A stretch of DNA of 35,919 nt from NCBI RefSeq assembly GCF_009696275.1, contig NZ_VUMI01000058.1, positions 1 through 35,919 of the forward strand, read 5' to 3'. The notes beneath the pieces are model-generated. The model ran no database searches. It worked only from the letters and a program-made list of their open reading frames with translations, and was not told where the DNA came from. A program made the translations under genes and the position numbers. This DNA comes from Eisenbergiella porci. GTDB taxonomy: Bacteria; Bacillota; Clostridia; Lachnospirales; Lachnospiraceae. Positions 1 through 35,919 of this stretch are shown here, one piece after another; position 1 is the first letter of the stretch, and each line of letters begins with the position of its first letter.

Positions 1-43
1 ATTAAAACGGCATAAGAGGTCCGCATGTGCGACTTGGTTCAAA

Positions 44-117
44 AGGAAAGTACTAAATCAGGGGCTTGAAGTTCATATCAAGCTCTTGATTTTGAGCCCC
101 TGACTTAGAACTTTCCT
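44..117. repeat. 74-bp imperfect inverted repeat
   Basis: Two arms of about 25 bp (44-69 and 92-117) are near-perfect reverse complements. Each starts or ends with AGGAAAGT/ACTTTCCT and contains TCAGGGGCT/AGCCCCTGA. The centre is not symmetrical. It lies beyond the end of the serine recombinase gene, where the end of the integrated element is expected. It could be a bidirectional terminator, part of the attachment region or a small palindromic repeat; the sequence does not decide between these. No gene is supported between 1 and 355. Confidence 0.6.
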
Positions 118-240
118 AATCTATTCTCTTCTACGCACACACTGCTCTGTCACCACCCAATACCTTCTATCAATATTTTATCATGTTCTTCTCTCTTTTT
201 CCATCGGAACCCGCTTTTTCCCCGGAGTATCCCTTTTGCT

Positions 241-289
241 AAAAAGTATGGGTTTTGCCAAATCGTTTTCACTCCTCGGCAAAACCCAT
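241..289 (-). terminator. Rho-independent terminator of the serine recombinase gene
   Basis: A perfect 12-bp stem (248-259 with 278-289) has an 18-nt loop. On the minus strand it is followed by ACTTTTT. It sits about 65 bp downstream of the recombinase stop codon. Confidence 0.7.
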
Positions 290-355
290 ATTAAACCACA
301 TATTAAACTCACATGGCGTTACCCCATCCCTACTTCCACGGTAACTTATCCATAT

Positions 356-2194
356 CTATTTTTGCAAAAACACAACTCCATTTTCCCCAAATAATCCCGT
401 AAACGCCCATAGAATCAAGCTTCCCGCACCAGCAACACGGCGGTTTCCACATGTGTTGTCGCTATGATAGGAATACATTGACTTTGCCTCGTCGGTTGTA
501 TGGGAACACAAACCGGCGTTCTGTTTTGCCGTCTTACTATTCTTTCTCGGTGGCTTAAAGTTTGTCCCGTCCAAACTATTTTTGAATCCGGTCTTATAGA
601 TAAATGTCAGCATGGACGGGTCTTTGTTGCCATCTTCATCATACCCTCCAACAATAACTTTTTCAACTATACTTTCAAAGACATAGCGATCAAAGGTGTC
701 CAGCACTTCGTTTTCTTCCAGCGTCTTGCGAAACTCTGCAATTCGCTTTTTCATAGTGCTTTCCGTTTCGGCTGATTCTTGCAAATCCTCCCGTTGTTTT
801 TGAAGCTGTTCAATCTGGTTGCTTAAATCAAAATACTTCTGTTCGTAGGTATCTTTGTCAATGATTTCTTCCAGCCGCATATCAACCAGCTTGGCCCGTT
901 TCACATCCAATGCAGCAATATCTTTTTCTACTTTAGCTAACTGTTTGCCTGCATTACCGTCCGAAAGTGTTTCTTCTGTCCGGGCAATAAATTCGTCTAA
1001 TACATCTTTGTTGTTTTGGCATAGAAGCCGGTAGGATTCGATAAATGCCTGTTCAATGGTTTCCTCGGCAATTCCTTTACTGTCGGGACAAAACTTCTTG
1101 CCTTTTTTAGTGGCAGTCACACATTGCCAGATAACCTTATTATACTGTGAACCGCTATGCCAGCTCCGCCTTGTAAGTGTGCTGCCGCAGAAGCCACATT
1201 CCATCATACAACTAAAGGCATATTTCCGGCTGAATTTTTCACGCTTTCCATCCGTACCTAAACGACGCGGCTTTGCTCGGCGCTTCAAAATCTCCTGTGC
1301 CTTTTCAAACATTTCTTCTGAAATAATGGCCTCATGGTGATCCCGGATATAGAACTGATCTTCTTCACCGAAATTATCCAAACGGCGTTTAGAGATAGGG
1401 TCAAGTGTAAATGTTTTCCCCATCAAAATATCGCCCTTGTATTTTTCGTTCTTAATTATGCCAATTACCGTTGTTTCGGCCCATCGGGTGCTACCGCGTT
1501 TTGTCTTATACCCTAAGTGTTCAAGCTCTTGCGAAATTACAGAACCTCCGGCTCCCTCGATATAGCGCCGGAAGATATATCGCACGATTTCGGCTTCTTC
1601 TTCGTTGATTGTAATGCTCTTATCCTCTGGATGATAGTCATATCCTAAACATCCTTGGAACCCAACCAACTCGCCACGCTGCATTTTCATTTTTAAGCCC
1701 TTTTTAACATTTGCAGAAATATTCTCAACTTCCTGCTGTGCAACAGAGCTTAAAATAACAAGAAGCAATTCACCGTCCATCGTTAAAGTATTTATATTTT
1801 CTTCCTCAAAGAAAACGGCAATCCCTTTTTCTTTCAACATACGAACATACTTCAATGTGTCCAGTGTATTTCTTGCAAAACGGGAAATGGATTTTGTGAT
1901 TATCATATCGACATCACCATTCATGCAGTCGTTAATCAAACGCTGAAAATCTTCCCGCTTCGTCACCTGTGTACCTGTAATCGCTTCATCGGCGTAGATA
2001 CCAGCTAAGTCCCATTCAGGTTTGCTTTTAATCAAATCCGTATAATGCTGAACCTGTGATTTGTAACTGTTGAGCTGATCTTCACTATCGGTACTTACTC
2101 GACAATAAGCAGCAACTCGTAGGCGCTTTGCTAAATTAGCTCTCGATCTGGACGAAAGCACATTTCGCGCCTTAATAATTTCTACATCTTTCAT
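356..2194 (-). CDS. Large serine recombinase (element integrase)
   Basis: This 612-aa protein is a large serine recombinase, the likely integration/excision enzyme of the outer element. The N-terminal resolvase fold contains YCRVSTDSEDQ with probable nucleophile Ser34, then ITKSISRFARN and LSSVAQQEVENIS. A recombinase domain follows (about 190-300), then a zinc-ribbon (CGFCGSTL, with further Cys in WQCV and KKFC, about 330-370). A coiled coil (about 410-485) precedes an Ile/Val-rich C-terminal segment. Length matches the TnpX/TndX/phage-integrase class. ATG at 2194 is preceded by AAGGAGGGCCGCC. The position at one edge of the ICE, next to Orf7/Orf8-type regulators, is where Tn916/Tn1549-like elements carry a tyrosine integrase, so this is an integrase-module swap. 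No xis-like gene is recognised beside it. The attachment sites are not proven. Confidence 0.93.
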   Translation of the reverse strand: MKDVEIIKARNVLSSRSRANLAKRLRVAAYCRVSTDSEDQLNSYKSQVQHYTDLIKSKPEWDLAGIYADEAITGTQVTKREDFQRLINDCMNGDVDMIITKSISRFARNTLDTLKYVRMLKEKGIAVFFEEENINTLTMDGELLLVILSSVAQQEVENISANVKKGLKMKMQRGELVGFQGCLGYDYHPEDKSITINEEEAEIVRYIFRRYIEGAGGSVISQELEHLGYKTKRGSTRWAETTVIGIIKNEKYKGDILMGKTFTLDPISKRRLDNFGEEDQFYIRDHHEAIISEEMFEKAQEILKRRAKPRRLGTDGKREKFSRKYAFSCMMECGFCGSTLTRRSWHSGSQYNKVIWQCVTATKKGKKFCPDSKGIAEETIEQAFIESYRLLCQNNKDVLDEFIARTEETLSDGNAGKQLAKVEKDIAALDVKRAKLVDMRLEEIIDKDTYEQKYFDLSNQIEQLQKQREDLQESAETESTMKKRIAEFRKTLEENEVLDTFDRYVFESIVEKVIVGGYDEDGNKDPSMLTFIYKTGFKNSLDGTNFKPPRKNSKTAKQNAGLCSHTTDEAKSMYSYHSDNTCGNRRVAGAGSLILWAFTGLFGENGVVFLQK

Positions 2195-2254
2195 GGCGGC
2201 CCTCCTTTTTGTGTTCCTATCATAGTGTTATTGTAACACAAGAAAAGCCACAAT

Positions 2255-2404
2255 TCAAGATAATAGATCAGAAACGATTTTATAGTCTTTCATAAGACGA
2301 TTTTTGATTAGGGAATATTCTCTATCAGAAATCAGCTTCTTTTCCAAAAGCTGCTTGAGAAAAGCAAGTTGCATACTATATCGAATCAAGTTGTCTTTTT
2401 TCAA
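2255..2404 (-). CDS. Small SHOCT-like protein
   Basis: A small protein of 49 aa if started at TTG (2404), beginning KKDNLIRYSMQL after the initiator. The core FLKQLLEKKLISDREYSLIKN has the pattern of short SHOCT-type C-terminal helices (a Leu-rich helix, then an 'LI..EY...K..L' helix). The TTG is chosen because AAAGGGGG lies 7-8 nt upstream. The same frame stays open to a GTG at 2461, which lacks a good ribosome site and encodes an unrelated tail. Small SHOCT-like genes commonly sit just upstream of the serine recombinase in Firmicute elements; a role in recombinase expression or directionality is only a guess. Confidence 0.6.
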   Translation of the reverse strand: MKKDNLIRYSMQLAFLKQLLEKKLISDREYSLIKNRLMKDYKIVSDLLS

Positions 2405-2817
2405 AGAAAATTCCCCCTTTCCATAACAAAGAAAAGGGGCAAAACGGACGGCTGCTGGCACAGCTCCACGGGAATCTCACCCCCGCGTGGTTCTCACGCG
2501 GCCCTGCTCGTTGCCTGCGACGCTTCAAACGCTCGGACTACGACGGCAAGGGAGTATCATTGTCCTGCCTGTGCGTCGTCGCCCGCAGGCTGCCACACCT
2601 GCTTTACGGCCCGGTAAAATCGCTCCGCTTACCCCAATGAGGGAAAGCCTCTTGGCGTACCTGCCGCCCGGCTCGGCACAGACAGAATGTGTCCGTCTGC
2701 CCTATGACGCGCCGCCATTGTCCTGCGGGCGTATTTGTCAAGGAGCAAAGGGGCCGCCGGGAAAACAGGCAGGCGGGGAAAGGGAAAGCCGCCTGTCTAT
2801 GGCCGGGGCCTTAACCG
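2405..2817. other. GC-rich stretch without a supported gene
   Basis: About 410 bp between the HTH gene and the SHOCT-like gene. It is GC-rich, with a short hairpin (CGCGTG/CACGCG, about 2484-2500). Reading frames on both strands lack a convincing ribosome site plus recognisable product. I see nothing in it beyond a possible minus-strand leader for the recombinase operon. Confidence 0.5.
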
Positions 2818-3060
2818 TCAGTCGCCAATGGGACTAACGATGGAATGGATCAGCTTGATTTGCAATCGGCGCTTCATATACTTGTCAATGCAGATATGAG
2901 GCTGGCCGCTGCCGTCATAGAGCGTCCGGGTACACAGCTTATTGATGTAGCCGTCATAATGCTGCAAGACACGCTCCACGGCTTCGGCGTTACCGGCGCA
3001 GGCCGCGTCGATCACAAAATCAGGCAGAGGGCTTTTGCCCTTGTAACTGGATTGCTTCAT
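2818..3060 (-). CDS. Helix-turn-helix regulatory protein, Tn916 Orf8-like
   Basis: An 80-aa protein with the layout of small Orf8-type proteins: a start around PDFVIDAACAGNAEAVERVL, then a helical 'HYDGYI' segment, then DKYMKRRLQIKLIHSI. In Tn916-family elements these sit directly beside a sigma-like protein and help control the recombination and transfer genes. ATG at 3060 has GGGAGG about 10 nt upstream. It lies 6 bp downstream of the sigma-factor gene, so the two are almost certainly cotranscribed. A related pair, with the sigma gene truncated, is at 22462-23035. Confidence 0.75.
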   Translation of the reverse strand: MKQSSYKGKSPLPDFVIDAACAGNAEAVERVLQHYDGYINKLCTRTLYDGSGQPHICIDKYMKRRLQIKLIHSIVSPIGD

Positions 3061-3066
3061 CCGCGT

Positions 3067-3498
3067 TTAACCTCCCTCCGGCATGAACGCCATCAATTTT
3101 ACACGCAGGTCTTTCAGGGTGCTTGTCCTGTGGCGCTGTACTGCGCTGCGGGACATTCCCATCAGGCGGCCAATTTCTTCGTCAGTCAAATCCAGAACAA
3201 AGCGGAGAATCAAAATACTCTGCTCGTCTTTTGGCAGGCTGGCAAACGCTTCGGCCACAAGCTCGTTGTCGATATGTAGGTCATAGCCATGCGAACTGAA
3301 TGTAAAGCTGTCGCAGGAATACCGATCTACGGTCGAGAGCTTGTCCCAATCAGCCGGGGAAAGAGCGTCCAGCGACACTTCACGGTCGCGGCGGCACTTC
3401 ATTTCCCGCAGATAATCTATCGCCTCATGGTACAGAACCAGCTTGCAGTAGCGGTCAAACTGGCCCCATTCACCGTATTTGCGGGGGATCGCTTCCAT
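3067..3498 (-). CDS. Sigma-70-family factor, Tn916 Orf7-like
   Basis: A 143-aa sigma-like regulator. The C-terminal half has a sigma region-4 HTH: EAFASLPKDEQSILILRFVL (about 85-104), then DLTDEEIGRLMGMSRSAVQRHR (about 105-126). The N-terminal part, RYCKLVLYHEAIDYLREMK, resembles a reduced region 2. Length fits the Orf7-like factors of Tn916/Tn1549-type elements, which control excision and transfer. ATG at 3498 follows AAAGGGGGTGAGAAG. It precedes the Orf8-like gene by 6 bp. A hairpin-rich leader (3654-3914) precedes it, so its expression may be attenuated. Confidence 0.9.
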   Translation of the reverse strand: MEAIPRKYGEWGQFDRYCKLVLYHEAIDYLREMKCRRDREVSLDALSPADWDKLSTVDRYSCDSFTFSSHGYDLHIDNELVAEAFASLPKDEQSILILRFVLDLTDEEIGRLMGMSRSAVQRHRTSTLKDLRVKLMAFMPEGG

Positions 3499-3653
3499 CT
3501 TCTCACCCCCTTTCTGTGGGGGATGTGGTGGTTCTCTCCCTTTCCGCCAATAGAGCGAATGGAATCTCTCTGGCTGCCCGCTAAATGCCTCCTTTTTTCA
3601 CTTTTTTGAAATTTCTTTTTGCACCGGGAAGCAGGCCGCAGGAAACAACAAAA

Positions 3654-3686
3654 TTCGCCCGGCAGGTCAAAGACCTGCTGGGCGAA
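3654..3686 (-). promoter_or_regulatory. Strong hairpin in the sigma-factor leader
   Basis: Arms 3654-3668 and 3672-3686 form a 15-bp stem (one G-T pair) with an AAA loop. On the minus strand it is followed by TTTTGTTGTTT, like a terminator. It lies 156 bp upstream of the sigma-factor start and just after the 35-codon ORF, so it could act as an attenuator. This role is inferred from position only. Confidence 0.5.
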
Positions 3687-3709
3687 ACAAAAAGAAATAT
3701 GTTCTTTTC

Positions 3710-3817
3710 CTACATGGTATAGTACATACTTGCAGCCGCTTGTCCCCGCTGCCGGGGGACGGCTTTTTTTGACAGGCTAACCCCTGTCAGAATTTGTCGA
3801 AGCGGTTTTCGTTGCAT
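3710..3817 (-). CDS. Putative 35-aa basic peptide
   Basis: A very short open frame: ATG at 3817, stop TAG at 3710. The product starts MQRKPLRQILTG and ends ASMYYTM. It is rich in Arg/Lys/Gln and has no membrane segment. Support is AGGAGG 8 nt upstream and placement upstream of the sigma-factor gene on the same strand. The start codon lies in the stem of a hairpin and the AGGAGG in its loop. I recognise no family. It may be a leader peptide coupling translation to sigma-factor expression, or chance. Confidence 0.4.
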   Translation of the reverse strand: MQRKPLRQILTGVSLSKKAVPRQRGQAAASMYYTM

Positions 3818-3844
3818 GGCGGCTCCCTCCTAAAGCCGCCATGC
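3814..3844 (-). promoter_or_regulatory. Hairpin enclosing the ribosome site and start of the 35-aa ORF
   Basis: Arms 3814-3823 and 3835-3844 pair perfectly over 10 bp. In the minus-strand RNA the loop holds AGGAGG and the 3' arm holds the ATG at 3817, so translation initiation may be controlled by folding. Confidence 0.45.
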
Positions 3845-3870
3845 CAGAACACGGTGCAGGGGTCGTCGAA

Positions 3871-3914
3871 GCAAAAAGAAACGGCGGCCTTGATGTATTC
3901 AAAGCCGCCGTTTC
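3871..3914 (-). terminator. Terminator of the ABC/YxeA operon
   Basis: A perfect 11-bp stem (3878-3888 with 3904-3914) has a 15-nt loop and is followed on the minus strand by TTTTTGC. It lies 170 bp after the YxeA stop. A further 8-bp hairpin with a T-rich loop is at 3942-3969. Confidence 0.6.
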
Positions 3915-4083
3915 ATAAGCGCGTGAAAATGTGTCTGCTTTACGACGGCTTTTTTTCTTTTGCCGTCGTGCGGCAGATCAATGGGAATTATCTCTATTAT
4001 TCGCATATTAACTATGCTTCATTTTGGCGGAAGTAACTTTTTCAGTTTTTGCATTCGTTTACTTCCTATGAGTAACTGTCGCC

Positions 4084-4425
4084 TTATTCGTTATAATACT
4101 GCTGAACCTTTGCGGGTAATTTCTCATATTCTGTTTCTGCCCATGTCACAACACCTCGGATAAAATTGACTTTCAGGCAAAGAAACGCATCATCAGTCAA
4201 AACACGGCTTGTTTCAAATACTATGTCCTTTTCGTTTCCGTTCTCGTCGTAAGCCGACAGTGTGTATTTATAATTCATTTCCCCGTGTGGTGCAATCTCC
4301 TGTACCCAGTTATTATCAATTTGCGTATAGTAATCCTCATTCTGGGTCGCCAAAAATGCCACACCCATGCAGAGAACGACTAATATTGCTGCAACAATTC
4401 CTAAAACGACTTTTTTTGATTTCAT
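4084..4425 (-). CDS. YxeA-family exported protein
   Basis: A 113-aa protein. It begins MKSKKVVLGIVAAILVV, a basic start plus one hydrophobic segment (about 5-25) that is an uncleaved anchor or signal peptide. An extracytoplasmic domain follows with the YxeA pattern: YKYTLSAYDENGNEKDIVF, then LTDDAFLCLKV, then the C-terminal helix EYEKLPAKVQQYY. YxeA/DUF1093 proteins often sit with peptide-antibiotic immunity ABC transporters. The ATG at 4425 is chosen because AGGAGG lies 8-9 nt upstream; the frame is open to 4446 but that start has no ribosome site. The stop codon of the 28-aa ORF overlaps this ribosome site, implying coupling. Confidence 0.8.
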   Translation of the reverse strand: MKSKKVVLGIVAAILVVLCMGVAFLATQNEDYYTQIDNNWVQEIAPHGEMNYKYTLSAYDENGNEKDIVFETSRVLTDDAFLCLKVNFIRGVVTWAETEYEKLPAKVQQYYNE

Positions 4426-4438
4426 TTGAACAGTCCTC

Positions 4439-4525
4439 CTATACATTTCCTTTTTTCTTACTGCCGATTATGGCAAGTAGTAAAATAGCGGAAGTAATGC
4501 CACACACGATAATTGTTCTTTTCAT
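4439..4525 (-). CDS. 28-aa membrane peptide upstream of YxeA gene
   Basis: ATG 4525 to TAG 4439. The product begins MKRTIIVCGITSAILLLA and ends GSKKKGNV: Lys/Arg at both ends and a single hydrophobic helix of about 17 residues. A GAGGT motif lies about 9 nt upstream. It fits exactly between the second permease (stop 4532) and the YxeA gene, and its stop codon overlaps the YxeA ribosome site. No family is recognised; it may be a small transporter accessory subunit or a coupling leader. Confidence 0.6.
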   Translation of the reverse strand: MKRTIIVCGITSAILLLAIIGSKKKGNV

Positions 4526-4531
4526 AATAAG

Positions 4532-5320
4532 CTACCTCGTACTGCGAGTTCTTTTGTGAACCACTTTTCCTGATTTATTTTTCTTTACGGTCTTTGCCTC
4601 ACGATTTCTAGCTGTTGAAACGATGATAAATGTTACGGCCAGCACAAACAAGATGGGTACTATACTCAAGAAAACATTTCCTGTGGGATCACTACTTCCA
4701 TCCTGATAACCAATTAGAGTAAGGCCCGCTGTAATAGGATAAAGGTCACGCAGTCCGTGGCCGGATGCCATCATTCCAACAAAACCATAAAAGAAAGCAA
4801 ATCCAACCCCAGCCATAAAGCTACCGCTTCTCTGCGCGGTAAAGGCAATGATAGGCATAACTGCGATATAAGAAATCAAATTGATCCCAATCATCTGAAG
4901 CAGCACTTGTACCGCACCACTTGCGGAAAAACCGGGAAAACCGCTGACAAAGAAAACAATGATTGTAAACACAAACTCAATAACAGACAGTGCTATCGCC
5001 ATACAGCCAACAGTAATCAGTTTTCCAATCAGCATTTTACGGAAAGAAACAGGAATCGTCAGAATATTCTTTAATGTATCGTCCGTTCGCTCACGATCAA
5101 TGATATAACCGGCAATCAATGTAATTGTTGCGGGATATATCAGAACCAAATTGTTCCAAATCACGCTGGAAGAAAAGTTTATCAGTGTGTGGCTCACTCC
5201 GTCAGAGGCCGTTGCCATAAATCGGGAAAGCAGCACAACGGTAAGCATTGTTGCCACTCCAATCCAGATTACAGAGTACCGCTTCATTTTGTAAAACTCT
5301 GTTTTTATGATATTTACCAT
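4532..5320 (-). CDS. ABC transporter permease, lantibiotic-immunity type
   Basis: A 262-aa ABC-2-like membrane protein starting MVNIIKTEFYKMKRYSVIWIG, with about six hydrophobic segments and the short motif ERTDDTLKNILTIPVSFRKMLIGK. That motif resembles the first permease's NDTLKNLRTIPIS loop, typical of LanE/LanG-type permeases. The C-terminus is basic. ATG at 5320 is chosen because GAGGTGAGGAAA precedes it; the frame is open upstream to 5386 through the first permease gene without a better start. The two permeases would form the membrane part of the transporter with the ATPase encoded upstream. Confidence 0.85.
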   Translation of the reverse strand: MVNIIKTEFYKMKRYSVIWIGVATMLTVVLLSRFMATASDGVSHTLINFSSSVIWNNLVLIYPATITLIAGYIIDRERTDDTLKNILTIPVSFRKMLIGKLITVGCMAIALSVIEFVFTIIVFFVSGFPGFSASGAVQVLLQMIGINLISYIAVMPIIAFTAQRSGSFMAGVGFAFFYGFVGMMASGHGLRDLYPITAGLTLIGYQDGSSDPTGNVFLSIVPILFVLAVTFIIVSTARNREAKTVKKNKSGKVVHKRTRSTR

Positions 5321-5330
5321 TTTCCTCACC

Positions 5331-6116
5331 TCAACTTTCACGCTTGCTATATATTCTGACAATCGCCAGATAAGACAGTAACCCAATAATAATGACGGTT
5401 AACACAACAAGCCACAGAGGAAGAAAATAGGGTTCTATCACAGAATAGGCAGGTGTTCCGGGATCGACAAACTGGGTAGCCTGCCATCGGTAAATAATAG
5501 GTGCTGGCAGTATGCTCGTAAGAAGTCGCATCATAGGGTCTGTGGTAGCAAACATTCCTCCATACGCAAGCATAAAGTCGAACATCGTATAAAAAAAGGT
5601 CAAGATTATCGAAAAAATATAAGAACGATTGAATCCGACAATCGCAATGACAACCGGCAAAATGCTTGTTGTATAAAGCAAATCTGTGATAATTGCAATG
5701 CCGAAGTTTTTTCCAATATCCGTCAGCTCACTTCCAGCAATTAGACCGCCAATCATTGACGAAAGCATCGTGGCAATAGCAAAAATCAGTCCCAAAATGT
5801 AAAGCACAGCGATTTTGGCCGTGGCAATTTTAATCGGGGAAATGGGAATCGTGCGTAGGTTTTTCAAAGTGTCGTTATCACGCTCCATAAAAAACAACAT
5901 AGCTGCAATGATCCCTAAAACAGCAGGAAGCATAATCGGCATACCCATAGTAGCCAGCAAGCCGAAAACCGCCTCAAAGCCAGTAAAGTTTCCCACACTT
6001 CCAGCCAGCACAAGAGCTGTAAATGGGATCGGAAACAGAAATGCGGAAAAAACCACAAATGATACAAAGTGTTTCCTCTTTAACTTCCGCATTTCGCATT
6101 GAATCAGTTTAAGCAA
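5331..6116 (-). CDS. ABC transporter permease, lantibiotic-immunity type
   Basis: An ABC-2-like permease of about 260 aa: a cytoplasmic start (LKLIQCEMRKLKRKHFVSF), about six transmembrane segments, and a loop ERDNDTLKNLRTIPISPIKIATAK conserved with the downstream permease. It ends RIYSKRES. The start is uncertain. TTG at 6116 overlaps the ATPase stop (6109) and follows GGGGTGAGG; CTG 6107 and ATG 6092 are alternatives. It is the middle gene of ATPase-permease-permease-YxeA and likely heterodimerises with the next permease to expel or exclude a membrane-active peptide. The substrate cannot be told from sequence. Confidence 0.85.
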   Translation of the reverse strand: MLKLIQCEMRKLKRKHFVSFVVFSAFLFPIPFTALVLAGSVGNFTGFEAVFGLLATMGMPIMLPAVLGIIAAMLFFMERDNDTLKNLRTIPISPIKIATAKIAVLYILGLIFAIATMLSSMIGGLIAGSELTDIGKNFGIAIITDLLYTTSILPVVIAIVGFNRSYIFSIILTFFYTMFDFMLAYGGMFATTDPMMRLLTSILPAPIIYRWQATQFVDPGTPAYSVIEPYFLPLWLVVLTVIIIGLLSYLAIVRIYSKRES

Positions 6117-7032
6117 TCCCCTCACCCCCCGTAATTCTCTTGAAGTAATCCTCCAAAGTATCCTCACAGAGATGGGCTTCTTGAATGTCAATGCCAGCCT
6201 CAATAAAAGAACGATTTATTCTTGCTACTGGCAGGGCGGTGTCATAAAGATACAGATTATTGGCATCCGCAAGCTGAATATCCTTGCTGCAAAATGTTGT
6301 GGCAATAATCTGTGCTGCTTTTTTTGCGTCTGACACACAGAAGTGGATATATTTGGCGTTTTTGGCTTCCAATTCTTTCAGGCTTTCTTCTTCCAGCAAA
6401 TTCCCATGATCTATAATTCCAACATCATCTGCCAGCAGGGAAATTTCCGAAAGAATGTGGCTAGAAATTAAAATGGTTTTTCCTCTGGTGTCGCACAATT
6501 CCCTGATGAAATCGCGCACCTCTGCAATACCGATGGGATCAAGTCCGTTGATCGGTTCATCTAAAATCAGCAGTTCAGGATCGTGCATAACGGCCAGAGC
6601 AATCGCCAACCGTTGTTTCATGCCGAGAGAATATTGAGAAAACAACTTCTTGTCCCGATAAGGTAGGTTGACAAGTTCCAAAGCCCCTTTGATATAACGA
6701 GGATTTTTTAAGCCTCGTAGTTCGGCAAAAATCTTCAAGTTTTCCGTTCCCGTTAAATTGGGGTAAAAGCCCGGTGACTCAATCAGACAACCAATGCGGG
6801 GCAAGATTTTCTTTTCATTGCCATGAAACGGTTCTCCAAATATTGTTACCTCACCGGAAGTCGGGGCTGTCAGTCCCAGCAACATTTTCATGGTCGTTGT
6901 CTTACCGGCACCATTGCGCCCCAGTAGTCCATAGATACGGCCCTTTTTCACATGAATATTCAGATTGGAAACACTAGTCTGATTGCCGTATCTTTTTGTC
7001 AGATCATGCGTTTCAATAATGTAATCACTCAT
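6109..7032 (-). CDS. ABC transporter ATPase, peptide-antibiotic immunity type
   Basis: A 307-aa ATP-binding subunit. Walker A GRNGAGKT is at about 38-45, the signature YSLGMKQRL at about 135-143, Walker B LLILDEPINGLDP at about 154-166, and the H-loop SSH at about 190. The C-terminal about 90 residues are the accessory domain common in BcrA/LanF-like ATPases. ATG at 7032 has AAGGAGG 11 nt upstream. It is the first gene of the minus-strand operon, divergent from the two-component system, with an operator-like repeat array in the gap. I infer self-protection against a peptide antibiotic; bacitracin-type drugs are an alternative. Confidence 0.92.
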   Translation of the reverse strand: MSDYIIETHDLTKRYGNQTSVSNLNIHVKKGRIYGLLGRNGAGKTTTMKMLLGLTAPTSGEVTIFGEPFHGNEKKILPRIGCLIESPGFYPNLTGTENLKIFAELRGLKNPRYIKGALELVNLPYRDKKLFSQYSLGMKQRLAIALAVMHDPELLILDEPINGLDPIGIAEVRDFIRELCDTRGKTILISSHILSEISLLADDVGIIDHGNLLEEESLKELEAKNAKYIHFCVSDAKKAAQIIATTFCSKDIQLADANNLYLYDTALPVARINRSFIEAGIDIQEAHLCEDTLEDYFKRITGGEGIA

Positions 7033-7065
7033 AATAGCTTGCGCCTCCTTTTTGTTTTCGTAATC

Positions 7066-7071
7066 AGCATA
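7066..7071 (-). promoter_or_regulatory. Possible -10 box of the ABC operon
   Basis: TATGCT on the minus strand, 33 bp upstream of the ATPase start. The place of a -35 box (about 7089-7094) has no TTGACA match but is occupied by the direct repeats, the usual layout of a promoter needing an OmpR-type activator. Confidence 0.45.
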
Positions 7072-7079
7072 GCACACCA

Positions 7080-7120
7080 ACTTTGAGATAACTTTGAGCT
7101 AACCTTGAATTTACTTTGAG
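7080..7120. promoter_or_regulatory. Four direct repeats with 11-bp period (response-regulator operator)
   Basis: Octamers ACTTTGAG (7080-7087), ACTTTGAG (7091-7098), ACCTTGAA (7102-7109) and ACTTTGAG (7113-7120) start exactly 11 bp apart, one helical turn, so all lie on one DNA face. They sit between the divergent ABC and two-component operons. OmpR/PhoB-type regulators bind tandem half-sites spaced this way, so the regulator encoded at 7193 is the obvious candidate. Confidence 0.75.
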
Positions 7121-7158
7121 ATTTTAGGGACAGAATAGGCAATCTAACCATCTTGCGG

Positions 7159-7164
7159 TATAAT
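7159..7164 (+). promoter_or_regulatory. -10 box of the two-component operon
   Basis: TATAAT 29 bp before the response-regulator ATG. The corresponding -35 region (about 7136-7141) is poor, again consistent with an activated promoter. Confidence 0.5.
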
Positions 7165-7192
7165 AAAAACAGAATAAAAAAAGAGGTGTCTT

Positions 7193-7888
7193 ATGAACGA
7201 TAGAATTATTCTTGTAGTGGACGATGAAGCTGAATTGCTAGAAATGGTGAAGTCCATCTTTGAAAGAGCAGGATTCACACAAATATTGACGGCGGCCTCT
7301 GGTAAAACCGCATTGGAAATATGCAAAGAGAAGCAACCAGATATGGTGATTCTTGATGTTATGATGCCGGGTATGGACGGTTTTACAACACTAAGGGAAC
7401 TCCGAAAAACAAGCAAAGTTCCTGTTTTGATGCTGACGGCTCGCGGCGAAGCAGAGGACAAGTTTGCTGGTTTTGAAAATGGTGCAGACGATTACCTTCT
7501 GAAACCGTTTTTGCCGAAAGAATTATTGTTCAGGGTACAGGCAATATTAAAGCGGGTCTACCCGGAGAAAGAGCGTAAGGTGTTTTTTGACGCTGCAACT
7601 GTTGATTTGGAAAAAGCAACGGTGCAATGTAATGGAAAAAGTAGCTCATTGACCGCCAAAGAGTTCCAGCTTTTTGAAAAGTTATACGAAAATGCCGGTA
7701 GGATTGTGACTACTGGTGCATTATGTCAGACGATTTGTGGTGATTACTGGCAAGGATATGAAAGTACACTGGCTACCCATATTCGGCATTTAAGAGAGAA
7801 AATTGAAGAAAATCCATCAAAGCCGGTTGCACTTGTGACAATCAAAGGAATAGGGTATCGCTTGAATATAAAGGGGGTGCAGGAGTGA
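7193..7888 (+). CDS. OmpR-family response regulator
   Basis: A 231-aa two-domain regulator. The receiver domain has the acidic pair D10/D11 (VVDDE), phospho-acceptor Asp55 (VILDVMMPG) and Lys104 (LLKPF). The C-terminal winged helix (about 130-228) contains TAKEFQLFEKLYENAGRIV and THIRHLREKIEENP, ending TIKGIGYRL. ATG follows AGAGGTG. It overlaps the histidine kinase gene by 4 bp. It probably binds the 11-bp repeats at 7080-7120 to activate the divergent immunity transporter, as in LanRK/BcrR-like circuits. Confidence 0.93.
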   Translation: MNDRIILVVDDEAELLEMVKSIFERAGFTQILTAASGKTALEICKEKQPDMVILDVMMPGMDGFTTLRELRKTSKVPVLMLTARGEAEDKFAGFENGADDYLLKPFLPKELLFRVQAILKRVYPEKERKVFFDAATVDLEKATVQCNGKSSSLTAKEFQLFEKLYENAGRIVTTGALCQTICGDYWQGYESTLATHIRHLREKIEENPSKPVALVTIKGIGYRLNIKGVQE

Positions 7889-9249
7889 ACACATCAAATC
7901 GTTTTTTTCGGCGCTATATATTTTCAACTGTTAGAATTGTAATCCTTTTTTTCGCAGTCAATATTATTTTGATGGTCGTGTATTTTGTGATAGCCTATTT
8001 TGGAAATGTGGCAACATCCAACTTTCCTATTGAGGATTTTTCAAATCATGTCGTCCTAGAAAACGGACAATTCAAAGGAGATCAATATGCAGCAGAACTG
8101 TTGAATGACGCAAACGCATGGGCCATGATATTAGACGAAAATGGTACAGTTATATGGGAAGAAAACCTGCCGGAAGAATTACCATGTCATTATTCTGCCA
8201 CGGACATTGCTATGTTCAGCCGATGGTATCTCGACGATTATCCAGTAAATATTTGGAGGCGGCAGGATGGACTTCTTGTAATTGGCCTACCTCCGGGCAA
8301 TGTCCTGAATTACCATTTCTCTTTTAGGGCGCAGTATATGGGGCCTCTCTTATTTGGATTGATAGCAGTGTTTTGTATCAATATCTTATTGATGATATAC
8401 TTGTTTATCCACAATGCCCGTCGAGTAGAAAAATCAATGGTTCCAATTCTAAATAGTATTGAACATCTTTCCGCCGGAAATCCTATTCATCTGGAAGAAA
8501 AAGGAGAATTAGCAGAAATCAATGCTAGTTTGAATAAAGCTGGTCACTATTTGATGAAAAAGGACAACACTCGTGCAGAGTGGATTAGAGGAATATCCCA
8601 TGATATACGCACACCGCTATCTATGATTTTGGGATATGCAAGTGAAATTGAAGAAACATCTTCTTTGCCAGAATCAACCAGAAAGCAAGCCGGAATTATC
8701 CGCAGATACGGTGAACGCTTAAAAGACTTGATTTCTGATTTGAATTTGACAACAAAATTAGAATATTCCATGCAGCCTTTACAAAAGCAATGCTTTGACC
8801 CGGTTGAGTTAGCGCGTCAAGTTGTCAGCGATATACTAAACGATGGCATATCAGGACTTTATGAATTGCAATTATTGGGAGACAATTCTGGTAAAAATAT
8901 CTTAATTGTCGGGGATCAGGCTTTACTTAGTCGAATGTTAAATAATCTAATACGAAATTGTATCGTTCATAATCCTAGTGGGTGCAGAATACAAGTTTCC
9001 ATTAGCAGTAATGATACAATTTGCATTTTTACTGTTACGGACAATGGACATGGAATAAATGAGGCACAGTTAAATGCACTGAACAGTGACAAAGATATTT
9101 CCAGTACGCAAAAGCCGACAGAGGAAAGGGAACACGGTCTAGGTATTAGAATTGTACGACAGATTGTAAAAGCACATCAGGGAACCATCCAATTTACTGA
9201 TACGGTGCCTCATGGATTAACCGTCAATATTTTCTTACCAATGAAATAA
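7885..9249 (+). CDS. Sensor histidine kinase
   Basis: A 454-aa membrane kinase. One transmembrane helix is at about 16-38 and a second at about 152-175, enclosing a sensor region of about 110 residues outside the cell. A linker precedes the H box GISHDIRTPLSMILGY (His239), followed by the N box NNLIRNCIVHNP and the ATP-binding motifs DNGHGI and REHGLGIRIVRQI. It starts with GTG at 7885 overlapping the regulator's stop (GTGA), so it is translationally coupled. The long extracytoplasmic domain distinguishes it from intramembrane-sensing BceS kinases and is more like LanK sensors. The ligand is unknown. Confidence 0.92.
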   Translation: MNTSNRFFRRYIFSTVRIVILFFAVNIILMVVYFVIAYFGNVATSNFPIEDFSNHVVLENGQFKGDQYAAELLNDANAWAMILDENGTVIWEENLPEELPCHYSATDIAMFSRWYLDDYPVNIWRRQDGLLVIGLPPGNVLNYHFSFRAQYMGPLLFGLIAVFCINILLMIYLFIHNARRVEKSMVPILNSIEHLSAGNPIHLEEKGELAEINASLNKAGHYLMKKDNTRAEWIRGISHDIRTPLSMILGYASEIEETSSLPESTRKQAGIIRRYGERLKDLISDLNLTTKLEYSMQPLQKQCFDPVELARQVVSDILNDGISGLYELQLLGDNSGKNILIVGDQALLSRMLNNLIRNCIVHNPSGCRIQVSISSNDTICIFTVTDNGHGINEAQLNALNSDKDISSTQKPTEEREHGLGIRIVRQIVKAHQGTIQFTDTVPHGLTVNIFLPMK

Positions 9250-9388
9250 TAGGAACACATTACTATCTATACATTTTGGTTGGTAAAACAGGCATTGCAG
9301 AACTTTTCTGGCATCGTAGAAGAACAGCAGGATAAATTATCTAAATTCCATCAGAACAGGATTATAACGCATAGAAAAAGACATAAAG

Positions 9389-9440
9389 AAACGCCGGGTG
9401 CAGGGTCAGCAGGCCGTTGCATCTGGCGTTTTATATTTCT
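9389..9440 (+). terminator. Terminator of the two-component operon
   Basis: Arms 9389-9402 and 9418-9431 pair over 14 nt with two mismatches (AAACGCC/GGCGTTT at the base), followed by TTTTATATTT. Confidence 0.65.
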
Positions 9441-9531
9441 CAATATATGAATTATAAAGTTTAATCTTCCTGCATATAGCAACATTCCATTGAGAAAATA
9501 TGAAATATACAATGTAGATGGGTGGTGCTAT

Positions 9532-9900
9532 ATGGCAAATATCAAAGATTGTCCTGGCTTTGAAACTTTTGGCGCGGATATAAAAGCGGCGCGGAAAGTC
9601 AAGCAGTTATCGCGTAAGACGCTGGCGGAACAGGTCAATATCGACTGGCGCTATCTTGCCAACATCGAAAATGACGGCACGATTCCCAGCCTGCCGGTTA
9701 TCATACAGCTTATCAAAATCTGCGGGCTTCCTGTGGAACGGTATTTTAACCCGGAGATCATGCGGGAGGAAAGCGCACAGCGGCAGCGGATCAGCCACAA
9801 GCTGAAACTCTGCCCGGAAGAATTTCTGCCGATCATCGAGGGCGCGATTGACGGGGCCATTCAAATTCAACAGAAGAATGACGAAACGGAGGGTGCATGA
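9532..9900 (+). CDS. XRE-family transcriptional regulator
   Basis: A 122-aa HTH protein. The helix-turn-helix (about 12-65) is FGADIKAARKVKQLSRKTLAEQ, then WRYLANIENDGTIPSLPVIIQLIKI. The C-terminal helical tail ends in QQKNDETEGA. ATG at 9532 is preferred because GGGTGGTG is just upstream and MANIKDCPGF is a sensible N-terminus; the frame is open to 9490. It is the first gene of the mobilisation region and is followed by its own terminator and the oriT-like hairpins, so it may repress transfer from there. Confidence 0.88.
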   Translation: MANIKDCPGFETFGADIKAARKVKQLSRKTLAEQVNIDWRYLANIENDGTIPSLPVIIQLIKICGLPVERYFNPEIMREESAQRQRISHKLKLCPEEFLPIIEGAIDGAIQIQQKNDETEGA

Positions 9901-9922
9901 CAACCCTCTGTTTTGTTTTTGG

Positions 9923-9952
9923 GAGGACGCAAATTGCGCCCTCTCTTTTTTT
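9923..9952 (+). terminator. Terminator after the XRE regulator
   Basis: Arms 9923-9932 and 9934-9943 pair at 9 of 10 positions, followed by CTTTTTTT. Confidence 0.6.
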
Positions 9953-10030
9953 GTGCGGTTTTCGGAAAAACCGGGATTTTGCGGGTATTTCCTTGGGATC
10001 AGAACGCTTTTTAGGGGAAGAAGAACAAAG

Positions 10031-10107
10031 ACAGCAAGCATAGGGAGTGTAGCCACACTCCCGGCAAACGGCTTCCCGTTTGTATCTTGGGGAAGTCCCC
10101 AAACCCC
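10031..10107 (+). other. Candidate oriT upstream of mobC
   Basis: Three consecutive hairpins lie 22-98 bp before mobC: GGGAGTGT/ACACTCCC (10043-10062), CAAACGG/CCGTTTG (10065-10082), and TTGGGGA/TCCCCAA (10087-10103) followed by ACCCC. MOBP elements normally carry oriT just upstream of mobC-relaxase, and the last hairpin recurs before the second mobC at 23505. Bases 10031-10068 are repeated perfectly, inverted, at 30437-30474. No nick site can be read directly. Confidence 0.6.
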
Positions 10108-10128
10108 TGAATGAATGGAGGTGAGAAA

Positions 10129-10458
10129 GTGGCAAACCGAAAACGGAAGTTTGTGCTGCGCGTCCCGGTGACGCCGGAGGAACGGGCGCTGATCCAGCAG
10201 AAGATGGCCCAGCTTGGCACAAAGAACTTTTCTGCCTACGCCCGGAAAATGCTGATTGACGGCTATATCGTCCATATCGACACCGGCCCCGTCCGGGCGC
10301 AGACCGCAGAGCTGCAAAAAATCGGCGTCAACATCAACCAGATTGCAAGGCGTATCAACAGTACCGGGACTGTGTACGCGCAGGACTTGGAGGACATCAA
10401 GGGGGCGCTGGCACAGATATGGCAGTTACAAAGATCCATCCTATCAAGTCAACGCTGA
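10129..10458 (+). CDS. mobC: MobC-type relaxosome accessory protein
   Basis: A 109-aa protein. The N-terminal ribbon-helix-helix-like segment is FVLRVPVTPEERALIQQKMA. The MobC hallmark is ELQKIGVNINQIARRINSTG (about 62-81), then a helix ending LQRSILSSQR. GTG at 10129 is chosen over ATG 10111 because GGAGGTGA lies 4 nt before it. It overlaps the relaxase gene by 40 bp. MobC proteins bind oriT and help the relaxase open the DNA. Confidence 0.9.
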   Translation: MANRKRKFVLRVPVTPEERALIQQKMAQLGTKNFSAYARKMLIDGYIVHIDTGPVRAQTAELQKIGVNINQIARRINSTGTVYAQDLEDIKGALAQIWQLQRSILSSQR

Positions 10459-11753
10459 AAAAGGCGCTGGACTACATCGAGAACCCGGACAAGACCGATG
10501 AAAAGCTGTTCGTTTCTTCCTATGGCTGTTCCTATGAAACGGCGGATATTGAATTTCAAATGCTGTTAGATCAGGCGTACCAAAAGGGAAACAATCTGGC
10601 CCACCACCTGATACAAGCCTTTGAACCGGGGGAAACCACGGCGGAACAGGCCCACGAGATCGGGCGGCAGCTTGCAGATGAAGTGCTGCAAGGCAAATAC
10701 CCCTATGTGATTACCACCCATATCGACAAGGGCCATCTGCATAACCACATCATTTTCTGCGCCGTGGATATGGCGAACCAGCGCAAGTACATTTCCAACC
10801 GCCAGAGCTACGCCTTTATCCGGCGTACCAGCGACCGACTGTGCAAGGAACACGGCCTGTCTGTGGTAAAGCCCGGCAAGGACAAGGGCAAGACCTACGC
10901 CGAGTGGGACGCACAGAAAAAGGGCAAAAGCTGGAAAGTAAAACTGAAAATCGCCATCGACGCGGCCATCCCGCAGGTCAAAGACTTTGACGGCTTTCTG
11001 CGGTTCATGGAGGCGCAGGGCTATGAAGTCAAACAGGGCAAGTTTATTTCATTCCGCGCTCCCGGACAGGAACGCTTCACCCGCTGCAAGACCTTGGGGG
11101 AGGATTACACCGAGGAACGGATCACCCAGCGGATCAAGGGCATTGCCATTGACCGGGGGCCGCGCAGAAGAAGTACCGGGGAAATCTCCTTGCGGATCGC
11201 CTTGGAGGACAGTATCAAGGCCCAGCAGTCGGCGGGCTATGTGCGGTGGGCGAGGCTGCATAACTTGAAGCAGGCCGCCAATTCCCTAAACTTCATCACA
11301 GAACACCAGATCGACAGCTACGAGGGTTTGGAAAGCAGGCTGGCCGAGATCAGCGCGGCAAACGACGCGGCGGCCTCCGCCCTGAAAGACGCAGAACGCC
11401 GCCTTGGGGATATGGCGCTGCTGATAAAAAACCTCTCCGCCTACAAGCAGCTCCGGCCTGTGGCGCTGGAACTGCGAAATGCCAAAGACAAGGCCGCGTT
11501 CCGGCGGCAGCATGAAAGCCAACTGATCTTGTATGAGGCGGCGGCAAAGGCACTCAAAGAGGCCGGGATCACAAAGCCCCCCAACCTGTACGCCCTCAAA
11601 ACCGAGTATAAAAAGCTGGACGCAGAACGGGAACGGCTGTCCGCACAGTACAGCGAAGCGAAACAGAAATTGAAAGAATACGGCATTATCAAGCAGAATG
11701 TAGACAGCATTTTACGGACAGCGCCGGGAAAGGAGCATACGCAGGAACGATGA
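10419..11753 (+). CDS. MOBP-type relaxase of the outer element
   Basis: A 444-aa relaxase that nicks oriT and pilots the strand into the recipient. A candidate catalytic Tyr is in ALDYIENPDKT (Tyr19). The metal-binding histidines are in THIDKGHLHNH (His101, His106, His108, His110). After about residue 250 it is helical and charged, with ARLHNLKQAANSLNFITEH and a coiled-coil tail matching the second relaxase in layout. The start ATGGCAGTTACAAAG lies inside mobC. The last 4 bp overlap the Cys-rich VLP gene. GC-rich, like the ICE backbone. Confidence 0.95.
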   Translation: MAVTKIHPIKSTLKKALDYIENPDKTDEKLFVSSYGCSYETADIEFQMLLDQAYQKGNNLAHHLIQAFEPGETTAEQAHEIGRQLADEVLQGKYPYVITTHIDKGHLHNHIIFCAVDMANQRKYISNRQSYAFIRRTSDRLCKEHGLSVVKPGKDKGKTYAEWDAQKKGKSWKVKLKIAIDAAIPQVKDFDGFLRFMEAQGYEVKQGKFISFRAPGQERFTRCKTLGEDYTEERITQRIKGIAIDRGPRRRSTGEISLRIALEDSIKAQQSAGYVRWARLHNLKQAANSLNFITEHQIDSYEGLESRLAEISAANDAAASALKDAERRLGDMALLIKNLSAYKQLRPVALELRNAKDKAAFRRQHESQLILYEAAAKALKEAGITKPPNLYALKTEYKKLDAERERLSAQYSEAKQKLKEYGIIKQNVDSILRTAPGKEHTQER

Positions 11754-12121
11754 ACATACCGAGAATGAGTTACCCTCAATACCGCAAGGCCCGCAGGCTC
11801 ACCCATGAGTGCTGCAACTACTGTAACGGAAACTGCCTCCTGCTGGACGATGGGGAGGAATGTGTCTGTGTGCAGAGTATTTCCTATTCGCTGCTGTGCC
11901 GGTGGTTCAAGGTGGCCGTCCTGCCGCTGGACGCGGCCCTGTGCGCCGAGATCACCAAAGGCCGGGACGAGATCAAACGCTGCGCCGTCTGCGGGGCGGC
12001 GTTTACGCCCAACTCCAACCGGGCCAAATACTGCCCGGATTGTGCGGTGCAGGTACGCCGGAAGAAAGAGGCAGAACGCCAGCGGAAAAGATACCTCCTG
12101 TCTACGCATTTAGGACGGTAA
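11750..12121 (+). CDS. Cysteine-rich VLP-domain protein
   Basis: A 123-aa protein with two Cys clusters: CCNYCNGNCLLLDDGEECVC (about 21-40) and CAVCGAAFTPNSNRAKYCPDC (about 78-98), followed by a basic helix. The first cluster with the YPQYRKARRL start is the Cys_rich_VLP pattern found downstream of MOBP relaxases in Firmicute elements. The second looks like a zinc ribbon. ATGA overlap with the relaxase implies one operon. Function unknown; a DNA-binding relaxosome helper is plausible. Confidence 0.85.
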   Translation: MNIPRMSYPQYRKARRLTHECCNYCNGNCLLLDDGEECVCVQSISYSLLCRWFKVAVLPLDAALCAEITKGRDEIKRCAVCGAAFTPNSNRAKYCPDCAVQVRRKKEAERQRKRYLLSTHLGR

Positions 12122-12232
12122 AAGTCCACGGAAATCAAGGGTTTTTCCGCATGGTTGGCAGGCAGGTGGATAAAGTTATCCTGTTCCCCTAAAAACGGGG
12201 TTCTAAATGCGGGAAAATGGACAAAAAAGAAA

Positions 12233-12270
12233 TGCCAGACGTAAGCGGACATATGGCCGCCACACCCAGC
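12233..12270. repeat. Left copy of 38-bp diverged direct repeat
   Basis: Matches 14303-14340 at 31 of 38 positions, with mostly transitions. Includes the palindromic core around CATATGGCCGCC. The two copies flank the methyltransferase/DUF1848 cassette. This copy has lost much of the hairpin pairing kept at the right. Confidence 0.65.
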
Positions 12271-12398
12271 ACCTTTACAGTAGCTTTTTCCCCCAATATT
12301 TGTTATACTTAATAAAATACAAATACGTCTTGTCAAAACATTCTGGATGTTCAAATAAACAACTGATTATGAATATGAAAAGGAGGAGATCTATTTTG

Positions 12399-13325
12399 AT
12401 GCTTGAAATGATTCTCTCCAAATGTGATAAACGCAACGATCGACACGAATGCGAGCAATGTGCCGATTGCTCCTATGATACTTACTGCCCACATGATTGT
12501 GAAAAGTGCTTGGACTATATTCACAATCCATCTCATGCCCCTGATGGAGCACCGGAAAGAAAATATGACTGTACACACATGGCAAATGTTTATACATGCA
12601 AATACTCTTGCCGATATGCTTCTGAAATTGTTTATGCCGTTGAGCGGCTCAAAGATTTATCCAATTTAACAGACCTTAAAGTTCTGTCATTTGGATGCGG
12701 CCCTTGTACGGACTTATTTGCCATTGACTATCTTCGCTCTGTGGGAATCTTATCATACCAGAAACTTGAATATCGTGGTGTGGATTATAGTGAGGATGTT
12801 TGGAAATATATACACCGTGATATTAAAACATTTGAAAATGAGGATTTGAAAATCAGGTTCTACTATCAAGATGCCTGCAAGCTTATTCATACAATAGCTC
12901 AAGGAAGTTGGGTACCAAACCTTATTGTTTTCCAGTATGTTTTTTCGGATATGGAAAAGCACTCGGATGTTAAAAACATAAATAGTTTTATTGAAACTTT
13001 TGCACAGTACTATAATGAGAAAGTCGCCCCAAACACATACATTATCCTTAATGACGTAAATCTGGGGAGAGGGTATGGTGGTGGTCGGGATTATTTTGAC
13101 CAGTTACGCAATAAACTTTGTAGTTCCATTTCCAGAAAAGGACGATTTTGTAACGATAATTCAAAAAGTATTTATTATCCGAGAGGTTATCCATACGGGG
13201 AAGATTCCGATGGTGAGTTTCCCAAAAACGAGAACCGCTTTGATTGGTCTCCATGGAAACAATATTCTCCATTTGATACTTGTGCAAGTGCACAGATGAT
13301 TATAAAAAAGGTGGTGAAAAAATGA
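12399..13325 (+). CDS. Cys-rich SAM-methyltransferase-like protein
   Basis: A 308-aa protein. The N-terminus has dense Cys motifs (CEQCADC, CPHDCEKCLDY, CTHMANVYTCKYSC; residues 8-80), probably binding zinc or an iron-sulfur cluster. A Rossmann-type domain follows: VLSFGCGPCTDLFAIDYL (about 108-125) is a motif-I GxGxxxD, and YRGVDYSEDVW fits motif II. LIVFQYVFSDME and a late INDVNL-like strand complete a class I methyltransferase fold. The target is unknown. ATG 12399 (or TTG 12396) follows AGGAGG; the frame is open to 12207 without a better site. It overlaps the DUF1848 gene by ATGA. AT-rich relative to the backbone, so probably acquired cargo. Confidence 0.7.
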   Translation: MLEMILSKCDKRNDRHECEQCADCSYDTYCPHDCEKCLDYIHNPSHAPDGAPERKYDCTHMANVYTCKYSCRYASEIVYAVERLKDLSNLTDLKVLSFGCGPCTDLFAIDYLRSVGILSYQKLEYRGVDYSEDVWKYIHRDIKTFENEDLKIRFYYQDACKLIHTIAQGSWVPNLIVFQYVFSDMEKHSDVKNINSFIETFAQYYNEKVAPNTYIILNDVNLGRGYGGGRDYFDQLRNKLCSSISRKGRFCNDNSKSIYYPRGYPYGEDSDGEFPKNENRFDWSPWKQYSPFDTCASAQMIIKKVVKK

Positions 13326-14263
13326 TAATAAGTGCCAGCCGAAGGACAGACATTCCAACATATTACTCTGAATGGCTATTCAATCGTTTCAAGGAAGAAT
13401 ATGTTTTGGTAAGAAACCCCATGAACATTCACCAAATTGGGCAAATTAACCTTTCGCCTGATGTTGTCGATGGAATCGTTTTTTGGACAAAGAATCCGGT
13501 TCCGATGCTTCATCGTCTTTCAGAGCTTGACAAATATAATTACTACTTTCAATTTACACTGAATGCATACGATAGAGATGTCGAGCCAAATATTCCATCA
13601 AAAAATAATGTAATTATTCCAGCATTTCAGCAATTATCAAAAGCTATTGGAAAAGATCGGGTAATATGGCGATACGATCCAATTTTCTTTAATGAGCGTT
13701 ATACAATGGAATATCACTGCAAATATTTTCGTGTTTTGGCATCAAAAATTGGTGAATACACAGAAAAATGTACTGTGAGCTTCCTTGATTTATATAGAAA
13801 CACTGCCCGCAATACACAACCTCTGAAAATTCAGCAAGAAACAAAAGAGCAACAACTTGAAATTATGCAAATATTTTCAGAAATTTCTAAAGAATATGGT
13901 TTCTACATTGATACCTGTGCTGAGGCAATTGACCTTGAAAAATTCAGTATTGCACACGCTCATTGCATAGATAAAGAAAGATTTGAACGATTAGGAAAAT
14001 GTAAATTATCTGTTGAAAAAGATCCGAATCAACGTCCTGAATGTGGTTGCATCGCAAGTATAGATATAGGAACCTACAACACATGCAGAAATGGATGCTT
14101 ATACTGCTACGCAAATTATAGTCATAATACAGTAATGCGCAACACTCAAATACACAATCCAATATCGCCTTTACTTTTTGGAGAAGTTGGGCCAGACGAT
14201 GTTATAAAAGAACGAAAAGTAAAATCCTGCAAGGAATGTCAAATGACTTTGTTTGATCTGTAA
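13322..14263 (+). CDS. DUF1848 protein with radical-SAM-like C-terminal cluster
   Basis: A 313-aa protein recognised as DUF1848 from MIISASRRTDIPTYYSEWLFNR, VFWTKNPVPML, WRYDPIFF and SFLDLYRN. These resemble the barrel strands of radical-SAM or spore-photoproduct-lyase-like enzymes. Near the C-terminus CGCIASIDIG precedes CRNGCLYCYANY, a CX3CX2C motif (Cys255, Cys259, Cys262). In radical-SAM enzymes such a cluster binds 4Fe-4S, but it is normally N-terminal, so the order looks permuted. A last pair is CKEC. ATG 13322 overlaps the upstream stop; GGTGG precedes it. It probably works with the methyltransferase-like partner on an unknown substrate. Confidence 0.8.
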   Translation: MIISASRRTDIPTYYSEWLFNRFKEEYVLVRNPMNIHQIGQINLSPDVVDGIVFWTKNPVPMLHRLSELDKYNYYFQFTLNAYDRDVEPNIPSKNNVIIPAFQQLSKAIGKDRVIWRYDPIFFNERYTMEYHCKYFRVLASKIGEYTEKCTVSFLDLYRNTARNTQPLKIQQETKEQQLEIMQIFSEISKEYGFYIDTCAEAIDLEKFSIAHAHCIDKERFERLGKCKLSVEKDPNQRPECGCIASIDIGTYNTCRNGCLYCYANYSHNTVMRNTQIHNPISPLLFGEVGPDDVIKERKVKSCKECQMTLFDL

Positions 14264-14301
14264 AGATCAGCAATAAAGTTGGTATCAAAGAACTTGAAAA
14301 G

Positions 14302-14342
14302 ACGCCGGACGCAAGCGGCCATATGGCCGCCGCGCCCGGCGT
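14302..14342 (-). terminator. Terminator of the TTRAP operon; right copy of flanking repeat
   Basis: ACGCCGG (14302-14308) pairs with CCGGCGT (14336-14342), enclosing the palindrome GCGGCCATATGGCCGC. On the minus strand CTTTTC follows. It lies between convergent operons and may work in both directions. Its diverged partner is at 12233-12270. Confidence 0.65.
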
Positions 14343-14352
14343 TTGTCGTAAT

Positions 14353-14559
14353 TTATTTATTCTCGTCAGTGAAACTAAACTTTGCTTCCTCAAATTCTGC
14401 ATCGGTCATGGCATCCAGCTTGGACATAGTGGAGTTTGCCAATGCCTGCATTTCCTTGTCCATGTCCGGCAGTGCTGCCCGGAGATTTGCCGCCGTCCTG
14501 CGGCGGTCGGCATTGTGATACAGACAGATCAGGTTTTCTTCTTCCACGGTGAAATACAT
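14353..14559 (-). CDS. Transposon-transfer assisting (TTRAP) family protein
   Basis: A 68-aa acidic protein: MYFTVEEENLICLYH, then RRRTAANLRAAL, then TMSKLDAMTDAEFEEAKF. This is the pattern of the small TTRAP proteins encoded next to the large LPD/ArdC protein in Tn1549-like elements. GGAGGTATGAGGA precedes the ATG, and the gene starts 4 bp after the polyvalent protein's stop. Mechanism unknown. Confidence 0.8.
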   Translation of the reverse strand: MYFTVEEENLICLYHNADRRRTAANLRAALPDMDKEMQALANSTMSKLDAMTDAEFEEAKFSFTDENK

Positions 14560-14562
14560 TCC

Positions 14563-17500
14563 TCATACCTCCATTTCTTTTGATTTTTCCCGCGCCGGAG
14601 GCTTCTTTTTCTGTTCCTCCTTGGCGGCGGCAAGCTGCGCCCGGATGGACGGTTTCTTTTGTTTCTGTGTTGTCTTTCTTGTCTGCTTGGGCTTTTTGGC
14701 CTCCGCCTTGGCTGCCTCGGCCACATCCAAAAGGGAAATCTGTTCCCCGGCTTTTGCCCTTGCTTCCAGTTCTTCCATAGACGGGGCGTTGTTCATCATG
14801 CCGTCGATCATGTTGTAATTCTGCTCGGTGGACATTTCCGCCGTCTTGATATGGCTTTCCTGCTGGGCGGGGATAGCAAAGGCTCTTGTGCCGTTTGCCA
14901 TAATCAGATACCTGCCGTCCTCCGACTGGTGGTGGAATCCATACCCGGCGGCCTCCATCTGTTCCCGGCTCCTGTCGGTTAGATAGAAACGGCCCCTCGG
15001 TGTCTGGATTTGTTCGCCGGTCATGCACTCGTCCGGCGTGAGCTGCTTTTCCGACTGGGCGAAGAACTCCGGTACCTGCCGGTAGTCGGCCCCCTCGTCC
15101 ACATAGTAGGCGGTCTGTTTGCCATCCTGCCGGAACACCACAATATCCCCCATAGAGAGGGAATGTCCCTTGTAATCGGCGGGATGTTCCATGTTGAAAC
15201 GGCGGTAAATCTCGTCCAGTGTGGTGTCCTTGTCCAGCGGCGCGGTATAGACAAGCTGGTAATTCTTCCTGTCCACCGAAAGCCCGTCCGCCTGCAATTC
15301 CTCATAGGAACGGTAGCGCAAGTCGCGCCCCTCCGGGCCGGGCGGCACTTGGTAGATGGAAAAGTTGGGCTGCGCCGGTGCTTCATAATCAGAGGCAACA
15401 TATTCCTCCACCGTCAGCCCAGAAGCGGCGGCCTCCTGTTCCAACTCTGCCTCGATCTGTTTTTTGTAGTCCTGCAAGCTCTGGTCGAAGTCGGCAAGCT
15501 GCGGCGCCTCCGGCAAGTGGTACTGGCCTTGATTGAGAAGCGGGCGGCACTCCTTTACATAGTCTAAAACCGCGTTGAAATAAGCGGTCTGTTCCGGCGT
15601 CAGGGTTTCCCCGGATTGCAAGGGACGCCGGGCCTCCTGCTCCATAGCGGCCAGATTGCAGTGCAGCTCCATATACGGGACGAACTCATGCAGCAGCATA
15701 TCCCGCTGGGCTTTGTCCGCCTCCCATGCCTCCGGCCCCTCATGGTGCAGTACATGGTTTTTCCAGCTTTCATCCTGCGCGTAGTATTCGTGGTAGCCCC
15801 GGATATGCTGGATCAGGGAACCGTCCCCATCGCCAAAGTCCTGCCGCCCCTCGTAGTTGTCCGGCTGGCCCTGCATGGTAAAGTCAATGCGGAACTTGGT
15901 CTTGTCGTACCAATGTCCTGTATAGCCCGGCTGCTCCCGGTCATGGCGTCTGGCGCTGTCCAGTTCCTTAAAAACGGCCTCGGCTTCATGCAGCGGCATT
16001 TGCTGGCCGTCTTTCAGATGGGGGCTTTCACTCCAAAGGATCGTGACAACCGGCTCCGCCGCCGGATTCTGCGCGATCTGCCGCTGGGCGTTGGCAACGG
16101 CAATCTCACTTTCGATCTCGCTTTTCACAAAGGAATCCATCTGGCCCTTTTGCAGCTCATATCCCTGTTCACACAGGCGGTTGATAAGCCCCATCACCTT
16201 GTCAGTATCGCCTACGGCCTCGGCATAGGCCATAATCCACTGCCGTTCCTCACTGCCCAAATGCGGGGCGTTTTTCTCTGCCAGCTCGATCAGGGCGGCG
16301 GCCCGGTCAGCCGGGGACGCCTCCGGCATGAACGGTTTCCCATTCAAAAGACCGTCTATCCCGTTCCATGCCTGCGACTGGGGAATGGCGTTGGCCTGTT
16401 CAGCGGCTTCCAGAAAATCATCCAGCCCGTCACCGGTCAGGGGTTCCATTGCCCCAGCTGGTCGCTCATGGATGGCAAGGATTTCTTTTCCGGCTTCCAC
16501 AAGGGACAGGTCGGGATTGTCAAGCTGGCCTCCGTCCAGTTCCTTGTAGTCGGGGCCGTACAGCGTGTAATCATAGCCGGTTTCCGATGTCTGGATATAC
16601 AGGTAATCGCCGCTTTCCAGACGGTAAGCGGCCTCCTGCGGGGCTTCTGCCTGTTCCAGCGTTCCATCCCCGGCAATGGTAAAGCCCTGCGCCTGCGCCG
16701 CCTCCTTGGTTCCCTGCGACACTTCGCCGGTGGATTTCAAATCCGCGTCAATCAGGGTTTGCAGCATGGCTTTTACGCTGTCGGTCATTTCCTGCTGCTG
16801 CTCCGGGGGCAGCTTGGAAAATACGCTGTCCGGGTCTGGCTGCTCGGCGGCCTGTTCCAGCGGCGCGGCCTGCGGCTGTTCCTGCTGGGCCTGCCGTTCT
16901 TTCTGAAGCTGGGCAAGGTGGCCGTCAATGGTGGTAATCAGTTCATGGGCGGTGGCCCGGATGGTTTCAAGGGAGGCTTTCAGCTCTTTCAAGTCCTTGC
17001 CGGAACTCCAACCGGCCACATAGCCAAAGGAATAATCGGAGGTGTCCAGCCCGTAGTGCTGGCAGACGGCATAGGCCACGCTTTCAGCCTGCACTTCGCG
17101 GGTGCGGCTGTCGGGGCGGTCGGCCTGCTCAATGGCCGGGGCTTCCGGGTCGATGGCGTGGAGCTTGGAATGGGCAATCTCATGGATGGCCGTCTTTAGG
17201 GTCTGTAATTCGCTCATGCCCTCCTGAATGGCGATCCGCTTCTCCGTCAGGTGATAGTAGCCGTGGGAACCGCCCGGAATGTCCTCAAAACCAATGGGAA
17301 CCGGGGAGGTCTGTTCCAGCGCCTTGAAAAATTCCCCGTAGCGTTCCACGCTGCCGGTCAGTTCTTCCACGCCGATAGAGGGCAGCGGTTCCCCCTCGGT
17401 CTGGCTCACATCAAAGACGGAAACGATCTTAAAGGCCGGAACCTGTATTTCCTGTACTTCGGTAACAGGCTTTCCGTCCTTACCCATCACCGTCCTGCCC

Positions 17501-18501
17501 TGTGCGTCCAGCTTTTGCACTTCCTTTTTCGCCTTGAACGGGGCCGGGGCCAGTATTTTGATGGCCTTTTCGCCTTTCTTTACATTGCGGTGAAAATCTT
17601 CCCGCCACTTGTTGTAGCCCGCCACAAGCTGTCCGCCCTGCATGGCGATCAGGAGGGTGTTGTTGAAGCTGTAACTGTGGAACTTGGACATAGTGGTGAG
17701 ATAGGCTTTGTAGCGTTCACTCTCGAAAAGCTCCTGTATGCCGGTTTCCAGCCTGTCGGTGATCTCTTTCATGCAGTCGGCGCTGTTCTGGCCGTTTAAG
17801 AGAATGGGGGTGACAGGCTGCGGGGCCTTTACGGGAGCTGCCGCCTCCGGCTGCACCTTGCTTTCCTCCCGCAGAATTTTCGGCGCAGGATAGGCCATCA
17901 CCCGGTATTCCTCCGGCACCGGCTGTCCCTCATGGACGCGCTGCCATTCGTCGCCGCTTTTTACCAGATAGCCATAATCGGTAAAAACACCATGCTCTGT
18001 GTTGGCAATATGCAGGCCAAAACGGGGCAGGAGAATCCCTGCTTTCCATTCCTCCGGCATACCCACCATGCCGGAACGGTTTAGATAGTAGTCGCCCAAC
18101 TGTCCTGTGCCGGTGACATCCGGCAAATGCACATAAAAGTCCACATTTTCGGGATAATCGATAATCTGGCCGATATTGTAAAAATCACTCTGCGGGCTTG
18201 TCAGGGCGGCGTTCAGCTCCGCAAGTTCGGCGGCGTCCAGCTTTTCCAATCTTGCAGCAAGGAAGTTTAGCTCATCCATGCCTGCGGACAGCACCATATC
18301 ACGGGGCAGCTTAATAGGTCGCGCCTGTGGGCTTCGATAGTCGTACAAGAAAAAGTCCTGCGGATTATCGGCACTGATCCCGATTTCCCGCAGGGCTGCT
18401 TGCAGTTTTTCGGTTGTGGTCGGCAGAGAAAACCATAGTCCTTCTTTGCCTTGCTCATAACGCTGTCGGTTATGAAGCAGTACGGAAAACACTTCGCTCA
18501 T
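14563..18501 (-). CDS. Large polyvalent anti-restriction protein (ArdA-like, ArdC, LPD, YodL, DUF4316)
   Basis: A 1312-aa multidomain protein probably sent with or expressed early from the transferred strand. Residues 1-200 are ArdA-like (FSVLLHNRQRYEQG, FFLYDYRSP). About 240-560 is an ArdC unit: ssDNA-binding-like SFNNTLLIAMQGG and a zinc-protease motif HEIAH (His440, Glu441, His444) with downstream EVQAESVAY. Later come an LPD16-like segment (YRLESGDYLYIQTSETGYD), LPD25-like VTILWSESPHLKDG, a YodL-like FSIYQVP region, a DUF4316-like RGRFYLTDRSREQMEAAGYGF, and a Lys-rich tail. ATG 18501 follows AAAGGAGCGACAA. Such proteins protect incoming DNA from host restriction. Domain borders are approximate. 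Confidence 0.85.
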   Translation of the reverse strand: MSEVFSVLLHNRQRYEQGKEGLWFSLPTTTEKLQAALREIGISADNPQDFFLYDYRSPQARPIKLPRDMVLSAGMDELNFLAARLEKLDAAELAELNAALTSPQSDFYNIGQIIDYPENVDFYVHLPDVTGTGQLGDYYLNRSGMVGMPEEWKAGILLPRFGLHIANTEHGVFTDYGYLVKSGDEWQRVHEGQPVPEEYRVMAYPAPKILREESKVQPEAAAPVKAPQPVTPILLNGQNSADCMKEITDRLETGIQELFESERYKAYLTTMSKFHSYSFNNTLLIAMQGGQLVAGYNKWREDFHRNVKKGEKAIKILAPAPFKAKKEVQKLDAQGRTVMGKDGKPVTEVQEIQVPAFKIVSVFDVSQTEGEPLPSIGVEELTGSVERYGEFFKALEQTSPVPIGFEDIPGGSHGYYHLTEKRIAIQEGMSELQTLKTAIHEIAHSKLHAIDPEAPAIEQADRPDSRTREVQAESVAYAVCQHYGLDTSDYSFGYVAGWSSGKDLKELKASLETIRATAHELITTIDGHLAQLQKERQAQQEQPQAAPLEQAAEQPDPDSVFSKLPPEQQQEMTDSVKAMLQTLIDADLKSTGEVSQGTKEAAQAQGFTIAGDGTLEQAEAPQEAAYRLESGDYLYIQTSETGYDYTLYGPDYKELDGGQLDNPDLSLVEAGKEILAIHERPAGAMEPLTGDGLDDFLEAAEQANAIPQSQAWNGIDGLLNGKPFMPEASPADRAAALIELAEKNAPHLGSEERQWIMAYAEAVGDTDKVMGLINRLCEQGYELQKGQMDSFVKSEIESEIAVANAQRQIAQNPAAEPVVTILWSESPHLKDGQQMPLHEAEAVFKELDSARRHDREQPGYTGHWYDKTKFRIDFTMQGQPDNYEGRQDFGDGDGSLIQHIRGYHEYYAQDESWKNHVLHHEGPEAWEADKAQRDMLLHEFVPYMELHCNLAAMEQEARRPLQSGETLTPEQTAYFNAVLDYVKECRPLLNQGQYHLPEAPQLADFDQSLQDYKKQIEAELEQEAAASGLTVEEYVASDYEAPAQPNFSIYQVPPGPEGRDLRYRSYEELQADGLSVDRKNYQLVYTAPLDKDTTLDEIYRRFNMEHPADYKGHSLSMGDIVVFRQDGKQTAYYVDEGADYRQVPEFFAQSEKQLTPDECMTGEQIQTPRGRFYLTDRSREQMEAAGYGFHHQSEDGRYLIMANGTRAFAIPAQQESHIKTAEMSTEQNYNMIDGMMNNAPSMEELEARAKAGEQISLLDVAEAAKAEAKKPKQTRKTTQKQKKPSIRAQLAAAKEEQKKKPPAREKSKEMEV

Positions 18502-18581
18502 TTGTCGCTCCTTTCTGAAAATGGCATAAGAAAAGCAGGAAACCTTTGAAAGATTTCCTGCCAAACCTATTATATGAAATA

Positions 18582-18795
18582 TCAATAGAATGGTGTTTTT
18601 AACATCTCTGAATAATATACGGGTTTATTCAATTCATATTTTTGCATTACATCACGCACTACATCTTCAAACCATTTTGGCGCATAAGGAGAAATGTACA
18701 CTGCTGAAATTAGCTTGTCAAGATTGACTGCTTTTTCTATACCGCTATGTGCTTGATGACTTGTGATAATGCTCATGTACGGTAAAGTATCACAA
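18582..18795 (-). pseudogene. DUF2971 gene, C-terminal fragment (cut by the nested element)
   Basis: About 70 codons ending VNLDKLISAVYISPYAPKWF...VYYSEMLKTPFY, the typical C-terminus of DUF2971 proteins. Its 5' end is cut at 18793-18795 (CAA) by the nested element. The other part is at 29523-30289. Joined at CAA the frame runs through as RAICDTLPYMSII, giving 326 aa. ATG 18776 could start a 64-aa product but has no good ribosome site. It lies 80 bp upstream of the polyvalent protein gene. Confidence 0.85.
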
Positions 18796-18878
18796 GAAAA
18801 TTATGTCGAATTGACAGCCGCCTCCGCTATACCGAATAAGGAAATAAAGAGTCCTCAAATTTTGCGCTACTAAATGAA

Positions 18879-18906
18879 GACGAGCGGAAGTAATCTCCCG
18901 CTCGTC
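18879..18906 (-). terminator. Likely terminator of the tet operon
   Basis: Arms 18879-18887 and 18898-18906 pair over 9 bp (GACGAGCGG/CCGCTCGTC), about 20 bp after the tet(40) stop. The T-run on the minus strand is weak (TTCATTTAG). Confidence 0.5.
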
Positions 18907-18927
18907 AGTAAACTTAACTATGCCATA

Positions 18928-20166
18928 TCAATCCCGCTTCTTTCCCGCCACCGGCACTAAGAACAGCGCGGGCAACAGCAGGAAAGCGGTACAGACCAGC
19001 CCCCAGGGTATGGACACCTGCTGGGCTACCAGCCCCACAATAGGCCCGCCGATGATCTGCCCGAAAGAGTCCAGCTGTCCGCTGGTGGAAAAGACTGTGG
19101 CGCGCATTTTCTCATCCACATGGTCGTTCATCCAGGCGGCCAGCACAGGCTCCTTGATGGTGCGCATAAGCCCCGCCAGCAGGAACACCAACAACATGAA
19201 CCAAAAGCTCCGCCCCACCGCGAAGAGAACCAGGCACAGGATATACCCGGCGCTGGTGGACATGACCACACTGGTTCGGCTGACAGTCCCTTTTTTCTCC
19301 ATGCGGGCGATGAGCAACTGAGAAGCCAGAATACCTAAGCCGCTGCCGATAAGACTGATAACACCGAACCAAGTGACGCTGTTCAGCGGCCCGATAACGG
19401 GTATTACCGTGTCATCCAGAAAATGAGCGGTGGAGAGCCGGTCAAAGCCTTCACTGGCAAGTCCCCCGCATAGTGTGATTGCTAAGAGCGCCAGCAACAC
19501 AGGTGCGCCTTTCACAAAGCCCAGGTTGAGCTTGAACAGGCAGACAAAGTCTTTAAGCAAGCCCTGCCGTTCCTCAATAGCAGGGGAGAAGTTGGTTTCT
19601 GGCATGATGCGACCCAACACCAGCCCCAACAACAAGCACAAACTGCCCCCCAAGATGAGAGGCATTTGCAGGTTTATGTTTCCCAGCAGTGTGCCCAGCA
19701 CCACGCCCAGAACGCCGCCGATTTGCCCCATTTGACTGCCCCGCAGGAACACCTTGTCTATGGGTTTGTCCTCTTCCTCCGAGGCAATCCACGCCTCCAG
19801 AGCGCCGGTGATGAAGGTATCACCGCAACCCCAGACAACCTGGGCCAGCAGAACCGGCGCGAACCACGGTAGCGCACCCTCCATCAGAAAGCCCAGGCCG
19901 TAGAGGAACATTCCAATCAGCACCGAGCGCCGACGGCTATACAAATCCGCCACCACACCGGTGGGTATCTCGAACAGAAAGCAGGAGGTCTCCTGAACCG
20001 TCCCTACCAGGACAAGCTGGAAAACATCCAGCTGCACCACCTCCAGGTGGTACACGATGGAAAGCACTGTGGACATAGAAACCGCCAGGGAACAGACAAA
20101 TCGGAACAGCAGGTAGACAGAATATGCCTTTGAATTTTTAGCAAACATGAAGTTACATTTCATCAT
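18928..20166 (-). CDS. tet(40): Tetracycline efflux MFS transporter Tet(40)
   Basis: A major-facilitator drug exporter with 12 predicted membrane segments. The loop-2/3 motif is EIPTGVVADLYSRRRSVLIG, and a charged central loop (about 185-215, ETNFSPAIEERQGLL) separates the halves. Starting at MFAKNSKAYSVYLL it is 406 aa, the length I recall for Tet(40), which is related to TetA(P). The frame begins six residues earlier at ATG 20166, where AGGATTAGAG gives a weak ribosome site; either start is possible. It sits 51 bp downstream of tet(O) with no promoter visible between, so it is probably cotranscribed. It exports tetracycline-Mg complexes in exchange for protons. Confidence 0.88.
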   Translation of the reverse strand: MMKCNFMFAKNSKAYSVYLLFRFVCSLAVSMSTVLSIVYHLEVVQLDVFQLVLVGTVQETSCFLFEIPTGVVADLYSRRRSVLIGMFLYGLGFLMEGALPWFAPVLLAQVVWGCGDTFITGALEAWIASEEEDKPIDKVFLRGSQMGQIGGVLGVVLGTLLGNINLQMPLILGGSLCLLLGLVLGRIMPETNFSPAIEERQGLLKDFVCLFKLNLGFVKGAPVLLALLAITLCGGLASEGFDRLSTAHFLDDTVIPVIGPLNSVTWFGVISLIGSGLGILASQLLIARMEKKGTVSRTSVVMSTSAGYILCLVLFAVGRSFWFMLLVFLLAGLMRTIKEPVLAAWMNDHVDEKMRATVFSTSGQLDSFGQIIGGPIVGLVAQQVSIPWGLVCTAFLLLPALFLVPVAGKKRD

Positions 20167-20217
20167 AATTAGTCTCTAATCCTTTCAAATCTCATTTTAT
20201 ATGACTTTTGCAAGCTG

Positions 20218-22137
20218 TTAAGCTAACTTGTGGAACATATGCCGAACCTTATCTATACGGCTATTCGGGCGGCGGGGTTGGCAAATAAATTTACCAATAG
20301 CTGGCTGGTATCCTTTTAACTCTGTCAAGCAGACTCCCTGCCCATTTGTGAAATAAGTTAAATCGTTCCTGTATTCTTGAATACATCTAGCAGGGATTTC
20401 TCCTTTCAGAATGACCTCGTCATTCTTTATCTGAGTACTTACAATATCTGCACAATACCTTGGAGCATCATGATACGCCCGTGAGAGATATTCCTGCGGT
20501 GCATAAATTTCAAAGTGGAGATATGGCTCTAATAGTTCTGTCCCTGCTTTTTTTAAAGCCTGCTCCAATACGATAGGGGAAAGCAGCCGAAAGTCTGCGG
20601 GGGTACTTACAGGACTATAATACAATCCATATTCAAAACAGATTTTACAGTCTGTCACTTTCCATCCATACAGCCCCTGCTCGCAGCCATAAAGAACCCC
20701 CTCCATAACCGCATTTTGGAACGATTGATTTAAATATCCAAGTGAAACTCTGCTTTCATACTGCACTCCGCTTCCAATAGGGAGCGGCTCTATGGACAAC
20801 CCGACAGAAGCCCAGAAAGGATTTGGCGGGACTTCTATGTGGATGGTATATTCTGCTTTTCTAAGCGGTCTTTCCATATATATAACAGTAGGCTCTTTTA
20901 TTTCTGCCTCCACATGATATTTTTCCTCAAGGATGGCACAAATGACTTCCATCTGCACATTCCCCAAAAAAGAAAGTATAATCTCATGCGTTGTAGTATC
21001 CACATAATATTTTAAAAGAGGGTCGCCATCTGAAATTTCTGTAAGTGCCCCAAGCAATATTTCCCGCTGTTCAGATTTCTTTACTGCAATCGTTGTTTGG
21101 AGCATAGGGAGAGGATTTTCAATAAATTTTCTCTGCGGCAACAGTATTTCGTTCCCCAAAATACTGTTTAGCTGCAAAACATCATTTGGTAAAATTACAA
21201 TATCACCAGAGCAGGCTGTATCGGATGAATATAATTCACCGTTTGTCGGAACACACATCTCTGTGATTTTTATTTTCTCTTTTTCAGATATTCTAATAAC
21301 ATCCCTCAAATGCAATGTTCCGCTATATATACGCACATAAACAAAACGCCGCCTTTTCTCTGAATATTCAATCTTAAAAACCTGCCCGCATAGTTCAGAT
21401 TGACCTTCAGGCGTTGATGAATAAAATTTACTGGCAATTACTTCTATAAGCTGCCGAATCCCCAGATTGTTTTTAGCGCTTCCGTGATAAACGGGAAATA
21501 ACGTTCCGTTTTGGAATCTCCTGTTTTCTTCCTGTTCCAGTTCTGACATTTTAAACGGTTTCCCTGACATATATTTCTCTAATAGTTCATCGTTTCCCAT
21601 AATTACCGCATCCCACTGTTCCATATCGTCATTGTCCGTTACATTTATATGGGGATGCTGCCCAACCTTTTGCTTCACTATAATTTCCGAAGAAAGCTTT
21701 GCTTTCATTTCCCGATATACCATTGGCAAATCAATCCCCTCTTGGTCAATTTTATTGATGAAAAAAATTGTCGGAATCTTCATTATCTGTAGTGCATGAA
21801 ACAGTATACGGGTCTGTGCCTGTATGCCATCCTTTGCAGAAACTAATAATACTGCTCCGTCTAATACGGATAAAGAACGGTATACTTCCGCCAAAAAATC
21901 CATATGGCCTGGCGTATCTATAATGTTGACTTTTACATCCTCCCACTGAAAAGATGTCACTGCTGTCTGGATAGTGATTCCCCTTTGACGCTCCAAATTC
22001 ATTGTATCTGTCCTTGTTGTGCCTTCATCTACGCTCCCTAGTTCTGCAATTGCACCACTGGTATACAATAAACTTTCCGTTAATGTTGTCTTTCCTGCGT
22101 CAACGTGAGCCAGAATGCCTAAGTTAATTATTTTCAT
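20218..22137 (-). CDS. tet(O): Ribosomal protection protein Tet(O)
   Basis: A 639-aa translational GTPase of the EF-G-like ribosome-protection class that dislodges tetracycline from the 30S subunit. G-motifs: AHVDAGKT (10-17), DTPGH (74-78), NKID (128-131). The C-terminal domain-IV/V region includes [19 protein letters not shown] and [12 protein letters not shown]. Length equals Tet(O). By memory the sequence reads as Tet(O) throughout, including the middle ([29 protein letters not shown]), not as a Tet(O/32/O) mosaic. ATG follows TAGGAGGAAAATCAC. Expression is controlled by the attenuator at 22172-22446. AT-richer than the surrounding element. Confidence 0.96.
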
Positions 22138-22171
22138 GTGATTTTCCTCCTATCAACACCCAAAAAAGGGC

Positions 22172-22210
22172 ATAAAAATACCCAGTGATAAATACTCCTA
22201 TCACTGGGTA
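22172..22210 (-). terminator. Attenuator terminator in the tet(O) leader
   Basis: A perfect 12-bp inverted repeat (22179-22190 with 22199-22210) is followed on the minus strand by ATTTTTATG. An upstream TACCCAGT (22290-22283 on the minus strand) duplicates the 5' arm and could pair with the 3' arm as an antiterminator. This is the architecture described for tet(M) of Tn916. Confidence 0.8.
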
Positions 22211-22361
22211 AATAACTCCAATAGCCCCAAAACACTTATATGTTTTCGGGCATATAAAATTACATGATAAAAGTATTCTTAAACTGGGTACAAAAAACTA
22301 AGCCCCATATTAAAAGTGAAACGGGACTGCTACTTTTTGTTCCCACTATCAAATTGACAGT

Positions 22362-22385
22362 TTATTTAAGAATACCTTGCCGCAT
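22362..22385 (-). CDS. Seven-codon leader peptide of tet(O)
   Basis: ATG 22385 to TAA 22362 encodes MRQGILK, with AAGGAGT about 10 nt upstream, directly after the promoter. The coding bases pair over 11 bp (22365-22375 with 22273-22283), so ribosome position on the leader could change the downstream fold. Tetracycline-slowed translation would favour read-through. Confidence 0.55.
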   Translation of the reverse strand: MRQGILK

Positions 22386-22417
22386 ATTTATTAACTCCTT
22401 GTATAATACTGAATCTA

Positions 22418-22446
22418 ATTATATTCCTTAACCCTTTATTTGTCAA
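22418..22446 (-). promoter_or_regulatory. Promoter of tet(O)-tet(40)
   Basis: Consensus TTGACA (22446-22441) and TATAAT (22423-22418) separated by exactly 17 bp on the minus strand; about 280 nt of leader separate it from tet(O). Confidence 0.9.
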
Positions 22447-22461
22447 GCTGACAAACTAAAT

Positions 22462-22842
22462 ATCCGAAATGCAACGATCAACGCAGCGAGGACACGGAGC
22501 AGGAAGCACAAAAGAGAAATATCCCTTGAATACCTCACAGACGAAAAGCACTACCCTTTAGGCACGACAGATGAATATTTCCAAGCCCCGGAGCCGGACG
22601 AGGAATACATACTTACCCTTTGCGGCGATACGGTCATTTTCAGCAGCGGTTTACTTGCGGAAGCCCTGTCACGGCTGGACGAACGGGAGCGGGAAATGAT
22701 TTACCTGTCCTTTTTCAAGCGTATTCCACAGCACGAAATTGGCAGACAGTACGGGCGCAGCCGCAGCACAGCGGGCTACCATATCCGAAAAGCCCTACGG
22801 CAGCTCCAAGCGGAAATGGAGGGAATGGCATATGAGAAATAA
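22462..22842 (+). pseudogene. 5'-truncated sigma-70-family factor
   Basis: An open frame of about 126 codons with no ATG, GTG or TTG before its middle. It reads RKHKREISLEYLTDEKHYPL, then SGLLAEALSRLDEREREMIY, then an HTH IPQHEIGRQYGRSRSTAGYH, ending QAEMEGMAYEK. It is a region-4-like sigma factor missing its N-terminus. The lost part coincides with the tet(O) promoter (22418-22446), so insertion of the tet block probably cut it. It overlaps the following HTH gene by 11 bp, as intact sigma/HTH pairs do. Confidence 0.75.
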
Positions 22843-23035
22843 TAGGCTTCTCCCCTATGAAACAATCGTCCAAGCCGCCAGCGGGGAGCCGGAAGCGGTG
22901 GGAACTGTATTGCAGTATTACCGCCGCCGCATACAATGTGCCGCCCGTGTGAATGGACGGGTAGACCAAGATACAGAGGACTACATCACCCAGACGCTTC
23001 TCACAGCTATTTTCAAGTTCCGCTTTGGGAGATAG
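22832..23035 (+). CDS. Helix-turn-helix protein, Orf8-like, of the nested element
   Basis: A 67-aa protein beginning MRNNRLLPYETIVQAASGEPEAV and containing VLQYYRRRIQ, with the same ...AA.G..EAV..VL..Y... pattern as the protein at 2818-3060. It starts inside the end of the sigma remnant, with GGAGGGAATGG upstream. It ends FKFRFGR, a little shorter than the 80-aa outer-ICE homologue. It belongs to the Orf8 group of element regulators; with its sigma partner truncated, its role may be lost. Confidence 0.75.
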   Translation: MRNNRLLPYETIVQAASGEPEAVGTVLQYYRRRIQCAARVNGRVDQDTEDYITQTLLTAIFKFRFGR

Positions 23036-23082
23036 CCCTACCGCCTACAACTGAATAACCGCCGCTTCGCCGGCAACCAGAA

Positions 23083-23119
23083 AGCAGTAAATCTATTCAA
23101 CAGATTTGCTGCTTTTTTT
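23083..23119 (+). terminator. Terminator after the sigma/HTH pair
   Basis: Arms 23083-23094 and 23102-23113 pair at 11 of 12 positions, followed by TTTTTT. Confidence 0.75.
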
Positions 23120-23243
23120 CGTTCCTGTTTGGCATTTTTGAAAATCCCCAGTATGAAAAAACAAAAGGGAAAATAGCCGCCGCAGTTGGCAAAATCCCTT
23201 ACTTATCCGTAGAGGGTATCAAAGAAAAAAATACTGCCATTGT

Positions 23244-23370
23244 CCGCCTATTCCGGCTTGCGTGGTGTTGTAGGGAATAGAGGGGAAATTCTAAAAATCT
23301 CCGTCCATTTTGCTTTGCGTGGTGTTGTAGGTAGTGAAAGGAAAATTTTCAAGATAAGCCGGAATAGCGG
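23244..23370. repeat. Inverted repeat enclosing two 17-bp direct repeats upstream of mobC
   Basis: Outer arms 23244-23259 and 23356-23370 are reverse complements but for one extra base. Inside lie two identical 17-mers, TTGCGTGGTGTTGTAGG, at 23258-23274 and 23315-23331. No gene is supported between 23036 and 23568. The block may be a MobC- or relaxase-binding part of oriT, or a structured RNA. Confidence 0.65.
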
Positions 23371-23504
23371 GTAGCAAAGCCCTTTTGAAACGTTTTGTTA
23401 GCGGAAAGGACGGGAGCCGGGGAACGCCGGAGTTTTTCAGAGCAAGATTCTACCGAGGTGCCAAAATTCGCTCTCCGCTTATTTTTGCCCCTGCGGGAAT
23501 CTTG

Positions 23505-23528
23505 TTGGGGAGTGCCTTCCCCAAACCC
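23505..23528 (+). other. oriT-like hairpin of the nested element
   Basis: TTGGGGA/TCCCCAA with a 6-nt loop followed by ACCC, 41 bp before mobC. It matches the hairpin at 10087-10107 in form and position. Confidence 0.5.
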
Positions 23529-23568
23529 TGCTATGCGCCCTGTCGGGCGAGAAAGGAGGTCACAGACC

Positions 23569-23967
23569 ATGCGAAAGAAATACAATACGCCCCACCGCCG
23601 TCATGTGGTAAAGACCCGCATGACCGATGAAGAATACGCCGACTTCACCGGGCGGCTGGCGGCTTATGAAATCAGCCAGTCCGAGTTTATCCGGCAAGCC
23701 ATACGGAAAGCGACCATACGCCCCATTGTCACCGTTTCCCCGGTCAATGACGGGCTGCTTGCCGCCCTCTCCAAGCTCACGGCAGAGTACGGGAAAATCG
23801 GCGGCAACTTAAACCAGATTGCCCGGAGCCTGAACGAATACGGAAGCCCCTACCGGGGGCTGGAAAAGGAAGTGCGGGGAGCCGCCGCCGACCTTGCCGC
23901 CTTGAAGTTTGAAGTCTTGCAGAAAGTAGGTGAAGCCGTTGGCGATACTCAAACATATCAGCTCTAA
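23569..23967 (+). CDS. mobC: MobC-type relaxosome protein of the nested element
   Basis: A 132-aa protein. VVKTRMTDEEYADFTGRLAA and SQSEFIRQAIRKA form the DNA-binding N-terminus. KIGGNLNQIARSLNEYG (about 81-97) is the MobC core motif. ATG 23569 is chosen because AAAGGAGG lies about 10 nt upstream; the frame is open far upstream but non-coding. It overlaps the relaxase gene by about 29 bp. Clearly different in sequence from the mobC at 10129. Confidence 0.9.
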   Translation: MRKKYNTPHRRHVVKTRMTDEEYADFTGRLAAYEISQSEFIRQAIRKATIRPIVTVSPVNDGLLAALSKLTAEYGKIGGNLNQIARSLNEYGSPYRGLEKEVRGAAADLAALKFEVLQKVGEAVGDTQTYQL

Positions 23968-25561
23968 AAATGCCAACTACGGGGACGCTGAAAAATACCT
24001 CACATTCGAGCATGACGAGTTTACCATGAAGCCCACCCTTGACGCAGACGGGCGGCTCATACCGAGGGTAGACTACCGCATATCCTCTCTGAATTGTGGC
24101 GGGGAGGATTTTGCCGTTGCCTGTATGCGCTCCAATCTCCGCTACGGCAAGAACCAGAAACGGGAGGACGTAAAGAGCCACCACTACATCATCAGCTTTG
24201 ACCCACGGGACGGCCCGGACAACGGCTTGACCGTTGATCGGGCGCAGGAGCTGGGCGAGAAGTTCTGCGCCGAGCATTTCCCCGGACACCAGGCCCTTGT
24301 CTGCACCCACCCGGACGGACACAGCCACACCGAAAATATCCATGTGCATATCGTCATTAACAGTCTGCGGATTGCGGAGGTTCCCATGCTGCCCCACATG
24401 GACAGGCCAGCGGACAGGAAAGCAGGCTGCAAGCACCGCTGTACGGACGCAGCTATGAACTATCTGAAAGCCGAAGTCATGGAGATGTGCCACAGCGAGG
24501 GGCTTTACCAGATAGACCTTTTGAACGGCAGCAAAGAACGCATTACCGAGCGTGAGTATTGGGCGCAGAAGAAAGGACAGGCTGCCCTTGACAGAGCCAA
24601 CGCCCCTATTGCTGCGGACGGTATCGCGCCCCGGCAGACCAAGTTTGAAACGGATAAGGCGAAGCTGCGCCGGACTATCCGGGAAGCCCTTGCCGCTGCT
24701 TCCGGCTTTGATGAGTTTGCCGCCCTGCTTCTCCGGCATGGTGTGACCGTCAAGGAGAGCCGGGGGCGGCTAAGTTACCTCACGCCGGACAGGACGAAGC
24801 CAATTACCGCCCGGAAGCTGGGGGACGATTTTGACCGGGCTGCTGTCCTCTCCGTTTTGGAGCAGAACGCCGCCAGAGCCGCCGAAAAACCCGCAGCCAT
24901 AGCGGAATACCCCGGCAGTATCAAAGACCGCTTACGGACGAAAAAAGAAGCGAAAAACGCCCCGAACAATGACGCTGTACAGCGCATGGTAGACATAGCC
25001 GCCAAGCGAGCCGAGGGGAAAGGACGGGGCTATGAGAAGTGGGCGACCATGCACAACCTCAAACAGATGTCGGCTACCCTCATGCTCTACCAGCAGTATG
25101 GCTTTTCTTCCCCGGACGAGCTGGACGCTGCCATTTCCGCAGCCAACACCGCCACGCAGGAGAGCCTTGCCGGACTGAAAGGGCTGGAAGCCGCTATCCG
25201 GGAGAAAAAGGAATTGCAGCGCAACCTTTTGGGCTATATCGGCACGAAGCCCGCCCGTGACGGTCTGAAAGCGCAGAAATCGGAGAAAGCCCGGAGAGCC
25301 TACCGGGAACAGCACGAAAGCGATTTTATCATAGCGGACACAGCCGCCCGTTATTTCCGGGAGCATGGAATAACCAAGCTGCCAGCCAGCAAAGCCCTGC
25401 AAAGGGAGATTGAGCAGCTTACCGTCCAGAAGAACGCCGGATATAACGACTACCGGGAGAAACGCCAGCGGGCGCAGGAGCTTCAGACAGTCAGACGCAA
25501 TATCGACCAGATTTTAAGGGGCGCACCGAGCCAGCAGAAAAAGCGTGAACAGGAGCGTTAA
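23939..25561 (+). CDS. MOBP-type relaxase of the nested element
   Basis: A relaxase of about 540 aa. The N-terminus AILKHISSKNANYGDAEKYL carries the probable catalytic Tyr region. The metal site is in CTHPDGHSHTENIHVHIVIN. Downstream there are an RKLGDDFDR segment, then MHNLKQMSATLMLYQQYGF and a long charged coiled-coil tail ending in PSQQKKREQER. TTG 23939 is preferred, since TAGGTGA lies 5-6 nt before it and the product starts like other family members; GTG 23930 is the alternative. It acts at the adjacent oriT-like site, so the nested element can be mobilised by its own relaxase. Confidence 0.93.
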   Translation: MAILKHISSKNANYGDAEKYLTFEHDEFTMKPTLDADGRLIPRVDYRISSLNCGGEDFAVACMRSNLRYGKNQKREDVKSHHYIISFDPRDGPDNGLTVDRAQELGEKFCAEHFPGHQALVCTHPDGHSHTENIHVHIVINSLRIAEVPMLPHMDRPADRKAGCKHRCTDAAMNYLKAEVMEMCHSEGLYQIDLLNGSKERITEREYWAQKKGQAALDRANAPIAADGIAPRQTKFETDKAKLRRTIREALAAASGFDEFAALLLRHGVTVKESRGRLSYLTPDRTKPITARKLGDDFDRAAVLSVLEQNAARAAEKPAAIAEYPGSIKDRLRTKKEAKNAPNNDAVQRMVDIAAKRAEGKGRGYEKWATMHNLKQMSATLMLYQQYGFSSPDELDAAISAANTATQESLAGLKGLEAAIREKKELQRNLLGYIGTKPARDGLKAQKSEKARRAYREQHESDFIIADTAARYFREHGITKLPASKALQREIEQLTVQKNAGYNDYREKRQRAQELQTVRRNIDQILRGAPSQQKKREQER

Positions 25562-25569
25562 AGACCGCC

Positions 25570-25684
25570 CCGAAATGATACCGAAACCCTACAAAAATAC
25601 AGGTATGATATGAACCCTTACCGCAATACTCCCCGACTTCCAAACGGGGCTTACAGGGCAGAAAAAGCCCGAAAATGATACCGA
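25570..25684. repeat. Pair of iteron-like direct repeats before the replication genes
   Basis: CCGAAATGATACCGA (25570-25584) and CCGAAAATGATACCGA (25669-25684) differ by one inserted A, with similar flanks (AAC, TACA.AAAAT) on the right. The gene-free stretch between the relaxase and the replication operon could hold a replication origin. Confidence 0.5.
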
Positions 25685-25747
25685 GAACATACAGAAAATG
25701 CCCCCTATCCCGCTACACCGATAGGAACGGCAGAAAGGAGCTTACCA

Positions 25748-25939
25748 TTGCCGAGAATGAGCAAGAAGCGGCGGCTGGAATGGTCTTTCTTCCTCAACCA
25801 CCGCAACCGTATCACTTACAACGACCTATGCCGGGGCTGCACCCGTGACTGCAAACAGAGCTTCCGGGCGGTTATCATACTATGCCCTCGCTATTATTCC
25901 AAACGCTGGAAAAAGGAGGACGCAGCCTATGGCAGATAA
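25748..25939 (+). CDS. Small basic protein with a Cys motif
   Basis: A 63-aa product from TTG 25748, preceded by AAAGGAG at 8 nt. It starts MPRMSKKRRLEW and contains CRGCTRDCKQSF and a basic C-terminus. It overlaps the next gene by 11 bp. In place and Cys content it recalls the VLP-type gene after the first relaxase, but the match is weak. Function unknown. Confidence 0.55.
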   Translation: MPRMSKKRRLEWSFFLNHRNRITYNDLCRGCTRDCKQSFRAVIILCPRYYSKRWKKEDAAYGR

Positions 25940-26687
25940 CCGCAAATATTACTACCTCAAGCTGAAAGAGAGCTATTTTGACGATGATGCAATCGTTCTG
26001 CTGGAAAGTATGCAGGACGGCGTTATCTATTCCAACATTCTCTTGAAGCTGTACTTGAAATCGCTGAAAAACGGCGGGAAATTGCAGCTTGACGAGAATA
26101 TCCCCTACACCGCCCAGATGATTGCGACCATTACCCGCCAGCAGGTAGGTACCGTAGAGAGAGCTTTGAAAATCTTTATGAAGCTGGGGCTTGTGGAGCC
26201 TTTGCCAAGCGGCGCACTCTACATGAGCAACATTGAGCTTTTAATCGGCCAGTCCTCTACCGAGGGGGAGCGCAAGCGCAGGGCGCGGCTGGCTTTGCAG
26301 GAACAAAAAGCCCTGCCGCAGACAGGGGCGGACAAATGTCCACCATATCGAGCGGACATTTGTCCACCAGAGATAGAGATAGAGAAAGAGATAGATATAG
26401 AAATAGAAAAAGAGAGAGAGTTAGAAACGGGACACCCCGCCCCCGCCGCCTATGGCAGATACCACAATGTCATTCTTTCCGATACGGAGCTTGACGGGCT
26501 GAAAACAGAGCTTCCCGGCAAGTGGGAGTATTACATTGACCGCCTATCCTGCCATATCGCTTCCAGCGGGAGGAAATACAAGAGCCATGCAGCCACGATT
26601 TTCAAGTGGGCGCAGGAGGACGCAGCCAAGAAAGCCCCGAAAAAGGGCATACCCGATTATACCTGTAAGGAGGGCGAGAGCTTATGA
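25929..26687 (+). CDS. Phage replisome organizer-like replication protein
   Basis: A 252-aa protein. MADNRKYYYLKLKESYFDDDAIVLLESMQDG and the helices following (LLKLYLKSLKNGGKLQL, TITRQQVGTVERALKIF) form the winged-helix N-terminal domain of phage replisome organizers. A highly acidic/basic linker (about 150-166, IEIEKEIDIEIEKE) leads to a C-terminal DnaD-like region (FKWAQEDAAKK). ATG 25929 follows AAGGAGG; the frame extends upstream to 25845 inside the Cys-motif gene. It overlaps the DnaC-like gene by ATGA. Together they probably recruit the host helicase to replicate the excised circle. Confidence 0.85.
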   Translation: MADNRKYYYLKLKESYFDDDAIVLLESMQDGVIYSNILLKLYLKSLKNGGKLQLDENIPYTAQMIATITRQQVGTVERALKIFMKLGLVEPLPSGALYMSNIELLIGQSSTEGERKRRARLALQEQKALPQTGADKCPPYRADICPPEIEIEKEIDIEIEKERELETGHPAPAAYGRYHNVILSDTELDGLKTELPGKWEYYIDRLSCHIASSGRKYKSHAATIFKWAQEDAAKKAPKKGIPDYTCKEGESL

Positions 26688-27541
26688 CGAATGGATTTGA
26701 TGAAATGATTTTGAATATGACCGACACCACGCCGGAGCCGGAGGACTACACCGGCGAGGACGGGCTTTTATACTGCGGGAAGTGCCACAAGCCCAAAGAG
26801 GGCTATTTCCCCAAAGAAACCGCCGCATGGCTGGGGCGTGACCGCCACCCGGCAGAATGTGACTGCCAGCGGGCAGAGCGTGAGGAACGGGAAGCCGCAG
26901 AGAAACAGCGCAGTCACCTTGAAACTGTCGAGCGGTTGAAGCGGCGGGGCTTTACAGACCCGGCTATGCAGGGCTGGACGTTTGAGAACGACAACGGCAA
27001 GTGCCCGCAAATGGAACACGCCCATTTCTATGTGGAGAACTGGGAAACCATGAAAGAGCGCAACATTGGCTATCTGCTATGGGGCGGCGTTGGCACAGGC
27101 AAGAGCTATTTTGCGGGCTGTATCGCAAATGCCCTTATGGAGCGTGAAATCCCCGTGTGCATGACAAACTTTGCATTGATATTGGGTGACCTTGCCGCCA
27201 GCTTTGAGGGCAGGAATGAATATATCTCCCGACTTTGCAGCTTCCCGCTGCTTATCCTTGACGATTTTGGAATGGAACGGGGAACGGAATACGGCTTAGA
27301 GCAGGTCTACAACGTGATTGACAGCCGTTACCGCAGCGGCAGGCCGCTGATCGTCACGACTAATCTCACGCTGGAGGACTTGCAGCACCCGGAGGACACC
27401 GCCCACGCCCGCATTTATGACCGTCTGATTGAAATGTGTTCTCCTGTCCGCTTTACCGGGAGCAACTTCCGAAAAGCCACGGCGCAGGAGAAAATGGGAC
27501 AACTGAAAAAGCTGATGAACAGAAAGGAGAGCCGCCTATGA
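26684..27541 (+). CDS. DnaC-like helicase-loader ATPase
   Basis: A 285-aa protein. An N-terminal zinc-binding part (CGKCHKPKEGYF, CDCQRAE) is followed by an AAA+ domain with Walker A WGGVGTGKS (133-141), Walker B LLILDDFGMER (about 188-198), sensor motif VTTNLTLEDL and Arg-finger region RIYDRLIEMC. This is the IstB/DnaC type. It overlaps both neighbours by 4 bp (ATGA), so replication protein, loader and TnpW form one translational unit. Alternative: an IstB transposition helper, but no IstA is present. Confidence 0.92.
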   Translation: MTNGFDEMILNMTDTTPEPEDYTGEDGLLYCGKCHKPKEGYFPKETAAWLGRDRHPAECDCQRAEREEREAAEKQRSHLETVERLKRRGFTDPAMQGWTFENDNGKCPQMEHAHFYVENWETMKERNIGYLLWGGVGTGKSYFAGCIANALMEREIPVCMTNFALILGDLAASFEGRNEYISRLCSFPLLILDDFGMERGTEYGLEQVYNVIDSRYRSGRPLIVTTNLTLEDLQHPEDTAHARIYDRLIEMCSPVRFTGSNFRKATAQEKMGQLKKLMNRKESRL

Positions 27542-27720
27542 CCAACACCCCAAAGAATGACCGCAGCACCCGCCGCCCGGATTGCGTGACGGAAATCCGC
27601 ATAGGTAATTCTGTCCTTGTCGTTTCCGGCTATTTCAAGCAGGACACCACCGCCACCGCCGCCGATAAAATGCTGAAAGTGCTGGAAGCGGAAGCTGCTA
27701 CACAAAAATCGGCAATTTGA
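27538..27720 (+). CDS. tnpW: Transposon-encoded TnpW-family protein
   Basis: A 60-aa protein with VTEIRIGNSVLVVSGYFKQD followed by TATAADKMLKVLEAEA, the pattern of small TnpW proteins encoded beside tnpX-type serine recombinases in Tn4451-like elements. ATGA overlap with the DnaC-like gene; ribosome site AAAGGAG. Function is not established. Confidence 0.8.
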   Translation: MTNTPKNDRSTRRPDCVTEIRIGNSVLVVSGYFKQDTTATAADKMLKVLEAEAATQKSAI

Positions 27721-27749
27721 CGGGACGTAAAGAAGCAGAAAGGACTGTA

Positions 27750-27802
27750 CAGCCAGCCCCGGCGTGTGGTATGATAGTCATACGGAATAGTGGGGCTGGC
27801 TG
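27750..27802 (+). promoter_or_regulatory. Nested palindromes in the recombinase promoter region
   Basis: A perfect 11-bp inverted repeat CAGCCAGCCCC (27750-27760) and GGGGCTGGCTG (27792-27802) encloses a second palindrome TATGATAGTCATA (27770-27782), whose left half forms an extended -10 (TGTGGTATGAT). A repressor site controlling recombinase transcription is likely. Confidence 0.6.
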
Positions 27803-27820
27803 TCGGAAATGGAGGACACT

Positions 27821-29431
27821 ATGTTAAGACAGACCACCCGAAACCTTATTACCGCCCTTTATCCGAGATTATCCCACGAGGACGAGCTGCAAGGTGAGAG
27901 CAATTCTATTTCAAACCAGAAGCGTATTCTTGAAACCTATGCGAAGCAGAACGGCTTTTCCAATCTGCAATGGTACACAGATGACGGTTATTCTGGGGCG
28001 AACTTCCAAAGACCCGGTTTTCAAGCCATGCTTGCGGACATTGAAGCCGGAAAAGTCGGCACCGTTATCGTCAAGGATATGTCACGGTTAGGGCGAAACT
28101 ATCTGCAAGTGGGAATGTATACGGAAATGATTTTCCCACAGAAAGGCGTCCGCTTTATCGCTATCAATGACGGAGTGGACAGCGCACAGGGCGACAATGA
28201 TTTTGCCCCTCTGCGGAACATTTTTAACGAATGGCTGGTGAGAGATACGAGCAAGAAAATCAAAGCAGTAAAACGGTCTAAGGGTATGAGCGGGAAGCCC
28301 GTCACGAGCAAACCCGTATACGGCTACTTTATGGACGAGGACGAAAATTTTATCATTGACGGGGAAGCCGCCCCTGTTGTGCGGCAGATTTACAGCTTGT
28401 GCCTTGCCGGGAACGGGCCGACCAAGATAGCCCGTATGCTCACAGAGCAGGAGATCCCCACGCCGGGAACGCTGGAATACCGTCGGACGGGAAGCACCCG
28501 CCGCTACCACCCCGGCTATGAGTGCAAGTGGGCGACCAATACCGTGGTACATATCCTTGAAAACAGGGAGTACACGGGCTGTCTGGTAAACTTCAAGACG
28601 GAGAAGCCGTCCTACAAGACCAAGCACAGCGTAGAGAACCCCATTGAGAAACAGGCGATTTTCGAGAACCACCATGAGCCTATCATTGACACCCAGATGT
28701 GGGAGCGTGTGCAGGAGTTACGCAAGCAGCGCAAACGCCCGAACCGCTATGATGAAGTGGGCTTATTCTCCGGCATACTCTTTTGTGCCGACTGCGGCAG
28801 CGTCCTTTACCAGCAGCGTTACCAGAACGCCACCCGCAAGCAGGATTGTTATATCTGCGGGAGCTACAAGAAGCGTACCCGTGACTGTACGGCGCACTTT
28901 ATCCGCACCGACCTGTTGACCGCCGGAGTGACCGACAATCTGCGGAAAGTCACCAGCTATGCAGCGAAGCACGAAGCCCGGTTTATGAAGCTGCTGATCG
29001 AGCAGAACGAGGACGGGGGCAAGCGCAGGAACGCCGCAAGGAAAAAGGAGCTGGAAGCCGCCGAGAAGCGTATCAGCGAGTTATCCGCTATCTTCAAGCG
29101 GCTGTATGAGGACAGCGTGACCGGGCGCATTTCAGACGAGCGTTTCACGGAGCTGTCGGCAGACTATGAAGCCGAGCAGAAAGAACTGAAAGAGAGAGCC
29201 GCCGCTATCCGGGCAGAGCTTTCCAAAGCGCAGGAAGCCACGGTAAACGCAGAAAAGTTTATGAATGTTGTCCGCAAGTACACCAGCTTTGAAGAACTTA
29301 CCCCTACCCTTTTGCGTGAGTTTGTGGAGAAAATCGTTGTGCATGAGTGCAGCTATGACGAGAACGGCACACGCAGACAGGACATTGATATTTATTACTC
29401 TTTCGTTGGCAAGGTAGACCTGCCCGAATGA
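27821..29431 (+). CDS. TnpX/TndX-like large serine recombinase
   Basis: A 536-aa recombinase that would excise and integrate the nested element. Catalytic domain: LYPRLSHEDE with probable Ser18, VIVKDMSRLGRNYLQVG, and an INDGVDS segment. It is followed by the recombinase domain (KPVYGYF, PTKIARMLTEQEIPTPG), a zinc ribbon (FCADCGSVLYQQ, YICGSYKK..DC), a coiled coil, and a C-terminal DUF4368-like end (LREFVEKIVVHECSYDENGTRRQDIDIYYSFVG). ATG 27821 is chosen over ATG 27809 because GGAGG lies 5 nt upstream. It is the last gene before the right junction (29520-29522), the normal position in Tn4451/Tn5397-type elements. It is unlike the recombinase at 356. Confidence 0.95.
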   Translation: MLRQTTRNLITALYPRLSHEDELQGESNSISNQKRILETYAKQNGFSNLQWYTDDGYSGANFQRPGFQAMLADIEAGKVGTVIVKDMSRLGRNYLQVGMYTEMIFPQKGVRFIAINDGVDSAQGDNDFAPLRNIFNEWLVRDTSKKIKAVKRSKGMSGKPVTSKPVYGYFMDEDENFIIDGEAAPVVRQIYSLCLAGNGPTKIARMLTEQEIPTPGTLEYRRTGSTRRYHPGYECKWATNTVVHILENREYTGCLVNFKTEKPSYKTKHSVENPIEKQAIFENHHEPIIDTQMWERVQELRKQRKRPNRYDEVGLFSGILFCADCGSVLYQQRYQNATRKQDCYICGSYKKRTRDCTAHFIRTDLLTAGVTDNLRKVTSYAAKHEARFMKLLIEQNEDGGKRRNAARKKELEAAEKRISELSAIFKRLYEDSVTGRISDERFTELSADYEAEQKELKERAAAIRAELSKAQEATVNAEKFMNVVRKYTSFEELTPTLLREFVEKIVVHECSYDENGTRRQDIDIYYSFVGKVDLPE

Positions 29432-29439
29432 CCGCCCGA

Positions 29440-29472
29440 CCTATCCGGCGCAATGCGCAAACGCCGGATAGG
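29440..29472 (+). terminator. Terminator after the recombinase
   Basis: A perfect 11-bp stem (29440-29450 with 29462-29472), 9 bp after the stop. ATTTTTT follows about 10 bp further on, inside the element end. Confidence 0.6.
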
Positions 29473-29522
29473 AACGGCAAAATTTTTTACACTTCTACTA
29501 CTTCTTTATCACACATCAGCAA

Positions 29523-30289
29523 ATAGCGCGGACTTCTCTCTCGTGTTCAAATGCTTTTCGTTTATACCAGAACGAACCATTTACGGAAGAAAATCTTTTG
29601 GAAAAATCAATATATTTGACTTTCCCAATTTCTATTGTGGGGTCTTTGTCAAGAGCCTCATACAACTGTTGGTATGTAGTTTGAATTGCAAGTGCATTGT
29701 TCACATTTGTTGAGTACAATTTCCACATTGCTTCTGATTCAGATTCGTTACAATGCCAACAACTTATAAATGTATGTTTTCTTCGGGCATTTCCACTGGC
29801 GTTCAACTCGGACAACAAACGTGTTGTATTTTCCTCAATGTATTCGTCTGTTAAGTCTTCTGGTTTCATGCCGGGCGCGGTTTGAATTGCATCTCTAAAA
29901 AAATCAAGATAAAATGCGTCCCATTTTTCTTTCCGTTCCAATGTGCCTTTTGCACCCTCAAATATATCTTCAAATGATTCCGCAGATGCAAAATATAGTG
30001 ACTTTTTACCAATCATTGAAAGGAACTTGCTTAAATCCATGTAACGCCAAAGTTTAGATTCTGGCGAAACTTTTTCATATTCTAGTTTCGTCCAATGATA
30101 ACGAATTACGGTTTCTGATAGCAAATATGCGCAATCATCACAAAGAACAACAGGATTTCTTTCTGTATCATATCCCAAATGCGCACACATACCATTTTGA
30201 AATTTTCTGCTACAATTCGTACAGGCATCTCTATGCTCGTTGTAAAACATATCTAATTCACGGGTGTGCCTATGTGTCATTTCCTGCAT
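29523..30289 (-). pseudogene. DUF2971 gene, N-terminal fragment (cut by the nested element)
   Basis: About 256 codons. The N-terminus has a zinc-finger-like CTNCSRKFQNGMC...CDDC; the DUF2971 core follows (LWRYMDLSKFLSMIGKKSLYFA, FEDIFEG, HTFISCWHCNESESEAMWKLY, IGKVKYIDFS, FEHEREVRAI). The natural frame then stops at TGA 29516 inside the inserted element. The missing C-terminus is at 18582-18795. ATG 30289 follows AGAGGGGGAAGTT. Family function is unknown; the context, between topB and the anti-restriction gene of an ICE, suggests cargo. Probably inactive while the element is inserted, unless precise excision occurs. Confidence 0.88.
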
Positions 30290-30319
30290 AACTTCCCCCT
30301 CTTTCTTACATTTTGTTTT

Positions 30320-30325
30320 ATTATA
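30320..30325 (-). promoter_or_regulatory. -10 box of the DUF2971 gene
   Basis: TATAAT on the minus strand, 31 bp before the ATG, in an AT-rich stretch; no strong -35. Confidence 0.45.
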
Positions 30326-30375
30326 TCATTACGAAAAATTGAAATAAATACAATAATTATAAATTGCAAGAGTGT

Positions 30376-30474
30376 AGGGGTTGGGGCTTCCCCAACGAGA
30401 AAATCCCCGGCCCGGCAGGTGCGCCGGGTCAGGGATTTTGCCGGGAGTGTGGCTACACTCCCTATGCTTGCTGT
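30376..30474 (-). other. Second oriT-like block, inverted relative to the first
   Basis: Read on the minus strand it begins directly after the topB stop. A 38-bp segment (30474-30437) is identical to 10031-10068 and includes the GGGAGTGT/ACACTCCC hairpin. A GC-rich hairpin follows (30401-30436 region), then GTTGGGGAAGCCCCAAC and CCCT (30395-30376), resembling 10087-10107. No mobC or relaxase follows it here. It may be a duplicate oriT or a bound regulatory site, and could also terminate topB. Confidence 0.6.
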
Positions 30475-30476
30475 TT

Positions 30477-32567
30477 TTAGTTTTTGCCCCTCTGTTCCAC
30501 GCGGTAGTTCACATACTTGCCGCCGGTATCGGCCAAAAGCACCGTCCCGTCATAGGTTTTGCCGGTTTTCATGGAGCGCAGGCCCTTTACCTTTGCTTTT
30601 CCGTCTTTGAGCAGCGCGGCGGCGATCTTCGGGGTGAACGCCTTGCCCCGTTCCTCAAAAAATCGGTCATTCTTCCACATGACAAACTGGCAGGCCCGGT
30701 TTCCGCAGTAGTAGTTCTTTTTGCCCTCGTAGACGCTTTCCCCGCAGCGCGGACATTTGCCGATAACCACACGCTCGGTTTGAAACAACTTCTGCGCGTC
30801 CTCGCTAATCTGCGAATATCGGGAAATCAGGCTCCTTGTCATTTCTGCAATGCCAGCCATGAAGCCCTCCAGGTCGGCCTGCCCCTTGGCAATGGCCGTC
30901 AGCTCCGTTTCCCACTGTGCCGTAAGCTGGGGAGAGGTCAGCGCCTCCGGCAGCACGCAGGCAAGGTTGTGGCCGTCCTTGGTGGGAAGTAGCTGTTTGC
31001 CCCTGCGCTCCACAAAGCCCATCTGCACCAGTTTTTCTAAGATGGAGGCGCGGGTGGCCGGGGTTCCCAATCCCTGCCTCTCGGCGTCCTCCGGCAGATC
31101 GTCCGCACCGGCGCGCTCCATAGCGGAAAGCAGAGTATCTTCGGTGTAGGATTTTGGCGGTGCTGTGAAATGCTCGGTGACGGCGGCAGTTACCTTGTCA
31201 AAGGTTTGGCCCTCGGTGATCTCCGGCAGTTCACGCGCAGGCTCCGGGGCGGTGTCGTCGGCGTCTGTTTTGAACGACGCCTTAAAGCGGCGGTCAAGCT
31301 CTTTCCAGCCGGGAGTGAGAATGGTCTTTCCTTTGGCGGTAAAGGTGTTCCCGGCACAGGTGAATGTAGCGGTGACAGCTTCATATACATGGGGCGCAGC
31401 CACGGCGCACAGCAGCTTGCAGCACACAAGGGACAGCAGTTTCTTTTCCCCCTCGGCCAGCCCATCAAAGCCTTTCTGCACAAATTCCATCGTCGGGACA
31501 ATGGCGTGGTGGTCGCTTACCTTTTTGCTGTTCAGCACCCGGCCAAACTGCGAGGACAGGTCAAGCCCCTTTGCAAAGGGAAGCAGCGGCCACAGGCCGG
31601 ACACAAGGCTTTCCGCCGTTGGCAGCATATCATCGGTCAAATACTGGCTGTCGGTGCGGGGATAGGTCAGCAGCTTCTTTTCATAGAGCTGCTGTGCATA
31701 GTCAAGGGTCTGCTTGGCGGTAAATCCAAACAGGCGGTTTGCCTCCCGCTGCAAGGTGGTGAGGTCATAGAGGCGGGGCGGCTGCTCCGTCCTTTTCTCC
31801 CGTATTACCGATACACAAACGGCCTGCGCCGTTTCACAGGCAGCTTTCAGCGCCTTGGCGTCGTCTGCGTTTCCCATGCGTTCACTGGCCGCCTCCATGC
31901 CGCCCGCCGCGATCTGGACGATGTGATATTTCTCTTTCTGGAAGCTGCTGATCTTGGCCTCCCGGTCAACCAGCATTTTCAGGGTCGGCGTCTGGACACG
32001 GCCCACGGTCAGGGTCTTGTGGTAGAGGATGGAGAACAGCCGGGTGGCGTTGATCCCCACCAGCCAATCCGCCTGCGCCCGGCAAAGGGCCGACTGATAC
32101 AGGTTATCATAATCGGCTCCCGGTTTCAGATGGGCGAAGCCGTCCCTGATAGCCGCGTCCTCCATGCTGGAAATCCAAAGGCGCTGAAACGGTTTCTTGC
32201 AGCCTGCCATCTGGTAGACGAAACGGAAAATCAATTCCCCCTCGCGTCCGGCGTCGGTGGCGCACACAAGGCCGGTGACATCGGGGCGCTCCATCAAAGA
32301 ACGCAGGGTGTCAAACTGCTTTTTCTTAGCGTCGGGAATGATGTACTGCCACTCCTGCGGCACAATCGGCAGGTCGTCATAGCGCCATTTTTTGAAACGC
32401 TCGTCATAAGTCCCGGCATCGGCAAGGGAAACAAGGTGGCCGATACACCAGCTCACCAGATAGCCGTTCCCCTCCATGTAGCCGTCCTGTTTCTTGTCCG
32501 CGCCGATCACGCCCGCAATGCTGCGGGCGACGCTTGGTTTCTCTGCAATTACTAACTGATAGCTCAT
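30477..32567 (-). CDS. topB: DNA topoisomerase III of the ICE
   Basis: A 696-aa type IA topoisomerase. The Toprim domain has LVIAEKPSVARSI (Glu9) and DAGREGE (105-111). The active-site tyrosine is Tyr302 in LLTYPRTDSQYL. DHHAIVPT is conserved, and the C-terminal zinc finger is CPRCGESVYEGKKNYYC..RACQF (about 635-660). ATG 32567 overlaps the DUF4366 stop (ATGA). In Tn1549-like ICEs this gene lies in the same transfer operon and probably resolves or assists processing of the transferred strand. Confidence 0.96.
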   Translation of the reverse strand: MSYQLVIAEKPSVARSIAGVIGADKKQDGYMEGNGYLVSWCIGHLVSLADAGTYDERFKKWRYDDLPIVPQEWQYIIPDAKKKQFDTLRSLMERPDVTGLVCATDAGREGELIFRFVYQMAGCKKPFQRLWISSMEDAAIRDGFAHLKPGADYDNLYQSALCRAQADWLVGINATRLFSILYHKTLTVGRVQTPTLKMLVDREAKISSFQKEKYHIVQIAAGGMEAASERMGNADDAKALKAACETAQAVCVSVIREKRTEQPPRLYDLTTLQREANRLFGFTAKQTLDYAQQLYEKKLLTYPRTDSQYLTDDMLPTAESLVSGLWPLLPFAKGLDLSSQFGRVLNSKKVSDHHAIVPTMEFVQKGFDGLAEGEKKLLSLVCCKLLCAVAAPHVYEAVTATFTCAGNTFTAKGKTILTPGWKELDRRFKASFKTDADDTAPEPARELPEITEGQTFDKVTAAVTEHFTAPPKSYTEDTLLSAMERAGADDLPEDAERQGLGTPATRASILEKLVQMGFVERRGKQLLPTKDGHNLACVLPEALTSPQLTAQWETELTAIAKGQADLEGFMAGIAEMTRSLISRYSQISEDAQKLFQTERVVIGKCPRCGESVYEGKKNYYCGNRACQFVMWKNDRFFEERGKAFTPKIAAALLKDGKAKVKGLRSMKTGKTYDGTVLLADTGGKYVNYRVEQRGKN

Positions 32568-33325
32568 ACCTCGTCCTCCTTATTTCCATCTTCACTTATC
32601 ATATCCTCGTCCGGCTCCGGGGCTTCGTCCTCGTCATCCTCGTCCTCGCCAAAGTCATACTCGGCCAGATCATCATTGCCTGTGGTGTCGGCTTTTTCCT
32701 TTTTGAATTTCAGGAAGTAGAGGGCTGTGCCGCCGCCCAGCAGCACCACCACAAAGAACACCACAAGGCCGCCCATGCCGCTTGGCTTTTCCTCCTGCGG
32801 CTTTTCTTCCTCCGGCTGGGGCTTCGGCTCCGGCCCGTTGCAGGCGGTCAGGTTGTTTTTACAGACCGGGCAGGCCGTATTGACGGCCCCGGCTTGACAT
32901 TTAGCCGTACAGGTGCAGACCTCCGGCTCTTTTTTCCCGTCCTCCAACAAGGCTTGCAGGTCGGCGTCGTCCACTTGGTTGAGGAAATGCACCGCCGTTT
33001 CCTTGTCCTCGTTGGCCCGGTCGATCAGGATGTAAAAATAATTCCCGGCCTTGGTGGTGACGGTGATAAGCTGCTTATCCCCGAAAAAATCATCCACCAG
33101 CGCGGCGTTGCCCTGCGGGGTAACAGGTACGCCCTCCGGCTCCATGCCGCCGGTGGTAGGTTCTTCGGTTTCCTCCGGCACCTCTGCGGGGGCCTCGGTG
33201 GTTTCCGGCAGCGGCACAGGGTCAGGGGCAGCGCCCCCGGCGTAGGCGGTAACGGTCGTGGTCGCCATGCAGAGCGCAGCAGCCAAAGCCAGCGTCAAGG
33301 TGCGGAACAGTTTAGATTTCTTCAT
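32564..33325 (-). CDS. DUF4366 (CD1107-family) membrane protein
   Basis: A 253-aa protein. A signal peptide (MKKSKLFRTLTLALAAALCM to about residue 30) precedes a Pro/Glu-rich stretch and an outside domain with VDDFFGDKQLITVTTKAGNYFYILIDRANED. A Cys cluster (CTCTAKC, CPVCKNNLTAC) and one transmembrane helix (MGGLVVFFVVVLLGGGTALYF) follow, then a very acidic cytoplasmic tail. Start 33325 follows AGGAGGACAACGCCC and overlaps DUF4315. It is a standard gene of the Tn1549-like transfer operon, probably part of the cell-envelope machinery. Confidence 0.92.
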   Translation of the reverse strand: MKKSKLFRTLTLALAAALCMATTTVTAYAGGAAPDPVPLPETTEAPAEVPEETEEPTTGGMEPEGVPVTPQGNAALVDDFFGDKQLITVTTKAGNYFYILIDRANEDKETAVHFLNQVDDADLQALLEDGKKEPEVCTCTAKCQAGAVNTACPVCKNNLTACNGPEPKPQPEEEKPQEEKPSGMGGLVVFFVVVLLGGGTALYFLKFKKEKADTTGNDDLAEYDFGEDEDDEDEAPEPDEDMISEDGNKEDEV

Positions 33326-33569
33326 GGGCGTTGTCCTCCTGTTCAAAGTCCGGGATCAGGGCCGGGGCCGCCTGCAACGCGCCGCCGCGTACAAAGGCGG
33401 CGAACTCCTGCGGGGTCATGTTGAGGCCGCGCACAAGCTGAACGATCTGCAAGTTTTCCTGTTCGGTCTTGGCTGCTTCCAGCTCCCGAAGCTGCTTTTG
33501 CAGCTCCGCGATCTTGCCCTTGGTTTTCTCAATATCCTTTTCAATGCGCTCCAATTTGTTCATTGCCAT
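33312..33569 (-). CDS. DUF4315 coiled-coil protein
   Basis: An 85-aa protein. The N-terminal coiled coil (about 3-45) is KLERIEKDIEKTKGKIAELQ and onward. Then VRGLNMTPQEFAAFVRG, the conserved DUF4315 end. AAAGGAG is upstream. It overlaps DUF4366 by 14 bp and follows the NlpC/P60 gene by 23 bp. Role in transfer unknown. Confidence 0.9.
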   Translation of the reverse strand: MAMNKLERIEKDIEKTKGKIAELQKQLRELEAAKTEQENLQIVQLVRGLNMTPQEFAAFVRGGALQAAPALIPDFEQEDNAHEEI

Positions 33570-33592
33570 AGTGATTTACTCCTTTCTGGCGT

Positions 33593-35548
33593 TTAAGGCA
33601 AACGCCCGTAACAATAAAAATGCTGCTGCCAGTAGCTTGAATTGAGGTTCGTGTAGGAAATGGGGTCGCCGCAGTGCAGCATGACCGAATTTCCCACATA
33701 CAGCCCCACATGGGACATCCCGGCAGTATCATAAGTGCCAACGAAAAATACAAGGTCGCCGGGCTTGGCCTGCTCCGGGGAAACAGGGGTGCAGATGTTG
33801 TAAAGCCCCTGCGCCGTCTGGCGTCCTACATTCCAGCCGGAATGATTGATGACCCAGCTAATGAAGCCGGAACAATCAAAGCTGGTGCTTGGGGAGCTGC
33901 CGCCCCACACATAGGGATAGCCCACATACTTTTCCGCCTCGGCGATCATAGCGGCAAAGGCTTCGTCCTTTAGCGCCTCCGGGGGGATTTCATAGTAGGT
34001 CGGCTCTTTCGGGGTGGAGGCGTGGGGATAGCTGCCGTTGGGGAACAGGTCTGGCCGGTTGCCCAAAGTCTGCATATAGGCAGCATAAAAGCCCATCTGT
34101 TCCTCGGTGAGAATGTAGATGGGCAGGTGGGACAGGTCAAAGTTTTCCAGCTTCACATTGCAGATGTAGTAAGTGTAGGGGACTTCCACGGTGTAGGTGT
34201 TTCCCTCACTGTCTGTCCTCGTTTCGGTGCGGTAGCGGGTTTCCGTTTCGATGGTTTGGGTCAGGATGTATTGCTTTTCAAAGAGCATGGCAAGGTCGCC
34301 CTGTACCTCCCCCAAAGTGAACACGCCGTTATGCAGCGCGGAGAGGATGGAGGTCAGCACATAGGGGTCATGCTTGATCTCGTCCAGATCGAAACGGTAT
34401 TCGTCATAGCCGGGGTGCAGGCTTTCGTAGTTGTCAAGTTCGTGCTGCAAGTCTGCTTCCAGCGCGGCATAGGCGTCTTCGGCTCCCAGCATATCGCTGT
34501 CCTCGGAGAGATAGGAGGTGGCGGCAAGGCCCGTCCCGGTGCTGCCAAACATGGCAGTGCAGGATTGCAGGCCGCCCATCACCAACAGGAGCATGAGGCC
34601 CACGCCGCCAACGATCAGCGCCCCTTTCCAGTGCCGGGCGGCAAAGGACGCGGCCTGTCTGCTTTTCTCTGCGGCTTTCTTGGCTGCGGCAGCCGTGGTC
34701 TTGGCGGTGCTTGCGGCCCCCTGTGCGGTCTGGCCCGCCGCCCTTGCTGCCTTGGCATATTCCCGCTTGATGTGCTGTTTCTGCCAAAAGCGGGAAACAG
34801 GGTTCTTGGCCGCCTGCGCCAGCTCCGGGTTATCCCGCAGGGATTTTTGATACACAAACTCGGCGTTGGCGGCGATGGACTTTCGCTCGGCCTTGGCTGC
34901 GGCCCGGTAGGGTTTGAGCTTGTGGCGGTGAACGCCGCTGCGGATCATGCGGCCCGCCTGCCGTTCCGCCAGTTCCTCCCCCTTGTGGCCGCCCTCCACG
35001 CCCACATTTTCGTGTTCTACCTCATGGATTTTTCCGTGGAGGTAAAGCCCGGCTTCCTGTATGGGGCGGCTGGCCGGGTTTGGTTTGAGCTGGGGAGGGG
35101 CTTTCTCCACCTTGTCAAAATACAGCCTGCTTTTGGCCTTGCCCTTGGCCTCGTCATAAACGGTTTCCTTGGTGACGACACGCTTTTTCGGCAAGGCTTC
35201 TTTGGCCGCTTCCAGCTGATCCGCCCGTTTTTCCGCCTTTTTGATATACGGGGCCAGCTCCGGGGAGGCCCGTTCCTCGGCGGTAAACTGCAACCGGGAA
35301 ACGGGGCCGGTGGCCTGCGCTGCGGCTTCCCCGGTGTCCTTGGCCGTTTTCTTTGCCTTGTGGCGGTCGTGCAGTTCGTCCGCCCGTTCCAGTATTTTTT
35401 CCGCCGCGCCCTCCGGCTGGGTAGTGTATTCCTGCTCGGCCTCCCGGCTGGACACATTGACGCTTTCGCCGGTGGTCTGGTTATCCAGCGTCAGGCCGTC
35501 GCGGGTCATGTGCTGCGTTACCTTGTCGCGGGGTTTTAAGGGTTCCAT
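33593..35548 (-). CDS. NlpC/P60 (C40) peptidase of the transfer apparatus
   Basis: A 651-aa membrane-anchored cell-wall hydrolase. The N-terminal about 300 residues are charged and helical, inside the cell. A transmembrane segment (GALIVGGVGLMLLLVMGGL, about 310-330) is followed by a linker domain (YEIP..LKDEAF). The C-terminal NlpC/P60 domain has the catalytic Cys in GSSPSTSFDCSGFISW and His in GMSHVGLYVG. It would open peptidoglycan for the conjugation channel. Start ATG 35548 follows AAGGAGGTGAAGTC, 20 bp after the virB4 stop. Confidence 0.93.
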   Translation of the reverse strand: MEPLKPRDKVTQHMTRDGLTLDNQTTGESVNVSSREAEQEYTTQPEGAAEKILERADELHDRHKAKKTAKDTGEAAAQATGPVSRLQFTAEERASPELAPYIKKAEKRADQLEAAKEALPKKRVVTKETVYDEAKGKAKSRLYFDKVEKAPPQLKPNPASRPIQEAGLYLHGKIHEVEHENVGVEGGHKGEELAERQAGRMIRSGVHRHKLKPYRAAAKAERKSIAANAEFVYQKSLRDNPELAQAAKNPVSRFWQKQHIKREYAKAARAAGQTAQGAASTAKTTAAAAKKAAEKSRQAASFAARHWKGALIVGGVGLMLLLVMGGLQSCTAMFGSTGTGLAATSYLSEDSDMLGAEDAYAALEADLQHELDNYESLHPGYDEYRFDLDEIKHDPYVLTSILSALHNGVFTLGEVQGDLAMLFEKQYILTQTIETETRYRTETRTDSEGNTYTVEVPYTYYICNVKLENFDLSHLPIYILTEEQMGFYAAYMQTLGNRPDLFPNGSYPHASTPKEPTYYEIPPEALKDEAFAAMIAEAEKYVGYPYVWGGSSPSTSFDCSGFISWVINHSGWNVGRQTAQGLYNICTPVSPEQAKPGDLVFFVGTYDTAGMSHVGLYVGNSVMLHCGDPISYTNLNSSYWQQHFYCYGRLP

Positions 35549-35567
35549 GACTTCACCTCCTTGTGCC

Positions 35568-35797
35568 TCATACCGTCGCCCCCTCGCCTAACCGGGTCGT
35601 CATGATCTGATAGAGCTGGGTGTTTTTCGGGATGGGGTTCTTAAAGGGCAGGATCACATTTTCGTAAATGAGAAGCCCCTCGCCGGGTTCGGAATTGTCC
35701 ACATACCGTAATTGCTGGGGCGAAATGTTCAGCCGTTCCGCAAGGATTTTCCGGTCGCCGCTGGCCTGATTGAGCAGGCAGATAAAGTCGCTGTTTT
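35568..35797 (-). CDS. VirB4-like conjugation ATPase, C-terminal exon (partial)
   Basis: The last about 76 codons of the VirB4/TraE-type ATPase: NSDFICLLNQASGDRKILAE, then LNISPQQLRYVDNSEPGEG, LLIYENVILPFKNPIP, LYQIMTTR. This is the usual C-terminus of the virB4 gene preceding NlpC/P60 in these ICEs. The 5' part is beyond the window, past a group II intron. In DNA the frame would run into TAA at 35798-35796; splicing after TAT (35798) removes this and leaves a codon ending AA before AAC AGC GAC. Confidence 0.82.
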
Positions 35798-35919
35798 ATA
35801 GTGATAGGTAAGCCCCTGATATCATCTCAGGCTTTTCCCCCACTTCACACCGTGCATGCGACTTTCACCGCACACGGCGTTCCATCGGTTAGTAGATTTC
35901 GTTGTCTAAACAATCAAAC
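35798..35919 (-). mobile_element. Group II intron, 3' end (domains V and VI)
   Basis: On the minus strand, 35879-35846 form a 34-nt domain V: stem GCCGTGTGCG/CGCATGCACGGT with a GAAA-type loop. Then comes a domain VI hairpin (AAGCCTGA/TCAGG..GGCTT) with an unpaired A near ACCTATCAC. The likely 3' end is ...CACTAT (AY ending) at 35798. The intron lies in virB4 in the sense orientation. Its reverse transcriptase, if any, is outside the window. Confidence 0.85.

What the first reader, a model, noticed from the sequence alone, without database searches (positions are those of the whole stretch)
18793..29522. Nested element splits a DUF2971 gene; both ends defined by in-frame reconstruction
The DUF2971 N-terminus (30289 down to 29523) and C-terminus (18792 down to 18582) are 10.7 kb apart. 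Joining them at CAA, present at both junctions, gives a continuous 326-codon frame across RAI-C-DTLPY. This dates the insertion as later than the gene and fixes the element's length. TnpX and TndX are known to use a GA core; here the shared bases are CAA, so the target preference may differ.
Basis: partly seen in the sequence, partly recalled or inferred. Interest (0 to 1): 0.8.

Follow-up and report, generated by a model that had tools for sequence, protein, structure and literature searches.

The report
Hitchhiking resistance element splits cargo gene

Summary
Four natural intact homologues of the split gene are 8-9 codons shorter here than the proposed join. The best, L014 (about 94% DNA identity), matches the window up to 18770 on one side and from 29522 on the other. 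The element is 18770-29521 with an AA crossover at 18768-18769 and 29522-29523. One plasmid and three phage matches also begin at 18768. Of 51 insertions of this recombinase lineage with both ends found (window included), 39 lie in maff2, 11 elsewhere (window among them), 1 is mixed. Most features tested fit IME_Rho_tet (PMC12904643, 2026); its canonical methyltransferase was not seen here. So: a known kind of element at a secondary site. By-product: non-maff2 flanks share C at -8 (12/12), G at +8 (12/15), A at -12 (10/12), T at +12 (11/15) around AA; the window has all four, but the held-out test was too small to settle this. The split gene is DUF2971-like and its intact homologues match a phage-defence-candidate model.

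The parts
18770..29521 (.). nested integrative and mobilizable element (10,752 bp; 10,754 with one copy of the AA core)
18768..18769 (.). left copy of the AA crossover dinucleotide
   Evidence: one plasmid and three phage matches also start at 18768
29522..29523 (.). right copy of the AA crossover dinucleotide
18770..18790 (+). 5' terminal inverted repeat
   Evidence: 15 of 21 bases identical to the reverse complement of the 3' repeat
29501..29521 (-). 3' terminal inverted repeat; ends 90 bp after the recombinase stop codon
18928..20166 (-). tet(40) tetracycline efflux gene
   Evidence: NCBIfam NF000049, E 3.5e-277, over cut-off
20218..22137 (-). tet(O)-type ribosomal protection gene
   Evidence: NCBIfam NF033148 over cut-off; 100% identity to tet(O) records over 2,305 bp
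22739..23035 (+). helix-turn-helix protein (HTH_16)
   Evidence: Pfam PF12645, E 2.2e-15
23395..23967 (+). MobC/NikA-like relaxosome accessory protein
   Evidence: Pfam
23930..25561 (+). MobA/VirD2-like relaxase
   Evidence: Pfam PF03432
25845..26687 (+). phage-type replisome organiser
   Evidence: Pfam PF09681
26684..27541 (+). DnaC/IstB-like ATPase
   Evidence: Pfam PF01695
27436..27720 (+). TnpW-like small protein
   Evidence: Pfam PF14202, E 8.3e-10
27809..29431 (+). large serine recombinase with DUF4368 tail, TnpX-like
   Evidence: Pfam; closest solved chain TnpX
29524..30289 (-). N-terminal part of the split DUF2971-like gene
18582..18767 (-). C-terminal part of the split gene
14563..18585 (-). 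outer element: ArdA/ArdC/LPD multidomain protein
   Evidence: Pfam
30477..32567 (-). outer element: topoisomerase
   Evidence: Pfam PF01131
32564..33346 (-). outer element: CD1107-like mobile element protein
   Evidence: Pfam PF14283
33593..35548 (-). outer element: NlpC/P60 protein
   Evidence: Pfam PF00877

Best explanation
The 18770-29521 segment is a member of the IME_Rho_tet group of integrative and mobilizable elements, of the tet(O)-type plus tet(40) layout. Its TnpX-like serine recombinase inserted it by a conservative AA-for-AA crossover into a DUF2971-like cargo gene of what looks like an integrative conjugative element (ICE). This is a secondary site: the usual site of the lineage is the maff2 gene of such ICEs. 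Shown by sequence: the ends, the AA core, the terminal repeats, the natural uninterrupted gene, the maff2 preference of relatives, and the four sparse bases shared by most off-target flanks. Inferred: that this recombinase made the insertion, that the outer DNA is an ICE, that the element still excises and circularises, that its relaxase uses the transfer machinery of a resident ICE, and that the split gene has lost its function.
For: A natural uninterrupted gene fits both flanks with a 3-bp overlap. Matches in four records (H1 plasmid; H21, H22, H24 phages) start at 18768. The right end is conserved among relatives of 84% identity and more. AA stands at 34 of 34 left ends and 41 of 41 right ends with no AA demanded, and at 7 of 7 left and 13 of 13 right ends in later loci. 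39 of 51 insertions with both ends lie in maff2, and split and full Maff2 copies are present in the window's own genome. Layout, distance from recombinase stop to 3' end and fifth base of the 3' repeat agree with PMC12904643. The window has all four sparse target bases at the corrected core; the two CAA-based alternatives have two of four and none.
Against: The window site does not score as maff2-like on a position matrix: 17% of control AA positions score at least as high, and the aligned site in L014 ranks 82 of 232. The four-base pattern was derived partly from the window; without it the pattern still holds, but three held-out sites gave C 2/2, A 1/2, G 2/3, T 1/3, too few to decide. L014 is not the same ICE context (the gene with about 30 bp upstream and 5 bp downstream aligns) and lacks the G at +8. 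The methyltransferase of the canonical IME_Rho_tet was not seen in this element, and the R. hominis reference was not compared directly. Few relatives share the tet genes: 2 of 63 loci hold this tet(40) and 0 of 63 this ribosomal protection gene by megablast, which misses other alleles. No conjugation ATPase of the outer element was identified in the window.
Confidence: 0.92

Rival explanations
1. One reading: the element is 18793-29522 with a CAA core and the gene is 326 codons long.
For: The frame stays open with three shared bases (one search counts this junction among three such).
Against: Four of four intact homologues lack the 8-9 extra codons; the bases from 18770 on belong to the terminal repeat conserved in relatives; four records start at 18768.
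Confidence: 0.02
2. The element reached this gene because the site resembles maff2 along its length.
For: Some other secondary sites do score high on the maff2 matrix (L078, L073, L075).
Against: The window site does not: 17% of control positions score as high, and the aligned L014 site ranks 82 of 232. Only four sparse positions stand out.
Confidence: 0.12
3. The junctions are an assembly artefact.
For: The window is one contig of a 149-contig assembly with three further close copies of the recombinase (85-95%).
Against: Both junctions carry the terminal repeat and AA of the lineage, and both flanks belong to one natural gene.
Confidence: 0.03
4. Another serine recombinase, such as the one at 356-2194, made the insertion in trans.
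For: The genome holds many: 41 matches to this recombinase at E <= 0.001.
Against: The terminal repeats and core are those found next to this recombinase in relatives.
Confidence: 0.03

Closest known systems
IME_Rho_tet (PMC12904643, 2026; passages and sections 13, 15, 19, 20 seen)
   Same: relaxase, MobC and serine recombinase; inverted terminal repeats whose variable fifth base fits; 3' end 90 bp after the recombinase stop (paper: 81-90); tet(O)-type gene reversed with tet(40); maff2 as the most frequent target; similar length (10,752 against 10,695 bp)
   Different: this copy lies in a DUF2971-like gene; no methyltransferase ORF was seen, and a replisome organiser and DnaC-like gene are present that the paper's description as read does not name; the words consensus, dinucleotide, crossover, core, attB and DUF2971 do not occur in the paper's main text
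IME_ScoC232_maff2_site1 and other streptococcal IMEs in maff2, traG or snf2 (PMC5357655 passages and sections 14, 25; PMC5704250 passages)
   Same: serine integrase, replisome organiser plus DnaC (as listed for IME_ScoC232_maff2_site1), insertion inside a conserved ICE gene
   Different: streptococcal; sequences not compared here
Tn4451/Tn4453 (TnpX) and Tn5397 (TndX)
   Same: TnpX-like recombinase and a TnpW-like protein; a preferred site, and elsewhere sites sharing a central dinucleotide, as reported for TndX (PMC4430133 passages)
H1 Monoglobus plasmid and H21, H22, H24 Streptococcus phage copies
   Same: left end at 18768 and the two tet genes
   Different: only the tet side of the element matches; the recombinase is not in the match

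Membership tests
IME_Rho_tet | relaxase, MobC and serine recombinase in one element | tested here: met
   Pfam matches
IME_Rho_tet | inverted terminal repeats of 21 bp, fifth base of the 3' repeat G, C or T by recombinase cluster | tested here: met
   15 of 21 identical, fifth base G in the window; relatives show G, C and T variants and one A, against text read
IME_Rho_tet | 3' end 81-90 bp after the recombinase stop codon | tested here: met
   stop ends at 29431, element ends at 29521: 90 bp (text)
IME_Rho_tet | most tet(O)-type copies have the ribosomal protection gene reversed and followed by tet(40) | tested here: met
   text
IME_Rho_tet | maff2 as the most frequent integration target | tested here: met
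   39 of 51 insertions of the recombinase lineage; this copy itself is not in maff2
IME_Rho_tet | class I SAM-dependent methyltransferase of the canonical copy | tested here: inconclusive
   no ORF of that kind seen in the element, but not every small ORF was scanned, and the paper's tet(O)-type copies are described as peculiarly organised
IME_Rho_tet | sequence similarity to the reference element of R. hominis A2-183 | not tested
   reference record not fetched
Tn4451/Tn5397 group (TnpX/TndX) | TnpX-like large serine recombinase | tested here: met
   2mhc_A TnpX, E 4.6e-49 over residues 12-125
Tn4451/Tn5397 group (TnpX/TndX) | GA crossover dinucleotide | tested here: not met
   AA at 34 of 34 left and 41 of 41 right ends
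DUF2971 (split gene) | match over the Pfam PF11185 cut-off | tested here: not met
   11.5-17.4 bits against a cut-off of 22 in four intact homologues; 6 of 10 listed plasmid homologues annotated DUF2971
PDC-S31 phage-defence candidate (split gene) | match to the PADLOC model | tested here: met
   PDLC04993 E 5.5e-23 (L014) and 6.5e-22 (L015), intact homologues; defence function untested

The most novel reading that the evidence does not exclude
The recombinase reads a sparse, dyad-symmetric target, A-N3-C-N7-AA-N7-G-N3-T. maff2 is its best natural match, but any good match serves. Off-target landing in cargo genes such as this one would put resistance genes on an ICE without breaking maff2, and could cost the ICE a phage-defence gene.
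Probability: 0.5. Interest if true: 0.45.

Novelty: new member of a known kind. Interest (0 to 1): 0.32.

Why it matters
It corrects how the ends of this element should be read: by natural empty sites and relatives, not by frame. It places a tetracycline-resistance element in a recently described family. The off-target sites give a testable target rule for a recombinase lineage that helps spread tetracycline resistance among gut bacteria.

Tried and rejected
In-frame joining as proof of ends: rejected because three 3-base junctions near the true ends are in frame. Whole-length maff2 likeness as the reason for landing here: not supported. Pfam DUF2971 as a formal assignment: below cut-off. An empty site in the same ICE: not found; L014 shares only the gene with about 30 bp upstream and 5 bp downstream. 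The N half in IMG/VR: no relative confirmed. The N half in plasmids: 22 records, all under 60% identity. A held-out search in two families gave no new insertion; two searches gave 13 new loci that were used, of which 3 had non-maff2 flanks.

Dropped rows and weak points: 6 of the 48 non-window places, 2 of the 14 new places and 3 of the 8 loci (33-45% identity) were not used. In one search the maff2 comparison returned nothing for any row and was replaced by the scoring, where shuffled flanks reached 26; the right-flank threshold was 27, and L084 scored exactly 27 (its left flank scored 145); L153 scored 25 and counts as non-maff2. The left-end search demanded AA, so those calls are no evidence for AA; searches did not demand it. 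The notebook entry speaks of 24 in-frame element bases; the right figure for the proposed join is 27 extra bases.
Full report
What was checked. The window is one contig (C104) of an unnamed 6.1 Mb, 149-contig genome. The segment between the two halves of the split gene carries tet(40) and a tet(O)-type ribosomal protection gene, a helix-turn-helix protein and a TnpW-like protein, a MobC-like protein, a relaxase, a replisome organiser, a DnaC-like ATPase and a large serine recombinase. Because resistance genes lie beside the broken gene, its halves were compared apart with natural intact genes. The outer genes (ArdA/ArdC protein, topoisomerase, CD1107-like protein, NlpC/P60 protein) look like an ICE; that is an inference, as no conjugation ATPase was identified in the window.

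The ends. Four natural uninterrupted homologues were found: L014 (94.5% over the N half), L015 (67%), L012 (61%) and L013 (62%). With L014 the DNA match of the C side runs to 18770 and that of the N side begins at 29522, overlapping by three bases. The left end therefore lies at 18768-18770, not at 18793-18795; the right end moves by 2 bases only. Four records give the same left end: the plasmid match H1 and the phage matches H21, H22 and H24 begin at query position 168, which is window 18768. In-frame reading could not have settled this: 72 in-frame, stop-free cut pairs lie within 60 bp into the element, 6 with three shared bases, which are three separate junctions.

The family. Relatives of the recombinase at 80-100% identity were collected from the window's own genome, from 397, 392 and 391 sampled genomes (the samples overlap) and from IMG/VR, and their surroundings fetched. 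In the rows with at least 84% identity the right ends are alike up to the window's 29521 and then diverge. AA precedes the left repeat in 34 of 34 left ends and follows the right repeat in 41 of 41 right ends, with no AA demanded; later loci gave 7 of 7 and 13 of 13. Of 69 insertions, 51 have both ends: 39 lie in maff2, 11 in other sequence (the window included) and 1 is mixed; of 18 with the right end only, 14 are maff2-like. The window's own genome has 15 Pfam Maff2 matches, 7 of them full-length, so unoccupied copies of the usual target are present there.

Comparison with what is known. PMC12904643 (passages and sections 13, 15, 19 and 20 seen) describes IME_Rho_tet: 116 of 256 (45%) matched sites in MAFF2 genes, 3' ends 81-90 bp after the recombinase stop, a fifth base of the 3' repeat that follows the recombinase cluster, and most tet(O)-type copies with the gene reversed and followed by tet(40). 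The window agrees with these: 90 bp from stop to end, repeats alike at 15 of 21 bases, fifth base G, reversed tet(O)-type gene with tet(40). It does not show the methyltransferase of the canonical copy, and the reference sequence itself was not compared. The search for the family name found this one paper. Insertion of IMEs in maff2 was reported earlier for streptococci (PMC5357655; PMC5704250). The recombinase's closest solved chain is TnpX. TndX is reported to have preferred sites in C. difficile and, in B. subtilis, none apart from a central GA (PMC4430133 passages); here the dinucleotide is AA.

Why this gene. On a matrix from 26 maff2 sites the window site is unremarkable: 17% of 12,448 control AA positions score at least as high, and the aligned site in L014 ranks 82 of 232. 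Testing 200 base-and-position combinations on the non-maff2 flanks (10 left, 12 right) gave C at -8 (10 of 10; corrected p 1.4e-5), G at +8 (10 of 12; 6.9e-4), A at -12 (9 of 10; 0.032) and T at +12 (10 of 12; 0.055); all four hold in 34 of 34 maff2 sites, where protein coding may keep them. The four are placed symmetrically about AA. The rule was written down before new data were sought. The new non-maff2 sites gave C 2 of 2, A 1 of 2, G 2 of 3 and T 1 of 3: in line for C and G, undecided for A and T. Together: C 12 of 12, A 10 of 12, G 12 of 15, T 11 of 15. The corrected core in the window has all four; the two CAA-based alternatives have two of four and none of four.

The split gene. No Pfam family passes its cut-off for the halves or for four intact homologues. 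Of the 10 listed plasmid homologues (28-37% identity), 6 are annotated DUF2971. Two intact homologues match PADLOC's candidate family PDC-S31 at 5.5e-23 and 6.5e-22, so the broken gene may be a phage-defence candidate; that function is untested.

Verdict. The nested insertion is real and younger than the gene. The element belongs to a recently published kind, at a secondary site. The sparse target rule is the one part that may be new: the words consensus, dinucleotide, crossover, core, attB and DUF2971 do not occur in the main text of PMC12904643; its supplements were not read.

Noticed in passing
356-12121: A second set of mobility genes (serine recombinase 356-2194, MobC/NikA-like 10111-10458, relaxase 10419-11753) around an ABC transporter and a two-component system looks like another mobilizable element; in L017 the stretches matching 2432-2506 and 11928-12094 lie next to each other.
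   Followed up: partly
12207-14263: A methyltransferase-like protein (PADLOC C3a159) and a DUF1848 protein (Pfam; PADLOC RTasDUF1848) lie side by side: possible defence cargo.
   Followed up: no
14563-18585: One 1,340-residue protein joins ArdA, ArdC N-terminal, M78 peptidase, YodL and several LPD domains.
   Followed up: no
L016 10001-10249 and L017 10001-10147: Only the first 83 and 49 residues of the split gene's homologue match in these two named genomes: remnants or separate short genes.
   Followed up: no
L122, L063, L075 (loci): By eye, the secondary insertions of relatives lie in varied open frames (EAL-like, AraC-like, GTPase-like); no family search was made on them.
   Followed up: partly
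whole genome of the window: Rich in such elements: 41 matches to the recombinase at E <= 0.001 and 15 Maff2 matches.
   Followed up: no
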